In this document: one piece after another, positions 1 through 64,000 of the stretch
How positions within the stretch are numbered: the first letter of the stretch is position 1
How the letters are laid out: each line of letters opens with the position of its first letter
DNA from: Campylobacterales bacterium
Lineage (GTDB): Bacteria; Campylobacterota; Campylobacteria; Campylobacterales; Sulfurimonadaceae
Reading direction: 5' to 3'
NCBI GenBank assembly: GCA_016938735.1
Contig: JAFGUB010000029.1
Coordinates: forward strand, 1 to 64,000
DNA: 64,000 nucleotides
Program-made: the position numbers and the translations under genes
Notes under the pieces: model-generated
What the model was told of the DNA's origin: nothing
The model's input: the letters and a program-made list of their open reading frames with translations, nothing else
Database searches by the model: none

Positions 1-146
1 ATGAAGAGTCGGGTGAGGATACGCATCGTTTTCCTTCGATAAATGAACGTAAAGAGGCAGTATAAAGAGGGAAAGTACAACAAATATAAAATGGATTTTG
101 TTGCTGATATTTAAGAGTTTGTGACTTTTTCTATAAGGAGATCGGG

Positions 147-232
147 TGGTACCAGTGGGCGGACTCGAACCGCCACGACATCACTGCCGGTGGATTTTGA
201 ATCCACTGTGTCTACCATTTCACCACACTGGC
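147..232 (-). tRNA. tRNA-Leu (CAA anticodon)
   Basis: Read on the minus strand this folds as a long-variable-arm tRNA. The acceptor strands GCCAGTG and CACTGGT pair, the anticodon stem GTGGA/TCCAC closes a 7-base loop TTCAAAA with anticodon CAA, and the T arm carries GGTTCGAGTCC. The 3' CCA is encoded (positions 147-149). A possible -10 box, TATAAT, lies on the same strand at 319-324. The left 146 bases hold no convincing gene. Confidence 0.95.
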
Positions 233-339
233 TTGCAATTGAAGGATGAAATTATATAGATTTTAAACTTAAATCTTTTGTAATCGCAAAGCATTTCAAG
301 AGATTTGTGATGCGGACGATTATAGCTATAGGTAAAAGA

Positions 340-355
340 TGGCACTTATTTTGCT
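340..355 (+). promoter_or_regulatory. Sigma-54 promoter of flgL
   Basis: TGGCAC (340-345), five bases, then TTGCT (351-355) match the -24/-12 sigma-54 consensus TGGCAC-N5-TTGCW exactly. It sits 26 bases upstream of the flgL start codon. Sigma-54 (RpoN) with FlgR is known to drive middle and late hook genes in Campylobacter and Helicobacter. The expected start site falls about 12 bases past the GC, inside the palindrome TTACATGTAA at 358-367. Confidence 0.88.
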
Positions 356-381
356 CTTTACATGTAACAAGGAGGTGACCG

Positions 382-2445
382 ATGCGTATCACCAACAGTA
401 TGCACTACCGCGAGATGTACGGCGACAACAACAAAACCGCGAAAGCGCTGTTTGACGTCAACAAGCAGATCGCTTCGGGCTTGAAGATTCAGTATGCCCA
501 CGAAGACAACGTCGCGTTTATCGACACCATGCGGCTGGATAATGAAGTGACGACGCTGACGCAGGTCAAAAAGAGCACCCAAAGCGGTTACAAATTCAGT
601 ACCCAGACCGACACCGTGCTGGGGGATTTCTCCAAAACGCTCGATTCGATCAAAACCAAGCTTATACGCGCCGCGAGTGATGAGCACTCTTCTGAGAGCC
701 TCGATGCCGTTGCCAAGGAGCTGCGCGGTTTGCAGGCCCATCTCTTTTCTTTGGCCAATACCTCGATCAACGGGCAGTTTCTCTTCTCGGGTTCGCAAAC
801 ATCGACCAAGCCGATTGACGCAAACGGCCGTTACCAAGGCAATGATGCGGATTTGAAGGCCTTTTTGGGTCATGAGGTGGAGCAGAAGTACAATATCTCG
901 GGTCAAGAGCTCTTTTTGGGCGAAGAGAGCAAAACGGCGCGCAAAATCTCTACCAACATCAAGCAGCTTGATCTCAATGCCCTCTATCCACACATCATGC
1001 AGCCCAATATCACCGCCGACAATCTGGGAGAGGAGCACTACATCACCCCGCAAAGCACCATCCGAGACCTGATGGGCGACAACAATGCTACTGTCAACAC
1101 GACCGACGCCAAGCACTTTTTTTATGTTCAAGGGGCCAAGCACGACGGCGAGAGCTTTAAGGCCAAATATGCGATGCGCGATGATGAGAGCATCGCATCG
1201 CTGATGGAGAAGATCGCCAACGATTTTGGCGGCTCCGAGGTGGTGAACGTTACGCTCAACCAGCACGGACAGATTGAAATCGAGGATCGGCTAAGCGGTT
1301 CTAGCAAACTGGATTTTCATCTGGTCGGTGCGACAGACTTCGGGCGTAACGATGATGATAACAGCGGTGCTATCGATCCTTCGGAAGATGATGCCAACGT
1401 GACGCATATCGACGCTCTTGTTTCAGGCGTAACCGATTTTGAAGATGCCGCTGCCAACGGAAAACTATACGTCAAAGAATTTATCAAGAGCGGTCTTGGA
1501 AACAGTGTCGGGCTCTCTCTTGAAGGCTTGGTTTATGATCGTGCCGACTTTGAGGCAGACGGGCAGTTTCTGAATTCCAATGTGTCCCAGATAGTCAAGG
1601 GCTCCAACGCCTTTGCTACGGACAGCACAAAGCTTTCGGAAGTCTTCTCCTCGCTGAACTCTTCATTACATGTAAGCGGATCGCGCATTGACGGCAGTGC
1701 ATTTTCGATTGATATCAACCTCAACGCTTCACCCGTGACGGTTACGGGAGATTACAGCTACGATGTGCTCGATGCTTCGGGCAATACGACAGCCGCAGCG
1801 GATATGACCTATCGCCAGCTTCTTGATGTCGTCAATATGGCGATGAACGCTCAAGACCCCGGCGTTGTGGTGGGGGGATACGAACAGGCGATTAAAAATG
1901 CCAACCAAAACAGCTCCACGACCCTCTCATACGACGGTCGCATCAGCTTTGAAGACAAGACGACAACGCAGACGCAGGCCGCTTTGTCGATCTATGATGC
2001 CAACAGCGGAAATTTCTCCGCCGCAGCCTCGATGGCGACCTTTCAAGCCAATAACGCACTCACGATTCGTGACCCCAAAACCGACTTTTTTGCTCAGCTC
2101 GATGAAGTCATCCGTGCGGTAGAGCAGGGCAAAATGCGTGCCGACGGCGACGATGCGGACGAACCGCGCAACGTCGGGATCCAAAACGCTATCCAGGTGA
2201 TCGATGATTTGGGCTTACATGTAAGCCGGATGCAGACCAGAGCCGGTGCGCAGTCCCAGAGCCTCGATGCGGCGGTGGTACGCACCGATATGCTGCTGCT
2301 CAACTCCAACAAACTGCGCTCGGAGGTGATCGACACCGATATCGCCGAAGCGGCGCTCAAGCTCCAACAGCTTCAGCTCAACTATCAAGCGCTCTTCTCG
2401 ACCGTCTCGAAAATCTCGCAGCTCTCACTGGTAAAATATATCTAA
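382..2445 (+). CDS. flgL: Flagellar hook-filament junction protein FlgL
   Basis: FlgL (HAP3) joins the hook to the flagellin filament outside the cell and is exported by the flagellar type III system. The 687-residue protein has the flagellin-like N-terminal helices (MRITNSMHYREM, residues 1-120, ending near a NGQFLFSG motif) and a matching C-terminal helix with DIAEAALKLQQLQLNYQALF. The long middle (about 150-570) is a variable surface insertion, as is usual in Campylobacterota, where FlgL is about twice the enteric length. The start is fixed by the strong ribosome site AAGGAGGTGA just upstream. The gene is monocistronic: sigma-54 promoter before it, hairpin terminator after it. Two palindrome copies lie inside, both read Leu-His-Val-Ser. 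Confidence 0.93.
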   Translation: MRITNSMHYREMYGDNNKTAKALFDVNKQIASGLKIQYAHEDNVAFIDTMRLDNEVTTLTQVKKSTQSGYKFSTQTDTVLGDFSKTLDSIKTKLIRAASDEHSSESLDAVAKELRGLQAHLFSLANTSINGQFLFSGSQTSTKPIDANGRYQGNDADLKAFLGHEVEQKYNISGQELFLGEESKTARKISTNIKQLDLNALYPHIMQPNITADNLGEEHYITPQSTIRDLMGDNNATVNTTDAKHFFYVQGAKHDGESFKAKYAMRDDESIASLMEKIANDFGGSEVVNVTLNQHGQIEIEDRLSGSSKLDFHLVGATDFGRNDDDNSGAIDPSEDDANVTHIDALVSGVTDFEDAAANGKLYVKEFIKSGLGNSVGLSLEGLVYDRADFEADGQFLNSNVSQIVKGSNAFATDSTKLSEVFSSLNSSLHVSGSRIDGSAFSIDINLNASPVTVTGDYSYDVLDASGNTTAAADMTYRQLLDVVNMAMNAQDPGVVVGGYEQAIKNANQNSSTTLSYDGRISFEDKTTTQTQAALSIYDANSGNFSAAASMATFQANNALTIRDPKTDFFAQLDEVIRAVEQGKMRADGDDADEPRNVGIQNAIQVIDDLGLHVSRMQTRAGAQSQSLDAAVVRTDMLLLNSNKLRSEVIDTDIAEAALKLQQLQLNYQALFSTVSKISQLSLVKYI

Positions 2446-2453
2446 CTGACATC

Positions 2454-2478
2454 AAAAGCGCAGCCTTTGCGCTTTTTT
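2454..2478 (+). terminator. Rho-independent terminator of flgL
   Basis: AAAAGCGCA (2454-2462) pairs with TGCGCTTTT (2468-2476) over a five-base loop, followed by more T. It lies 9 bases after the flgL stop and overlaps the extreme upstream candidate start of ftsK, which argues against that start. Confidence 0.85.
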
Positions 2479-2514
2479 GTTATACTCCAAGCCATTTTAC
2501 ATGTAAGGTTTTTT

Positions 2515-4710
2515 TTGCGCGACGCTCTGCTGATTCTTCTTTTGGCTACTCTTTTTTATCTTGCTTTGGCTACGGTTTTGGGCACTTCGGGTCTGATCGG
2601 TGCCTACGGTTCCGCGTTTGCGGCAATGAACCATAAGCTCTTTGGTTATCTCTCCTACATCTATCTGTTTGCAATGATGATTCCTTTGATCTACTGGTAC
2701 CGCAGCCACAGCATCAGCCTGCGTAGCGTCGAAGTGCTGATCTCTTGCCTACTGCTCTTTTTTGCTCTACTGATCTTTCAGGCAATGGTGGTCGAGAATG
2801 ATTACCGCGGCGTGGTTGGAGCGGGTTTTGTCGATTTTCTCTCACCGTATATCGGGCTGTTTGGGGTGAGCGTCTTTTGGGTGAGTGCCACACTGGTTTC
2901 CATCGTGATGATCTCCGATCGCACCATTGCGCAAATGGCGGTGGCGCTGCGGCGTATGTTTGCGTTTCAAGAGATCGCACCTTCTGTAGTGCCTGACGTC
3001 GCCGAGCGTTATAGCGTCTTTGACGATGAGGATGCGCAGATGCCGCGTTTCGAGGAGCCGCTTGCGCGCACGCCCGGCGAAACGAAGCCTAAAGCCCAAG
3101 AGTCGCAGCCGTTGCTGCCTACGGCGCAGGATCAAGAGGATGAAGCGCCGACGCAGAGCGTATCGTCGGCGGATATGGCTGCAAAAAACACCATCGTTGC
3201 CCTCTCCAAAAAGCTCAAAGAGAGCAAGCAGGCGATCGTTATTGATGAGCTGGAAGAGAACACCAAGCTGCTAGAGCAGATCGACAAAGGCAAGACGGAG
3301 CAGCCCAAAAACTTCAAACTCCCCAAGCTCGACTTTTTGCAGACGCCGCCCAAACAGCGTAGCGCCGTGGATGAAGCCGAGCTTGATGACAAGATTAAAG
3401 AGCTGATCGAAAAGCTCGCGCACTTCAAGATCGAAGGGGATGTGGTACGCACCTACGCCGGCCCTGTCGTCTCCACCTTTGAGTTCAAACCGGCGGCCAA
3501 CATCAAGGTTTCGAAGATTTTGGGGTTGCAAGACGATCTGGCTATGGCGCTTAAGGCGGAAACGATCCGTATTCAGGCCCCCATCCCGGGTAAAGACGTG
3601 GTGGGGATCGAGATACCCAACCACACGGTTGAGACCATCTATCTGCGCGATATTTTTGAGAGTAAACTTTTCAAAGAGGCCGGTTCACCGCTCACCATCG
3701 CGCTTGGCAAAGACATCGTGGGCAAGCCTTTTATCACCGATCTGAAAAAGTTGCCGCACCTGCTGATTGCCGGAACCACCGGCAGCGGTAAAAGCGTGGG
3801 GATCAACGCCATGATCTTGAGTTTGCTCTACCGCAACTCCCCCGATCAGCTCAGACTACTGATGATCGATCCGAAGATGCTGGAGTTCTCCATCTACAAC
3901 GATATCCCCCATCTGCTCACCCCGGTGATCACCAAGGCCAAACAGGCGATTGTGGCGCTGAACAATATGGTGCACGAGATGGAGCGCCGCTACGCCATGA
4001 TGAGCGATACCCGCACCAAAAATATCGAAAATTACAATGAAAAAGCCAAAAAAGAGGGCTTCGATCCCTTTCCTTACATTGTAGTGATCATTGACGAGCT
4101 GGCCGATTTGATGATGACGAGCGGCAAGGATGTGGAGTACTCCATCGCGCGGCTCGCGCAGATGGCGCGCGCCAGCGGGATTCACCTGATTGTCGCCACG
4201 CAGCGTCCCAGCGTGGATGTGGTGACGGGACTCATCAAAGCCAATCTGCCTTCACGTATCAGCTATAAAGTGGGGCAGCGTATTGATTCTAAGATCATTC
4301 TCGATCAGCAAGGCGCCGAATCGCTGCTGGGACGTGGGGATATGCTCTTCACCCCTCCGGGCGCAAGCGGTCTGGTGCGTCTTCATGCGCCATGGAGCAG
4401 CGAGCCTGAGATCGAGCGTATTGTTGACTTTATCAAAGAGCAACGTGAACCGCAGTATGACAAGCGCTTTTTGTATGAAGAGAGTGAGTTGTCGCAGATG
4501 GGTAGCAACGCTGACGGTATCGATGAGCCGCTGGATGAACTCTTCGAAGAGGCCAAGAGCATCGTATTGGCCGAGAAGAAGACCTCCATCAGTTATCTGC
4601 AGCGACGTTTGCAGATTGGTTACAACCGTTCGGCCCGCATTATCGAGCAGTTGGAACAGCAGGGCATTTTAAGCGCCCCAAACAATAAAGGCAACCGCGA
4701 TATCGTCTAG
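2515..4710 (+). CDS. ftsK: DNA translocase FtsK
   Basis: FtsK is the septum-anchored ATPase that pumps chromosome ends during division. The N-terminal 165 residues hold four hydrophobic segments, then an acidic low-complexity linker (about 170-290), then the RecA-like motor with Walker A GTTGSGKS near residue 420 and Walker B LLMIDPKM. The C-terminal winged helix (gamma domain, last 70 residues, SISYLQRRLQIGYNRSARI) reads KOPS-like sites. At about 731 residues it is a short-linker FtsK/SpoIIIE. I place the start at TTG 2515, six bases after an AAGG; the reading frame is open back to 2467, but that codon sits inside the flgL terminator. A TATACT box lies at 2481. Confidence 0.93.
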   Translation: MRDALLILLLATLFYLALATVLGTSGLIGAYGSAFAAMNHKLFGYLSYIYLFAMMIPLIYWYRSHSISLRSVEVLISCLLLFFALLIFQAMVVENDYRGVVGAGFVDFLSPYIGLFGVSVFWVSATLVSIVMISDRTIAQMAVALRRMFAFQEIAPSVVPDVAERYSVFDDEDAQMPRFEEPLARTPGETKPKAQESQPLLPTAQDQEDEAPTQSVSSADMAAKNTIVALSKKLKESKQAIVIDELEENTKLLEQIDKGKTEQPKNFKLPKLDFLQTPPKQRSAVDEAELDDKIKELIEKLAHFKIEGDVVRTYAGPVVSTFEFKPAANIKVSKILGLQDDLAMALKAETIRIQAPIPGKDVVGIEIPNHTVETIYLRDIFESKLFKEAGSPLTIALGKDIVGKPFITDLKKLPHLLIAGTTGSGKSVGINAMILSLLYRNSPDQLRLLMIDPKMLEFSIYNDIPHLLTPVITKAKQAIVALNNMVHEMERRYAMMSDTRTKNIENYNEKAKKEGFDPFPYIVVIIDELADLMMTSGKDVEYSIARLAQMARASGIHLIVATQRPSVDVVTGLIKANLPSRISYKVGQRIDSKIILDQQGAESLLGRGDMLFTPPGASGLVRLHAPWSSEPEIERIVDFIKEQREPQYDKRFLYEESELSQMGSNADGIDEPLDELFEEAKSIVLAEKKTSISYLQRRLQIGYNRSARIIEQLEQQGILSAPNNKGNRDIV

Positions 4711-4725
4711 GACTTACATGTAAGC

Positions 4726-4782
4726 GTTACAAATATCTACATAAAAATGAGATATTTCTTTTTATTTGAGTATATTTGTAAC
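4726..4782. promoter_or_regulatory. Inverted repeat GTTACAAATAT / ATATTTGTAAC upstream of acnB
   Basis: Perfect 11-base arms at 4726-4736 and 4772-4782, 35 bases apart. The second arm runs into TTTGTAACAC, and related ATTTGTAACA words occur twice upstream of sdhA (40336-40345, 40366-40376). It could be a pair of half-sites for a regulator of TCA genes, or a long hairpin; the sequence does not decide. Confidence 0.5.
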
Positions 4783-4812
4783 ACTGTGTCGCTAAGAGTG
4801 CAACGCTTCAGC

Positions 4813-4818
4813 TATAAT
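4813..4818 (+). promoter_or_regulatory. -10 box of the acnB promoter
   Basis: TATAAT preceded by GC, 31 bases before the start codon. No clear -35 hexamer is present, as is common for housekeeping promoters of Campylobacterota. Confidence 0.6.
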
Positions 4819-4849
4819 CTCCTCGAAATTTAAAAACGCAGGAGTACCC

Positions 4850-7408
4850 ATGGCTTTTATCGATGATTACAGAGCCCACGTCACAGAGCGCGAAGCGCTT
4901 GGCGTCCCACCCCTTCCCCTTTCGGCTGAGCAGACGGCTGCAGTGATCGAGATGATCAAAGCAGGCGAGGGCAATACCGAAGAGAACCTCAACCTTCTCT
5001 TTACCCGTGTAGCACCCGGTGTTGACGATGCCGCGTATGTCAAAGCGGCTTTTTTGAACGATGTCGCCCAAGAGAAGATCAGTATTGCCTCTATTACACC
5101 TGAAAAAGCGATCGAAGCGATGGGTATGATGCTTGGTGGCTACAACGTTAAACCTTTGGTGGACGGTCTTGAGTCCAAAAACGGCGCAGTCGTCAAAGCT
5201 TCTGTTGAAGCCCTCAAGCACACGCTGCTGGTCTATGATCTCTTCAACGATGTTGTCGATATGCACAAAAAGGGCAACGCCGCTGCTACCGAAGTACTCA
5301 CTTCATGGGCTGAGGGCGAGTGGTTCACCTCTAAACCCGCGCTTGCCGAGAAGCTGACCGTCACTGTTTTCAAAGTCCCCGGCGAAACCAATACGGATGA
5401 TCTCTCTCCTGCATCTGAAGCCTTTACCCGCTCCGATATTCCCCTTCACGCCAACTCTATGCTTCGCTCGAAAATGGGTGATGGCTGTATTCCCGCCATC
5501 AACGCACTCAAAGAGAAAGGGCACGTGGTTGCTTATGTGGGCGACGTCGTCGGTACCGGCTCTTCACGCAAATCGGGTATCAATTCGGTTCAGTGGCTCA
5601 TGGGCGATGATATTCCGGGTGTTCCCAACAAGCGCACGGGCGGCGTGGTGCTTGGCGGCATCATCGCTCCGATCTTCTTTGCAACGGCCGAAGACTCTGG
5701 CGCACTGCCGATCGAACTCGACGTTAACCAAATGGAAAACGGCGATCTGATTGAGATCTATCCGTATAAAGGCGAAGCGCACAAAAACGGTACATGTATC
5801 GCTACCTTTACCCTCAAGCCCAACACCATCACCGATGAAGTCCGTGCAGGCGGGCGTATTCCGCTCATTATCGGACGCGGTTTGACTACTAAAGCACGCA
5901 AAGCACTCGGTCTAAGCGAGTCTGAGCTCTTCTTGAAACCCGAACAGCCAAGCGACAGCGGCAAAGGCTACACACTGGCGCAAAAGATGGTGGGTAAAGC
6001 GTGCGGCGTGGCGGGTGTACGCCCCGGTATGTACGTCGAGCCTGAGACGCTCACGGTCGGCTCACAAGACACGACGGGTCTGATGACGCGCGACGAGATC
6101 AAAGAGCTGGCAGCTCTGGGCTTTAGTGCCGATCTGGTGATGCAGTCGTTTTGTCACACTGCTGCCTATCCCAAGCCTGCAGATATCAAAATGTACCACA
6201 CGCTCCCCGACTTCATCGCCAATCGCGGCGGTGTGGCGCTACGCCCTGGTGACGGTGTTATCCACTCATGGCTTAACCGCATGGTACTGCCCGATACCGT
6301 CGGAACGGGCGGCGACTCGCACACCCGTTTCCCGATCGGTATCTCTTTCCCCGGCGGTTCGGGTATCGTAGCGTTTGCTGCGGTAACCGGCTCTATGCCG
6401 CTGACCATGCCTGAGTCGGTTCTGGTGCGCTTTAGTGGAACGATGCAACCGGGCATCACCCTGCGTGACCTCGTCAATGCGATCCCTCACGTAGCGCTTA
6501 AGCGGGGGCTGCTCACGGTTGAAAAGAAGGGCAAGAAGAACATCTTCGCCGGATGCATCATGGAGATCGAAGGGTTGAGCGATCTGAAAGTCGAGCAGGC
6601 GTTTGAGCTCTCCGACGCTTCTGCAGAGCGTTCTGCGGCGGCCTGTACGGTACGCCTCAACAAAGAGCCTGTGATCGAGTATGTTAAATCCAACGTTACG
6701 TTGCTAGAGCAGATGATCCAATCAGGCTACGAAGATGCCAGAACCTTGCAGCGCCGTATCGACAAGTTTAAAGAGTGGCTGGCCAACCCAATCCTGCTGG
6801 AAGCCGATAGCGACGCTGAGTACGCGGCGATTATCGACATCAACCTCGATGAGATCAAAGAGCCTATCGTCGCTTGCCCCAATGACCCCGATGACGTGGC
6901 GATTCTTTCAGAAGTTCTGGCCGACGCCAAACGCCCGCACAACATCACCGAGGTCTTCGTCGGAAGCTGTATGACCAACATCGGTCACTACCGCGCTTTG
7001 GGCACCGTACTCAAAGGCGAAGGTCAAGTACCTGTACGCCTCTGGATCGTACCGCCGACCAGAATGGATATGAAGCAGCTCCAAGAGGAGGGCTACTACG
7101 CGCTTTACGGCGCAGCCGGCGCGCGTACCGAGATTCCGGGTTGTTCGCTCTGTATGGGGAACCAAGCCCGCGTTGCGGATAATGCGGTGGTTTTCTCCAC
7201 CTCTACGCGTAACTTTGATGACCGTATGGGTAAAGGGGCACAGGTATACCTCGGCTCTGCGGAACTGGCTGCGGTCTGTGCAATGCTTGGACGCATCCCT
7301 ACGGCTGATGAGTATAACTCCATCGTACCCAAAAAGATCGCAGGTAAAGAAGCCAACATCTATCAATATCTCAACTTCAACCTGATCGAAAACTACAAGC
7401 TGGGTTGA
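4850..7408 (+). CDS. acnB: Aconitate hydratase B
   Basis: Aconitase B interconverts citrate and isocitrate in the (reductive or oxidative) TCA cycle. The 852-residue protein has the AcnB order: N-terminal HEAT-like domain (1-160), swivelling domain moved to the front (about 165-380), then the three catalytic domains. The [4Fe-4S] ligands are the cysteine of GSCMTNIGH near 706 and both cysteines of CSLCMGN near 765 and 768, matching the E. coli AcnB spacing. The start has GCAGGAG nine bases upstream. It is transcribed alone and ends against a convergent gene. AcnB apo-enzyme binds RNA in other bacteria; nothing here tests that. Confidence 0.95.
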
Positions 7409-7416
7409 TCGCTTTG

Positions 7417-7439
7417 CATGTAAGCCTTATGCTTACATG
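7417..7439. terminator. Bidirectional hairpin between acnB and the convergent barrel gene
   Basis: CATGTAAGC (7417-7425), five-base loop, GCTTACATG (7431-7439), with T/A-rich flanks. It lies in the 37 bases between two convergent stop codons. The right half is part of a full TTACATGTAA (7433-7442), the left half a partial copy, so the hairpin is built from palindrome halves. Confidence 0.6.
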
Positions 7440-7445
7440 TAATCC

Positions 7446-8660
7446 TCACAAAAAGAACTTCACATAAAAATGGTGGTAGTTGCTGCCGCCTTTGATTTGT
7501 CCGAAACTTTGCACACTCTCAAAAATACCCGAACGATGAAATACGCCATACCCGAGCGAAAGGGAGCGATCGATGGAGCGCTCAATAGAGACATCAAGAT
7601 GGTTCATAAAGCGGCTGGTTCTGGTGTAACCGTCTTTTTCATTTGCCCAACGCTCAACATAGGTAGGTTCTGATATATAGGAGAGGCCGCTGGCGATCCC
7701 TATGCGCCACTGCGAATGGGGCTTGAAAAAGAGTTTGAGCGCACAAACGCCCTCAATGGCCTGCGACTGGTCGCTTGATGCTTGATGCAAAGCGATACCG
7801 CTGTGCCAGTAGAGCGCTGCGTCGAGATCGGCGATGGAGTCGCTTAGCGGATGACCGTAAAAGAGTGAAACGAGGACATGGTGATGCGGATCGCTGTGCG
7901 CGCTGAGCGTCATCAACTCTGAAAAGCTGCCGCGTGTGGCGAAGCCGATACCGCTTTGCAGATAGCTTTTGGCACTAGGGGAGCCTCTGAACTCGCTCCA
8001 TTGTACCCCTGTGATCATGGAGAGCGAAGGCTCTGTGTTGAGGTGCGCTTCACTCAGTCCGTGGTGTTCGGCTTTGAGTGCGGCGTAGAGGCTAAAGGGG
8101 CGTTTGACTTGGTAGCGTACCGTGTATTCGGCGGCACCGTACATGCTATCGCCGATACTTTGCCCCAAGCCGTAGTAGTAGCTGTTGAAGGAGGCACTGC
8201 GGTGCTGCAGCGTTGCGGCGAGCTCTGAGTGGTAGCGCGCGTCGCCCCATGCGTAGGCGATGCGCAGCTCCTCATAAAAGCGCTCCGATCCGTCATGCAG
8301 CAGGGCAAGCTCCAGCGATTTGCCCTCTTGCTCATAGCGCAGACCGATGCCGGTATCGATGCGGTCATTGGAAAAGTAGTGCGGATCGGAACGGGGCATA
8401 TCGACAAAACGCCAACGCGCGAGCAGATTGAGCTCAAGCGCCGCGTCCTGCCATAGATGCATGCCGCCGCTTAGCCCGCGCAGATAGAGCTGCTCCCCTT
8501 CAAACCACAACAGCGGCAGATAAGAGACCATCACTGAAGAGGGGTGATCGACGCGGTAAGGGACCGAGGCTACGCGCACGGCGGCCATATAGCCGAATTC
8601 TTGGGCGCGCAAGAGAGGCAAATTTACAAGAGATAAGAGAAGAACAAGGCGCAGAAGCAT
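7446..8660 (-). CDS. Outer-membrane barrel, MipA/OmpV-like with PagL-like C terminus
   Basis: A 404-residue exported protein: signal peptide MLLRLVLLLSLVNLPLLRAQ, then alternating amphipathic strands to a terminal Phe-Leu, typical of outer-membrane barrels. Residues about 25-220 resemble MipA/OmpV proteins (SYLPLLWFEGEQLYLRG block). The C-terminal 170 residues resemble the lipid A 3-O-deacylase PagL/acyloxyacyl hydrolase family, with the His-x-Ser pair in YGVFHRSG followed by a GGSNYH block. The acidic third residue of PagL is not at its usual spacing, so enzyme activity is doubtful. It faces acnB convergently and lolA lies upstream on the same strand. The two-domain reading is my inference. 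Confidence 0.6.
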   Translation of the reverse strand: MLLRLVLLLSLVNLPLLRAQEFGYMAAVRVASVPYRVDHPSSVMVSYLPLLWFEGEQLYLRGLSGGMHLWQDAALELNLLARWRFVDMPRSDPHYFSNDRIDTGIGLRYEQEGKSLELALLHDGSERFYEELRIAYAWGDARYHSELAATLQHRSASFNSYYYGLGQSIGDSMYGAAEYTVRYQVKRPFSLYAALKAEHHGLSEAHLNTEPSLSMITGVQWSEFRGSPSAKSYLQSGIGFATRGSFSELMTLSAHSDPHHHVLVSLFYGHPLSDSIADLDAALYWHSGIALHQASSDQSQAIEGVCALKLFFKPHSQWRIGIASGLSYISEPTYVERWANEKDGYTRTSRFMNHLDVSIERSIDRSLSLGYGVFHRSGIFESVQSFGQIKGGSNYHHFYVKFFL

Positions 8661-8703
8661 TGCGCCACAGTACCCTTTTTGCGGTCACAAAAGGGTTACG
8701 GAC

Positions 8704-9216
8704 TTAGCGGATCTGATCGAAGCCTTTGGGGATGACCGCTTCAAGCGTTGCAGGATCGAGCGGTGCATTATGAATAACGTTTGAAAAAACAATGCGGGTC
8801 GTGTTGGCAAAATCATCCACATAGCGGATTTCGCTTAGCGTGTTTGGGGTGATGTAGATGTGGTAGCCGCGCTCGTTGAACTCCGCTTCATAGTGCTTTG
8901 AAGAGCGCTGCTTCGCATTTTGGAGAATCGCGAAGATGTCGATGTCCTCTGTGATCTCCCGAACGATCGCTTGCTCAAGCTCCGGCTCGACGATGACAAC
9001 GCGCTCGTTGTGAATGTAGATCTCTTTACGAATCGGTTTGGTGTAGCTCCAGTGGGCGATAGAGGGTTTGACGGCTTTGAGTTTGCCCTCGTAGACGACG
9101 CTTTGGTTGTGTTCATCCGTGATGGTTTGGGTAAAGTCGGCTTGTAGGGTCTCTAAGGCGATAGGGAAGGCCGATAGATGAAGAGCGGTGCAAAGCAGCA
9201 GCAGAAATAGATGCAT
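8704..9216 (-). CDS. lolA: Outer-membrane lipoprotein carrier protein LolA
   Basis: LolA ferries lipoproteins from the LolCDE complex across the periplasm. The 170-residue protein has a signal peptide (MHLFLLLLCTALHLSA), then LETLQADFTQTI, the standard LolA opening, and HWSYTKP in the first sheet. Ile-Val-Phe-Ser-Asn near residue 145 and Pro-Lys-Gly-Phe-Asp at the end fit the family. The frame is open upstream but the start at 9216 is supported by AAAGGG eight bases before it and by the signal peptide. It is divergent from secA, with a TATAAT at 9239-9244 on its strand. Confidence 0.88.
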   Translation of the reverse strand: MHLFLLLLCTALHLSAFPIALETLQADFTQTITDEHNQSVVYEGKLKAVKPSIAHWSYTKPIRKEIYIHNERVVIVEPELEQAIVREITEDIDIFAILQNAKQRSSKHYEAEFNERGYHIYITPNTLSEIRYVDDFANTTRIVFSNVIHNAPLDPATLEAVIPKGFDQIR

Positions 9217-9238
9217 GATGACCCTTTTTTTGGAGCGG

Positions 9239-9326
9239 ATTATAGCGAAGGCGAAAGAGATATTTGTTAATATTAAAAGAGCTTTATCCCCTATTAACGC
9301 TACATATATCTTTGAATCGCTATAAT
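9239..9326. promoter_or_regulatory. Divergent lolA/secA promoter region
   Basis: TATAAT on the minus strand at 9239-9244 serves lolA; TATAAT on the plus strand at 9321-9326 serves secA. The AT-rich stretch between them carries no clear -35 hexamer. Confidence 0.55.
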
Positions 9327-9356
9327 CGGCACCATTTTTACGCGACAAGGTGATTG

Positions 9357-11939
9357 ATGCTGCAAACTTTTTTTGGAAAAATCTTCGGAACACGAAACGA
9401 CAGAGAGTTGAAAAAGTATAAAAAAGGGGTAGCACGCATCAATGCGCTTGAAGCGCACTACGAGGTGATGGACGATGAGGCGCTCAAAGCGGCTTTTGAA
9501 GCGCTCAAAAGCGCGGTGCGCTCAGGCGAAAAGAGCCTTGATGATGTTTTATACGACTCGTTCGCCATTACGCGTGAAGCTTCTAAGCGTGTTTTGGGAA
9601 TGCGTCATTTTGACGTACAGTTGATCGGAGGGATGGTGCTGCACGAGGGGCGCATCGCCGAGATGAAGACGGGGGAGGGTAAGACGCTCGTAGCGACCCT
9701 GCCCATCGCACTCAACGCTATGACCGGCAAAGGAGTGCATCTGGTCACGGTCAACGACTATTTGGCCAAACGCGACGGCATCGAGATGGGCAAACTCTAC
9801 ACGTTTTTGGGTTATAGCGTCGGTATCATCCCAGAGGGGATGTATGACCCCGCGCTCAAACGTGCTCAGTATCACGCCGACATCACCTACGGTACGAACA
9901 ATGAGTTTGGGTTTGATTACCTGCGCGACAATATGAACTACTCTAGAGAGCAGATGGTGCAGCGTGAGCACGCCTTTGTCATTGTGGATGAAGTAGACTC
10001 CATTCTGATCGACGAGGCCAGAACGCCGCTCATTATCTCCGGCCCCGTCAATCGCCGCATGAGCGACTATGCCAAGGCCGATGAGGTCGCCAAAAAGCTC
10101 GTCAAAGACGAAGATTTCAAAGTCGATGAGAAAGACCGCGTCGTGCTGCTCAGCGAAGAGGGGATCACCAAAGCGGAGCAACTCTTTGGGGTTGATAACC
10201 TCTACAGCGTTGAAAATTCCAGACTCTCTCACCACCTTGATCAGGCGCTCAAAGCCAACCACCTCTTCGAGATCGACGTCGATTACGTTATCCGAGATGG
10301 CGAAATTGTGATTGTTGACGAATTTACGGGACGTCTGAGCGAAGGGCGACGCTACTCCGAAGGGCTGCATCAGGCACTCGAAGCCAAAGAGCGTGTTGCC
10401 ATCAAAGAGGAGACCCAAACCCTCGCCGATATCACCTTTCAAAATTACTTTCGCATGTACGACAAACTTGCGGGTATGACAGGAACCGCACAGACCGAAG
10501 CGACGGAGTTTTCGCAAATCTACAGCCTTGATGTCATCTCCATCCCCACTAATGTACCTGTGGTGCGCAAAGATCTTAACGACCTGATCTACAAGACCGA
10601 AGCGGAGAAGTTCGCCGCCGTGATCAAAACAGTCAAAACGCTGATGCAAACTGGACAACCGGCGCTCATCGGTACCGCCTCGATTGAAAAATCAGAGAAG
10701 TTACATGTACTGCTTAAGGCCGAAAAGATTCCCCACACCGTGCTCAATGCGAAAAACCATGAGCAAGAGGGTGAGATCATTAAGCACGCGGGCGAAAAAG
10801 GGGCCATCACTATTGCGACTAATATGGCGGGACGCGGGGTCGATATCAAAGTAAGCGACGAGATCAAGGCACTTGGCGGTCTGTATATCATCGGTACGGA
10901 GCGGCACGAAAACCGCCGTATCGATAATCAGCTTCGCGGTCGCTCCGGTCGTCAGGGCGATCCGGGGACGACGCAGTTTTATCTCAGCCTCGAAGATAAC
11001 CTTCTGCGCATTTTCGGCTCTGACAAGATCAAGAGCATTATGGAGCGTTTGGGGGTTGAAGACGGTGAGTTTATCGAGTCGTCGATGGTCACGCGCGCGG
11101 TCGAAAAAGCGCAGAAAAAGGTGGAAAACCTCCACTTTGAAGGGCGTAAACATATCGTCGAGTACGATGACGTCGCCAATGAACAGCGCAAAATCGTCTA
11201 TAAATTCCGCAATGAACTGCTGAGTCCCGAGTATGGGATTGAACGCAAAATCAACGAAATCCGCGAAGCCTATGTTGATTCGCTGCTGGTTACATGTAAC
11301 ATCTTTGACGGTACGGCACACGAGGATTTCGATCTTGAGCGTTTGACCCTAAAATTGCTCGAAGATATTCGTTTTGAGCTCTCATCCGATGCGGTTGCGG
11401 GTATGGAATATGACGATCTGCGCGCACGTCTGATAACACTGCTCAAATCAAGCTACGATCAGAAGATGAGCATCATCGACGAGCAGACGCGTCACAACGT
11501 CGAGCGTGAAATCTATCTCAAAACGCTCGATACGGCGTGGAGAGAGCATCTCTATCAGATGGATACCATGAAAACGGGTATCAGACTGCGGGCTTACAAT
11601 CAAAAAGATCCGCTTGTTGAGTACAAAAAAGAGAGCTTCAACCTCTTTCAAGAGCTGGTCGAGACGATCAAGTTCGAGACGATCAAAACGCTTCATATTA
11701 TTCAATTTAGAATCGACAATGCCGAAGAGGAGGCGCGTGAGCTGGCGCGTCAGCGCGAAATCGAAGCGCGCGCTCAGGAGCTGGCGCAGTCGCTTCGTCA
11801 CGGAGATGAATCGGCTTCTTCGACCGCCTCATCCGATAAAAAGCCGGCACGCAACGATCCGTGCCCCTGCGGCAGCGGCAAAAAGTACAAGCAGTGCTGC
11901 GGCCAGAGCGGACCTAAAAAAGGTGCTTTTGCCTCTTGA
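9357..11939 (+). CDS. secA: Protein translocase ATPase SecA
   Basis: SecA drives preproteins through SecYEG. The 860-residue protein has the usual order: first nucleotide-binding fold with MKTGEGKT near residue 105 and [17 protein letters not shown], the preprotein cross-linking domain, second fold with [10 protein letters not shown], helical wing and scaffold, and the C-terminal zinc tail [13 protein letters not shown] (about 836-848). The start ATG at 9357 gives [12 protein letters not shown]; the TTG three bases earlier is not needed. It overlaps the next permease gene by four bases (TTGA), so translation is probably coupled. Copies of the palindrome at 10701 and 11290 are read Leu-His-Val and Thr-Cys-Asn. 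Confidence 0.96.
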
Positions 11940-13132
11940 GTATCGTCTCCTTTCTCGTCAAGCGCTTCTTGCGTTTTGACAAAGAACAACCTTTTATCTT
12001 TCTCTCCGCGCTTTTGGCTTTTTTAGGCATTACCCTGGGGGTGATGGTATTGATGATCGCTATGGCCCTGATGAACGGGTTTGACAACGAGTTTAAAAAG
12101 AAACTCACCGTCATGAACTATCCGCTCACTATCCTTCCGCGTTTCTACGGCAGTGTCAACGAGTCGCTGCTTTTGGATCTGGAAGCGGCCTTGCCGGAGC
12201 TGCACTTTAGCCCGTACGTCTCGTCGCCCGTGATGGCCAGGTCGGGCAGTCGGCTTGAGGGCGGCTATCTATTTGGGGTGGAGTTTGAGAGCGAGCGCAA
12301 GGTCAATGCGGTGATTGACAAAGCCCTTCAGTCTCACCTTGTGGATGATTTTGAGGTTTTGGTAGGCAAAAGCCTACAGCAGGAGTTTGGCATCGCCTCT
12401 AGCGATAAGCTCACGTATGTCTTTACCCAGATGGAGCCGGGCGGCCTTGGCGTTACGCCGCGCATCAAGCGTTTCGAGGTTGTGGGCATCTTCGATTCGG
12501 GTCTGAGTGCTTATGATAAAGCGTATGCCTATACGACGCTTGCGTCACTTCAAAAGATCCTGCGCCTCCCCTCCAATCTCTATGACGGTATTCATATTTT
12601 TTCATATGATCCTCAAACCGACATCCATAGGATCAAAGCCATGCTGCCTCAATCTGTGGGCATCAAAGGGTGGTGGGAGGACAACGTCAATTTTTTCGCC
12701 GCGCTCGAGCTTGAAAAAACGGCACTTTTTATCGTGTTGATGCTGATCATTTTGATCGCTTCGATCAATATCATCTCTTCTTTGCTGATGACCGTCATGA
12801 ACCGCAGAAGCGAAATCGCCCTGCTGATCTCTTTGGGAGCATCTTCAGCACAGATCAAAAAGGTGTTTATGTATCTTGGTATCGTCATTGGCCTGGCAGG
12901 CATCGTTGCGGGAACGCTTCTGGGCTTTTTTGGCCTTTGGGTTTTGGGCACGTTTGAGATTGTTTCGCTTCCCAAGGATGTCTATCCCACCTCGACGCTT
13001 CCTTTAGATCTGAGCCTGATCGATCTCTCCATGATTCTGATCGGTGCTTTTGTGATTGTCTTGCTCTCTTCGTTCTATCCTGCCAAAAAGGCGAGCGAAG
13101 TGGATGTGCTCACCGTATTGCGCAACGAATAG
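11936..13132 (+). CDS. Lipoprotein-releasing ABC permease, LolC/LolE family
   Basis: Inner-membrane permease of the Lol system, which extracts lipoproteins and hands them to LolA. The 398-residue protein has one N-terminal membrane segment (about 22-46), a large periplasmic domain (50-260) and three C-terminal segments (about 265-290, 315-340, 360-385) with the FtsX/MacB-like motif [16 protein letters not shown]. The start TTG overlaps the secA stop. Only one such permease is seen, as in bacteria with a LolF-type homodimer; the ATPase LolD is not in the window. LolC, LolE and LolF cannot be told apart by eye. Confidence 0.88.
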
Positions 13133-13141
13133 AACCCATCT

Positions 13142-14080
13142 ATGAAGAAGCTTGTATTCGCTGTGACGACAGTCGAGATTGTGTTGGCGGCGCTTCTGAC
13201 ACTCTTGTACTATCTCAATCAACCGATGAAGAGTAGTGTCGTTTTGTATGTCCCAAAAGGCTCTTTGCACCAAACCCTCGTCTATCTTCGATCCAAAAAA
13301 TTTGATCTGACGCTGCTTGACGGCTTTGTATTGCGATTTGTAGGCTATCCGCAAAAGGGATGGATTCATATCGGCCAAACGCAATTAAGTCATGCCGATT
13401 TCCTCTACCGCCTCACCACAGCCAAAGCGGCGATGCGCGGCGTCACGCTGATTCCCGGTGAGACAACCCATTTTTTCCTAGCGCACATTGCAGAGGTGAT
13501 GCAACTCGATCATGCGCTGCTGATCTACTATTTTGATCGGTATGCACCCTATAAAGAGGGCGCTTTTGTGCCCGACACCTATCATCTACCGATGGGGATG
13601 GATGAAAAGAGGGTCATACGTCTATTGCTGTATCACTCGGCCAAACAGATGCGTATATGGTCGGAGAAAATCTTCGGAATGTATGACGAAAAAAAGTGGT
13701 TTCATTTCGTAACACTTGCTTCGGTGATACAAAAAGAAGCAGCCTCTAAAGAGGATATGCCCTTGGTCTCTTCGGTAATTTACAACCGCCTAAAAAAAGG
13801 GATGCGTCTGCAAATGGATGGGACGCTAAACTACGGCGCTTACTCTCATACACCAATCACTCCAGAGCGCATAAAGTCCGATAATACGAGCTATAACAGC
13901 TATAAGCAGATGGGTTTACCCCCTACGCCTGTGTGCAATGTAGGGCTTGATGCGATCAAAGCCGCTATTTTTCCGGCGCAGAGCGACTATCTCTATTTTG
14001 TACGCGACAAAGACGGGAAACATCGCTACTCGCGTAACTATTCTACACATTTAGGGTATATCCATAATGTTACCAAATGA
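13142..14080 (+). CDS. mltG: Endolytic transglycosylase MltG
   Basis: MltG (YceG) cuts nascent peptidoglycan strands at the membrane. The 312-residue protein has an N-terminal membrane anchor (residues 5-24), a LysM-like part, and the family core: LASVIQKEA with the catalytic Glu (near 200), SSVIYNRLKKGMRLQMD, and a closing block with LPPTPVCNVG. It follows the Lol permease by nine bases and probably shares its transcript. Confidence 0.92.
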   Translation: MKKLVFAVTTVEIVLAALLTLLYYLNQPMKSSVVLYVPKGSLHQTLVYLRSKKFDLTLLDGFVLRFVGYPQKGWIHIGQTQLSHADFLYRLTTAKAAMRGVTLIPGETTHFFLAHIAEVMQLDHALLIYYFDRYAPYKEGAFVPDTYHLPMGMDEKRVIRLLLYHSAKQMRIWSEKIFGMYDEKKWFHFVTLASVIQKEAASKEDMPLVSSVIYNRLKKGMRLQMDGTLNYGAYSHTPITPERIKSDNTSYNSYKQMGLPPTPVCNVGLDAIKAAIFPAQSDYLYFVRDKDGKHRYSRNYSTHLGYIHNVTK

Positions 14081-14179
14081 AACATAATGCTATTTTTATC
14101 GCCGAGTTTTGAGTAGAATCGATAAGTTTATTTTAACAAGTGCTACACTGTGACCTGAATTTCACATCAGAGGAACAGC

Positions 14180-16378
14180 ATGTCAAAAATCATTTGGTCC
14201 GTCATCGACGAAGCCCCGGCGTTAGCAACGTACTCACTACTTCCCATCGTTCAAAAGTTCTGTAAAGAGGCAGGTGTCGATGTGGTCACGAGTGACATCT
14301 CTCTTTCGGGTCGTGTGATTGCAACGTTCCCGGAGCGTCTCAAACCGGAGCAGCGCATTCCCGACAACCTTGCCGAACTTGGCAAGGTTGCTGAAGAGCC
14401 CGAAGGTAACATCATTAAGTTGCCCAACATCTCCGCTTCGATCACGCAGCTTAAGGAGTGTATTACAGAGCTTCAAGAGAAGGGATATGATCTTCCTGAT
14501 TATCCCGAAAATCCACAGAGTGAAGAGGAGAAAGCAGTTCAGGCGCGCTACTCTACCTGTCTTGGTTCTGCTGTTAACCCTGTTCTTCGCGAAGGTAACT
14601 CTGACCGCCGCGCTGCGGTAGCGGTTAAAAACTTTGCGAAGAAAAACCCGCACAAACTGCGGGCGTTTGAGAACCCTTCCAAAGCTTATGTAACGCACAT
14701 GGATGGGAACAACGACTTCTACGGCAACGAAAAGTCTGTTATCAAAGAGGGTTCAGGCAAAGTCACCATCGAGCTCAACGGCAAAGTCCTCAAAGAGATC
14801 ACCGCTCAAGACAAAGAGGTTCTTGACGGAACTTTTATGTCGGCCAAAGCACTACAGGAGTTTTACCAAAAGAGCCTTGACGATGCCAAAGCCAATGGCG
14901 TACTTTGGTCGCTTCACCTCAAAGCAACCATGATGAAGATCTCCGATCCGATCATGTTCGGCCATGCGATCAAGGTGTTTTTCAAAGACGTGTTTGCAAA
15001 ATACGCAGCAGAGTTCAAAGAGATCGGTGTGAACGCCAACCTCGGCCTTGGCGATCTGTACAAAAAACTTGAGAAGCTTCCTGCCGACAAGAAGGCTCAG
15101 ATCGAAGCGGATATCATGGCGACTTACGACAAGCAGCCTCCGATTGCGATGGTGGACTCAGACAAGGGAATCACCAACCTGCACGCTTCAAACGATATCA
15201 TTATCGATGCTTCTATGCCGGTTGTGGTGCGCGAGGGTGGCAAAATGTGGAACCGCGCGGGCAAACTCCAAGAGTGTGTCTCTGTTATTCCTGACAGTTC
15301 TTATGCCCGTTTCCACCAAGGCATGGTCGATGATTGTGTTAAAAACGGTCAATACGACGTCACTACGATGGGTAATGTTGCCAATGTCGGTTTGATGGCG
15401 CAAAAAGCCGAAGAGTACGGCTCACACCCGACAACATTCGAGATCAGCGAAGACGGTGTGGTTGAGGTCAAAGACGATCAAGGCAACGTGCTGATGAGCC
15501 ACAACGTTGAGAAGGGTGATATTTGGCGTATGTCACGCACCAAAGATATCCCCATCAAAGACTGGATCCGCCTTGCATTTGAGCGTGGACGTCTTACCGG
15601 TACGCCTGTTGTTTTCTGGTTGGATGAGAAGCGTGCGCACGATGCGAACCTGATCAAGAAGATCAACGACTGTAAAGGTGAATTTGATCAGAGCGGTTTT
15701 GAGTGGATGATTATGAACGTCCAAGATGCCGTTGCCTATACCAACGCCCGCGTTCGTGAAGGTAAAGATACTATTTCGGCAACCGGAAACGTACTGCGTG
15801 ACCACCTGACCGATATGTACCCGATTCTAGAACTTGGCACATCGGCAAAGATGCTCTCGATTGTACCTCTGCTTGCCGGCGGCGGTCTGTTTGAGACGGG
15901 TGCGGGCGGTTCAGCGCCTAAGCACGTCGATCAGTTTGTTGAAGAGGGGCATCTGCGCTGGGATTCACTCGGTGAGTTCTTGGCACTGGCCGAGTCACTG
16001 CGCTATATCAACCAAAAACACCAAAGCGACAAGCTCTCCAAGTTGACTGCGGCACTTGACGTAGCCAACGCCGGCTATCTGGACAACAACAAAGCACCGG
16101 GCCGCAAAGCGGGCGAGCCGGACAACAAAGCGTCACACTTCTATGTGGCGCAGTACTGGGCGAATGCTCTGGCTACTTGCGGCAACGCGGAGCTTGAGAC
16201 CAAGTTTGGACCTGTTGCTAAGGCGCTTGTCGAGAATGAAGCCAAGATCATGGAAGAGCTGATGGCGGTTGAAGGGAAGGCTCAGGATATCGGCGGCTAC
16301 TACAAGCCTGACGATGTGAAAGCTGCTGCCGCGATGCGTCCTTCCGCAACGCTTAATGCTATCATTGATAGCATCTAA
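14180..16378 (+). CDS. icd: Monomeric NADP-dependent isocitrate dehydrogenase
   Basis: Converts isocitrate and NADP+ to 2-oxoglutarate, CO2 and NADPH; in the reductive cycle it runs backwards. The 732-residue length and sequence (start [32 protein letters not shown], a [16 protein letters not shown] block) are those of the large monomeric class, unrelated in size to the 400-residue dimeric enzyme. AGAGGAAC precedes the start. It opens the carbon cluster icd-mdh-fumC-sucCD-oorDABC but is followed by a terminator-like palindrome and a 170-base leader, so mdh likely has its own promoter. Confidence 0.95.
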
Positions 16379-16417
16379 TATTATAACCCCGATGAGGCTT
16401 TGAGCCGAGTCGGGATC

Positions 16418-16437
16418 AAGCCTTACATGTAAGGCTT
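16418..16437 (+). terminator. Palindromic terminator after icd
   Basis: A perfect 20-base inverted repeat, AAGCCTTACATGTAAGGCTT, followed by TT, 40 bases after the icd stop. The centre is TTACATGTAA. A second weaker hairpin (CCCGA...TCGGG, 16388-16414) precedes it. Confidence 0.6.
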
Positions 16438-16465
16438 TTGATCGGTTTGATCCTTTTTGTTTATG

Positions 16466-16499
16466 CTTAAGCGACAGGTGGCGGCACTTGCCGCTTAAG
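16466..16499 (+). promoter_or_regulatory. Nested alternative hairpins in the mdh leader
   Basis: CTTAAGCG (16466-16473) can pair with CGCTTAAG (16492-16499). Inside, GCGGC (16481-16485) can pair with GCCGC (16490-16494). The two right arms share 16492-16494, so only one helix can form fully. The mdh start is 50 bases on. This could be a regulatory leader, but no ligand or terminator is evident. Confidence 0.35.
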
Positions 16500-16549
16500 T
16501 GTAATTGAGATAGGATTGAGCCCATATTTAAGCATCTAAGGAGAGTTCA

Positions 16550-17509
16550 ATGAATCACGGAAAGCGCGTCGGTATCGTCGGTGCAGGGAATGTGGGGGCC
16601 ACTGTTGCCTATTCTCTGGCCATGCTGGGATCGGCACACGAAGTCATCTTGCGTGATAACAAAATTGATGTGGCCAAGGGCAAAGCACTCGATATGTCCC
16701 AAGCCGCAGCTGCGGTGAGATCGCATACCGTCGTCAGCGTCGCTGAAGATATGAGCCAGCTCACGAACTGCAATGTAGTGGTGGTGACGGCGGGAAGCCC
16801 GAGACTGCCCGGAATGAGCCGAGACGATCTGCTGATGATCAACGCCAACATCACCAAAGAGGTGATCCAGGGGATCGCCAAATATTCGCCTAATGCCATC
16901 ATCATCATGGTCTCCAATCCACTCGACGCCATGACCTACGTCGCGCTCAAAGAGAGCGGGTTTGAGCGCAACCGTGTCATCGGTATGGCGGGTATTCTGG
17001 ACAGTTCGCGTATGGCAGCGTTTATTCAGGAGAAGCTCGGCTACGGCGGTGGACAGATCCGCGCGTCGGTGATGGGTGGACACGGCGATGATATGGTGCC
17101 GCTGCCGCGCTACTCTACCGTTGCGGGCGTGCCGCTTAGCGACGTGCTTAGTGAAGCGGAGATCGAAGAGATCGTTCACCGTACCCGTCACGGCGGTGCT
17201 GAGATCGTCGGGCATCTCAAGACGGGATCTGCCTACTACGCTCCGGCCAAATCGACGGCCATCATGTGCGAAGCGATCCTCAAAGATACCAAGCAAATTC
17301 ACCCCTGTGCCGTTTATCTCGAAGGAGAGTACGGTTTTAGCGATGTGGTCTCCGGTGTGCCGGTGATGCTCGGTGCCAACGGAGCCGAAAAGATCATCGA
17401 AGTGACGCTTGATGAGAAAGAGAAGGCGATGTTTGCCCGCTCCTGCGCATCGGTTCAGTCGCTCATCAACACCCTTAATGCCAATAATTTCTTCAAAGGA
17501 GCAATGTAA
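16550..17509 (+). CDS. mdh: Malate dehydrogenase
   Basis: NAD-dependent interconversion of malate and oxaloacetate. The 319-residue protein is of the lactate-dehydrogenase-like class: Rossmann motif [13 protein letters not shown] (8-20), [16 protein letters not shown] substrate loop with the Arg that selects malate, and the active-site His in [11 protein letters not shown] near residue 178. AAGGAGAG precedes the start. Its stop is directly followed by the fumC ATG, so the two are one transcript. Confidence 0.95.
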
Positions 17510-18901
17510 ATGTCATACCGCGTAGAAAAAGATACCATGGGGGAGATTCAGGTTCCTCTGGACGCTTATTGGGGCGCTCAGACCCAGCGTTCGATGGAAA
17601 ATTTCCGCATCGGCGAAGAGAGAATGCCCTACGAAATCACACGCGCTTTTTCGTATCTGAAAAAGGCGGTCGCCCTGGTCAATATGGATCTGGGCAAACT
17701 CGATCCGCGCAAAGCCAACGCCATTGCTCAGGCTGCCGATGAGATGCTTGAGGGCAAGCTGGATGATCAGTATCCGCTGGTGGTATGGCAGACGGGTTCG
17801 GGTACGCAATCCAATATGAACAACAATGAAGTATTGGCCAACCGTGCAACCGAAATTCTCGGCGGCGACTTCCGCAAAGAGAAGCTGGTGCACCCCAATG
17901 ACGATGTGAACAAATCGCAAAGCTCCAACGACACCTATCCGACAGCCCTACATGTAGCCTCTGTCATTGCCGTAGAAGAGCGACTGCTGCCTGCGATCAA
18001 CGTTCTGCGGTCTACCTTGATCGCCAAAAGCGAAGCCTTTGCGGATATCGTCAAAATCGGACGCACCCACTTGCAAGATGCCACCCCGATCACCTTGGGT
18101 CAGGAGATCAGCGGCTGGGTAGAGATGCTGAGTAAGTGCGAAAAGATGGCGATCGACTCACTCGATGCCGTCCGCGAACTTGCGCTTGGCGGAACCGCCG
18201 TGGGTACGGGACTCAATGCCCATCCTGAGCTGGGTGAGCGCGTCGCGGTTAAACTGACGGAGCTGGCAGGGCATCGTTTTGTGACCGCACCCAACAAATT
18301 TCATGCGCTCACCTCGCACGATGCGCTCACTTTTGCTCACGGTGCGCTTAAAGCGCTGGCTGCCGATCTGATGAAGATCGCCAACGACGTGCGCTGGCTG
18401 GCATCGGGTCCTCGCTGCGGGTTGGGTGAGATCACCATTCCCGAAAACGAACCCGGCTCTTCGATCATGCCCGGTAAAGTCAATCCGACCCAATCCGAGG
18501 CGGTGACGATGGTCACCTGTCAAGTCATGGGCAATGATGCGGCGATCGGTTTTGCCGCCTCACAGGGCAATTTTGAGCTCAACGTCTTCAAGCCGGTCAT
18601 CGCCTACAACTTTTTGCAATCGGTGCGCCTGCTCTCGGATGCGATGATTTCGTTCAACGACAACTGCGCCGTAGGGATTGAACCCAACCGCGAAAAGATC
18701 AACCACTATCTGCACGATTCGCTGATGCTGGTGACGGCGCTCAACCCCTATATCGGTTATGATAATGCGGCCAAAATCGCCAAAACGGCACATAAAAACA
18801 ATGCGACGCTCAAAGCGACCGCTATTGAACTTGGGCTGCTCAGCGCCGAAGAGTTCGACCGTTATGTCATACCTGAAGATATGATCGCACCCAAAGCTTA
18901 A
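17510..18901 (+). CDS. fumC: Class II fumarate hydratase
   Basis: Iron-independent fumarase, fumarate to malate. The 463-residue protein shows all three family blocks: [14 protein letters not shown] near 100, [16 protein letters not shown] near 185, and the signature [13 protein letters not shown] at about 315. The start abuts the mdh stop and AAAGGAGCA upstream serves as ribosome site. The copy of the palindrome at 17948 is read Leu-His-Val-Ala in a naturally similar family motif. Confidence 0.95.
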
Positions 18902-18923
18902 ATCACCAAAAGGAGTACATGTA

Positions 18924-20096
18924 ATGAATATACACGAATATCAAGCCAAGCAGATCTTCCAAAAATACGGCGTTCCGACACCGCGCGGTATCGTTGCCAA
19001 CACGGCCGATCAGGCGGTGCGTAACGCAGCCGAACTCGGCGGAAAAATCTGGGTCGTCAAAGCTCAGATTCATGCCGGCGGACGCGGACTGGGGGGCGGC
19101 GTCAAGCTGGCCCGCTCTCTTGATGAAGTGGCGGAGCACGCAACTAAGATTTTGGGCATGAATCTGGTGACTCATCAGACAGGCCCTGAGGGTAAATTGG
19201 TTCAAAAGGTCTACATCGAAGAGGGTGCCGACATTCAGGCCGAGTACTATTTGGGTGTGGTCTTGGACCGCGCCAAAGAGCTTCCGATCATCATGGCCTC
19301 TACCGAGGGCGGAATGGAGATCGAGAAAGTAGCCGAAGAGCATCCTGACAAGATCATCAAAGTGGCCGTCGATCCGGCCATCGGTTTTCAGGGATATCAC
19401 GGGCGTGAGCTTGTTTTTGGTCTTGGCATTACCGATCCCAACGAGCAGAAGAAGTTCATCAAATTTGCTGCCGCACTCTATCGCGTCTACATCGAAAATG
19501 ATGCCGAGATGATCGAGATCAATCCGCTCATCAAAACCGGCAGCGGCGACTTTTTGGCGCTGGACGGCAAAATGGGCTTTGACGACTCCGCTTTGGGTCG
19601 CCATCCCGACATTGAAGACATGCGTGACATTAGCGAAGAGGATCCCGATGAGCGCGAAGCAGGGCGCTACGGGCTCTCTTATGTCAGTCTTGACGGTGAA
19701 ATCGGCTGTATGGTTAATGGGGCAGGGCTTGCAATGGGGACGATGGATACCATCAACTACATGGGCGGTACGCCTGCAAACTTCCTTGACGTGGGCGGTA
19801 AAGCCAATGCGGAGACCGTCGCTAAAGGATTTGAGATTATTTTGAAAAACCCCAACGTCAAAGCCATATTCGTTAATATCTTTGGGGGTATTGTCCGTTG
19901 CGACCGCATCGCCAACGGTATCTTGGAAGCAACAAAACTGGTACATGTACATGTACCAGTTATTGTTCGACTCGATGGAACCAACGCTGCCGAAGCGGCG
20001 GAAATTTTAAAAAATGCAAACATCCCCAACGTCATCGCGGCCACCGATCTTGCAGACGGTGCAGCCAAAGCCGTTGCGGCTGCGAAAGGAGCATAA
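18924..20096 (+). CDS. sucC: Succinyl-CoA synthetase beta subunit
   Basis: ATP-grasp subunit of succinyl-CoA synthetase, which makes or uses succinyl-CoA next to OorDABC. The 390 residues start MNIHEYQAKQIFQKYGVP, with AQIHAGGRGLGGGVKLA (about 46-62), ENDAEMIEINPL, and NIFGGIVRCDRIANGI. The start lies just after AAAGGAG and a palindrome copy (18915-18924). Near residue 342 the usual Leu-Lys-Val-Pro stretch reads Leu-Val-His-Val-His-Val-Pro because two overlapping palindrome copies form a 26-base perfect palindrome there. It overlaps nothing; sucD begins on the next base. Confidence 0.96.
   Translation: MNIHEYQAKQIFQKYGVPTPRGIVANTADQAVRNAAELGGKIWVVKAQIHAGGRGLGGGVKLARSLDEVAEHATKILGMNLVTHQTGPEGKLVQKVYIEEGADIQAEYYLGVVLDRAKELPIIMASTEGGMEIEKVAEEHPDKIIKVAVDPAIGFQGYHGRELVFGLGITDPNEQKKFIKFAAALYRVYIENDAEMIEINPLIKTGSGDFLALDGKMGFDDSALGRHPDIEDMRDISEEDPDEREAGRYGLSYVSLDGEIGCMVNGAGLAMGTMDTINYMGGTPANFLDVGGKANAETVAKGFEIILKNPNVKAIFVNIFGGIVRCDRIANGILEATKLVHVHVPVIVRLDGTNAAEAAEILKNANIPNVIAATDLADGAAKAVAAAKGA
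19936..19961. repeat. 26-base perfect palindrome inside sucC
   Basis: The right half is the exact reverse complement of the left half (AACTGGTACATGT). It contains two overlapping TACATGTA words offset by six bases and is in frame with sucC. Confidence 0.85.
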
Positions 20097-20969
20097 ATGA
20101 GTATTTTGGTCAACAAAGATACAAAAGTAATCGTTCAAGGATTTACGGGTAAAGAGGGATCGTTTCATGCGGAGCAGTGCATCGCTTATGGAACCAATGT
20201 CGTCGGCGGTGTCACACCCAACAAAGGCGGAACGGAGCATCTGGGTAAACCGGTATTTAACACCGTCAAAGAGGCGGTTGAGGCTACCGGCGCGACCGTT
20301 TCGATGGTCTTCGTACCGCCCGCGTTTGTTGCCGACGCCGTTATGGAAGCGGCCGATGCTGGGATTGAGCTGGCGGTCATTATTACCGAGGGTGCGCCTG
20401 TGCGTGATATGCAGGCCGCCAAAGCCTTTGCGCTCAAACACGGTATGATGACGATCGGACCGAACTGTCCTGGCATCATCACCGCAGAAGAGTGCAAAAT
20501 CGGCATCATGCCCGGCATGATTTTCAAAAAAGGCAATGTCGGTTTGATCTCTAAATCAGGTACGTTGACCTACGAGGCGTCCAATCAGGTCGTCAAACAG
20601 GGTTTCGGTATTACGACCGCCGTCGGTATCGGCGGTGATCCGATTATCGGACTCTCATACAAACAATTGCTGCCGATGTTTGAAGCCGATCCTGAAACGA
20701 AAGTAATCGTCATGATCGGAGAGATCGGCGGCGATCTTGAGATTCAGGCTGCCAAGTATATTAAAGAGCATATTACCAAGCCTGTCGTCGCCTTTATTGC
20801 AGGGCAAACCGCTCCTAAGGGCAAGCGTATGGGGCATGCCGGTGCAATCGTCAGCGGCGGTGCCGGAACAGCGGCTGAAAAGATGGAAGCGTTGCGCGCC
20901 GCAGGAGTCAAAGTCGTTGTGTCACCTTCGGAAATCGGCAAAGCAGTCGCCGAAGTGATGGCAAAGTAG
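20097..20969 (+). CDS. sucD: Succinyl-CoA synthetase alpha subunit
   Basis: CoA-binding and phospho-His subunit partner of SucC. The 290-residue protein has the N-terminal Rossmann-like CoA fold ([17 protein letters not shown]), [19 protein letters not shown], and the phosphorylated His in [12 protein letters not shown] near residue 246. The start ATG directly follows the sucC stop with AAAGGAG before it. Its end is seven bases from the small CxxC protein. Confidence 0.96.
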
Positions 20970-20976
20970 AACAGTT

Positions 20977-21276
20977 GTGCATCAGAGTTTTGAAGTAGCC
21001 AATGTACGTTGCGGCGGTTGTGCCTCAACGATCAAGAAGACACTCCTAGAAGAGGGGTTTGCCGACATTGAGGTAGATCTTTCGTGCGAGCCTCGTAAAG
21101 TAACCGTCGATATCGACAACGAGGCGCATATAGCACAATTGAGAGCTGTTTTAAGAAGACTTGGTTATCCTTTAGCTGATGAGCAGATAGGTTTTTTTGA
21201 TTCAGCGGGTTTGAAGGCGAAAAGCGTCATCTCGTGCGCCGTAGGCAAATTTGCCGAAGCGGATCGCAAAAAGTAA
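20977..21276 (+). CDS. Small HMA-fold CxxC protein between sucD and oorD
   Basis: A 99-residue protein that starts like a heavy-metal-associated domain: FEVANVRCGGCASTIKKTL carries the Cys-x-x-Cys metal site at residues 11-14, then a beta-alpha-beta pattern to about residue 66 and a short tail with one more cysteine. Known HMA domains bind copper or related soft metals. It uses a GTG start seven bases after sucD and lies in the same direction as oorD, so it is probably co-transcribed with the carbon enzymes. Its role there is unknown; metal or cluster supply to OorD is only a guess. Confidence 0.75.
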   Translation: MHQSFEVANVRCGGCASTIKKTLLEEGFADIEVDLSCEPRKVTVDIDNEAHIAQLRAVLRRLGYPLADEQIGFFDSAGLKAKSVISCAVGKFAEADRKK

Positions 21277-21302
21277 ACTTTAACTTACGATAAGGAGAGT
21301 GC

Positions 21303-21638
21303 ATGGGAACTGCCATGATCGAATATCCGGGCAACGTACCGGTGTGGGTGAATAAGAGTAATTGTAAAGCGTGTGATCTCTGTGTCTCCGTCTGTCCTTC
21401 GGGCGTTTTGGGGATGCGTTACGATTCTACGTCAACACTGGGTGCGATGATTTCGATTGATCACCCTGAAGCCTGTATCGGTTGCAATGAGTGTGAACTG
21501 ACATGCCCAGACTTTGCGATTTACGTTGCCGATAAAAGCCAATACAAATTCGCGAAGCTGACTGATGATGCCAAAGAGCGTCAGGCACAAATTATTGCGA
21601 ACAATTATATGTCACTAGATCAAAAAGGAGTGAAATAA
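21303..21638 (+). CDS. oorD: 2-oxoglutarate:acceptor oxidoreductase delta subunit
   Basis: Ferredoxin-like electron-transfer subunit of OorDABC. The 111 residues hold two [4Fe-4S] motifs, CKACDLCVSVCP (about 20-31) and CIGCNECELTCP (about 59-70). TAAGGAGAG precedes the start, and the last base of its stop is the first of the next start codon (overlap at 21638). Order D-A-B-C matches Helicobacter and Campylobacter. Confidence 0.93.
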   Translation: MGTAMIEYPGNVPVWVNKSNCKACDLCVSVCPSGVLGMRYDSTSTLGAMISIDHPEACIGCNECELTCPDFAIYVADKSQYKFAKLTDDAKERQAQIIANNYMSLDQKGVK

Positions 21639-22771
21639 TGGCTTTGAGAGAGATAATATCAACCGGAAACGATCTGGCTGCAATCGCTGCAGTCGATGCT
21701 GGCTGCCGCTTCTTCGGGGGGTATCCGATTACCCCTTCAAGTGAAGTCATGCATACGATTTCTGACCTTCTACCTGCAGTGGGCGGTACGGCAATCCAAA
21801 TGGAAGATGAGATTGCTGGTGTAGCTGCTGCCATCGGTGCAGGTATGGCCGGTGTGCGTACCATGACCGCAACCTCAGGCCCGGGAATTTCGCTCAAGGC
21901 GGAAAATCTTGGTTTGGCACAAATGGCTGAAGTGCCGCTTGTGGTCGTGGACGTTATGCGTGGCGGTCCTTCGACAGGTCTGCCTACCCGTGTATCCCAA
22001 GGGGATATTCGCCAGTCTAAAAACCCTTCGCACGGTGACTACAAGTCGATAACGCTTTGTGCCGGCAATCTTGCGGAGTGCTACACTGAAGTGGTACGTG
22101 CGTTCAATCTTGCAGACCGCTTCATGCAGCCTGTGTTTGTATTGCTCGATGAGACCATCGGTCACATGCACGGAAAAGCGATGATCCCGACGGAAGAAGA
22201 TGTCAAAGCGGGCATCGTTCCACGAAAAACTTTTGAAGGTCCGGCAGAAGAGTATTTTCCTTACGAGTGTGCACCGGATCAGCCGGCAGTGCTTAATCCT
22301 ATGTTTAAAGGGTATCGTTACCACTTTACCGGATTGCACCATGATAAAAAAGGATTTCCGACCGAAGAGATCGAAACATGCCGTAAGCTCATTCAGCGCC
22401 TTGAAGACAAAGTAGAGATGCACAAAGATGAGCTTGAATCTTACGAAGAGTTCCATGTTGAAGATGCGGAGATTTTGATTGTTGCGTACGGTTCTGTCTC
22501 TTTGGCGGCCAAAGAGGCGATCCGACACTTGCGCGAAGCCGGCATCAAAGCAGGGTTGTTCCGCCCGATTACCATCTGGCCAAGTCCTGCTGAGCGTATG
22601 TACGAGCTTGGAAAGAAAATTCCAAAAGTGCTTTGTGTCGAGCTGAACATTGGCCAATATAGAGAAGAGGTACAACGTGCGATGAGTCGTCTGGATATTG
22701 AAGGTCTGTTCAAAGTGAACGGTCGTCCGATTTCGCCTTATGAAATCGTTAACAAAGTGAAGGAGCTCTAA
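21638..22771 (+). CDS. oorA: 2-oxoglutarate:acceptor oxidoreductase alpha subunit
   Basis: The pyrimidine-binding/transketolase-like subunit of the enzyme that makes 2-oxoglutarate from succinyl-CoA and CO2 in the reductive TCA cycle, or the reverse with a low-potential acceptor. The 377-residue protein has the family opening GGYPITPSSEVMHTIS, QMEDEIAGVAAAIGAGMAG, TSGPGISLKAENLGLA, RGGPSTGLPTR and a C-terminal domain with FRPITIWPSP. AAAAGGAG lies before the start. Confidence 0.95.
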   Translation: MALREIISTGNDLAAIAAVDAGCRFFGGYPITPSSEVMHTISDLLPAVGGTAIQMEDEIAGVAAAIGAGMAGVRTMTATSGPGISLKAENLGLAQMAEVPLVVVDVMRGGPSTGLPTRVSQGDIRQSKNPSHGDYKSITLCAGNLAECYTEVVRAFNLADRFMQPVFVLLDETIGHMHGKAMIPTEEDVKAGIVPRKTFEGPAEEYFPYECAPDQPAVLNPMFKGYRYHFTGLHHDKKGFPTEEIETCRKLIQRLEDKVEMHKDELESYEEFHVEDAEILIVAYGSVSLAAKEAIRHLREAGIKAGLFRPITIWPSPAERMYELGKKIPKVLCVELNIGQYREEVQRAMSRLDIEGLFKVNGRPISPYEIVNKVKEL

Positions 22772-22772
22772 T

Positions 22773-23630
22773 ATGGCATTTAACTACGATAAATATCTCC
22801 GTTTGGAGAAAATGCCCACACTTTGGTGCTGGGGATGCGGTGATGGCGTTATTTTGAAAGCATTTATTCGTGCAGTTGACAAACTAGGCATTAGCCGTGA
22901 CGACATTTGTGTGGTCTCGGGAATCGGATGCTCGGGTCGTTTTTCATCGTATGTGGATTTCAACACGGTACATACGACACATGGCCGTACGGTTGCATTC
23001 GCTACCGGTATCAAGTTGGTCAATCCTGATAAGTACGTTGTCTGTGTTGCGGGTGATGGAGATGCACTGGCGATCGGCGGTAACCACACGATCCATGGTG
23101 CACGCCGCAACATTGACATGACCCTGATCATCATCAACAACTTTATTTACGGTTTGACCAACTCTCAAACGTCGCCTACAACCCCGCAGGGTATGTGGAC
23201 AGTTTCTCAAAAAGCCGGTAACATCGATCCTACCTTTGATGCTTGTGCACTCGGAATTGCTGCAGGTGCTTCATTTGTTGCACGCGAAACGATGCTGGAT
23301 CCTAAAAAGCTTGAGAAAATTTTTGTCAAAGCTTTGGAGCATAAGGGCTTCTCGTACTTAGATATTATCTCTAACTGTCACGTTAACCTTGGGCGTAAAA
23401 ACCAGATGGCCAGCGCAATGGAGAATCTTCAGTGGATCGATAAAATAACCATGCCTAAAAAGAAATGGGATGAGCTTTCTGTTGAAGAGCAAAAGAATAT
23501 TTTCCCAACAGGTATCTTGAAAGAGGATAAAGAGGCTGCTGAATATTGCGATCTATATGCTGAAATCATCAAAGTTCATCAAGGCAAGCGTAAGCCATTG
23601 ACACAAAACGATTTCGCTAAAAAGATATAA
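22773..23630 (+). CDS. oorB: 2-oxoglutarate:acceptor oxidoreductase beta subunit
   Basis: Thiamine-diphosphate-binding subunit. The 285-residue protein carries WCWGCGDGVILKAF (about 18-31), SGIGCSGRFSSYV, and the ThDP/Mg motif GDGDALAIGGNH followed by NNFIYGLTNSQTSPTTPQG. Starts two bases after oorA with GGAGCTC upstream. Confidence 0.95.
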   Translation: MAFNYDKYLRLEKMPTLWCWGCGDGVILKAFIRAVDKLGISRDDICVVSGIGCSGRFSSYVDFNTVHTTHGRTVAFATGIKLVNPDKYVVCVAGDGDALAIGGNHTIHGARRNIDMTLIIINNFIYGLTNSQTSPTTPQGMWTVSQKAGNIDPTFDACALGIAAGASFVARETMLDPKKLEKIFVKALEHKGFSYLDIISNCHVNLGRKNQMASAMENLQWIDKITMPKKKWDELSVEEQKNIFPTGILKEDKEAAEYCDLYAEIIKVHQGKRKPLTQNDFAKKI

Positions 23631-23642
23631 GGGAGAGTTATT

Positions 23643-24209
23643 ATGGCTAGAACATTAATGCGCTTTACAGGTGTCGGAGGGCAGGGGGTTTTGCTGGCTG
23701 GTGAGATCTTTGCCGCCGCAAAAATCAAAACAGGTGGGTATGGACTCAAAACAGCGACCTATACTTCACAAGTGCGCGGTGGTCCAACCGTCGTGGACAT
23801 TACGCTCGATGATGACGAGATTTACTACCCGTACGCCAACGACGGCGAAATTGACTTTATGCTCTCTGTTGCGCAGAAGAGCTATGATCTGTTTAAAGAT
23901 GGGGTGACTAAAGGCGGAACGATCGTTGTCGATCCTTTTTTGGTTAAGCCTTCGGATGAAGATCGCAAAAACTGGAACATTATTGAGATTCCGATTATTA
24001 CGATTGCGAAAGAGGAAGTCGGTAACGTTATTACTCAGTCTGTCGTAGCGCTGGCGATTGCCAATACCTTTATGAAACCTCTCGATAAAGAGACGCTTGT
24101 CACTACCATGTTGTCTAAGGTACCGGCAAAAGTACATGATGTCAACAAAAAAGCGTATGAACTCGGTGAAAAATACGCAAACGAGGCACTGGCTAAAAGT
24201 GCTGCATAA
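23643..24209 (+). CDS. oorC: 2-oxoglutarate:acceptor oxidoreductase gamma subunit
   Basis: Gamma (CoA-domain) subunit; 188 residues with the family core FTGVGGQGVLLAGEIFA (8-24) and YTSQVRGGPTVVDI. GGGAGAG precedes the start. Last gene of the run, followed by a strong hairpin. Confidence 0.94.
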   Translation: MARTLMRFTGVGGQGVLLAGEIFAAAKIKTGGYGLKTATYTSQVRGGPTVVDITLDDDEIYYPYANDGEIDFMLSVAQKSYDLFKDGVTKGGTIVVDPFLVKPSDEDRKNWNIIEIPIITIAKEEVGNVITQSVVALAIANTFMKPLDKETLVTTMLSKVPAKVHDVNKKAYELGEKYANEALAKSAA

Positions 24210-24217
24210 GTAGTTTG

Positions 24218-24248
24218 AACAAAGTAGGGCGTTTATGTCCTCTTTGTT
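24218..24248 (+). terminator. Hairpin after oorC
   Basis: AACAAAG (24218-24224) pairs with CTTTGTT (24242-24248); inside, AGGGC pairs with GTCCT around a six-base loop with one bulged T. It sits 9 bases after the oorC stop and before the rnpB promoter. The T run is short. Confidence 0.6.
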
Positions 24249-24298
24249 TAACTGCAAAATCTCTCTCATTTTAATCAACTCTTACATCTATTTTCCCT

Positions 24299-24304
24299 AT
24301 GATA
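24299..24304 (+). promoter_or_regulatory. -10 box of rnpB
   Basis: TATGAT, six bases before the predicted 5' end of RNase P RNA. Confidence 0.5.
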
Positions 24305-24309
24305 CGCCC

Positions 24310-24633
24310 GATGCATCACGTGGTTGCTTGAGTCCTTACTCAAGAGGAAAGTCCGGGCTGCCGTAAGACAGAGTTCCATTTAACGAATGGCCGCAGCAAT
24401 GCGAGGGAAAGTGCAACAGAAAGCAAACCGCCCGTTACATGTAACGCGGTAAGGGTGAAACGGCGGTGTAAGAGACCCCCACGCGCTGCAGTAATGCAGG
24501 GCGTTGTAAACCCAACTTGGCAGCAAGAAGCAGATGGTTAGCGTCTTACAGTGCTATTGCTTCGCTCGATCGCCATCGCAAGATAACAACTAGATAAATA
24601 ACCACAATCACAGAACCCGGCTTATGATGCATC
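24310..24633 (+). ncRNA. rnpB: RNase P RNA (type A)
   Basis: Catalytic RNA that matures tRNA 5' ends. The 5' GATGCATCA pairs with the 3' TGATGCATC (helix P1). Conserved blocks are all present: AGGAAAGTCCGGGC near 24351, ACAGAAAGCAAACCGCC, GGTAAGGGTGAAACGG, AGATAAATAACC and ACAGAACCCGGCTTA. The variable hairpin between CCGCC and GGTAAGGG (helix P12) is made of one copy of the palindrome, GTTACATGTAAC (24434-24445). Confidence 0.95.
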
Positions 24634-24799
24634 ATCCTCAAAAGTCGTCCTTTTTTCGAGAGAATTTACATTATGTTAACCAATATGCCGAATACACTAT
24701 TCTGTATAGATTTATATGTAACCATTCTGTCTGCCTGATTTTAGCTTGCGTTAATGCTTGCTAATATAAGATAAAAATCTTAAGAAAAGGATGGGACCT

Positions 24800-26068
24800 A
24801 TGTCGAAAATTACCTTGACAGATCATCGAACCAACCAGAGTTATGAATTTGATATTCTATCACCAACGATTGGTCCAGATGTCATCGACATACGGTCACT
24901 CTATCAACGGACAGGGATGTTTACTTACGATCCTGGGTTTACCTCAACCGCAAGCTGCACTTCTGCGATCACCTATATCGATGGTGAAAAAGGCGAATTG
25001 AAATATCGCGGTTATGACATTGTGGATTTGGCTAAAAAGAAGAACTATCTTGATACGTGCCATCTTCTTTTGACAGGTCGCCTCCCCTCCTCTGCTGAAC
25101 ATGTTGAGTTTGATATCGAGCTACGTAAACGCTCATTTGTGCATGAAGGTATCAAAGAGCTTTTTAAATCCTTCCCTGACAAAGCGCATCCGATGGCCAT
25201 GATGTCTTCGTCCGTTTCCGCTCTTTCAACCTTCTATTTTGAGCATCTAAATATTGATAACAAAGAGGAGTATCAGATCATGGCACGTCGTATCATTGCT
25301 AAGATCCCTACCCTTGCCGCATTTACCCATCGTCGAAAATACGGAATTCCTTTTATTTATCCTGATATCGGACGCTCTTATACAGAGAATTTTCTCTACA
25401 TGATGCGCGCTTATCCAGGAGCAGAACCTGAAATCTCAGAAGTCGAAATCCGAGCACTCGATACTATTTTCACGTTACATGCGGATCATGAGCAAAATGC
25501 ATCTACTTCCACTGTACGCGCTGTCGCCTCTACTGGAGCGCATCCGTATGCTGCCGTTGCTGCAGGCATCAATGCGTTATGGGGTCGAGCACATGGCGGA
25601 GCCAATGAATCGGTTATGGCGCAGCTGGAGTTAATTGGTTCCTTGGACAATGTAGATGCCTTTATCAAGAGAGCCAAAGATCCAAATGATTCTTTTAAGT
25701 TGATGGGATTCGGACATCGGGTTTACAAAAATTTTGACCCCAGAGCACGTATTCTCAAGGCTCTTCTTGAGGAGCTCAAAGATGAAATCGGGGTCAACAA
25801 CAAATTGCTGGAGATTGCGCACAAAATCGAGCAAATCGCACTCGAAGATGACTATTTTGTGAGTCGCAAGCTTTATCCAAATATTGATTTTTATTCAGGA
25901 TTAATTCTGACAGCGCTCAAAATCCCCAGAGAACTCTTCACAAATATCTTCGTTATTGGCAGAACGGTCGGTTGGATCACACAATGGATTGAGCTCAAAG
26001 AAGACGGTGAGATGAAAATAGCGCGACCTAGACAGCGTTATGTTGGTCCTGTTTCGCGGAGTATTTAA
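24800..26068 (+). CDS. gltA: Citrate synthase
   Basis: Condenses acetyl-CoA and oxaloacetate. The 422-residue type II enzyme has FTSTASCTSAITYIDG, GYDIVDLA, the catalytic His in LHADHEQNAST (near 230) and GFGHRVYKNFDPRA with the second His and Arg; the catalytic Asp lies in NIDFYSG. ATG 24800 is chosen because AAAGGA lies nine bases upstream; ATG 24791 is too close to it. Stretch 24650-27000 is visibly AT-richer than its neighbours. The presence of gltA shows the oxidative direction is possible; ATP-citrate lyase is not in the window. Confidence 0.95.
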   Translation: MSKITLTDHRTNQSYEFDILSPTIGPDVIDIRSLYQRTGMFTYDPGFTSTASCTSAITYIDGEKGELKYRGYDIVDLAKKKNYLDTCHLLLTGRLPSSAEHVEFDIELRKRSFVHEGIKELFKSFPDKAHPMAMMSSSVSALSTFYFEHLNIDNKEEYQIMARRIIAKIPTLAAFTHRRKYGIPFIYPDIGRSYTENFLYMMRAYPGAEPEISEVEIRALDTIFTLHADHEQNASTSTVRAVASTGAHPYAAVAAGINALWGRAHGGANESVMAQLELIGSLDNVDAFIKRAKDPNDSFKLMGFGHRVYKNFDPRARILKALLEELKDEIGVNNKLLEIAHKIEQIALEDDYFVSRKLYPNIDFYSGLILTALKIPRELFTNIFVIGRTVGWITQWIELKEDGEMKIARPRQRYVGPVSRSI

Positions 26069-26284
26069 ATGTCCGGCATCCGTAAGCAAGAGCTGATTAA
26101 CGACATATCAACGCTTCTCAATAGTTATCAAGATGTAGGAACGACCTATATCAATCCAGCACTCTTGGAGTTTATGGATGATGAGATACTTAAAAGCATT
26201 ATCGCCGATCTTTTACAGCAAAAAGAGCATCAGCAAGAGAGTAATCGTGAGTGGTTGGAACAATTTAAAACTCTTCAAAACTAA
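26069..26284 (+). CDS. Small helical protein following gltA
   Basis: A 71-residue, acidic, Gln-rich, all-helical-looking protein with no cysteine, signal or membrane segment. Its ATG directly follows the gltA stop codon, so it is translated from the same message. I do not recognise a family. A second helix ending LLQQKEHQQESNREWLEQF could be a short coiled coil. A hairpin terminator follows at 26295. Confidence 0.65.
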   Translation: MSGIRKQELINDISTLLNSYQDVGTTYINPALLEFMDDEILKSIIADLLQQKEHQQESNREWLEQFKTLQN

Positions 26285-26294
26285 TGAATCGGCA

Positions 26295-26314
26295 ACTGTT
26301 TGTTTCTAAACAGT
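26295..26314 (+). terminator. Hairpin after the gltA operon
   Basis: ACTGTTT (26295-26301), six-base loop, AAACAGT (26308-26314), followed by ATGATTTTTG. Confidence 0.5.
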
Positions 26315-26418
26315 ATGATTTTTGACACTATTTTTAAATGTTAATTAATTAAGTATCAGTTATCATTGCATTTGTAGTATGGTTCTAAACCAATAAAAAT
26401 ATCTTCACAGGAAAAACA

Positions 26419-26970
26419 ATGTCCACAGTAGATTTAGTTAGACTAACAGAACAGATTAAAAAGCTAACCGCTATGGTAGTGGAGGACGAAAAAGTCGCTA
26501 ACGAGCTTTTAAGTTCTACATTCAAAAACTTCTTTTCAGAAGTGACTTCGGCATATGATGGGCAAGAGGCGCTTGAGAAATACAAAGAAAAAGAGCCAGA
26601 TATTGTTTTTCTCGACATCATCATGCCGGAGATGGATGGTATAGAGCTTTCTCGCCGGATCAAAGAGATTAATCCAGGACAGATCATCATCGTCATCTCA
26701 GCAAGTAACGATATTCAAAAAATCTCTGAATCTATCGAGGTCGGTGTTAACAGCTTTATTCAAAAGCCTATTGATACTAAAAAGATTATTGAATTACTGG
26801 ACAACATCACCAACATCGTCAATAAAAAACGTAAAATCGAAACCAAAACATTTTCGATCTCATTGCCGCTTGACATTTATGATTTGGTCAATAATAACGC
26901 TAAAGCGGAAAGTATCTCTAAGAACGCCGTTATCATCCGTGCGCTTCGCGCATTTTACAAAGAAGATTGA
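26419..26970 (+). CDS. Response regulator with ribbon-helix-helix output
   Basis: A 183-residue orphan regulator. Residues 14-130 are a receiver: acidic pair Glu-Asp in VVEDEKVA, phospho-acceptor Asp66 in FLDIIMPEMDG, conserved Lys in IQKPID. The last 45 residues (ETKTFSISLPLDIYDLV, then SISKNAVIIRAL) read as a ribbon-helix-helix DNA-binding domain of the Arc/MetJ class: a short strand, two helices. That output is rare in two-component systems, where winged-helix or LuxR-type domains are usual. No kinase is adjacent. The gene has its own 134-base upstream region. Confidence 0.85.
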   Translation: MSTVDLVRLTEQIKKLTAMVVEDEKVANELLSSTFKNFFSEVTSAYDGQEALEKYKEKEPDIVFLDIIMPEMDGIELSRRIKEINPGQIIIVISASNDIQKISESIEVGVNSFIQKPIDTKKIIELLDNITNIVNKKRKIETKTFSISLPLDIYDLVNNNAKAESISKNAVIIRALRAFYKED

Positions 26971-27045
26971 TTTTTCTAATTACCTTAGAGCTCTTTTTAT
27001 AGAGTTTTAAGGTTTTGATGTGTATTATTTCGTCCTACAAACAAA

Positions 27046-27120
27046 GGCTCCATCGTCTAGCGGTCAGGATCCCAGATTTTCATTCTGGTTACCGGAGTTC
27101 GATTCTCCGTGGAGTCACCA
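27046..27120 (+). tRNA. tRNA-Glu (TTC anticodon)
   Basis: Acceptor strands GGCTCCA and TGGAGTC, anticodon stem CCAGA/TCTGG with loop TTTTCAT, T arm GGAGTTCGATTCTCC; CCA encoded at 27118-27120. Confidence 0.95.
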
Positions 27121-27201
27121 TTTACCGTCAAAAATTCCCATATTATTATGTTTAATTAATCACTCTATGAGAAGCTTTAGAGATATGTTACGCGCGATGC
27201 A

Positions 27202-28233
27202 TTAATCGCGCAGCGTAATCACTTCGGCTACTTCGAGCCCAAAGCCTCCAAGCGCACTCAGATCCGGCGTCGTTCCGCTACTGATGAGCCTCATGTGTTT
27301 GATGCCGAGCGCTTTAAGAATTTGTGCTCCGATTCCGTACTCTTTCATCGAGGGGATATGATGATCCGGACGATCGATAAAGAGCAAGACGCCACCATTA
27401 TGTTTAAGATAGTCGATGGCATCAATAAGGTGCATATAGCGTTGTTGGTTTAAAAGAAGGTCAATATCGGGGACAATATTGTGTACTTTCACATTGGAAG
27501 TTTCGTTGGTGCTGTAAAAGACGATGGCTGTGTGGGTGTTTTGTTCGTGGTCAATAAAGCAGTTTTTCTTTACATGTACGCCGAAAAAATCGATTTCCTC
27601 TTCTGTACTTGGTCGAATGAGCATCTCATTAGCCAGTCGGTATTCAACGATATCGGAGATGAAAACGGTTTTAAGGCCGAATTTCTCTCCAAAGAGATCA
27701 AGATCGTCTCGGCGTGCCATCGTTCCGTCTTCTTTCATGATCTCGCAAATAACCGCAGACTCACTAAGGCCGGAAAGGCGACACAGATCAACCGAACCTT
27801 CGGTATGTCCCGTACGTACCAAGGTCCCTCCGTCTTTAGCGATGAGCGGGAAGATATGGCCAGGTTTGACCAGCTCCTGAGGGCGGCTTAGGGGGCTTGC
27901 CAATATTTTGATCGTCATATCGCGTTCGGCCGCAGAGATGCCGGTACGGGCTGCAGTCGCATCGACCGATACGGTAAATGCGGTTTCGTGCATAGAGGTA
28001 TTGGAGACAACCATCGGCGTTAGATCGAGACGTTTGGCGATTTCAGTGTTAAGCGCAACGCAGATCAATCCTTTGGCGTGGGTGGCCATAAAATTGACGT
28101 GTTCCGGAGTGGAAAATGTAGAGGCATAGACCAGATCCCCTTCATTTTCACGATCTTCATCATCAATCATAATGACCATTTCTCCTTTTTTAAAGGCGGC
28201 TATGGCCTCTTGGACGCGCTGGATCGCTTTCAT
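27202..28233 (-). CDS. ribB: 3,4-dihydroxy-2-butanone-4-phosphate synthase with RibA-like C terminus
   Basis: Riboflavin biosynthesis. The first 205 of 343 residues are a complete RibB: MVIMIDDEDRENEGDLV (acidic catalytic loop), TGISAAERDMTI and RTGHTEGSVDLCRLSGL. The C-terminal 135 residues align with GTP cyclohydrolase II but lack its zinc-binding cysteines and catalytic block, as in the RibBA-like proteins of Campylobacter and Helicobacter, so that half is probably inactive. The start at 28233 gives MKAIQRVQEAIAAF; open frame further upstream is rejected. TATAAT on the minus strand lies at 28267-28272. The palindrome copy at 27570 is read Val-His-Val. Confidence 0.92.
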   Translation of the reverse strand: MKAIQRVQEAIAAFKKGEMVIMIDDEDRENEGDLVYASTFSTPEHVNFMATHAKGLICVALNTEIAKRLDLTPMVVSNTSMHETAFTVSVDATAARTGISAAERDMTIKILASPLSRPQELVKPGHIFPLIAKDGGTLVRTGHTEGSVDLCRLSGLSESAVICEIMKEDGTMARRDDLDLFGEKFGLKTVFISDIVEYRLANEMLIRPSTEEEIDFFGVHVKKNCFIDHEQNTHTAIVFYSTNETSNVKVHNIVPDIDLLLNQQRYMHLIDAIDYLKHNGGVLLFIDRPDHHIPSMKEYGIGAQILKALGIKHMRLISSGTTPDLSALGGFGLEVAEVITLRD

Positions 28234-28289
28234 TATTGCTCTCTTTACAAGTAAGAATTTTTTATGATTATAGCCAAAGTAAGCGCCTC

Positions 28290-28318
28290 TTGACAAAAAA
28301 GGAACGTTTGACTATAAT
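28290..28318 (+). promoter_or_regulatory. Consensus sigma-70 promoter of the tRNA operon
   Basis: TTGACA (28290-28295), 17 bases, TATAAT (28313-28318): both hexamers perfect and spacing ideal. It reads into the four tRNA genes at 28352-28739 and is divergent from ribB. Confidence 0.88.
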
Positions 28319-28351
28319 TTCGTCCTCATTACAGGAATGTGATGCGTTTTC

Positions 28352-28426
28352 TGGGGTATCGCCAAGCGGTAAGGCAACTGGTTTTGGTCCAGTCATCCGG
28401 GGGTTCGAATCCCTCTACCCCATCCA
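28352..28426 (+). tRNA. tRNA-Gln (TTG anticodon), copy 1
   Basis: TGGGGTA/TACCCCA acceptor, anticodon stem ACTGG/CCAGT with loop TTTTGGT, CCA encoded. Differs from copy 2 by one base just after the anticodon arm (CAT here, CAC there). Confidence 0.95.
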
Positions 28427-28435
28427 TTGTTATGT

Positions 28436-28512
<77 letters not shown>

Positions 28513-28555
28513 AATTTTTTTCTTTCACTTTGTCATCTCTCAAATCACTATTTTT

Positions 28556-28630
28556 TGGGGTATCGCCAAGCGGTAAGGCAACTGGTTTTGGTCCAGTCAC
28601 CCGGGGGTTCGAATCCCTCTACCCCATCCA
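28556..28630 (+). tRNA. tRNA-Gln (TTG anticodon), copy 2
   Basis: Same structure as copy 1 with a single T-to-C change in the variable region; CCA encoded. Confidence 0.95.
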
Positions 28631-28662
28631 CAGGAAACTCCTTCGTTTCTTCTCTTTTATGT

Positions 28663-28739
<77 letters not shown>

Positions 28740-28872
28740 AACTTCTGCATTGAATATAGGAACTTTTTTTGCTTAATGCTTCAAGCGTGTATAAAAAAAA
28801 GACAAACAACGCAATCTATTTGTAATTTGACCGATATACAATCACACTCAATTTATGTTAAAGGATACCAAT

Positions 28873-28938
28873 ATGCGCAAACGCATTAATAACCATCGTA
28901 GACGACGAACGACCCGCCCTATCAACGCCGAGCGTTAA
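28873..28938 (+). CDS. Candidate 21-residue Arg-rich peptide
   Basis: ATG at 28873 opens a 21-codon frame, MRKRINNHRRRRTTRPINAE plus Arg and stop, with AAAGGAT eight bases upstream and a plausible promoter (TTGACC 28837, TACAAT 28846). Eight Arg and one Lys make it strongly basic. I know no function. It may be a real small protein, an attenuator-like leader, or chance. The next gene is convergent. Confidence 0.4.
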   Translation: MRKRINNHRRRRTTRPINAER

Positions 28939-28944
28939 TCCCCC

Positions 28945-29199
28945 TCACCTGCTCGATATGCAGGCCGCTTCGCACGCTTCGAGTGAATCAAACGGTACCA
29001 CTCCTCCGCATCCTCCCCAAACAAACGTCTTACATGTAGCGCTTGATGCATCAAAGTAGTATTTTTCAAAGTGTCCCCGACATTTGCCGGTTTGCGGAAC
29101 CGTCTCGCATCTTGGATCCGGTGACGCTGGCGTCTGTGTAGGCGTACAGCCGGTATGTAAAATCATGATGGCCATGAATGTGATCGATTTGAGGAGCAT
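28945..29199 (-). CDS. Kunitz-domain (BPTI-like) putative lipoprotein
   Basis: An 84-residue exported protein. A hydrophobic leader ends in HTGC (Cys18), a near-lipobox, though the -3 residue is His. Residues 31-80 are a Kunitz inhibitor domain: cysteines at 31, 40, 56, 64, 76 and 80 give gaps 8-15-7-11-3, against 8-15-7-12-3 in bovine trypsin inhibitor, with the family's YYFD and GGC blocks. Arg41, directly after the second cysteine, takes the P1 place, as expected for a trypsin-like protease target. Kunitz domains are mainly animal; bacterial ones are scarce. The gene starts next to recR on the same strand. The third cysteine is encoded within a palindrome copy (29030). Confidence 0.85.
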   Translation of the reverse strand: MLLKSITFMAIMILHTGCTPTQTPASPDPRCETVPQTGKCRGHFEKYYFDASSATCKTFVWGGCGGVVPFDSLEACEAACISSR

Positions 29200-29200
29200 A

Positions 29201-29770
29201 TTATACCTTTACCCGGTCTTGTAGGGCTCTTGAAAGTGAAAGTATATCGATGTTTTCAAGATTCACCCCCGTGGGAACCCCTTGGGCGATCCGGCTGAAG
29301 CGTACGGGGGCCTCTTTGAGTTTCTCTTCTATATAAAGGATGACACCGTCGTTGGCAATCGAGGGTGTCATGGCGAAGATCACCTCTTCAACCCCCAATG
29401 CAACGCGGCGGCGCAGGTGTTCAATATCGAGTGCATCAAGCGCCTCAAGTACGAAATAGTATCCGTCGAAGAGCCCGTTTTCTTCAAACATCAAAATCTC
29501 TTTAGCGCTCTCGACGATGCAGAGCAGTCCGCTGTTGCGGCTCTCGTCGGAGCAGATATGGCAGAGTTCGTCTTCGCTCATACCGCCGCATCGGCTGCAT
29601 TTTTTAATGCTTCCAAGCGCACTTTCGATGGCGTGGGCAATTTTGATGGCGGCAAAACTGTCATGCATCAGCATGTGGTACGCCAGCCGCGTTGCCGATT
29701 TACGGCCTATTGTAGGGAGTGCTTCGAGTGCATCGACCAGACGGGTGAATTTATCGAGAGAGTGTTTCAT
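29201..29770 (-). CDS. recR: Recombination mediator RecR
   Basis: Toprim protein of the RecFOR/RecOR pathway, loading RecA at gaps. The 189 residues contain the helix-hairpin-helix start (LEALPTIGRKSATRLAYHML), the C4 zinc finger with Cys58, Cys61, Cys70 and Cys73, and a Toprim core with CIVESAKEI. The C-terminal ARGVPVG-type element reads AQGVPTGVNLENID. Its stop is next to the Kunitz gene start. Confidence 0.95.
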   Translation of the reverse strand: MKHSLDKFTRLVDALEALPTIGRKSATRLAYHMLMHDSFAAIKIAHAIESALGSIKKCSRCGGMSEDELCHICSDESRNSGLLCIVESAKEILMFEENGLFDGYYFVLEALDALDIEHLRRRVALGVEEVIFAMTPSIANDGVILYIEEKLKEAPVRFSRIAQGVPTGVNLENIDILSLSRALQDRVKV

Positions 29771-29891
29771 GGTGGCGATTTTAGCGTTTCGCGGCTTTAG
29801 AATGCTTACATGTAAGGATGCTTATCGTTGTGCTTGAGGCTGTCATATAGATTGCGTGTGTACTACTCAAGATGATGCTTGCTATTTTTGC

Positions 29892-29897
29892 TATAAT
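29892..29897 (+). promoter_or_regulatory. -10 box of dnaJ
   Basis: GCTATAAT 29 bases before the dnaJ start, same form as the acnB, secA and ychF boxes; no heat-shock operator is evident. A palindrome copy lies at 29806-29815 in the intergenic space. Confidence 0.55.
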
Positions 29898-29925
29898 GCC
29901 GAAAAAAATTTTGAGGTAAGAACTT

Positions 29926-31044
29926 TTGGAAGAGCTCGATTATTATCAGATACTAGAGGTCAGTCGCAGCGCAGACAAAGACACGATTAAAAAAGCCTAC
30001 CGAAAAATGGCGAAAAAGTATCATCCCGATACCAATCCCGACGATCAGGATGCGGAGCATAAATTTAAGCTCTGCAACGAGGCCTATCAGGTGCTTAGCG
30101 ACGATCAGCAGCGTGCGCTCTATGATCGCTACGGAAAAGCCGGACTTCAAGGCGCTAGCGGTCGTTCCGGCGGTTTTAGCGGTTTTGACGATCTTGGATC
30201 GATTTTTGAAGAGATGTTCGGCGGCATGTCGGGAGGGCGCGGACGTCGCAGTGCGCGTGATGCGGACAAGTTTCCGCTTGACCTTGGCGTGGAGCTCGGC
30301 ATCAGTTTTCATGAAGCGGTCTTCGGCTGCGACAAAGAGGTAACGTTCAAATATAAAAGCTCCTGTAAAAGCTGTCGCGGTACGGGTGCCAAAGATGCGA
30401 AACAGTCTACATGTAGTCAATGTGGAGGCAAAGGACAGGTCTACATGCGTCAGGGGTTTATGACCTTTTCGCAAACCTGCCCCGCTTGTCACGGTGAAGG
30501 GGTGATGCCTTCAGAAAAGTGCCCTGACTGTAAAGGACGCGGCTATGAAGAGATCAGCGAGAGTGTGACCATAAAGGTGCCTGCAGGGATCGATTCTGAG
30601 AACCGACTGCGTGTTTCTGGTCGCGGAAATATCGGCAAAAGTGGTAGCCGAGGCGATCTGTACGTAACCTTTCAAGTGCAAAGCGATAAACATTTTATCC
30701 GTAATGGTAATGATGTCTATTTGGAGGTGCCGGTCTTCTTTACGCAGGCTGTTTCAGGCGATACGATTACCATTCCCTCGCTCACGGGTGAGCTTGATCT
30801 TAAGCTCGAGATCGGTACTAAAGACAAGCAGCAGTTCCGTTTCCGAGGCGAAGGCATCAGTGACGTGCACGGTCACGGCAAAGGGGATCTGATCGCACAG
30901 ATCAGTATCACCTACCCTGCGAAATTGAATGATGAGCAGCGGCAGATGCTTTATAAGTTGCAAGAGTCGTTCGGTATCGAATCGAAGCCTCACGAAAGCG
31001 TATTTGAGGCGGCTTTTGACAAAGTAAAAAGCTGGTTTGCATAA
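29926..31044 (+). CDS. dnaJ: Chaperone DnaJ
   Basis: Hsp40 co-chaperone of DnaK. The 372-residue protein has the J domain (residues 4-68) with His33-Pro34-Asp35, a Gly/Phe stretch (about 75-105), four CxxCxGxG zinc motifs (about 145-210: [32 protein letters not shown]) and the C-terminal substrate domains. It starts at TTG, with GAGGTAAG seven bases before. One palindrome copy (30407) encodes a zinc-finger Thr-Cys. It is not next to dnaK. Confidence 0.95.
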
Positions 31045-31150
31045 GTTTTTCGAAAACTTTATTGCAAAATAGCTCTAAATAGCCCGCTTTAAACTGTGGT
31101 TATGTTTGGCGAAGGTAGAATCAACCCAATTTTTGTCAAAGAATGACCGC

Positions 31151-33010
31151 ATGAAAATGAATCTGAAGTTTACCCTCGTTCTCATCGTGATGTTGACGGC
31201 TCTGCTGATTGCCACCTTGCTCAACGTTGCGCTCAACTTTCGCTCGCACGCTTTGCAAAGCGCAACAGACAAAGCTGAAATGACGGCAACCATTGTACGT
31301 GAAGCGCTGACGGCCCATATGGTCAACGGAACCATGGATCATAGGCACGGTTTTCTTGATGCCATTGCCAAAACCAAAAATGTTGAAAAACTATGGATTG
31401 TCCGCGCACCCGTTGTGAGCAAGCAGTTTGGAGAGGGGCTGGTGAGTGAGATCATACGCGACGAAATCGATCAACAAGTGATCGAATCGGGGCAGACCAT
31501 GAAACAGATCCAAGAGAGTTCACAGCAGGTACGTTTGCGTATTACGATTCCGTATGTGGCTACGGTGGATGGCAAGCCCAACTGCCTTAGTTGCCATCAA
31601 GTCCCAAAAGATACCGTCCTTGGTGCCATCAGTATGGAGTTCGATATCAGCGATACACGCAATACGGGTACCCTGACAATCCTCAAAATCTTGGGAATCA
31701 ACATTATATTTTTGCTGATTGCCGTATGGCTGACCAATCATTACCTCAAGCCTTTTATGGAGCACTTCAATAATCTTAAGGAGGGGATAGATCGTGCCTA
31801 TCTTGGGGATTTTAGCTTTCGTTTTCGCACGTCACTCAAAGGAGAAGGCGCTGAAGTAACCGAGCATCTGAACCATCTCTTTAAAAAGATGGATGAGACC
31901 TTTGGACAGATCAAAACCAATCTTTCTACCTTTTTGACCCAAACGAGGTTGAATTACGACGATCCTTTGCAAGAGGCTCAGATCATTATCAAAGAACTAT
32001 CGGATATCTATAAGTTCAAAAAGACCATTGAGTTGGATGTCGGCAAAGCCGAGATTTATGACCGCATTGTCTATATTTTGACGGAAAAGTTTGGGATTAA
32101 AAATTTTGCTATCTATGAGATTCGCAAATCTAGAAGCCAGCGTCACAAGGTTTACATCACAGATGATAAGTCGTACTGCACTTTGCCTTCAGACGAACCC
32201 AGCGAGTGTCGCGCGTACCGTACCGATACAGATGTGATCTCTACCGATTTTCCCAATCTGTGTGAGTTTTGCAGCCGTATGCAGGTGGAGTATATCTGTA
32301 TCCCCTTTACGATCAATGACGACGTCACCCTGACGCTCACGGTCTATGCCCAAAGTAAACAGGAGATCGAGGAGATCCACCGCAAGATCAGTAGTGTCAA
32401 GAACTATCTCGAAACTGCCAAGCCTGTGATCGAAAGCCGTATTCTGATGGATCAGTTGCGCGACTCTTCGCTGCGTGACGGATTGACCGGTCTGTACAAT
32501 CGTCGCTTTTTGGAAGAGTTTATCGATAAGCTGATGCATCAGGCGATGCGCGAGAATGTCCGTTACTCCATTTTGATGATCGACATCGACTACTTTAAGC
32601 TGGTCAACGACACCTACGGGCACGACGTCGGCGATATCGTCATCAAGGGTTTGGCCGCTATTTTGCAGTCGCATATTCGCGCTTCCGATCTGGCGATTCG
32701 CTACGGTGGTGAAGAGTTTACAATCCTGCTGCACAACGCTACGCCGCAAGGGGCTATGGAGGTTGCGGCGAAGATTCAGCACTCCTTTAACAGTACCAAA
32801 TTCCATGTAGGGGTCGAAGTGCTGCAAAAGACACTCAGTATCGGCGTGGCCTGCTTCCCCACCGACGAAGTGTCTATCTGGAAGGTCATCAAGTATGCTG
32901 ATACAGCGCTCTACGAGGCCAAACATACGGGCCGCAACAAAGTCGTGCGCTTTACACCGGAAATGTTTAGCTATGATGAAAACGGTGCAGACAAGCAAAA
33001 AAAAGCGTGA
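31151..33010 (+). CDS. Diguanylate cyclase with periplasmic heme-motif sensor
   Basis: Predicted to make cyclic-di-GMP. The 619-residue protein has a membrane segment (about 5-28), a periplasmic domain with Cys145-x-x-Cys148-His149 (CLSCH), a second segment (about 180-200), a HAMP-like linker, a Cys-rich GAF-type region (about 300-430) and a GGDEF domain with RYGGEEF near 518, so the active site is intact. CxxCH in the periplasm implies covalent c-type heme, as in Tll0287-like (DUF3365) sensors, hence redox, oxygen or NO sensing. ATG 31151 is preferred over upstream frame. It overlaps the next gene's probable start. Confidence 0.88.
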   Translation: MKMNLKFTLVLIVMLTALLIATLLNVALNFRSHALQSATDKAEMTATIVREALTAHMVNGTMDHRHGFLDAIAKTKNVEKLWIVRAPVVSKQFGEGLVSEIIRDEIDQQVIESGQTMKQIQESSQQVRLRITIPYVATVDGKPNCLSCHQVPKDTVLGAISMEFDISDTRNTGTLTILKILGINIIFLLIAVWLTNHYLKPFMEHFNNLKEGIDRAYLGDFSFRFRTSLKGEGAEVTEHLNHLFKKMDETFGQIKTNLSTFLTQTRLNYDDPLQEAQIIIKELSDIYKFKKTIELDVGKAEIYDRIVYILTEKFGIKNFAIYEIRKSRSQRHKVYITDDKSYCTLPSDEPSECRAYRTDTDVISTDFPNLCEFCSRMQVEYICIPFTINDDVTLTLTVYAQSKQEIEEIHRKISSVKNYLETAKPVIESRILMDQLRDSSLRDGLTGLYNRRFLEEFIDKLMHQAMRENVRYSILMIDIDYFKLVNDTYGHDVGDIVIKGLAAILQSHIRASDLAIRYGGEEFTILLHNATPQGAMEVAAKIQHSFNSTKFHVGVEVLQKTLSIGVACFPTDEVSIWKVIKYADTALYEAKHTGRNKVVRFTPEMFSYDENGADKQKKA

Positions 33011-34511
33011 CCGGTACCGACCATTGAAAATTTTCTCTCTGCTTATACTGCTTTTACTCCCTCTTTTTGGGGGCGATCAGAACAACACGGAAACGTCTCA
33101 GACCCTTCGCCAGAGCTATGAAAAGCACCATAGTTTTTGGCTGAACCTTTACCAAGAAAACCGAAAAATTCTTCAGCTCCAGAGCCGTATCGAATCGGTC
33201 AAGAAACAATTGGATCAAAAAAGCACGGTCAAACAGCGTCAAGAGCTGCAGCGTGAGTTGTCTCAGCTTGAGTCTCAGCTCGAAACGGCGCAGGAGATAG
33301 AGCAGAGATACCGTCAAAACATCACCCTTCCCCTTAAAGAGCTTGAAGCGACAGAACTCAATCTCTTCTCCTATCTCACAGGAAGTCCGCGTCGAAAAAT
33401 CAAAGAATTGACCAATCAATGGCGTCAAAACGATAACGAAGTGAACGAGGTACTCCTGCGTATCGACACCTATCTTGAGAAATCATCGAAATTACTGGAA
33501 CTCAATGCGAGCGAGCATGAGCATGCTTCGTGGCAAGAATTTGCAGATATGCTTCACCAGCAGCGCCTCTTTTTTGTGAGCATTCAAGAAAATCTGCTAG
33601 AGCAAAAGCAGACTTTGCGCGCGCATGAGCGTCTCATTCAACGCAAAATAGAGAGCTACGAAGACAAAGAGCTTACCCGTCTCATCGCTACTTTAGGTAT
33701 TGTAGCGGTGCTGGCAGTGGCGGTTTTGCTCACAAGGCGGCTGATTGACCGCTATGTCGTGGATGAAGATCGGCAATTCGCACTCAAACATACGCTTAAC
33801 TTGATGTCGATGCTTCTGGGGCTTTTAATCATCTTTTTTATCTACATCGAAAAAGTCACCCATGCCTTGACCCTCTTTGGCTTTATCAGCGTCGGCTTGA
33901 CGATCGTGCTCAAAGAGGTCTGGCTCAATATCGCGGCATGGCTTTATATCTCTTTTTCGGGAATCATCCGCATCGGTGATCGCGTACTCCTGACCGATCA
34001 GATGCGCAGCGTCATCGGTGATGTCATCGGGATTTCACCGATGCGCATTACGCTTTACGAGATGATTAACCATACCAGTGCGGTTGAGCTCAAACGTGCA
34101 GGACGCATTGCCATCTTACCGCCCAACGTGATCTTTAGCCGATCGTTTTACAACTATACGCATGAACGCCTCAAGACGCTCTACGATCTTGTCGAAATCG
34201 ATCTTGGTCTTGAAACCGATCTGGATCACGCAGAAGCCATTGCAACGGATGTGGTAGAACATCAGACTACGCGCTATATTGATCTAACCAATCGCCAGTT
34301 TACCAGTATCCAAAACCGCTATGAAGTGCGTAATATGAATTTTAAGCCTCAGGTGCAGTTTCTGATGAACAATGAACGTAACTGCATTCGGATGCATTTG
34401 TGGTATATCGCGCCTTATCGGGATATTCTTCAGGTACGTTCCGAGATTCTCAAAGCGCTGCTCAAAGCGTTTATGGCGGATGAACGCATTGTGTGGCTGC
34501 GCGAAAAGTAG
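32976..34511 (+). CDS. MscS-family mechanosensitive channel
   Basis: About 511 residues. A signal-like hydrophobic stretch (KIFSLLILLLLPLFGG) is followed by a long coiled-coil periplasmic domain (about 40-225), three membrane segments (about 240-340) and the MscS beta domain with FGFISVGLTIVLKEVWLNIAAW, the pore-lining helix region, and GIIRIGDRVLL. Members release solutes on osmotic downshock, but long-coil versions may serve other roles. The start is unsure: ATG 32976 overlaps the cyclase gene by 35 bases, while TTG 33024 would give a textbook signal peptide right at the N terminus. Confidence 0.85.
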   Translation: MKTVQTSKKKRDRYRPLKIFSLLILLLLPLFGGDQNNTETSQTLRQSYEKHHSFWLNLYQENRKILQLQSRIESVKKQLDQKSTVKQRQELQRELSQLESQLETAQEIEQRYRQNITLPLKELEATELNLFSYLTGSPRRKIKELTNQWRQNDNEVNEVLLRIDTYLEKSSKLLELNASEHEHASWQEFADMLHQQRLFFVSIQENLLEQKQTLRAHERLIQRKIESYEDKELTRLIATLGIVAVLAVAVLLTRRLIDRYVVDEDRQFALKHTLNLMSMLLGLLIIFFIYIEKVTHALTLFGFISVGLTIVLKEVWLNIAAWLYISFSGIIRIGDRVLLTDQMRSVIGDVIGISPMRITLYEMINHTSAVELKRAGRIAILPPNVIFSRSFYNYTHERLKTLYDLVEIDLGLETDLDHAEAIATDVVEHQTTRYIDLTNRQFTSIQNRYEVRNMNFKPQVQFLMNNERNCIRMHLWYIAPYRDILQVRSEILKALLKAFMADERIVWLREK

Positions 34512-34555
34512 CTTTACAAGAGGGGATCCGCACCCATCGCTCAGCTCGATTTAAG

Positions 34556-34561
34556 TATAAT
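34556..34561 (+). promoter_or_regulatory. -10 box of ychF
   Basis: TATAAT, 48 bases before the ychF start codon. Confidence 0.5.
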
Positions 34562-34608
34562 GCCGCTCAATGAAATACGCCCGAAGTTTCGGGTACAACG
34601 GAGAAGAG

Positions 34609-35709
34609 ATGGGACTTAGTATCGGACTTGTAGGGTTGCCAAACGTCGGAAAATCAACTACTTTTAACGCGCTCACCAAAGCGCAGAATGCCGAAGCGGC
34701 CAATTACCCTTTTTGTACGATTGAGCCCAACAAAGCCGTTGTGCCTGTACCTGACAAAAGGCTTGAAGCGTTGGCAAACATCGTTCACCCCGAGCGTATT
34801 CAGTATTCCACACTTGATTTTGTCGATATTGCCGGATTGGTCAAAGGGGCAAGTAAGGGCGAAGGTCTGGGGAACAAATTTTTGAGCAATATCCGCGAAA
34901 CGGAAGTAATATTGCAGATCGTGCGCTGCTTTGAGGATGGCAATATCGTCCACACCGAAGGGAGTATTGATCCGCTGAGAGATGTGGAGATTATCGAAAC
35001 CGAACTGATTTTGGCCGATATTGAAACCCTGCAAAACCGCATCGAACGACTCAAAAAACAGGCCAAAAATGATAAAAAAGCGCAAGCGATGGTGGATCTG
35101 GCCACGGAACTCTCAGAACATTTAGCGGATAATAATCTGGCTCGATCGTTTGCCAAGAAAGACGATGAGCTTTACACCGAATTGATGCGTGAAGTGCGCC
35201 TACTGACGGCCAAAGAGATCATGTATGGTGCCAACGTTGATGAGGCTGGTTTGCTTGAAGACAACGAGCATGTGCAGGTATTGCGGGCTCATGCCATAGC
35301 GCAGCAGTGTGAAGTGATCAAGCTGTGTGCCAAGATCGAAGAGGAGCTGGTAGGGCTCGATGAAGCCGAGCGTGAAGAGTTTTTACGCGATCTAGGCGTC
35401 GAGGAGTCGGGGCTTGAGCAGATTATTCGTAAAGGGTTTGACAAGCTAGGTCTAATGAGCTATTTTACCGCCGGTGTTAAAGAGGTGCGTGCGTGGACGA
35501 TTCGCAAAAACACGACCGCACCCAAAGCCGCTGCCGTTATCCATAATGATTTCGAAAAGGGATTTATCCGTGCAGAGGTGATTGCTTATGAGGATTTTAT
35601 TACATGTAAAGGTGAAGCCGGTGCGAAAGAGGCAGGTAAAATGCGTCTTGAGGGCAAAGAGTATATTGTTCAAGACGGCGATGTGATGCATTTCCGCTTC
35701 AATGTATAA
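34609..35709 (+). CDS. ychF: Redox-regulated ATPase YchF
   Basis: Universally conserved Obg-family P-loop ATPase that associates with ribosomes. The 366 residues start [22 protein letters not shown], with [20 protein letters not shown] and the C-terminal TGS domain ending [12 protein letters not shown]. The start is set by GGAGAAGAG. A palindrome copy at 35600 is read Ile-Thr-Cys-Lys, in a region where relatives have a Cys as well. Confidence 0.95.
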
Positions 35710-35729
35710 CCACACATAAAGGAGAGAAG

Positions 35730-36329
35730 ATGATGATCAAGTTTGCAGGACCAAAGGCTTCGATATCACATCGGGGTATTACGTTTAGCAACAATAAAGA
35801 GGACAAGTATCTTTATCTTAACATCGCTTTGCAACTGATTCAGGCGCTTGACCATGAATACATCGCGGACAAACTCTATCAATACAACGCCGACACCAAG
35901 CGTCTGAGTGACAACGAAATCGTACAAGCGCTCTCTAGCTATTGCGGAGACCTTAGTGCATTAATTGACGATGCGGCCCTCAAAGCGGATGCGTACGTCA
36001 ACGATCAAATCGCTCATGCCCGTGAGAACCGCACGCTCAACAGCGATGAAAAGCGGGTTTTGGAGAAGAACTACGAGATGATGCGCCATTACATCGTACA
36101 GCGGCATATCAATAAAACCATCTACTACTGCGCGGTAGGCGTACTGGCAGACATTATGCGTCGCGGTCATATCGATTATGTGGTTGTGCCGATGTATGAG
36201 CGTTTCGTGCATGTTTTTCATTCGGTAGAAGGGGTTTTGCATCGACATAAAAGACCCATCGATACCAAAATCGATATCTACGAATCAGAGGGTAAGCTCT
36301 ACTCCAGACTCACCCTGCTGCACCGCTAA
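35730..36329 (+). CDS. Unknown 199-residue protein after ychF
   Basis: I do not recognise it. It is soluble, mostly helical by pattern, with no signal, no membrane segment and two cysteines. Notable are a helix YIVQRHINKTIYYCAVGVLA and a C-terminal beta-like KIDIYESEGKLYSRLTLLH. AAGGAGAGAAG supports the start (ATG 35730 or 35733). It follows ychF by 20 bases, so it may be co-transcribed, and its 3' end overlaps the convergent psd gene by 45 bases. Confidence 0.75.
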   Translation: MMIKFAGPKASISHRGITFSNNKEDKYLYLNIALQLIQALDHEYIADKLYQYNADTKRLSDNEIVQALSSYCGDLSALIDDAALKADAYVNDQIAHARENRTLNSDEKRVLEKNYEMMRHYIVQRHINKTIYYCAVGVLADIMRRGHIDYVVVPMYERFVHVFHSVEGVLHRHKRPIDTKIDIYESEGKLYSRLTLLHR

Positions 36330-37136
36330 ACGACCGATCGATCGCCCAAAACGTACCGTCTCGCCACCGGCGACGGTTCTTGCCACCAACCCTTTTTCGC
36401 AGAGCACCACAATCGTGGAACCCATCTCGAAACATCCAAAATCCTCACCTTTTTTGAGATGAAGCGCTTCATAACGGTAACTGCACGCTTTCGCTTCTTT
36501 GGCGTTGGTCTGTAGTGAAGGTTCAAAAGTGATTTGCATCTTACCGACATTGAGCGCTCCGACCATCACCAAGAAGAGCCGTTTTCCCTCTGCAAGGCAC
36601 TCCAGAACGACCCGCTCGTTTTCGATAAAGAGTGAAGGGATGTTGCGCAGAGCGGGCATGTTGACGGGGTAGAGCTTGCCGGGAATATGGATCGCTTGCA
36701 CTACCTGCAGATCGCACGGCGCGTGATAGCGGTGGTAGTCTTTGGGTGAGAGGTAGAGATTGAGATAATCGCCACCATCAAGCGCACTTTTGGCTTCGCT
36801 GGGTACATGCTCGCCCAAAAGGGCGTCGATCCCGTACGCCCTGCCCTTGATCTGCATGGCCAGACCCTCTTCAATGGTGCCGCAGGCGGATACCAAAGCG
36901 TCACAAGGTGAGATAAAGGTATCGACTGCAGTATCGATGCTGCGCGGTACGTTCAGCACTCTTGTGAAGAGTGCAGTGAGCGACGCATAGGCCGAAGGAT
37001 CGTCAAATTCACGCATATCAAGCTTCATCATCCGAACATAAGCACGGTTGATCCAGCTTTGAAAGGGCTGAGCAAAAGAGTGCGCCGCAAAGCGTCCGAA
37101 GGCGCGCGAGAGCAGATTGGTGAAGTGGTTATTCAT
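36285..37136 (-). CDS. psd: Phosphatidylserine decarboxylase
   Basis: Makes phosphatidylethanolamine at the inner membrane. The 283-residue pro-enzyme has the family blocks FTRVLNVPRSID, LYLSPKDYHRYHAP and the self-cleavage site Met-Gly-Ser-Thr with Ser240 becoming the pyruvoyl group (usual form LGST). It overlaps the truD end by eight bases, as expected for an operon thiL-truD-psd. Confidence 0.93.
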   Translation of the reverse strand: MNNHFTNLLSRAFGRFAAHSFAQPFQSWINRAYVRMMKLDMREFDDPSAYASLTALFTRVLNVPRSIDTAVDTFISPCDALVSACGTIEEGLAMQIKGRAYGIDALLGEHVPSEAKSALDGGDYLNLYLSPKDYHRYHAPCDLQVVQAIHIPGKLYPVNMPALRNIPSLFIENERVVLECLAEGKRLFLVMVGALNVGKMQITFEPSLQTNAKEAKACSYRYEALHLKKGEDFGCFEMGSTIVVLCEKGLVARTVAGGETVRFGRSIGRLAVQQGESGVELTL

Positions 37137-38217
37137 GGGTTTCGTTCTCCTTGATGTTGCGTTTGGCGATCTCTTCGATCAAGACGGTGGCGTAGGAGCC
37201 TTTAGGCAGCGTGAAGTGCAACTCGTACCATGCTTCTTGCGCTTTGTATTCAGACTCGACCGCTTCGGGAAAGATCCATGCGTAGCGCCTTGCGCCGTCT
37301 TCATCAATCGAAACCGCAAACTCCTTTTCAATCAAATAGGCGTGCGCGGAGGCGTGTTTGACGCGTGTTCCGCTGAGTAGCCCCGTCGGTGCTATATCTT
37401 TGGCGCTGAAGCGTTGTTGATCCTCATCGGCACTGTAATCAAAGAGCCTGCCGTAGGGATAGTGCATCATCAGATCGCCATCAAGCAGCTTGAAAGGATG
37501 CGGTTGTGCCTTCATTTGCTCGATTTGCGTTTTGGGAAGATTGAGCAGCGGTTCGAGTTCGGCGGTTGAAAAGTGCGCACTCAAACGGCTGATTTCTATG
37601 CGGCGGCTGAGCCACAGGTTAAACAGATGGCTTTGGTAGGCGTTGATGTAGAGCCTACGCATCTTGATGTTACGCTCTTTGCGCTTTTTGAGTACGATCT
37701 CCTCCCCTTTGCGGTAGTTGTCGCTTTCGATGCCGAAGCGCTGAAAACCGAAGTAGTTGGGCATCCCCTGCGTAGCAATGCGCCGCAGCGCCTCATCAAT
37801 CATCGTAGCGGCGGTCGGTGTGACCTTTTTGAGGCGAATGAAGAAACGATTGCCTTTGAGATGACCCATCTTGATCTTGTTGTTATGGTAAAAGCGTTCG
37901 ACGATCTTGATCTTTTCATGGGCAAAAGCGTCAAGCTTGGATTCGTAGAGTTTGGGCAGTGAGATGAATTGCCTTGTCAGCGCATTTTTGTCTTTGAGTC
38001 CGGCATAGCCGATATCGCGGTGTTTGATGCCTAGAAAATCGGCGATGATCTCGATCATCTCCCAGGTGGTAAGGTCTTTTTTCCTTACATGTAAGACCAA
38101 ATGCTCGCCCTCCCCGCTCCATGGATAAAGCGGTATTTCATCGACGACGAAGTCACGGTTGGATTGGCGGAAGTAAAAATCGATCGGTGCATGATCGAGC
38201 ATATAAAGTCTATCCAT
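37129..38217 (-). CDS. truD: tRNA pseudouridine(13) synthase TruD
   Basis: Isomerises U13 of some tRNAs. The 362-residue protein has the catalytic Asp76 in GYAGLKDK, LKGNRFFIRLK, GMPNYFGFQRFG and AYQSHLFNLWL. Middle gene of the thiL-truD-psd run, 14 bases after thiL. A palindrome copy at 38085 is read Leu-His-Val. Confidence 0.94.
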   Translation of the reverse strand: MDRLYMLDHAPIDFYFRQSNRDFVVDEIPLYPWSGEGEHLVLHVRKKDLTTWEMIEIIADFLGIKHRDIGYAGLKDKNALTRQFISLPKLYESKLDAFAHEKIKIVERFYHNNKIKMGHLKGNRFFIRLKKVTPTAATMIDEALRRIATQGMPNYFGFQRFGIESDNYRKGEEIVLKKRKERNIKMRRLYINAYQSHLFNLWLSRRIEISRLSAHFSTAELEPLLNLPKTQIEQMKAQPHPFKLLDGDLMMHYPYGRLFDYSADEDQQRFSAKDIAPTGLLSGTRVKHASAHAYLIEKEFAVSIDEDGARRYAWIFPEAVESEYKAQEAWYELHFTLPKGSYATVLIEEIAKRNIKENETHE

Positions 38218-38231
38218 TGGCTCTCTTTTGA

Positions 38232-39056
38232 TTAGAAGTGGTGTTGTTTGCAGCGGCTTATAAAATGGCCGCGTTTGGCTTCGCCGATGATGCGCAGGGG
38301 CGTGCGGCTCTGGCGCGATCGGCGCAGCAGAGCCTTTTTGGCGCGGCGGTCAAAGGCGACGAGCATCTCGTACTCTTCGCCGCTACAGCCTACGGATGCG
38401 GGTATGGCTTCAAAGAGACGAAAACCGCACCGATTGGCGGCTGATAGCTTCTGTAGATCGCTGAAAAGACCATCCGAGATGTCCATTCCGGCACGCAAAT
38501 ATCTTCGGCTCTTTTGAATGAAGTGTTGACGCAGGGTAAGCGCGTGAAAGCGGCTTCGCGTATGCACCCTGCCCCCGCGCAGCAGCCGATCGAGATGGCG
38601 CTTGGCCAAGCCCAGTGTTCCGGTGTATGCGATGAAATCCCCTGTTTTGATGCCGGTGCGCATCAGCGGTTTTTTGGTATACGACACGATGGTGACCGAA
38701 ATATCGAGTTTACTGTTGGCAATGGTGTCGCCTCCGATAATCTCGACCCCAAAAGCGTTGGCGCATTGGATAAAGCCTGAGGCAAGCTCCTCCATCTCGC
38801 TACGTGAGATTGACTTGGGCATGGCGACGGCCAGCAGCGCGTACATCGGTGTGGCGTTCATTGCAATGGCGTCGGAGAGGTTCACCAACATCGCTTTTTG
38901 GGCGATATGAAACGGACGCATCCAAGCACGTCTGAAGTGGATATTTTCGAAAAAAGCGTCTTTAGAATAGACCCATTCGCCTTTTACCGCACCGTCATCG
39001 CCGATAGCGCGGCTATGCCGGCGCATACTTTTTATAAAAAAATCTTCGCTGTTCAT
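38232..39056 (-). CDS. thiL: Thiamine-monophosphate kinase
   Basis: Final ATP-dependent step to thiamine diphosphate, needed by OorB and others. The 274 residues start MNSEDFFIKSM and carry AIGDDGAV (metal/ATP loop), AMLVNLSDAIAMNATP, EIIGGDTI and GMDISDGLFSDL. It is shorter than the usual 320, with a compact C terminus. Divergent from the next gene. Confidence 0.92.
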   Translation of the reverse strand: MNSEDFFIKSMRRHSRAIGDDGAVKGEWVYSKDAFFENIHFRRAWMRPFHIAQKAMLVNLSDAIAMNATPMYALLAVAMPKSISRSEMEELASGFIQCANAFGVEIIGGDTIANSKLDISVTIVSYTKKPLMRTGIKTGDFIAYTGTLGLAKRHLDRLLRGGRVHTRSRFHALTLRQHFIQKSRRYLRAGMDISDGLFSDLQKLSAANRCGFRLFEAIPASVGCSGEEYEMLVAFDRRAKKALLRRSRQSRTPLRIIGEAKRGHFISRCKQHHF

Positions 39057-39151
39057 ACTTTTTGGGCGCATTATACCCAAGTGTGTTTAAGGCCACTTGC
39101 TTTACAATGTTTGTCTAGGCGTGACGAACCACATACTTTACGGGGTTTACA

Positions 39152-40342
39152 GTGAAAAAACAGTCTATTCGTAAAATGTTAGGTCAGATTTTGATGGCGG
39201 CGGCACTTTTAAGTGTGATATTGGGGTTTGTTTCGGTGATGATGCTGGCAGAAGCAAAAAATGCCGAAGGAATTGCTTTATTGCGCCAAATGAAGCAACA
39301 AGCAATCCGTTTGCATACGATTGATGCTCACGACGCGACCCTTGCCAAGATTGCGTTTTCGGGCGCACGCGGTCAGCTTATCTTGAGTAAAGAACAGTTC
39401 GATGCGATATTGACTGCATTTAACCCCCTTGCGATGCTTTTTCCGCAATCCAAAGATGTGCGCGGTTCAGAGATACTTCAGAGTAAGCTTACAGATTTTT
39501 TTGAGCATGCAGAGCGCTTTTTCGCTCAGAGTCAGGATCAACGCAGTACGCAGCAATTTGAGGCGACTTTTGAGCATCTCATGGAGCATCTTCATGCCAT
39601 GAGTGACAATGCGGCGATACAAGAGTATCACATTAGTAAAATGCGTCAAGCGATTTTATATGCTCTTTTTGTGCTTTCGTTGCTTCTCTTACTTTTCATA
39701 AGACAAAAGCAGCGGCTGATCAATATCGATTTGCAATTTTTGTATGGTGTAAAAACTCCAGGTTATCAGATTCGTACTCAAGAGGTTGAATCAATAGCGG
39801 CCAATATCAAGCACAGTTCTGTTGAAAAAGAGCAGCAAACCCAGATGGATCCGATTGCGCAGATCAAGAACTATAAAGGACTCATTCAGGCGTTTAACAA
39901 CTCAAAAACGCTCCAGCGCAATAATGCCTTGTGTGTATGCGTTTTTGAGATTGACCATCATACCGATCTGGAAAAACTCTACAAGAAGCCTTTTATAGAG
40001 GGTATTGTGAGAAAAATCGCATCAATGCTCTCCCCTTACGAGGGGTTTCACGAGATCGTCGGGGTGATGGACGAATCCAAATTTATATTTATTTTATCAA
40101 GAAGCTCGAAGCAAGAGGCGCTTAAGGAGTGTGAAGTCTTTAAAGAGAGCGTCGCCGAAGCACACTTCAAAACACCCGAAGGTGTGCCGATCAAAATCAC
40201 CCTTAGCGGTGGGCTGGTTCAAAAAGTGCCTAATAAGTCTATCGATACGGTCATACAGTATGCAGCCGAAGTACTGAAGAAAGCCCAGGAAAATGGGATC
40301 AATCGTATCGCACAAATCAGAGAAAATGCAGAAAAATTGTAA
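39152..40342 (+). CDS. Membrane protein with degenerate GGDEF domain
   Basis: A 396-residue protein: membrane segment (about 10-33), a helical periplasmic domain (35-160), second segment (about 165-182), a short linker, and a C-terminal fold with the GGDEF-domain pattern. The catalytic loop is lost: where GG(D/E)EF should be the sequence reads MDESKFIFIL, so it should not make cyclic-di-GMP and may bind nucleotide or partner. It starts at GTG. Its 3' end runs into the sdhA regulatory region. Confidence 0.65.
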   Translation: MKKQSIRKMLGQILMAAALLSVILGFVSVMMLAEAKNAEGIALLRQMKQQAIRLHTIDAHDATLAKIAFSGARGQLILSKEQFDAILTAFNPLAMLFPQSKDVRGSEILQSKLTDFFEHAERFFAQSQDQRSTQQFEATFEHLMEHLHAMSDNAAIQEYHISKMRQAILYALFVLSLLLLLFIRQKQRLINIDLQFLYGVKTPGYQIRTQEVESIAANIKHSSVEKEQQTQMDPIAQIKNYKGLIQAFNNSKTLQRNNALCVCVFEIDHHTDLEKLYKKPFIEGIVRKIASMLSPYEGFHEIVGVMDESKFIFILSRSSKQEALKECEVFKESVAEAHFKTPEGVPIKITLSGGLVQKVPNKSIDTVIQYAAEVLKKAQENGINRIAQIRENAEKL

Positions 40343-40438
40343 CACCAAACGCTGAATTTGAGTGAATTTGTAACATTTTTCTAGAACTTTCACGTGTAAA
40401 GAGTTTTTATAGCTTAGTAAGAGTTATCCCGTTATAAT
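40336..40438 (+). promoter_or_regulatory. Regulatory region of sdhABE
   Basis: Two direct words ATTGTAACAC (40336-40345) and ATTTGTAACAT (40366-40376), 30 bases apart, then TATAAT at 40433-40438 with no clear -35. The phrase TTGAGTGAATTTGTAACA resembles TTGAGTATATTTGTAACA upstream of acnB (4766-4783). Confidence 0.5.
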
Positions 40439-40468
40439 CAGCCCCTTACAAATCATGAAGGAATGTGA

Positions 40469-42184
40469 ATGAGTATCCCTATTCATACGTACGATGCCGT
40501 CATTGTCGGTGCCGGATTGGCCGGTTCGACTGCCGCGCGCGAGCTCGAAAAAGCGGGTAAAAAAGTTGCGGTCATTACCAAGCTCCATCCGTTGCGCAGC
40601 CACTCTGGCGCTGCACAAGGCGGTATCAACGCCGCGCTTAGCGACAAGGACAGCGTAGAGTTGCACGAATTCGACACGGTCAAGGGTGCCGACTATCTTG
40701 CCGATCAGGATGTCGTTGCGCTGATGTGTCGCGAAGCCCCCAAGACGATCCGCTGGGCAGAGCGTATGGGCGCGGCCTTTAGCCGTAATGAAGACGGAAC
40801 CATCGCACAACGTCCCTTCGGAGGGCAATCTTCTCCGCGTGCCTGTTTTGCCAAGGACCGTACGGGTCTGACGCTGCTGCAAACCGTGTATGAGCAGGCG
40901 CTGCGTGAAGGGGTCGAGTTTTGGGACGAATGGTACGCCGCGGACATCATCTACCGCGACGGCAAAGTGAGCGGCGTGCTTGCCTTTAACATCCGTAATC
41001 AAGAGAAGGTGATCTTCAACGCCAAAGCGGTGATGTTTGCCACCGGCGGTTATGCCAGAGCGTTTAAGATCAACTCCAACGCCCACGCCAACACCGGCGA
41101 CGGACTTTCGATTGTCGCGCGTCACGGATTGCCGCTTGAAGACATGGAGTTTGTGCAGTTTCACCCATCCGGTCTTTCGGGCAACGGCGTACTTATTTCC
41201 GAAGCCGCGCGCGGCGAAGGGGGCAAACTGCTCAACGCTCTTGGCGAGCGCTTCATGACCCAATATGCGCCGGAAAAGCTTGAACTCGCTTCACGCGACG
41301 TCGTCAGCCGCGCCATCATCAACGAGATCCGCGAAGGGCGCGGCGTAGGTCCTCGCAAAGATGCCGTCTTTATCGACCTGACTCATCTGGGTAAAGAGAA
41401 GATTATGGAGCGTCTGCCCGAGCTACGCGATCTGGCTATCACCTTTTTGGGTCTGGATATGATCAAAGAGCCGATTCTCATTAGTGCCACAGCGCACTAC
41501 TCTATGGGCGGTATTCCCGTAGACATTGACGGCCATGTGCGCAAAAATTCCAAAGAGCTGGTTGAGGGCTTCTATGCCGCCGGCGAAGCGGCCTGTGCGA
41601 GTGTGCACGGTGCCAACCGCTTGGGTGCCAACTCGGTGCTTGAAGCGCTCTTTTTCGGTCGCCATGTCGGGCAAAGTATCCTCAAAGACCTTGAGCATCT
41701 GGAACTGCGCCCTGCCAAAGCTGAAGATGCCGCACCGATGATTCAAGAGATCGAGACTATTATGGGCCGCAACGGCAGCGACACCGTTCCGGGTCTGCGC
41801 AACGAGCTGCAGCAGTCCATGACCGACAACGCCGGGGTATTTCGTACCGAAGAGACCCTGCAAAAACAGGTCGACATCGTCAAGGCGCTGCGCAAACGCT
41901 TTCATGAAAATTGCCGCATCGACGACAAATCCAAAATATTCAATACCGATCTGCAAGAGGCGATCGAGCTAGGACACATGCTTGATTACTCCCTCTTTAT
42001 CGTTCAGAGCGCATTGGCACGCAGAGAGAGCCGTGGGGCACACTACCGCGAGGACTACACCAAGCGCGACGACGAGCAGTTTTTGAAGCATACGATGGCC
42101 TATATGGACGGCGCGGGCGATATTCGCCTGGAGTATATGGACGTGACGCTGGGCCGTCACGAACTTAAAGAACGAACATATTAA
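40469..42184 (+). CDS. sdhA: Succinate dehydrogenase/fumarate reductase flavoprotein
   Basis: FAD subunit. The 571 residues begin with the dinucleotide-binding fold [20 protein letters not shown], then [15 protein letters not shown] with the FAD-linked His, [23 protein letters not shown] and a catalytic-Arg region. No Tat or Sec signal, so it is cytoplasmic, unlike periplasmic MfrA of Wolinella. With sdhB and a two-CCG-domain sdhE it forms the SdhABE type rather than FrdABC. Direction (succinate oxidation or fumarate reduction) cannot be read from sequence. Confidence 0.9.
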
Positions 42185-42195
42185 GGAGCGGCGTC

Positions 42196-43176
42196 ATGGT
42201 GAGTGAAATTACAACTACACGGGTCACATTTAAAGTCTTCCGATTCAACATGGAGACTGACTATCTGCCCTATTACAAAACCTACGAAATGGACGTCACC
42301 TCCGAAGAGGTCGTGCTGGATATTCTCAACCGTATCAAGTGGGAGTTTGACGGCAGTTTTAGCTACCGTCGTAGCTGCCGCCACGGTATTTGCGGCGCCT
42401 GTGCGATCAAAGTGAACGGTAAAGGTGTCCTTGCATGTAAAGAGCGCATAAACGATCTGATTGCGATGTTTGGTACCGAACTGCGCTTTGATCCGCTCAG
42501 CGAAAAGCGTGCGATCAAAGATATGATCATCGACAAGAAAGATTTCTGGGTCAAGCACGAGCAGGTCAATCCCTATCTTGACAGCCACATCGAAGAGCAC
42601 CCTGATATGGAGTGCGCCGTAACGCCTGCACAGGCCGAAGCGCTACTTGATGCCGACTACTGTATCCAGTGCGGACTCTGCCACTACTCTTGTCCTGTGA
42701 TCGAGATCAACGAAGAATATATCGGGCCTGCGGCGTTCGCCAAGGCCTATCGTTTCAATGCCGATGTACGCGACGACGGGATCGATCACCGTATTGACAT
42801 CATCAACGCACCCGGCGCCGGTGTATGGGACTGTGTGAAGTGTTATGAGTGTACGCAAGTCTGTCCTAAAGAGGTAGATCCGTTTGAAAAGATCACCAAA
42901 CTGCACAATCAGGTCTTCGAGCACGGCCGCGCACTTAATAACGTTGCTACGCGCCACGCCGTAGGTTTTGCCCATTCGATCAAAAAGCACGGTCTGCTTG
43001 ACGAGGGCGAGCTGGTACGCTACTCAGAGGGGAATCTGGGTGTGATGAAGCATGTGCCCGTAGCCATCAAAATGTTTACCAAAGGCAAGATCGTACTGCC
43101 GTGGAACATGCCGAAATCTGAAAACCTCGATGAGATCCAGAAACTGGTCAAATCCTCATCGACCGCGAAATTTTAA
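42196..43176 (+). CDS. sdhB: Succinate dehydrogenase/fumarate reductase iron-sulfur subunit
   Basis: The 326-residue protein holds an N-terminal plant-type [2Fe-2S] domain (CRHGICGACAIKVNGKGVLAC, with spacing seen near 60-80) and a C-terminal bacterial ferredoxin domain with CIQCGLCHYSCP and CVKCYECTQVCPKEV. It is longer than enteric SdhB by about 90 residues, as in SdhABE enzymes. AAGGAGCGG precedes the start. Confidence 0.92.
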   Translation: MVSEITTTRVTFKVFRFNMETDYLPYYKTYEMDVTSEEVVLDILNRIKWEFDGSFSYRRSCRHGICGACAIKVNGKGVLACKERINDLIAMFGTELRFDPLSEKRAIKDMIIDKKDFWVKHEQVNPYLDSHIEEHPDMECAVTPAQAEALLDADYCIQCGLCHYSCPVIEINEEYIGPAAFAKAYRFNADVRDDGIDHRIDIINAPGAGVWDCVKCYECTQVCPKEVDPFEKITKLHNQVFEHGRALNNVATRHAVGFAHSIKKHGLLDEGELVRYSEGNLGVMKHVPVAIKMFTKGKIVLPWNMPKSENLDEIQKLVKSSSTAKF

Positions 43177-43187
43177 GGAGCACCCCT

Positions 43188-44066
43188 ATGAAACAACTTG
43201 AATATGCCCTGTTTACGGGATGCACCGCCAAAGAGAGTACGCCTGAGCAGCTGATGTCTACCTATGCCGTAGCCAACAAGCTGGGGATCAAAATCGTCGA
43301 GCTGGTCGAAGCGAGCTGCTGCGGTGCGTCACATCTGCAAGACTATGATGATTTTCTCTCACTCGTGCTCAACGCCCGCAATATCGCCTACGCCGAAAAG
43401 CGCGGCATGACCATGATCACGATCTGTAATACCTGTCAGATCAACACCGCCATGACCAAGCACCGTCTTGATCACGACGCCGCACTCAAAGCCCGTGTGA
43501 ACGAAAAGCTTGCGGAAGTAGGCTTGGAGTACAAAGGGACCAGCGAGATCAAGCACTTTCTCTATGCGTTGATTGACGATTTCGGACTGGATCAGATTCA
43601 GAGCATGGTGAGCGTGCCGCTGAGCCAGTTTAACATTGCCCCGTTTTACGGCTGCCACAACATCCGCCCCAGCGAACTCCAACATGAGTCCAACGGCGGC
43701 GAGAATCCGTATAACCCCCGTTCGCTGGATGATCTGATCGCTGCACTCGGTGGAAAAAGCGTTGATTACGAAGAGAAAAACAAGTGCTGCGGTTTCCATG
43801 CAGAGCTGCAAGCGCCCCATACGGCGGCGATGCTTACCGGCAAGGCGCTGATGGGCGCCATGGATCAAAACGCCGACTGGATGGTGACCCCCTGCCCTCT
43901 GTGCCATCTGAAGCTGGACACCCAATACGCTCACGCCTCCAAAGCGGTCGGCCGTGACGTGAAGATGCCCGTACTGCACATGCAACAGATGGTGGGTCTC
44001 GCACTTGGCTGCTCTAAAGAGGAGCTGGGACTCAAACACCACGTCTCCGAAGTCAACTTCATCTAA
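43188..44066 (+). CDS. sdhE: Cys-rich membrane-attachment subunit, SdhE type
   Basis: A 292-residue protein with two cysteine-rich CCG domains: GCTAKES...SCCGASH...CNTC in the first half and YGCHN...KCCGFH...CPLCHLK in the second. Such domains bind a [4Fe-4S] or zinc centre in heterodisulfide reductase HdrB and in SdhE/MfrE. It replaces the heme-b membrane anchors and passes electrons to quinone. Third gene of the sdhABE run. Confidence 0.9.
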   Translation: MKQLEYALFTGCTAKESTPEQLMSTYAVANKLGIKIVELVEASCCGASHLQDYDDFLSLVLNARNIAYAEKRGMTMITICNTCQINTAMTKHRLDHDAALKARVNEKLAEVGLEYKGTSEIKHFLYALIDDFGLDQIQSMVSVPLSQFNIAPFYGCHNIRPSELQHESNGGENPYNPRSLDDLIAALGGKSVDYEEKNKCCGFHAELQAPHTAAMLTGKALMGAMDQNADWMVTPCPLCHLKLDTQYAHASKAVGRDVKMPVLHMQQMVGLALGCSKEELGLKHHVSEVNFI

Positions 44067-44110
44067 ATTTCTCTCCCCCTTCTTTGGGGGGCTTATATGT
44101 AAAGGCCTTC

Positions 44111-44653
44111 ATGGCAATCGGTGCTACAGTTTTTAAAGCGCAACTTCAGATCAGCGATACAGATCGCCACTACTACGAGACCCACGAACTCACCCTCGCC
44201 CAACACCCCAGCGAAACCGATTATCGCCTGATGATCCGCTTGATCGCTTTTGCGCTGAATGCCCACGAACGGCTGCATTTCACCAAAGGGATCGGCGGTG
44301 ACGATGAGGCTGAGTTGTGGCAAAAAGATTACGGCGGCGACGTGACGCTGTGGATCGAGTTTGGCCAAATGGATGAAAAACGGCTGCGCAAAGCCAGCGG
44401 CAGAGCCGAGCGGGTGATTGTCTATCTCTATCAGGAGGGGGCGGCAAGAGCGTGGTGGCGTCAGAATGAGCACCCCTTTTCGCGCTTTAAAAACGTCGAA
44501 GTGATTCTCTTACATGTAAGCGGTGATTTAGAGGCGCTTTCTGAGCGCTCCATGCGGCTGCAGTGTACGATCATGGAGCATGAGTTCTCTTTGCACAGTG
44601 ACAGAGGCGACGTACATGTAACGCAGGAGTGGCTCAAGCGCACCGATCGATAA
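44111..44653 (+). CDS. yaeQ: YaeQ-family protein
   Basis: A 180-residue member of the YaeQ family: FKAQLQISDTDRHYYETHELTLAQHPSET is the typical opening, with LWIEFGQMDEKRLRKAS in the middle and a C-terminal LQCTIMEHEFSL. The fold is PD-(D/E)XK-nuclease-like in published structures; function is unsettled. ATG 44111 follows AAAGG. It carries two palindrome copies (44510, 44612), read Leu-His-Val and Val-His-Val. A short C5/G5 hairpin (44075-44090) separates it from sdhE. Confidence 0.88.
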   Translation: MAIGATVFKAQLQISDTDRHYYETHELTLAQHPSETDYRLMIRLIAFALNAHERLHFTKGIGGDDEAELWQKDYGGDVTLWIEFGQMDEKRLRKASGRAERVIVYLYQEGAARAWWRQNEHPFSRFKNVEVILLHVSGDLEALSERSMRLQCTIMEHEFSLHSDRGDVHVTQEWLKRTDR

Positions 44654-44691
44654 AGATCACCTAGGATAGACGCCGCTTCAAACCTTCATCC

Positions 44692-44724
44692 GCCAACACT
44701 CATCCAACACTTCATTTGTACTAT
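44692..44724 (+). promoter_or_regulatory. Direct-repeat promoter A (sensor/hybrid-kinase operon)
   Basis: GCCAACACT (44692-44700), CA, TCCAACACT (44703-44711), seven bases, then TACTAT (44719-44724) as -10. Same layout as the promoters at 61127, 61169 and 62671. Confidence 0.72.
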
Positions 44725-44753
44725 GTCACCTATTTTTGCATTTAGGGGCATGG

Positions 44754-45761
44754 TTGCATCTTTTCCAAAAAAGCTTGTTCACTATAATGCGCGGATTGAA
44801 GACATTGCAAGGCAGCGGAATTGTCCTCTTTGGTGCCCTTTCGCTGCTGCTTGGTACGGCTGTCTTGCTCTGGTCGCTCTACCATCAACACAACCTTAAT
44901 AAGACGATTGAAGCGGAACTTAGATTGATGGCGCGGGACTTTGACGCGACTATCTCACAGCAGGCCAAGGGGCTCTTGATCACAGCAAACACCATCACCC
45001 TTATGCCGCATATGCAAAAAGCGTTGGCGCAGAAAGATCGCCATGCACTTCAAGATCAGTGGGCAGCTATCTTTTCGACGATACGTCAAGAGGGGGTAAC
45101 CCATTTCTATTTTTATGACACGAAGCGCTTGACGCTTTTGCGTCTGCATCAACCCTCTCGCTATGGAGACCTTATCGACCGTTTTAGTGCACGGCAGGCA
45201 GAGGCAACCCAAAAAGCCGCGTGGGGACTTGAACTAGGTCCCATGGGAACTTATACCCTTCGTGTCGTAGCGCCTGTGTGGATGAATAACATCTTGATCG
45301 GCTATGTTGAGCTTGGCAAAGAGATCGAAGAGGTGCTTAATGATTTGAAATTTCGCTACGGTCATGATCTGATTATGCTTATCAACAAACAGCAGCTCAA
45401 TCAGGAGTCGTGGCAGGAGGGGTTGCAGATGCTCGGACGCTCTTTTGATTGGGCACTCAATGATACCTATGCGGTGACTTACAGTACCGACAATGCATTG
45501 CTGGCGCGGTTGGCCCCATTGGCTGATTCGGGGCACCAGCATGTGGCGATCAGCCAAAAGGTGACATTGAATGAGACACTCTATGCGCTGTGCTATATTC
45601 CAATCTATGATGCCACCGGAAAAGAGAGTGCGCACATGCAGGTCATACGTCCGATTGAGCCTTCGCTACCGAAAATGTCCCTACTACTTTTGATGATTTT
45701 TGGTGCATCCTCCATCATCACTGCACTATGGATCAGCCTGAAGCACTGGAGTTACCAATGA
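44754..45761 (+). CDS. Stand-alone dCache-type periplasmic sensor
   Basis: About 335 residues: one N-terminal membrane segment (near 22-42), a large periplasmic domain of about 240 residues with a helix-then-two-sheet pattern resembling double Cache_3 sensors (YFYDTKRLTLLRLHQPSRYGD, YVELGKEIEEVL), and a second segment at the C-terminal end, then only a few residues. No transmitter domain follows. Its stop overlaps the hybrid kinase start (ATGA), so it may act as a sensing partner of that kinase. Start is uncertain: TTG 44754 has AGGGG five bases upstream; ATG 44787 has no ribosome site. Confidence 0.65.
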   Translation: MHLFQKSLFTIMRGLKTLQGSGIVLFGALSLLLGTAVLLWSLYHQHNLNKTIEAELRLMARDFDATISQQAKGLLITANTITLMPHMQKALAQKDRHALQDQWAAIFSTIRQEGVTHFYFYDTKRLTLLRLHQPSRYGDLIDRFSARQAEATQKAAWGLELGPMGTYTLRVVAPVWMNNILIGYVELGKEIEEVLNDLKFRYGHDLIMLINKQQLNQESWQEGLQMLGRSFDWALNDTYAVTYSTDNALLARLAPLADSGHQHVAISQKVTLNETLYALCYIPIYDATGKESAHMQVIRPIEPSLPKMSLLLLMIFGASSIITALWISLKHWSYQ

Positions 45762-48700
45762 AAATTCTGATTGTATTATGGCTTTTGAGTCTGCTTTTAC
45801 ACGCCCAAGAGGATCTGATCCGTTTTGGCGTCTATCAATTCAAAGGCAAAGAGCTGACGCAAGAAGAGTATGCACCTTTGCTTGAGCATTTAAATGCTCA
45901 TCTGGGCAAAAAAGTGGTTTTGGAGGTGCTTAGCCAAGAGGAGATCGAAGAGAAGATCAAAGCCCAAACGCTCGATATCGTCACAACCAATCCGACACAC
46001 TTTTTGTTCGTCCGGAAGCAACATGCGCTCAGCGGCGCGATCGCAACCCTCATTACGGAGTGCAATAAAAAACCGGTTGACAAGCTAGGCGGTGTCATTG
46101 TCGTACGTCGCGACAGCCCGATCTACAACCTCAAAGACCTTATCGGCACTACCATTGCCGTTCCTTCCAAAAAGAACATGGGGGGTTTTAGAGCTCAAGC
46201 GTATGAGCTACTCAAAATCGGCATCGATATCGCCAAGCAGACGCAGATCATGGAGCTGCAGACGACGCACCACGATGTCGTCCGTGCAGTGCTTGACAAA
46301 AAAGTCGAAGCGGGTTTTGTACGCAGCGGCATTATCGAATCAATGGTTCGCGATGGAGCAATCGATAGCCATCATCTCCGGATCATTAACCAAAAAACCC
46401 ATCATAATTATCCCATGATCACCTCAACGGCTCTTTATCCGGAGTGGCCCGTTTTCGCACTCAAACATACCGATCCGGATGATGTCAAGCTCTTTGCCTC
46501 TACCCTCTTTACCTACAAACCCGCAACGCTCCAAACGCATAACGGCATTTACGGCTACACCCTTCCAGCGGATTATCTGGAGGTGGAAGAGCTCTCTCGC
46601 GCCCTTCGCCTGCCCCCTTTTGAGAACTATGGAGTAATTACACTTAGAGATATTTGGCAAAAGTACCGCTACTCGATTGTACTTATGGCGCTCTTGTTTA
46701 TGGTGACGCTCTTTTATTATGTCCGCGCGCAGCGGCGCAAAAAACTTTTTCAATCACTAGTATCGAATCTTGGAGATGGGGTCTACAGCATCAACCGTGA
46801 GGGTAAATGTCTCTTTATCAACCAAAAAGCGCTCGATCTACTGGGATACCGAGAAGATGAAGTTTTGTGGGTCGATCAGCATCTGCTCTTTCACTATAAG
46901 CATGAAGACAATTCACTATATGAAGAGGAGTCGTGCCCTATCTATCGTACCGTTATTGACCGAAAAACGCGCATGCTCGACGAGTATTTTATCACCAAAT
47001 CAGGTACGCTGTTGCCGATCAGCCTCACGGTCGCCCCGACTGACAACGGCGGAGCGATTGTCGTTTTTCGAGATGTCAGTGAGCAAAAAGCCCTCTACCA
47101 TAAGCTTCAGATGGAGCAGGATCTCTTCTCTCAAGGGCCGGTCATCACCATCGAGTGGGCGCCGCAGGAGCACTGGCCCATTCGGTATGTCTCCAAAAAC
47201 GTTGAGGTTATTTTGGGCTATGGACCCTCAGAGATGATTGACGAAGCCTTTTCGTATGGTGACTTGATCCATCCTGATGATTTCGAGCGCGTCAGCCGTG
47301 AAGTGGAAGAGAAGATACGCCGTCATGATGTCGCCTTTGAGCAGTCCTATCGGCTGCGCAAAAAAGATGGAAGCTACCGTTGGTTTTATGATTTTACCCG
47401 TCTGGTATGGGTAAACGAGCAGCTTGTGTCGATCCATGGATACATGTTCGATCAAACCCAGCTCAAGCAGGTTCAAGAGGAGATTATCCTGGCCAAAGAG
47501 GAGGCTGAAAAAGCCAGCCGCACCAAAAGTAATTTCTTGGCCAATATGAGCCACGAGATCAGGACGCCGATGAACGCGATCATCGGTTTGAGTCAACTGC
47601 TTTTGCAGGGCGATCTCAAGCCCAAAGAGCGTGACTTCATCGACAAGATCAACAGCTCGTCTAAAATGCTGCTGGGCATCATTAACGACATTCTCGACTA
47701 CTCCAAGATGGAAGCCGGCAAAATGGAGCTGGAGGCAAAGCCTGTGGAGCTGGAAAATGTACTAGAACAGCTTAGAACTCTCTTTGTGCAACTCGCTACC
47801 AAAAAAGAGCTCGAGCTCTATTTCAAAATCGATCCCGAGGTTCCATGGACGATTATTGCAGATGAATTGAGAATCAATCAGATCCTCACGAATCTTCTAA
47901 GCAATGCGCTCAAATTTACCCAAAGCGGCAACATTACGCTCTCGATCTCTTTGCTGCGCAAAAGTGAATCAAACGCTACCCTCTACTTTTCAATCAGCGA
48001 TACCGGCATCGGCATGAGCGAGGTACAGATCGCCAAACTCTTTGAGCCCTTTACTCAAGCCGACTCTTCAACGACGCGCAAATACGGCGGCACGGGTTTA
48101 GGTCTAACGATTTCAAAACGTCTGGTCGAAGCGATGGGCGGCATGCTTGGTGTCTCAAGCCGGCTGAATCAGGGAAGCACCTTTTCATTTGCGATTGATG
48201 TACCGGTTTTGGCGTGGAGCAGATCCAAACCGCAAATAGCGAACCACCCTTGTCGGGTTTTGGTTGTCGATGATCAGCCCATCGCGCGGGAGATTCTCAA
48301 AAACATCCTGCATGGCTTTACATGTAGCGTGGATGAAGCGGCCAACGGCCAAGAAGCGATCGAAAAACTGCTCCAAGCGGATCAAGCGGAATTGTCTTAT
48401 GACTATATGCTCCTTGATTGGCAGATGCCCGTTATGGATGGCAAAGAGACCATCAAGCGAATCAACCAACTCTCACGGGAGGGACGCTTACATGTAACAC
48501 CGCCGATGTTTTATATGATCAGCGCCTATACCTTTAGTAATGACGAAGCACTCCCGATCAGCTCGTTTCTGGCCAAACCCATCACCGCTTCCTCACTCTA
48601 CAAGACACTATTTGAATCTTCTGATCAGCGCACGCAGCTAAAGCAAACACTGCCTGATTTTAGCGGTATGCGCGTTTTGCTCGTTGAAGATAACGAGATC

Positions 48701-49417
48701 AATCAGGAGGTGGCCTCGATGATGCTTGAGCAGGTCGGTATCGATGTGACCGTTGCCGCAAACGGTCAAGAGGCGATCGATCGGCTCTTTAGCGATGGTG
48801 CCTACTATGATTTGATACTGATGGATCTGCAGATGCCCGTGATGGGCGGCTATGAGGCGACCCGCTTGATTCGTGCGCGCAACAGTGTGATACCGATCAT
48901 TGCGCTTACGGCGGCCGCCATGATCGAAGACCGTCATAAAGCGCTTGAAGCGGGTATGAACGACCACCTCGGCAAGCCCATAGAGAGCCAAGAACTCTAT
49001 CGACTGCTGGCGCAGTGGGGAAAACGCGAGGCGTATCATTCTGCGCTACCACAGGAGCCTAGCATGCTTCCCTCAACCGAAGCCGTATTGGATATGACGC
49101 ATCTGAACCGATTGATGAAGGGTAACCAAGAGCGAATATCGAAATTGCTCGAGATGTTCGCCCATAACCTAAGTGATGAATTTCATTCCATCACTGCGTC
49201 GGTGCGCGCGCACGATCCGTCGGCACCGGCATCGATCCATGCGCTCAAGGGGGTCAGTGCAAACATGGGTGCAAAGGCGCTGACGAAGGTTTGCAGTGCA
49301 ATAGATGCTTGCTACAAAACGCAAACGCAACCAGACGACCAAGTGATTGATGCGCTTGAATATGAGATAGACCGGGTCAAAGAGCACCTTAAAGCTGAGC
49401 ATGGTTTACTACTTTGA
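45758..49417 (+). CDS. Hybrid histidine kinase with PhnD-like sensor and phosphorelay
   Basis: A 1219-residue multi-step kinase. Signal peptide (1-17), a periplasmic PhnD/phosphonate-binding-like domain (about 20-300, with AVPSKKNMGGF), a membrane segment (about 304-323), two PAS domains (about 330-440 and 455-575), HisKA with His599 in NMSHEIRTP, an HATPase with GGTGLGLTISKRLVEAMGG, two receivers (Asp887 in LLDWQMP, Asp1023 in LMDLQMP) and a C-terminal Hpt with His1161 in SIHALKG. This is the full BvgS/TorS relay order. The partner regulator is not obvious. Copies of the palindrome lie at 48318 and 48488. Its 3' end recurs at 51412. Confidence 0.92.
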   Translation: MKILIVLWLLSLLLHAQEDLIRFGVYQFKGKELTQEEYAPLLEHLNAHLGKKVVLEVLSQEEIEEKIKAQTLDIVTTNPTHFLFVRKQHALSGAIATLITECNKKPVDKLGGVIVVRRDSPIYNLKDLIGTTIAVPSKKNMGGFRAQAYELLKIGIDIAKQTQIMELQTTHHDVVRAVLDKKVEAGFVRSGIIESMVRDGAIDSHHLRIINQKTHHNYPMITSTALYPEWPVFALKHTDPDDVKLFASTLFTYKPATLQTHNGIYGYTLPADYLEVEELSRALRLPPFENYGVITLRDIWQKYRYSIVLMALLFMVTLFYYVRAQRRKKLFQSLVSNLGDGVYSINREGKCLFINQKALDLLGYREDEVLWVDQHLLFHYKHEDNSLYEEESCPIYRTVIDRKTRMLDEYFITKSGTLLPISLTVAPTDNGGAIVVFRDVSEQKALYHKLQMEQDLFSQGPVITIEWAPQEHWPIRYVSKNVEVILGYGPSEMIDEAFSYGDLIHPDDFERVSREVEEKIRRHDVAFEQSYRLRKKDGSYRWFYDFTRLVWVNEQLVSIHGYMFDQTQLKQVQEEIILAKEEAEKASRTKSNFLANMSHEIRTPMNAIIGLSQLLLQGDLKPKERDFIDKINSSSKMLLGIINDILDYSKMEAGKMELEAKPVELENVLEQLRTLFVQLATKKELELYFKIDPEVPWTIIADELRINQILTNLLSNALKFTQSGNITLSISLLRKSESNATLYFSISDTGIGMSEVQIAKLFEPFTQADSSTTRKYGGTGLGLTISKRLVEAMGGMLGVSSRLNQGSTFSFAIDVPVLAWSRSKPQIANHPCRVLVVDDQPIAREILKNILHGFTCSVDEAANGQEAIEKLLQADQAELSYDYMLLDWQMPVMDGKETIKRINQLSREGRLHVTPPMFYMISAYTFSNDEALPISSFLAKPITASSLYKTLFESSDQRTQLKQTLPDFSGMRVLLVEDNEINQEVASMMLEQVGIDVTVAANGQEAIDRLFSDGAYYDLILMDLQMPVMGGYEATRLIRARNSVIPIIALTAAAMIEDRHKALEAGMNDHLGKPIESQELYRLLAQWGKREAYHSALPQEPSMLPSTEAVLDMTHLNRLMKGNQERISKLLEMFAHNLSDEFHSITASVRAHDPSAPASIHALKGVSANMGAKALTKVCSAIDACYKTQTQPDDQVIDALEYEIDRVKEHLKAEHGLLL

Positions 49418-49441
49418 TGATCCCAACAAAGGAAGTTTGTT

Positions 49442-51252
49442 TTGACAAGTAGCTATAGATGGATTATGGCGTTTTGGATTGGAGCGATCCTTACGTTGTT
49501 TGTTTTGATGGCACGAGAGTATCACGACAAAATGCAGAGTGTTGCAAAAAATATCGTTCACGCCGCGTTGAAACAAGATGCCGCATTCAGGTTTTGGGCA
49601 ACGTCTCATGGAGGAGTTTATATCAAAACAAGCGATAGCGTCAAACCGAATCCACATCTATCGCATGTACCGCATCGAGATGTCGTGACGGAAGAGGTGA
49701 ATTTGACTTTGATGAATCCGGCCTCTATTCTCAGACAGGTGATGAACGAACATGCGGGTCTTTACGGTCTTAAAGGACGCGTTATAGGCCTCAGCACGCT
49801 TAATCAAGAGAACAATACCATGAACCCGTGGGAACGAAAAATACTTCTCGAACTGATGCGGACGAAAAAAAGCGATATAGTGTATGAGTTTACTCTATCG
49901 GATCAGGAAAAAAACTTCAAGCATTTCAACCGCTCATCACAACATCAAGTTGCCTTAAATGCCACGCTGTTCAAGGGTATGAAGCAGGAGATATTCGCGG
50001 AGGCATCTCTATGTCTTTGCCTATGGAGACCTTAATTGCCGAACGTGATCGCACCCTCCTTCTTTTGGCGCTGATCTGTGGCACTGTTTTGATCGCGGGG
50101 ATGCTGATTATTCACAGGGTGTATCGGAATATTTTTTCGCAAAAACAAAAAGAGGCTCAATTGATGAATGAGTTGCGGCAGAGTGAACAATATTTCAAAG
50201 CACTCTTCAATACATCAAAAAATATGACCATCATCAACGATAAACACGTCATCAAAGATGCCAATCAAGCTTTTTTCGATTTTACCGGTTTTAAAACTAT
50301 TGAAGATTTTCAAAAACAGCATGACTGTATATGCGATATGTTTCTTCCTAAAGAGGGCTATTTGTCCAAATACATGTACGCACATTACTGGGCAGATTAC
50401 ATTATGAACAACCCCTCTTTGATTCACAAAGCAATCATTAAAAAAGATGATCGTGAATATGTCTTTATCGTCTCGATGAACGCGTTCACGTTGAATGATA
50501 AAAATATATACTTCACCATATTTAACGATATTACAGAACTTGTCGAAAAAGAGAATATGATGCTCGTGCAGTCAAGACATGCGGCTATGGGCGAAATGAT
50601 CGGGATCATTGCACGCCAATGGAGACAACCCTTGAGCGTCATTTCGCTTGGAGCATCCAATATATTGGCAGATGTTGAATTGGATATGATCGATCCAGAG
50701 CATTTGAAAAAGATTGCTTTAGATATGATGAAGCAGACAGGAGAGCTTTCCATGACGATTGAAGATTTTAGAAACTTCTTCAAGCCGAATAAAGTGAAAG
50801 AGTTTGTCAATGTAGACTCCGTCATTGATGAAGCTTTGAAAATATTGGAAAAAAGCCTTTTAAATCATCATATCACCATCAAGAAGAAGATGAATAGCGA
50901 CACAATCATTCAGATTTTTTCCCGGGAGTTTTTGCAGGTACTGATCAATATTATGAGCAATGCCAAAGATGCTCTGATTGAGTCTGGTATTGACGATCCG
51001 AAAATATCGATTAGTACCGCAGAATACAGAGATTTTATCGAGATTACGATATGCGACAATGCCAAGGGGATCAATCCGGATCTTATCGATAAAATATTCG
51101 AGCCGTACTTTACGACAAAATCTGATAAGAATGGCACGGGATTAGGACTCTATATCTGTAAAATGATCCTTGAAAAACACCTTAATGGAACTATAGATGT
51201 TTATAACGAAAATGGTGCTTGTTTTCAAATAAGACTCAAAAAAAAACGATAA
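49442..51252 (+). pseudogene. Heme-sensor histidine kinase, frameshifted and lacking its phospho-His
   Basis: Two overlapping frames make one kinase. Frame 1 (49442-about 49914) gives a membrane segment and the start of a Tll0287-like (DUF3365) periplasmic domain to MNPWERKILLELM. At A7 (49908-49914) the frame must shift by -1: the continuation reads LQAFQPLITTSSCLKCHAV, with heme motif CLKCH, then DIRGGISMSLPMETL, a membrane segment, a PAS domain, and HisKA/HATPase to 51252. One extra A would restore the gene; the site is also the slippery heptamer A-AAA-AAC. The HisKA motif reads ARQWRQPL, Arg replacing the phospho-acceptor His of AHQWRQPL in the three kinases at 53-58 kb. AT-richer than neighbours. 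Confidence 0.85.
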
Positions 51253-51258
51253 TGAAGA

Positions 51259-51410
51259 TCACTCAAACAAAACCTCGTCGTCTCCGATTTGATCGGATGG
51301 TTCGCTGAGTAGCATCATCTGTAGCTGGGCGATGCTGCTTAAGAACGTCTTGTCGAGATAGTGAATATCCTCAGCTTCGCGTGTAACGAAGACGGTCCGT
51401 TTCCAGCTCT
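51259..51410 (-). pseudogene. Gene remnant on the minus strand
   Basis: About 45 codons that read like a gene's 3' end (VTREAEDIHYLDKTFLSS and onward to a stop at 51259). I cannot place the family securely. It abuts the plus-strand Hpt remnant at about 51411, so the two are fragments brought together. It lies between the decayed kinase and the minus-strand signalling operon. Confidence 0.4.
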
Positions 51411-51525
51411 GCAAACGCAACCAGACGACCATGTGATTGATGCGCTTCAAAGGGAGATCGACAGGGTAAAAGAGCGCCTCGAAGTCGAACGGGCATCATC
51501 GCCTCAACAAACCTCTACCAGATGA
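51411..51525 (+). pseudogene. Duplicate of the 3' end of the hybrid-kinase Hpt domain
   Basis: QTQPDDHVIDALQREIDRVK here matches QTQPDDQVIDALEYEIDRVK at the end of the hybrid kinase. At DNA level 51411-51447 equals 49321-49357 with one mismatch. No start or kinase precedes it. The two copies are direct repeats 2.1 kb apart, flanking the decayed heme-sensor kinase. Confidence 0.8.
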
Positions 51526-51536
51526 GTGATGGCCCT

Positions 51537-53255
51537 TTATCTCTGTAAATGTAGTTGAGGTTTGCCAAAATAGTATCCTTGAGAATAGGTGATGCCCAAA
51601 GCAGACACCAGCTCAAAGATCTCTTCATTTTCAACATATTCGGCGACGGTTTGAATTCCCATTTTCTGAGCAAATTGGACAATGGCTTCCACGATGATGC
51701 GGCTTCGCGGCATAGTGCGTATATTTTTGATCAATGAGCCGTCAATTTTGATGATATCCGGCTCTAATCTGGTGAGATATTCGAAATTGGAATACCCTGT
51801 GCCAAAATCATCGATAGAGAGCTTGCAACCCCGCTTTTTGAGCTCGGTGATGAATTGCGTAAAGCTTTGCGTCTGAACCATCTGCTCTGTCTCCACCAAT
51901 TCGATGACCACACGCTGTGGTTCAGAGAAAGAGTCGATCATTTCCAGTAAATAAGCGCAGGTCTTTTGATTGAGAATGTCATCACGTTCAATATTGAACG
52001 TGAACGATTCCAAGCGATGACGAAATGTTGCGCAGGCTTGCTGAAAAATAGTCTGAGAGATGACGTGATAAAGGTGGGCTTTTTTAGCGATATTCAAAAA
52101 AGACCCAGGTGTCATTACAGTGCCATTTTGATCAATAAGACGTGCAAGTGTCTCATATTTAACGATGTGTTTTGAACTATTTTCGACGATTGGCTGATAA
52201 TAAGCGACTATGCGGCAGTCCATGACGGCCCGATGAAGCGTCTTGACCATAGCAAATTTCTCTTTATAGGCCTGTTTTATTGGTAAGGACGCATCAAAGC
52301 TGATCTTGCCGCTCTCATCGTATTTGGCCTTGTGGAGTGCACTCGTAGCCCTCATGAAAAGATCATCTCCTCCACCGGCTAAACCAATGCTGACTTGAAC
52401 AGGTAATGTCATGTCGGTATCTTTTCCATCGTAATCAACGACAAATGTTTGCGTCATTAAGTTGGTTTGTAGTGCTTCAAGTGCATCGTCAAGCATTTTC
52501 AGGCTGCACGACGGCTTTGCCAAGAGGGCAAATTCATCGCTGTGGCCTCTATACACTTCGGCTATCTCGTCAAAGTGCTCCAGTGGCAAATTGGCAAGCT
52601 GCTGAAGAATGCTGTCCCCTACATGATAGCCGTAGTATTCGTTGATTTCATGGAACTTATTGATGTTGATTAAGGCTAGTGAGCCTTCAGCTCTCTGTTT
52701 AAGCGTTTGCATCAATGCATGAATATTGTGTAGTCCGGTCAGAACATCCTCTTGATAAAGGGCTTCTAGCTTTCGTTGATGTTGTCTTACCTGTATCTCT
52801 AGCTGTTCGTAAAAGTACTTTCGATTTTTACGATCGCTGATACTGCGACACACTTTGTAAAAAGCCTGTTTGAGCAGTGCATCGTTCAAGGGTTTGGACA
52901 AAAAGGCATTCGCTCCGATCTCAATAGCCTGATAAAAAATTTCGGGCTCATTATGGGCACTAATGAGAATGATCGCCTGATCGGGGATTTGAGCAAGGAT
53001 CTTTTTACACATTTCAATACCGTTCATGCGCGGCATGCTGATGTCGCTGATGACCAGATCGTAGGGAGTATGATTCTCTTCAATAAAATTTTTAAAACAC
53101 TCAACACCCTCATAACCATCACACGCCGTATCGATCAGTTCAAAATAATTGGAAAAAAGTTTTCGACTGCTCTCGCGTAGCGTAGCATCATCCTCGACAT
53201 ATAAGACGTTACACTCTTTGGAGTAACTCAAAATCTCTTTATTAGTAAAACTCAT
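51537..53255 (-). CDS. Receiver-GGDEF-EAL protein
   Basis: A 572-residue output protein of cyclic-di-GMP signalling. Receiver (about 15-135) with acidic pair in LYVEDDATLRE, phospho-Asp in LVISDISMPRMNG, and Lys in LSKPLND; GGDEF fold (about 165-320) whose loop reads YRGHSDEF, so cyclase activity is doubtful; EAL domain (about 335-570) with KYETLARL, NIERDD, and DDFGTGYSN, keeping the main metal ligands. The likely net activity is phosphodiesterase, controlled by phosphorylation. It is the last gene of the six-gene operon and overlaps the kinase before it by four bases. Confidence 0.88.
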   Translation of the reverse strand: MSFTNKEILSYSKECNVLYVEDDATLRESSRKLFSNYFELIDTACDGYEGVECFKNFIEENHTPYDLVISDISMPRMNGIEMCKKILAQIPDQAIILISAHNEPEIFYQAIEIGANAFLSKPLNDALLKQAFYKVCRSISDRKNRKYFYEQLEIQVRQHQRKLEALYQEDVLTGLHNIHALMQTLKQRAEGSLALININKFHEINEYYGYHVGDSILQQLANLPLEHFDEIAEVYRGHSDEFALLAKPSCSLKMLDDALEALQTNLMTQTFVVDYDGKDTDMTLPVQVSIGLAGGGDDLFMRATSALHKAKYDESGKISFDASLPIKQAYKEKFAMVKTLHRAVMDCRIVAYYQPIVENSSKHIVKYETLARLIDQNGTVMTPGSFLNIAKKAHLYHVISQTIFQQACATFRHRLESFTFNIERDDILNQKTCAYLLEMIDSFSEPQRVVIELVETEQMVQTQSFTQFITELKKRGCKLSIDDFGTGYSNFEYLTRLEPDIIKIDGSLIKNIRTMPRSRIIVEAIVQFAQKMGIQTVAEYVENEEIFELVSALGITYSQGYYFGKPQLHLQR

Positions 53256-54763
53256 GAGATCCTTCTTTTCGGGATTTGGATCACGAAACAGACGCCATCA
53301 TCACTATTTTTAGCACTCATTTTTCCTTCATGATGCACTTCAATAATGGTTTTGGACATGTAAAGCCCCAGCCCGGTACCTTCGTTGGCACCTTTGGTAG
53401 TGAAATAGGGATCAAAGATCTGATTCAAGAACGCTTCGGGAATGCCGCCGCCGTTATCACAAAACTCCAAGACTACGCTCTGTTCATCTTCATAACTTCT
53501 GATGCGGATACGGGGGTTGGGAGTCTGTTTGATCTGGAAGTTCTCTTGTGCATTACGCAAAATACTGATAATGACATGCATGATTTCGCTTATAAACAAG
53601 TTGAGTGTGGAAGAAGATGCGTACTGTTCTTGAACATCTATGGAGCCTTGAAGCATATAGCAGTTCATGATTTTAAGTGCTTTGACGACAGGTTCTTCAA
53701 TATGTGCCTCTTGTGCCTTTCTTTGTAACTTATAAAAGTTTCTAAAATCATCGATGGTCGTTGATAGAATCTTGGTAAAGTCGCCCATATCATCGATTGA
53801 TGCTTTGAAATACTCTAGGCATAGGTCTCGCTCCATGGCATCCTCAAGGTTGAAATGCTCCATCTCAAATTTAATTTTCATATCCAAAATAGTTGCATTG
53901 ATAGCACCTAATGGTTGTCGCCACTGATGGGCAATCATAGAGATCATCTCTCCGATAGCGGCCATTTTGGATTGCTGAAGCAGAAGCTGATTTCGCAGCA
54001 ACTGCTCTTGTTGCAGACGATAGAGTTCATTGGTACGTGCTTCAACCTCTAATGCCAATTCTCTCTTTATGCTTTGATTTTGCATGATATACAGCAGAAT
54101 AAAAGGGAATAAAATAAACGTGTAAAACCCCAACTCGAACAGCGAGCGCAACAAGACTTTTTTGAGCTCTTCTTGAACAAAATCGATTCTAATATCCGCA
54201 GCTAAAAGATAGACGGTTCCATTGTCGGTTTTTTTTGGAATGAAAATCGATCGAAATGATCCCCACTGGTCGGTATATTCCGCAAACATTGTTTGACCAC
54301 TTTGTAGCGCTTTGTGAAGTTCCGGTGCAGCATCTTGATAGGGATCGAAAAAAAGCACCAGACCTTCTCCAGTATGGAACTCCTCATCCGTCGCGCTGCA
54401 AGAGGTGAAATGCACCATATCCCCTACTTTGATACATGAGTAGATGTATTGCAGTGAGGTCAGTTTGACATAATCGGACAGCTGCTTGATATTGGCCAAA
54501 TCTTCTTTAACGGTGATGGCATTCTCGTTCGTCGCACGATCATGAAAGTCCACGGGTAGCAGGACCTCTATGCTTTGCGCACCCAGCTTCAAGGCGCTAT
54601 CAATTCTCTCCATGAGCTCCTCTTTGGCTTTTTGATAGTTGTGGTAGGCATAGGTTGAAATAGCGGTAAAATAAAAGACCAAAGCAAGAAAATAGGCTAC
54701 CCTTCTTGTATGCCTCTCTCTCGCAATTAGAGGATTTGTAAAAAGAGTCCAAAAACGCATCAT
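53252..54763 (-). CDS. Histidine kinase with membrane-bound extracytoplasmic sensor
   Basis: 503 residues. Membrane segment (about 22-42), a periplasmic domain of about 165 residues with four cysteines, two in SCSATDEEF context (Cache-like pattern, YLLAADIRIDFVQEELKKV at its end), second segment (about 208-230), coiled linker, then HisKA with His in SMIAHQWRQPLGAI and HATPase with CDNGGGIPEAF and GTGLGLYMSK. From the QQSKMAAIGEM block onward it is nearly identical to the phytochrome kinase next door. Fifth gene of the operon; overlaps both neighbours by four bases. Sensed ligand unknown. Confidence 0.88.
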   Translation of the reverse strand: MMRFWTLFTNPLIARERHTRRVAYFLALVFYFTAISTYAYHNYQKAKEELMERIDSALKLGAQSIEVLLPVDFHDRATNENAITVKEDLANIKQLSDYVKLTSLQYIYSCIKVGDMVHFTSCSATDEEFHTGEGLVLFFDPYQDAAPELHKALQSGQTMFAEYTDQWGSFRSIFIPKKTDNGTVYLLAADIRIDFVQEELKKVLLRSLFELGFYTFILFPFILLYIMQNQSIKRELALEVEARTNELYRLQQEQLLRNQLLLQQSKMAAIGEMISMIAHQWRQPLGAINATILDMKIKFEMEHFNLEDAMERDLCLEYFKASIDDMGDFTKILSTTIDDFRNFYKLQRKAQEAHIEEPVVKALKIMNCYMLQGSIDVQEQYASSSTLNLFISEIMHVIISILRNAQENFQIKQTPNPRIRIRSYEDEQSVVLEFCDNGGGIPEAFLNQIFDPYFTTKGANEGTGLGLYMSKTIIEVHHEGKMSAKNSDDGVCFVIQIPKRRIS

Positions 54764-57700
54764 GTTCTCTTTTTGGGCAATTCAATCACAAAGCAGACGC
54801 CATCATCACTATTTTTAGCACTCATTTTTCCTTCATGATGCACTTCAATGATGGTTTTGGACATATGCAGCCCCAGCCCCGTACCCTCATTGGCACCTTT
54901 GGTGGTGAAATAGGGATCAAAGATCTGATTTAAGAGCGCATCGGGAATGCCGCCGCCGTTATCGCAAAGCTCCAAGATGACACTCTGTTCATCTTCATAA
55001 CTTCTGATGCGGATACGGGGGTTGGGAGTCTCTTTGATCTGGAAGTTCTCTTGTGCATTACGCAAAATGCTGATAACGACCTGCATGATCTCGCTGGTGT
55101 AGAGTTTAATTGACGCAGAGGATTCGTAGTGCTCTTGAACGTTGATGGAGTCTTGAACCATATAGCAGTTCATGATTTTGAGTGCTTTGATGACAGGCTC
55201 CTCAATACGCTCCTTTTTGAGCTCGCTTTGCAGCTTATAAAAATTTCTAAAATCATCGATGGTTGTTGTGAGAATTTTGACAAATTCACTAATATCGTTT
55301 AGGGACTCTTTGAAATAGGTGACACATTTGTCACGTTCTAGAGCATTTTCAAGATCGAAAAATTCCATGTCGAGCTTGATGTCCATATCTAAAGCGCTCG
55401 AACCTATAGCGCCTAGAGGTTGTCGCCACTGATGCGCGATCATCGAGATCATCTCTCCGATGGCGGCCATTTTGGATTGCTGAAGCAGTAACTGCTCTCC
55501 CAGCAGGTGCTCTTTTTGCAGTCTGATCAGTTCTATTTGCTGTTTGTGATGTAGTAGCGCTTCATCCAAGTGAGCGTGGAAATCCTTGAATAATGTGCAC
55601 ACCAGAGGGCTCCACGGCAACGATTTCTCTTTTTCGACCTGTTTCCACAATTCAAAAGAGTGCCGGGGTGCGATCACCTGCTCTTCCCCCTCGCCGGAAA
55701 TATTCGATTTTAAGGGATTTCCGGCCCACAGGATCGTCTCTACAAACTCTTTTCTAAAGCAGAGAAAGGTTGTTTTTGGATCTTCGCGCGATTGTAATAT
55801 CATCACTCCAGAACCCTTTTCTTTGTGCAAGAGAAGATGAGGCGCGAGAGCAGGCACCTGATGTGTAACAAAAAAGCCATCTTGTAGTTGTGGCGCGAAT
55901 GCCGCCAAATACTCCAAAACAGCCTCTTGATTCGGGGTGCAGCCTTCGAGTAAAAGGGTGGCCTGCTCTTGGGCGTCTGACTCAATCACCGCGGCAACGC
56001 CATCTGCCTCACACACGCCAAACAGTAAGGGAAGGGACTCTTTGATCCCCTCTATGACCCCCCTGCTTCGTATTCTTTCTTGGAATAGCTCTTGAAAGTG
56101 CTTTGCTTTGTTTTGCAAAAAAAATTGATTTCGATTATTGATCAGCGTTTCTCGTGATGCAACCTCTTTGGAAAAAATCGCTGAAAGGGCTTCATAACCT
56201 TTCCACATGCAAAAAGGGACGATACGACGCGAGGAGTGATGACAGGCGATCATACCCCAAAGCTGGCCCTCTACAATAAGCGAAAGTGACATAGAAGCAG
56301 TCGTGCCCATGTTTTTGAGATATTGGATGTGCACCGGAGAGACGCTGCGCAGTACGACATTGCTCATATCCAGAGGTAATCCGCTGTTGGCTTCATACTC
56401 GGGAACAATGGGAGAAGGGGTATAGTAAATATCTGGGATCACACGAAAATAGTTTTTGGTATAGAGGAGTCGGGCTTGCTTTGGAATGTCGCTAGAGGGG
56501 TAGTGGGAGTGAAGAAAAGACTCCATATGCGGGGGTTTGGATTCGGCAACCACCGAGCCGTTGTACGCTTCATCGAACCGATAGACCATAACACGGTCGT
56601 AACCGCTGAACTTTTGAACGGTGCGCACCATGGCATCGTAAAGGCTCTGCATATCTTCGCCTTCAGAAGAGGCCTTTAGCGCTACATGTATCATCTCTTC
56701 AAGAGGATGAATTCGGATGGCTTTATCCAAAGAAGTTGACTGAAGCTCAAGAATCACCAAGCCATTGGCACTTTTTGAGATCATCGCAAAAAATTCAGAG
56801 CACTCTTGTGTGGACCAAAGGACTTTAAGATGCTCTTGAAGCGTGCAACAAGCGTGAGGTAGGTGGTTGCTGTGGCTTTTGATGCGCACTACATCTTCAC
56901 TCCGAAAAAGCAGCGTTAGCGATTTTCCTAAATAATCATTTGCCTGCCCACCAAAGTAATCGGTGATATTTTCACTTACATGTACTATTTTAAAGTGCTC
57001 TGTCTCGAGTGCTATCAGTATGCCGTGAGGCTGAATGGAGCCGGGGATATGGATGGGCTCACGATCACAGTTGTTCAAATTGACACTCTGTTTTTTTAAA
57101 ATAGCAATCTCTTCTGAACTGAGCAGCTTCTCTTCATTTTGCGTTGAAAAACTCATCATGCTCTCTTTTTGGGTAATGCAATGACAAAGCAGACTCCATC
57201 ATCAATGTTTTTGGCACTAATGCTTCCTTCATGATGCACTTCTATGATTGTTTTGGACATATGAAGTCCAAGCCCCGTGCCTTCATCGGCGCTTTTGGTA
57301 GTGAAGTAGGGATCAAAAATTTTCTCTAAGAGCGCATCGGGAATGCCGCCGCCGTTATCACAAAGCTCCAAGATCACGCTCTGTTGAGTTTCATAACTTC
57401 TGATGCGGATACGGGGTTTAGGAGTCTGTTTGATCTGGAAGTTCTCTTGCGCGTTGCGAAGAATATTGATGACGACCTGCATGATTTCACTCATACTGAG
57501 TGTTACGGTGCTGTTTGCTTCGTAAGACTCCTCTAGTTCAATGGCATTTTGAGAGGTTAAGTAGCCAAGAATTTTGAGTGCCTTTAAAACCGGTACTTCA
57601 ATTCTTGTCTCAAGCATCTCTCTTTGAGGTTTATAGAAGTTTCTAAAATCATCAATGGTGGTTGTCAACACTTTCACAAATCCGCTTATATCCAAAAGCG

Positions 57701-57900
57701 ACGTTTTGTAGTATTCCGTACATTCGTTCAACCCCTCAGGTGTTTGTAGATCAAATGCTTCAATCTCCAGCTTCATCTCCATATCCAAAACGCATGAGCT
57801 AATCGCACCCAGCGGTTGACGCCACTGATGTGCGATCATAGAGATCATCTCGCCCATCATGGCCATACGTGACTGTTGAACCAGCTTGTCTTCTTGGCGC
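53285..57900 (-). repeat. Three near-identical kinase transmitter modules
   Basis: The 3' parts of three consecutive genes (about 53276-54000, 54783-55510, 57172-57900) are paralogous at DNA level. The first two are closest: for example 53294-53345 and 54794-54845 agree almost base for base. The third is more diverged. Sensor regions upstream are unrelated. Confidence 0.85.
54760..57159 (-). CDS. Bacteriophytochrome histidine kinase
   Basis: Predicted red/far-red light sensor, 799 residues: PAS (about 20-130), GAF (150-330), PHY (350-530), HisKA/HATPase (555-799). Cys31 in CDREPIHIPGSIQPHG is the biliverdin attachment site of bacteriophytochromes. Asp224-Ile-Pro in YPSSDIPKQARLLY, RSVSPVHIQYLKNMG and the His pair in WGMIACHHSS (307-308) complete the chromophore pocket; the PHY tongue has APRHSFELW. 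His576 in AHQWRQPL is the phospho-acceptor. All diagnostic residues are kept. Fourth gene of the operon. Biliverdin needs a heme oxygenase, not seen here. Palindrome copies at 56682 and 56976 are read His-Val. Confidence 0.95.
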   Translation of the reverse strand: MMSFSTQNEEKLLSSEEIAILKKQSVNLNNCDREPIHIPGSIQPHGILIALETEHFKIVHVSENITDYFGGQANDYLGKSLTLLFRSEDVVRIKSHSNHLPHACCTLQEHLKVLWSTQECSEFFAMISKSANGLVILELQSTSLDKAIRIHPLEEMIHVALKASSEGEDMQSLYDAMVRTVQKFSGYDRVMVYRFDEAYNGSVVAESKPPHMESFLHSHYPSSDIPKQARLLYTKNYFRVIPDIYYTPSPIVPEYEANSGLPLDMSNVVLRSVSPVHIQYLKNMGTTASMSLSLIVEGQLWGMIACHHSSRRIVPFCMWKGYEALSAIFSKEVASRETLINNRNQFFLQNKAKHFQELFQERIRSRGVIEGIKESLPLLFGVCEADGVAAVIESDAQEQATLLLEGCTPNQEAVLEYLAAFAPQLQDGFFVTHQVPALAPHLLLHKEKGSGVMILQSREDPKTTFLCFRKEFVETILWAGNPLKSNISGEGEEQVIAPRHSFELWKQVEKEKSLPWSPLVCTLFKDFHAHLDEALLHHKQQIELIRLQKEHLLGEQLLLQQSKMAAIGEMISMIAHQWRQPLGAIGSSALDMDIKLDMEFFDLENALERDKCVTYFKESLNDISEFVKILTTTIDDFRNFYKLQSELKKERIEEPVIKALKIMNCYMVQDSINVQEHYESSASIKLYTSEIMQVVISILRNAQENFQIKETPNPRIRIRSYEDEQSVILELCDNGGGIPDALLNQIFDPYFTTKGANEGTGLGLHMSKTIIEVHHEGKMSAKNSDDGVCFVIELPKKRT

Positions 57901-59228
57901 TTCAATGTTTTTCGATTCTCTTCAAGCTCGGTAATGTCCTCCGAAAAAGCGATATATTTATCCGGTTTGCCGTTGGCATCAACGATCATAATAATCTCTA
58001 GGTAGGCCGGATAGATCTCTCCATTTTTACGGCGGTCATATAACCTACCCTTCCAATAGCGTCGGGTGTAGACACTCTCCCACAGCTCTTCGTAAAATTT
58101 TTTATCTTGTAATCCGGAGTTCAATAAACTGGGATTTTTTCCGATGACTTCACTGATCGGATAGCCGGTTATGGCAGTGAAAGCGGGATTGGCGCTCAGA
58201 ATTTGATTGTCGGCGTTGCAAACGATCATGGCCTGTTTGCTGTTGTTGTAGATGTATATCGCCAATTCTCGCTCGGTGATATCAGAATGTGTTCCTATCA
58301 TGCGCAGCGCTTTTCCGTCTTCTGTGCGTTCGACAACTTTCCCACGCGTCATCACCCAGCGACAGCTTCCATCGCTTTTCATGACGCGATGTGAGTTGAT
58401 AAACAACTCGGTTTTGCCGTCTAAATGATCTTGCAGATCGAGTTCTGCTTTTTCGATGTCATCAGGGTGAATGTATCCAGATTCCGAATCGAGCTCACGA
58501 TAGTTATCGAGAATTTGCTCTACTTGAGCCCCTTTATTGATGGTATGAAGCACCTGCTTGGGAATATCCCAGTGCCAGATCTCTTCCGTGCCTGCATCCA
58601 AGAGGAGCTTCCACTTCTCTTCGCTTTTGCGCAGCTCCTCTTCGACTTTAAGGCGTTTTGATTTTTCACGCATCAGATCAATAGTTCGACTCGAGAGGGT
58701 GTCATACATGCTTAAGACAGTATTGATCAGTAAGATCGCCGCTCCCCCCATCTGTTCGTTGGAGTGCTGTTTTGCCTCTGTAAGATTCATACCCTGCTGC
58801 ACTCCCTCAAGCACCAATGCCATGCGCTTGTCTTCATCCAAAATATGACGTGCGAGCCATGTGGTCAAATAATTGACCAGCTCTTTAAGCACCTCCTCTT
58901 GTGCTCTGTGTTGAAGGTTGCTTTTGAGGTTGAGCACCTCATGTGAAAATTGCACATGCGATGCGTGATGCTTTTGAAGCGCGCTGTCTTCAATGAGCAC
59001 CTTTTGCCAGATCCTCTCTTCGTCATTAAAGTGAAAGTTGGCGTAGTCAATCAACTCTTCAAGTACAGAGTCCAGTACGATCTCTTCGGCGTGGTTGACC
59101 AGATGATAGGCCAGCTTGTTGATGATGGCGACCAGTTTTCGATGTTGTGTATCGATACTTGTGATCCCGAGTTCAAAATTTGAATTCCAAGGGAACACTT
59201 CAACATCTACAAAAGTTTCGGTACGCAA
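57156..59228 (-). CDS. Hemerythrin-PAS-PAS histidine kinase
   Basis: 690 residues, cytoplasmic. Residues 12-140 are a bacteriohemerythrin domain with the full di-iron set: His29, His66-x3-Glu70, His87-x3-His91, His128-x4-Asp133. Such domains bind oxygen or NO. Two PAS domains follow (about 205-325 and 325-445; second with NGEIYPAYLEI), then HisKA (AHQWRQPLGAIS) and HATPase with GTGLGLHMSK. The start at 59228 gives MRTETFVDVEVFPW. Third gene of the operon, overlapping the phytochrome gene by four bases and sharing its transmitter sequence. Confidence 0.93.
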   Translation of the reverse strand: MRTETFVDVEVFPWNSNFELGITSIDTQHRKLVAIINKLAYHLVNHAEEIVLDSVLEELIDYANFHFNDEERIWQKVLIEDSALQKHHASHVQFSHEVLNLKSNLQHRAQEEVLKELVNYLTTWLARHILDEDKRMALVLEGVQQGMNLTEAKQHSNEQMGGAAILLINTVLSMYDTLSSRTIDLMREKSKRLKVEEELRKSEEKWKLLLDAGTEEIWHWDIPKQVLHTINKGAQVEQILDNYRELDSESGYIHPDDIEKAELDLQDHLDGKTELFINSHRVMKSDGSCRWVMTRGKVVERTEDGKALRMIGTHSDITERELAIYIYNNSKQAMIVCNADNQILSANPAFTAITGYPISEVIGKNPSLLNSGLQDKKFYEELWESVYTRRYWKGRLYDRRKNGEIYPAYLEIIMIVDANGKPDKYIAFSEDITELEENRKTLKRQEDKLVQQSRMAMMGEMISMIAHQWRQPLGAISSCVLDMEMKLEIEAFDLQTPEGLNECTEYYKTSLLDISGFVKVLTTTIDDFRNFYKPQREMLETRIEVPVLKALKILGYLTSQNAIELEESYEANSTVTLSMSEIMQVVINILRNAQENFQIKQTPKPRIRIRSYETQQSVILELCDNGGGIPDALLEKIFDPYFTTKSADEGTGLGLHMSKTIIEVHHEGSISAKNIDDGVCFVIALPKKRA

Positions 59229-59243
59229 GATGGCTCCTTGGGT

Positions 59244-60311
59244 TTAAAAAAACTCTATTGCATCCTCATTTGATTCATCAAGCATAAACATGGCGATGAT
59301 CTGACGAATACTGAGTTTGGTAGGTTCATGTATATGATGAATGTTTTTCATTGCCATGCTCTCAACGCTGAACCGACGGGTATAGCGCTCAACATCATTG
59401 GCAATCGCGTCAAAAAGAGCGATCAATTGGTCTTGATCTCCCTGAAACATGGAGACAAAAGCTTCACTATTCTGGGCGATGGAGATGGAAAGATCTTCAA
59501 AGCTTTTGGCCAGAGGATCCAAAAAGGGTGTATAGTGCAACAGAATGGATGAAATTTTTTGAAGATGTTCGGAGACTTTAAAAATAGTTGTCGTGTCTTC
59601 AAAAGGATCATATCTGGAGAGCAGTTCTAGGATTTCATCAAACAGTTCGGAGAGTTCTTCACAATCCTCAGGAAGAAACAGAACATTTTCGTCACCTTCA
59701 TCTTCATCTTCGGCAAAATATTCGTTCAATAGACCATGACCCTGCTCTAAAAGGTTTTCAAGCTGTTGGTGTTTGATCTCTACAACGACCGATTGCTGCT
59801 CATAACGGCGTATTTGTTCTTCAAGCCTCTTTTTTTCAATATTAAGCTGCATCGTTAATGCGGTCATTTCGTCAATATAGCGATTGATCAGTCTATGGTC
59901 ACAAACTGCCTGACAGACCTTAAAGAGTGTAGCTTTTAATTGATCGGCTTGAAGGGGTTTGGTTAAAAATCCATTGACACCCAAATTGATTGCTTGCTGC
60001 AGATAATGAATTTCATTGTGTGCAGTGATAAAGACAACAGCCTGTTCAGGGTTAAATGCAAGGATCTCCCGACACATCTCTATGCCGCTAAGGTGAGGCA
60101 TGTCGATATCACTAATGATCAGATCATAGGAGCTGTTAGAGGTGCGATATTTTTGCAATCCCTCCTGTCCATCTTCTGCAGTATCAACTTTTAAAAAGTA
60201 GTTTTCAAAAAGAGAGGATGTTTTACTGCGTAGAGCAGCATCGTCTTCTACATAGAGCACGCTCATGGTTTTGGAATATTCACGGATTAATTTGTTATCG
60301 ATATGTTTCAT
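59244..60311 (-). CDS. Receiver protein with coiled coil and unknown C-terminal domain
   Basis: 355 residues. Receiver (about 15-130) with LYVEDDAALRS, phospho-Asp in LIISDIDMPHLSG and Lys in LTKPLQ, very similar to the receiver of the GGDEF-EAL protein at 51.5-53.3 kb. A coiled coil (about 150-200), an acidic stretch (EDEDEGDENV), then about 130 helical residues with no DNA-binding, GGDEF or Hpt motif I can recognise. ATG 60311 is chosen; it overlaps the HD-GYP gene end by 17 bases. Possibly a phosphate sink or protein-interaction output for the operon's kinases. Confidence 0.82.
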   Translation of the reverse strand: MKHIDNKLIREYSKTMSVLYVEDDAALRSKTSSLFENYFLKVDTAEDGQEGLQKYRTSNSSYDLIISDIDMPHLSGIEMCREILAFNPEQAVVFITAHNEIHYLQQAINLGVNGFLTKPLQADQLKATLFKVCQAVCDHRLINRYIDEMTALTMQLNIEKKRLEEQIRRYEQQSVVVEIKHQQLENLLEQGHGLLNEYFAEDEDEGDENVLFLPEDCEELSELFDEILELLSRYDPFEDTTTIFKVSEHLQKISSILLHYTPFLDPLAKSFEDLSISIAQNSEAFVSMFQGDQDQLIALFDAIANDVERYTRRFSVESMAMKNIHHIHEPTKLSIRQIIAMFMLDESNEDAIEFF

Positions 60312-61080
60312 GGTGACTCCTACGGTGCAGTGTGATGAATACATTGACCAGCTCTCTATCCAACTGAGATAGCAACTCTCTCTTCATGTAAATGAGTGCT
60401 TCAAAGCTTGAGTAGTTTCTGCGAAATGTACGGCGTGTGGTTAAAGCATCAAACACATCACACATACCTATGATACGCGCATATTTTGGGATTCTTCTTC
60501 CTTTAAGCCCTTCGGGATAGCCGGAGCCGTCAAGTCGCTCATGGTGATAGAGTACGCCGTGAAGGATGCTCAGATCATCAACACCGTTTCGGATCAGAAT
60601 CTGCGTACCGTAGCGCGAATGCATCTTTACCTGCTCAAACTCATCCTCTTCCAAAAGGGTCGGTTTATCTAAAATAGCCGCATCGATATGGAGTTTCCCC
60701 AAATCATGCGTGAGTGCCGCAAAGACAAGCCCCCGCATTTTGTCAAGCTCAAACGAGAGTTTTTGGCCCAGAATCGCGCTGAGAAACGCTACATTGGTCG
60801 AGTGCTCGTAGGTGGAGTAGTTAAGCGAAATAAAGCCCAAAAAAAGCGGAAAGATTTGGTCGCATTGAGATACCTCTATGATCTCTTCAACACAGTGACG
60901 CAACTTCTCGACATCAAACAGCTCATCGCCGGAGGCGAATATCTCTTGCATCAATTCGGCTGTTTTGGAGTACACGGCGATCAGACTACTGTTTTGTTGT
61001 TTCAAAAATAGAGGCTCTTTCTGGTTGGATTGATAGCTGTTATAGCTTTGATTTGTTCTTGCTGTAACGGCTTGAAGCAT
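60295..61080 (-). CDS. HD-GYP phosphodiesterase
   Basis: 261 residues: a helical N terminus (1-85), then an HD-GYP domain: EHSTNVAFLS, THDLGKLHID (HD pair), HHERLDGSGYPEGL (GYP loop) and DVFDALTTRRTFR. All metal-binding positions seem kept, so it should hydrolyse cyclic-di-GMP or a similar dinucleotide. First gene of the minus-strand operon, with direct-repeat promoter C 50 bases upstream. Confidence 0.9.
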   Translation of the reverse strand: MLQAVTARTNQSYNSYQSNQKEPLFLKQQNSSLIAVYSKTAELMQEIFASGDELFDVEKLRHCVEEIIEVSQCDQIFPLFLGFISLNYSTYEHSTNVAFLSAILGQKLSFELDKMRGLVFAALTHDLGKLHIDAAILDKPTLLEEDEFEQVKMHSRYGTQILIRNGVDDLSILHGVLYHHERLDGSGYPEGLKGRRIPKYARIIGMCDVFDALTTRRTFRRNYSSFEALIYMKRELLSQLDRELVNVFITLHRRSHHETYR

Positions 61081-61126
61081 TGAATATTCCGTTTAAAGTG
61101 TGATGGTCTTAAGGAACTTTGCGTGA

Positions 61127-61159
61127 ATGATACCCGCCGAGTGTTGGATGAGTGTTGGA
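61127..61159 (-). promoter_or_regulatory. Direct-repeat promoter C (six-gene minus operon)
   Basis: Read on the minus strand: TCCAACACT (61159-61151), CA, TCCAACACT (61148-61140), seven bases, TATCAT (61132-61127) as -10. Confidence 0.75.
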
Positions 61160-61168
61160 TAGAAGTGC

Positions 61169-61201
61169 TCCAACACTCATCCAACACTCTTTGAGTAATA
61201 T
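61169..61201 (+). promoter_or_regulatory. Direct-repeat promoter B (PAS-PAS-HD-GYP gene)
   Basis: TCCAACACT (61169-61177), CA, TCCAACACT (61180-61188), seven bases, TAATAT (61196-61201) as -10. With promoter C it forms a 21-base inverted repeat with nine bases between the arms. Confidence 0.75.
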
Positions 61202-61232
61202 TGATCAACCGATAATACATGGGAGGGTGAAA

Positions 61233-62657
61233 ATGTCACATCAGCATCATGCGTGGAGGGAGGAGCAACATCTGCTTGAGCAGTACAAGGAGATTGTGGA
61301 TATCAGCAATATTGTCTCCAAAGCCAACCGATACGGAACCATCACTTATGTCAACAGTCACTTTTGCAAACTCGCGGGCTATACCAAAGAGGAGCTTTTA
61401 GGCAAACCTCATAGTATTGTGCGCCATCCCGACATGCCAAAAAAGCTCTTTGAGCAGATGTGGCGAACCATTGAAGCCAAAAACATTTGGAACGGAGTCG
61501 TCAAAAATAGAGCCAAAGACGGCCATAGCTACTACGTCGATACAACGATCAAGCCCATTTTGAACCGCGACGGCGATATTGTTGAGTACATCGCCATTCG
61601 CAAAGACATTACGGAGCTTGAGGAGTTTAGGCAGCAGCTTGAAAACGAGCTGAGCGTCAAAGAGGAGAACCTGCAGGAGATGATGCGCCGCTCGCGCGAA
61701 TACCACAAGGCGATGGATGAGAGCACGATTTTGGTACGTGTCGATCTGAATGGAAAAATCACCTACATCAACCGCGAATTTACCCATGCGCTTGGCTATA
61801 CGGCGGCTGAAATCATCGGACAGGATCACCGCATTTTAAAACACCCCGATACCCCAAAGGTGATTATCAAAAATATTTGGGAAACGATTGTGTCGGGCAG
61901 AACATGGAAGGGGATCATTCAAGATTGCGACAAAAATGGTAAGACCGTCTGGCTCGACACCGTCATCGTACCGATCAAGAACATGAAAGAGGAGGTGGTG
62001 GAGTACCTCACCATCCGCCATAACGTTTCTGAAATCATACAGCTGCATGAAGAGATCGAAACGACCCAAGGGGAGTTGATCTATACCCTAGGCGCGGCTG
62101 CCGAAACACGCAGCAAAGAGACCGGCAACCATATCAAGCGCGTTGCACACTACTCCAGACTGTTGGCGCGGCTTTACGGTTTAAACAATAAAGAGGCCGA
62201 AATCCTTTTTCAGGCTTCTCCGATGCACGACATAGGAAAGCTCGCCATACCCGATCATGTACTCAATAAATCGGGCAGGCTCGATGACGAGGAGTGGGAG
62301 ATCATGCGCACGCACAGTGAAGTAGGCTATAAAATCCTTAATAACTCAACCAGACCCATTCTCAAAGCAGCGGCCATTGTGGCGTATGAACATCATGAGA
62401 AGTGGGACGGAAGCGGCTATCCGCGCGGGCTTAAAGGCGAAGAGATTCACCCGTTTGGACGGATCACCGCGCTCGCCGATGTCTTCGATGCGCTCGGTAG
62501 CGAACGGGTCTATAAAAAGGCTTGGCCGCTGGAGCAGATTATTGAATATTTAAACACCCAAAAGGGGCGGCATTTTGATCCTAGGCTTGTAGCGCTTTTT
62601 CTAAGCCGTCTTGACGATTTCTTGGCCGTTCGAGACCAATTTCAAGATGAGCTGTAG
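61233..62657 (+). CDS. PAS-PAS-HD-GYP phosphodiesterase
   Basis: 474 residues, soluble. PAS 1 (about 20-135: ITYVNSHFCKLAGYTKEELLG), PAS 2 (about 165-285: ITYINREFTHALGYTAAEIIG), then HD-GYP (about 290-474) with SPMHDIGKLAIPDHVLNK, HHEKWDGSGYPRGLKGEEI and ADVFDALGSERVYK. Both catalytic signatures are intact. PAS domains of this kind may bind heme, flavin or small molecules; no heme motif can be assigned. GGGAGGG sits eight bases before the ATG. Confidence 0.92.
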   Translation: MSHQHHAWREEQHLLEQYKEIVDISNIVSKANRYGTITYVNSHFCKLAGYTKEELLGKPHSIVRHPDMPKKLFEQMWRTIEAKNIWNGVVKNRAKDGHSYYVDTTIKPILNRDGDIVEYIAIRKDITELEEFRQQLENELSVKEENLQEMMRRSREYHKAMDESTILVRVDLNGKITYINREFTHALGYTAAEIIGQDHRILKHPDTPKVIIKNIWETIVSGRTWKGIIQDCDKNGKTVWLDTVIVPIKNMKEEVVEYLTIRHNVSEIIQLHEEIETTQGELIYTLGAAAETRSKETGNHIKRVAHYSRLLARLYGLNNKEAEILFQASPMHDIGKLAIPDHVLNKSGRLDDEEWEIMRTHSEVGYKILNNSTRPILKAAAIVAYEHHEKWDGSGYPRGLKGEEIHPFGRITALADVFDALGSERVYKKAWPLEQIIEYLNTQKGRHFDPRLVALFLSRLDDFLAVRDQFQDEL

Positions 62658-62670
62658 CGATACGCATCAA

Positions 62671-62703
62671 TCCAACAGTGATCCAACACTCTTGGGATAA
62701 AAT
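62671..62703 (+). promoter_or_regulatory. Direct-repeat promoter D (kinase/regulator pair)
   Basis: TCCAACAGT (62671-62679), GA, TCCAACACT (62682-62690), seven bases, TAAAAT (62698-62703) as -10. The gene behind it encodes the local two-component pair, so autoregulation is likely. Confidence 0.72.
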
Positions 62704-62730
62704 ACGGATATAGCAACGCTGGAGCGCTTA

Positions 62731-63537
62731 ATGGCATGTTTTTTAGTAGCATTGATAGTGATTTTGGCGCTGGCGCTGACCTACTACGTCGTGATGTTTC
62801 AGCGCCAGAAGAGGCAATGCGGCGTCCTTCTTGACGAGCTGAACCAATCTACGGCGCAGCAAACCTTTTTTATGCGCAAAATGATCCACGAGATGAACAC
62901 CCCCTTAAGCGCGATAGAGCTAAACGTCTCCACGCTGCTCAAAGAGCGCTGTTGTACCCATAGTGTCGAAATGATCAAAAGCTCCGCACGTATGCTGGCG
63001 ACCATCTATGAAGATATCGCGTTTCACGTCGGTAAAGAGAAGATCTGCTACCCCGCGCAGTGGATCGATTTGGAGTCGTTTGTGGCTGATCGGATGCTCT
63101 ATTTTGACACGATGGCCAGCGTCAAAAACATCTTTCTTGAGATGCAATCAGATCCGGAGTGCTACGTCTATATCAGCAAAACGGAGCTTCAGCGCATCGT
63201 GGACAACACCCTCTCCAATGCCATCAAGTACTCCACCAGCGCCTCGCCGATCATCGACATTACGATCATTCATGTCGATGGCGCGATTGAGCTGATCTTC
63301 AAAGATACCGGTATCGGCATGAGTGACGATGAGGTCAAAAATCTCTTTGTCTCCTACTACCGGGGTATGCACAATGCGCAGGGACTTGGGCTTGGCATGA
63401 GCATCATCAAGAAGATTTGCGACGACTACGACATAGTCATCCGCGTGCAGAGTAAAAAGAGAGAGGGAAGCCTCTTTAGCTATACCTTTCCGCCCAAAAT
63501 GGTCACAAAAGATCCAAGTGCCAACGGTCATCCATGA
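62731..63537 (+). CDS. Small histidine kinase
   Basis: 268 residues: one membrane segment (about 4-23), short linker with no sensor domain, HisKA with His53 in MIHEMNTPLSAIEL, and HATPase with DNTLSNAIKYS, FKDTGIGMS and GLGLGMSIIKKICDDY. With no periplasmic domain it may sense within the membrane or via partner proteins. GGAG six bases before ATG. Its stop overlaps the regulator start (ATGA). Confidence 0.9.
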   Translation: MACFLVALIVILALALTYYVVMFQRQKRQCGVLLDELNQSTAQQTFFMRKMIHEMNTPLSAIELNVSTLLKERCCTHSVEMIKSSARMLATIYEDIAFHVGKEKICYPAQWIDLESFVADRMLYFDTMASVKNIFLEMQSDPECYVYISKTELQRIVDNTLSNAIKYSTSASPIIDITIIHVDGAIELIFKDTGIGMSDDEVKNLFVSYYRGMHNAQGLGLGMSIIKKICDDYDIVIRVQSKKREGSLFSYTFPPKMVTKDPSANGHP

Positions 63538-64000
63538 GAGCCTTACTGCTAGAGGATGATTTCAACACCTCTTTTGTGATCGCTGCCCGGCTCGAAACGA
63601 TGGGTTATAGCGTCGATAAGTGCTTTGACGGCGAGTGCGCGATGAATGCGGTGTACGCCAAGCAGTACGATGTCTACATACTCGATTTGATGGTGCCCAA
63701 CGTCGATGGATACGAGGTGCTAGAGTATATCGTGAGCAGTAATCCGCTCGCGGCCACCATTGTTATTTCGACGCACATTGAGATAGAGTATCTTAAAAAA
63801 GCATTCCAAAAGGGGTGCAGCGACTACTTGAAAAAGCCTTTTGAGATGGAAGAACTGCTGCTACGAATCAGAAATGTGGTGCGTCTCACCGGCAGCAAAA
63901 CCAATACGGAGATCATCAATCTCTCGCAAGGCTATAGCTACTCACTCCCCAAAAACGAACTCTACTATTACGACGAGCTGATTGAGCTGACCAAAATCGA
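63534..64000 (+). CDS. OmpR-type response regulator (cut by the window edge)
   Basis: First 155 residues only. Receiver with LLLEDDFNTS, phospho-Asp51 in YILDLMVPNVDG, and Lys in DYLKKPFEMEELLLRIRNVVR; the final part YSYSLPKNELYYYDELIEL is how winged-helix domains of the OmpR/PhoB class begin. Translationally coupled to the kinase. It is the best candidate to bind the 11-bp-period direct repeats at promoters A-D, since OmpR/PhoB regulators bind such repeats in place of a -35 box. Confidence 0.88.
   Translation, partial: MRALLLEDDFNTSFVIAARLETMGYSVDKCFDGECAMNAVYAKQYDVYILDLMVPNVDGYEVLEYIVSSNPLAATIVISTHIEIEYLKKAFQKGCSDYLKKPFEMEELLLRIRNVVRLTGSKTNTEIINLSQGYSYSLPKNELYYYDELIELTKI

Follow-up and report, generated by a model that had tools for sequence, protein, structure and literature searches.

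In the nitric oxide (NO) networks of Shewanella, HnoX–HnoK–HnoB/HnoD and NosP–NahK–NarR, a kinase phosphorylates a receiver-linked phosphodiesterase or DGC-PDE protein, with HnoD representing a further regulator added to the network (PMC8846402). Cyclic di-GMP (c-di-GMP) enzymes can also be controlled by hemerythrin domains, as in VcBhr-DGC and the Ferrovum Bhr-HD-GYP (PMC8846402). Here we analyse a six-gene operon within a 64,000-nucleotide stretch of DNA (the window) from a bacterium of the family Sulfurimonadaceae. We propose, at a probability of roughly 60%, that it is a composite: a regulated HD-GYP leader gene to which a multi-sensor kinase–receiver module was appended, with inputs that would converge on c-di-GMP hydrolysis.

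Architecture of the operon

The six open reading frames all lie on the minus strand and span positions 51537–61080. Gene 1 (60295–61080) encodes a stand-alone HD-GYP phosphodiesterase of 261 residues, and gene 2 (59244–60311) a 355-residue protein in which a Response_reg domain is followed by a long coiled coil and a conserved helical C-terminal domain that carries no Pfam assignment. Three histidine kinases follow. Gene 3 (57156–59228, TTG start, 690 residues) is read by Pfam as Hemerythrin-PAS-PAS-HATPase, and gene 4 (54760–57159, 799 residues), a bacteriophytochrome kinase, as PAS_2-GAF-PHY-HATPase. Gene 5 (53252–54763, 503 residues) is a membrane kinase with a periplasmic single-Cache sensor and an HATPase_c domain behind the membrane segment. 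Gene 6 (51537–53255, 572 residues) combines, by Pfam, Response_reg, a degenerate GGDEF and an EAL phosphodiesterase domain. Genes 1 and 2 overlap by 17 bases if gene 2 starts at the ATG at 60311; genes 2 and 3 are separated by 15 bases, the TTG start of gene 3 at 59228 has AAGGAG directly 5' of it, and the remaining junctions are three 4-base overlaps. Reading frames and Pfam domains agree with the original prediction on the number of genes, their coordinates, overlaps and domain make-up.

Sensor domains of the three kinases

The inputs that had been predicted, namely light, oxygen or NO and a membrane signal, each have a plausible receptor. In gene 4, PAS_2, GAF and PHY all score above their Pfam cut-offs, and the protein matches phytochromes in the PDB down to 3e-86. 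The biliverdin cysteine, Cys31, is kept (NCDREPIHIPG), as are the pocket motifs SDIP (in PSSDIP), both histidine positions (RSVSPVH and ACHH) and PRxSF (PRHSF). A heme oxygenase gene in the same genome (C4:59303-59860; 40.8 bits, cut-off 23) could supply biliverdin. The match to the NCBIfam BphP equivalog NF041576 covers residues 24–520 only and stays below the cut-off (278.7 bits vs 1040). Phytochromes are rare in the phylum (4/397 sampled genomes), and the literature searched yielded no paper on phytochromes in Campylobacterota. A scan of genome contigs with the phytochrome kinase as query returned only distant kinase matches, and a search of viral contigs no relative. The best plasmid hit, to Aliarcobacter, and a match to a Campylobacter FlgS are consistent with the placement in Campylobacterota. 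It is credible that gene 4 is a functional-looking biliverdin phytochrome for red/far-red light, presumably loaded with its chromophore.

The hemerythrin of gene 3 scores 92.5 bits against NCBIfam bact_hemeryth NF033749 (cut-off 84), and in an alignment with DcrH it keeps the di-iron ligand at every position tested. Together with its two PAS domains, this probably iron-loaded module would sense O2, NO or redox state. The sensor of gene 5 was modelled by AlphaFold2 at a pLDDT of 92.9. Its best fold matches are the formate-receptor sCache and DcuS/CitA (Z 13.5–12.4), with Z 13.5 over 146 residues and an rmsd of 3.1 against 8py0. The model places a PDC/Cache fold of the sCache type between two membrane helices, which is predicted to sense a small periplasmic ligand.

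Common ancestry of kinases and receivers

With the phytochrome kinase as query, the three operon transmitters are 72–78% identical, as against at most 43% for other kinases in the genome, so the likeness is not due to chance. The identity is unevenly distributed: it reaches 82–91% in the ATPase domain and 55–69% in the first 139 codons, which include the DHp region. The earlier description of the transmitters as almost the same therefore applies to the ATPase domain and less well to DHp. The kinase tree unites the three transmitters in a single clade (100/100). The nearest relative of this clade is a kinase in another genome, L050, whose gene immediately follows that of a homologous receiver protein. 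In the receiver tree, the receivers of genes 2 and 6 and that of L050 likewise form one clade (100/86). Kinases and receivers thus have the same adjacent receiver–kinase pair as nearest relative, and their phylogenies trace all three kinases and both receivers to one ancestral pair. This favours shared receivers, in line with the prediction that all three kinases feed the same two. A grouping of the gene 6 receiver with receivers of proteins of the same architecture was rejected (AU p 0.008).

Since the DHp regions differ more than the ATPase domains, specificity could have split after duplication. Each kinase would then be insulated with its own partner (gene 2, gene 6 or a distant receiver), and the operon would provide shared expression only. 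Codon identity is indeed higher in the ATPase half (Fisher p 0.002–0.02), a contrast expected if partial gene conversion had homogenised just the catalytic part, and about 30 matches to this type of kinase occur in the genome, along with many receivers. A gene-conversion test found one significant run, in the phytochrome–membrane kinase pair (p 0.005), and none in the other kinase pairs, so that recent conversion is only partly supported. Against insulation, the three kinases have either identical or small residues next to the phospho-accepting histidine, and both local receivers share an ancestor, the relative of which is paired with the nearest relative of the kinase clade. We therefore consider insulated kinases unlikely and retain shared receivers as the preferred reading.

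Output proteins

The HD-GYP domain of gene 1 (HD_5, 84.1 bits; cut-off 27.2) aligns its HDLGK, HHE and DGSGYP motifs with solved HD-GYP structures, consistent with a phosphodiesterase. Pfam detects no receiver domain in this protein, which leaves just two of the outputs named earlier able to take up a phosphoryl group, out of three. In gene 6, the GGDEF domain is degenerate, with HSDEF in place of GGDEF and NIN in place of the metal-binding DxD, and is not expected to act as a cyclase. The EAL domain has an ETL variant that keeps the glutamate, and its N, E, DD, K, E and Q residues align with solved EAL domains; with metal-binding and catalytic residues kept, it is predicted to be an intact phosphodiesterase. 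The readable outputs would accordingly be two phosphodiesterases and no cyclase. The proposed link to c-di-GMP and the predicted output domains stand, but with an HD-GYP protein that has no receiver and a GGDEF domain that appears dead by sequence, the operon is tied to removal of c-di-GMP rather than to both arms of its turnover.

Gene 2 had been described as a receiver protein of unknown function. It has homologues elsewhere: the C-terminal domain, with a nearly invariant HHIHxPT motif, is conserved in 37/200 genomes of the family, usually within kinase clusters. An AlphaFold2 model (pLDDT 82, pTM 0.48) gave fold matches filled by receiver domains.

A promoter box and its predicted regulator

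Upstream of the operon, at 61127–61158 on the minus strand, lies a box of two 11-bp direct repeats (CMAACACTNAT) at a fixed distance ahead of a −10 element: CCAACACTCATCCAACACT-N7-TATCAT, with 0 mismatches to the box pattern. It forms an inverted pair with a divergent box (61170–61201, +; 0 mismatches) ahead of a PAS-PAS-HD-GYP gene (61233–62657, +), which is 76% identical to a gene in G136 with a 3-mismatch box upstream. A further box (62672–62703, +; 1 mismatch) precedes a histidine kinase with HisKA and HATPase_c domains (62731–63537, +) and its partner, an OmpR-type response regulator (63534–64000, + strand, on to about G000:C6:64220). Another (44693–44724, +; 0 mismatches) stands 5' of a dCache sensor gene and a hybrid kinase (44736–49417); in G001, a 60% identical gene has a 1-mismatch box upstream. 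Genome-wide, the pattern occurs at exactly 5 sites, each at fixed spacing to TAnnAT and before signalling genes; the reversed pattern gave 0 sites. Sigma-70 and terminator scans performed no better than shuffles, and the promoter is marked by the box, not by a consensus scan. The box and its regulon are additional to the earlier description of the operon.

The regulator (Response_reg 77.7 bits, Trans_reg_C 46.8 bits) belongs to the OmpR/PhoB type. PhoB is an OmpR-type regulator whose pho box comprises two 11-bp direct repeats that replace the −35 element close to the −10, so tandem 11-bp repeats directly before a −10 represent the PhoB/OmpR arrangement. Orthologues of the regulator, 56–72% identical and with a conserved recognition helix, occur in 8/200 genomes of the family, and in 8/8 of these other regulator-bearing genomes they adjoin an orthologue of the partner kinase. 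With a pattern fitted partly on genomes later used to test it, boxes of ≤2 mismatches were found in 7/9 genomes with the regulator and 0/11 without, plus one in the incomplete G001 (Fisher p 0.0005; 0.002 if G001 is counted as lacking the regulator); a shuffle control gave 0 vs 11. The other two regulator genomes, G056 and G237, have 3-mismatch sites only. Orthologues of gene 1 are divergent from the kinase–regulator pair with boxes in between, and gene 1 is 55% identical to HD-GYP proteins of G131 and G181 that also lie behind a box. The other clusters with this type of receiver protein lack the box. From this co-occurrence we propose that the OmpR-type regulator binds the box, and that the two define a previously unseen set of apparently co-regulated genes.

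The box also stands in front of the OmpR-type pair itself, and the genome encodes further OmpR-type regulators. Another regulator might own the site, with this pair just one more target. We regard this as quite improbable, given that the tandem repeats fit the PhoB/OmpR type and that, across genera, the box accompanies this orthologue and is absent from genomes that have paralogues only.

Proposed mechanism

Our model builds on the gene order, domains, sensor ligands, dead GGDEF, kinase and receiver ancestries and box–regulator co-occurrence, all read from sequence. The leader HD-GYP phosphodiesterase, a conserved box gene, would be an old target of the neighbouring OmpR-type regulator. This regulator would bind the two direct repeats just 5' of the −10 and activate a small regulon made up of c-di-GMP genes and signalling genes. 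One ancestral receiver–kinase pair would have been appended behind the leader and multiplied in place, its transmitter joined to a biliverdin phytochrome, to a di-iron hemerythrin followed by a pair of PAS domains and to a Cache domain in the periplasm, and its receiver copied onto the degenerate-GGDEF-EAL phosphodiesterase of gene 6. Phosphoryl groups most likely pass between each of the three kinases and both related receivers, so that the three inputs would meet at c-di-GMP hydrolysis by EAL and at the helical output of gene 2; the summing of signals in the original prediction is a possible outcome. The net result would be lower c-di-GMP; the sign of each input is equally conjectural, and any of the kinases may act mainly as a phosphatase. 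That the kinases mainly feed gene 2, like the kinase of the ancestral pair, controlling a process other than c-di-GMP turnover with the phosphodiesterases merely co-expressed, is very improbable: the nearest outside layout (L050) is a receiver protein then a kinase without a c-di-GMP enzyme, and gene 2 relatives accompany kinases but not always c-di-GMP enzymes, yet gene 6 fuses a same-clade receiver to an intact EAL domain and the box at the operon's promoter is that of a regulon with many GGDEF, EAL and HD-GYP genes. The full reading, a three-input integrator of light, O2/NO and a periplasmic ligand acting through two receivers on c-di-GMP breakdown and expressed from a promoter taken over from a new c-di-GMP regulon under OmpR-type control, we hold at even odds.

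On this model, the operon is a compact case of many-to-one signalling evolution, in which sensors would be swapped on duplicated transmitters that stay with their partners, and a new kinase–receiver module would take over an existing regulated promoter. From the box and the regulator, a c-di-GMP regulon is predicted for several genera of the family, and functional-looking phytochromes are placed in a lineage that seldom has them.

Comparison with known systems

The original prediction knew no described system of this make-up. In the literature searched, this holds for the exact set of genes, but similar clusters recur in the family, in which several kinases of this type occur together with a receiver protein of the gene 2 kind and with REC-GGDEF-EAL or REC-HD-GYP proteins. 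Those in L052, L056 and L060 share several HQWRQP kinases, a gene 2 homologue and receivers with the present operon, and in L052 and L060 also a REC-GGDEF-EAL protein; these three yielded neither a phytochrome kinase nor a hemerythrin kinase, nor any box. The receiver of the EAL protein in the other clusters has an origin separate from that of gene 6.

The promoter box differs from the pho box in its repeat, CMAACACTNAT, and in its targets, which are c-di-GMP enzymes and kinases; binding here is predicted. Like BphP kinases, gene 4 fuses PAS-GAF-PHY, with the biliverdin cysteine, pocket motifs and PRxSF tongue, to a kinase. Unlike them, it falls below the equivalog cut-off and carries a transmitter of the HQWRQP type common to its two neighbours. 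Bacteriohemerythrin serves as an O2/redox input to c-di-GMP here as in VcBhr-DGC and Ferrovum Bhr-HD-GYP (PMC8846402), but that of gene 3 would drive a kinase and not an enzyme directly. As in the Shewanella Hno and NosP networks, a gas-sensing input is predicted to reach a histidine kinase that acts on a receiver-linked c-di-GMP enzyme (PMC8846402). In contrast to those networks, with their separate heme or FIST protein and one kinase, the present operon has a dead GGDEF domain in gene 6 and three kinases with built-in sensors, including one for light.

Operon layout and sensor domains

The six genes occupy positions 51537–61080 on the minus strand, spaced exactly as the original prediction had stated: genes 1 and 2 overlap by 17 bases, 15 bases separate genes 2 and 3, and each later junction is a 4-base overlap. 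The start codon of gene 3 is TTG, preceded by a good ribosome-binding site (AAGGAG). Pfam assigns HD_5 to gene 1, Response_reg to gene 2 and a Hemerythrin-PAS-PAS-HATPase series to gene 3; genes 4, 5 and 6 carry PAS_2-GAF-PHY-HATPase, HATPase and Response_reg-GGDEF-EAL, respectively.

Each of the three kinases has a different sensor. The phytochrome of gene 4 keeps Cys31 within NCDREPIHIPG, along with the motifs PSSDIP, RSVSPVH, ACHH and PRHSF, and matches solved phytochromes to 3e-86. A heme oxygenase gene is present outside the window in the same genome, and a second phytochrome, fused to an HD-GYP domain, lies directly downstream of it. The hemerythrin domain of gene 3 scores above the NCBIfam cut-off, and its ligand positions line up with those of DcrH. 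For the membrane sensor of gene 5, a Pfam search gave no match; AlphaFold2 predicts a confident single-Cache fold (pLDDT 92.9). The closest solved match to this model, at Z 13.5 and rmsd 3.1 over 146 residues, is the sCache domain of a formate receptor; DcuS and CitA are also among the best. Relatives of the gene 5 sensor occur in 54 of the 200 family genomes sampled.

The genome holds further phytochromes. The HD-GYP fusion on contig C4 (L012:433–2958 and L009), which immediately follows the heme oxygenase gene, also contains a partial GGDEF domain; phytochrome–HD-GYP fusions of similar kind are found in the relatives G131 (L069) and G265 (L070). On contig C51, an output-less phytochrome consisting of PAS-GAF-PHY alone (L011:1498–3051) adjoins a phytoene-desaturase-like gene, with a counterpart 64% identical in G001 (L015) and 42–45% identical in G491. 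A phytochrome in G491 (L068) likewise has no output domain, and a CheB/CheR-like gene lies directly downstream. A fourth phytochrome of the genome (L013:955–2973, contig C36) is broken by an in-frame TAA right ahead of the PRxSF tongue.

Common ancestry of the three kinases and of the two receivers

The three transmitters, nearly the same according to the original prediction, are 72–78% identical, and the genome's next kinase reaches 43%. In the kinase tree they form a clade (100/100) on a long stem, and the nearest outside row is the kinase of L050, a locus in another genome with the plain layout of a receiver protein and kinase pair. An independent tree of 96 receivers places those of gene 2, gene 6 and L050 in one clade (100/86). 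An alternative in which the gene 6 receiver groups with those of EAL proteins of the same architecture (L052 and L060), picked for testing after the tree was seen, was rejected (AU p 0.008). Both partners therefore go back to a single receiver–kinase pair. This common origin favours a shared specificity of the three kinases. Some specialisation among them is possible, since identity in the DHp region is below that in the ATPase domain.

Outputs of the operon

Gene 2 encodes a canonical receiver, then a coiled coil, and lastly a helical domain that is conserved and contains an almost invariant HHIHxPT motif. The helical domain is present in 37 of the 200 family genomes and adjoins kinases of the gene 3–5 type in all neighbourhoods read (n = 20) except L057 and L067. 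The HD-GYP motifs of gene 1 are intact, and the protein lacks a receiver. In gene 6, HSDEF stands in place of GGDEF and NIN in place of the metal-binding DxD, and the EAL residues are retained. Because the GGDEF and DxD motifs are degenerate and those of the EAL and HD-GYP domains are intact, the operon would, judged by its sequence, be able to remove c-di-GMP and not to make it.

A promoter box shared by the operon and other signalling genes

The region between gene 1 and a divergent PAS-PAS-HD-GYP gene contains two copies of a two-repeat box, inverted relative to each other. Searching the whole genome for the pattern CCAACACTSATCCAACACT-N7-TANNAT with at most three mismatches returned exactly five sites, and the control none. 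Three of them lie upstream of the six-gene operon, the PAS-PAS-HD-GYP gene and a kinase–OmpR-type regulator pair (62731–64220); the other two precede a dCache/hybrid kinase operon (44.7 kb) and, on contig 47, a GGDEF/HD-GYP operon. The box has a layout known from PhoB, in which a pair of tandem 11-bp repeats closely precedes the –10 element. The GGDEF/HD-GYP pair on contig 47 (L132:2766–7978) adjoins genes that, by eye, resemble a SiaABC-type phosphatase, kinase and substrate.

The OmpR-type regulator has eight clear orthologues among the 200 family genomes (56–72%; next matches 41%), and they have a common recognition helix. With at most two mismatches, the box was found in seven of nine genomes with the regulator and in none of 11 without it, as well as once in the incomplete genome G001. 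This co-occurrence (Fisher p 0.0005, or 0.002 if G001 is counted as lacking the regulator) comes from a test that is not fully independent, as the box was derived partly from the same genomes. Seven regulator neighbourhoods contain 11 box sites at the same threshold, compared with none in 20 block shuffles. The putative targets in relatives again include GGDEF, HD-GYP, chemoreceptor, STAS and related genes. In G149, a nitrate/nitrite-sensing (NIT) chemoreceptor gene (L199:4443–6401) stands immediately downstream of a perfect box.

Origin of the operon and relation to known systems

HD-GYP genes in G131 and G181 share 55% identity with gene 1. There, the genes stand alone, divergent from the kinase–regulator pair or from genes upstream of that pair, with boxes in between. 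The gene 1 protein continues for 8 residues beyond the end that these relatives share, reaching into the overlap with gene 2. At receiver–kinase clusters elsewhere, the box is not present. The simplest reading is that the receiver–kinase module was appended behind an HD-GYP gene already under regulation.

In the papers searched, we found no description of a regulon around this box and the OmpR-type regulator, to which the operon would belong. The operon itself is a well-supported and unusual assembly of known parts, and probably a variant of a convergent two-component system.
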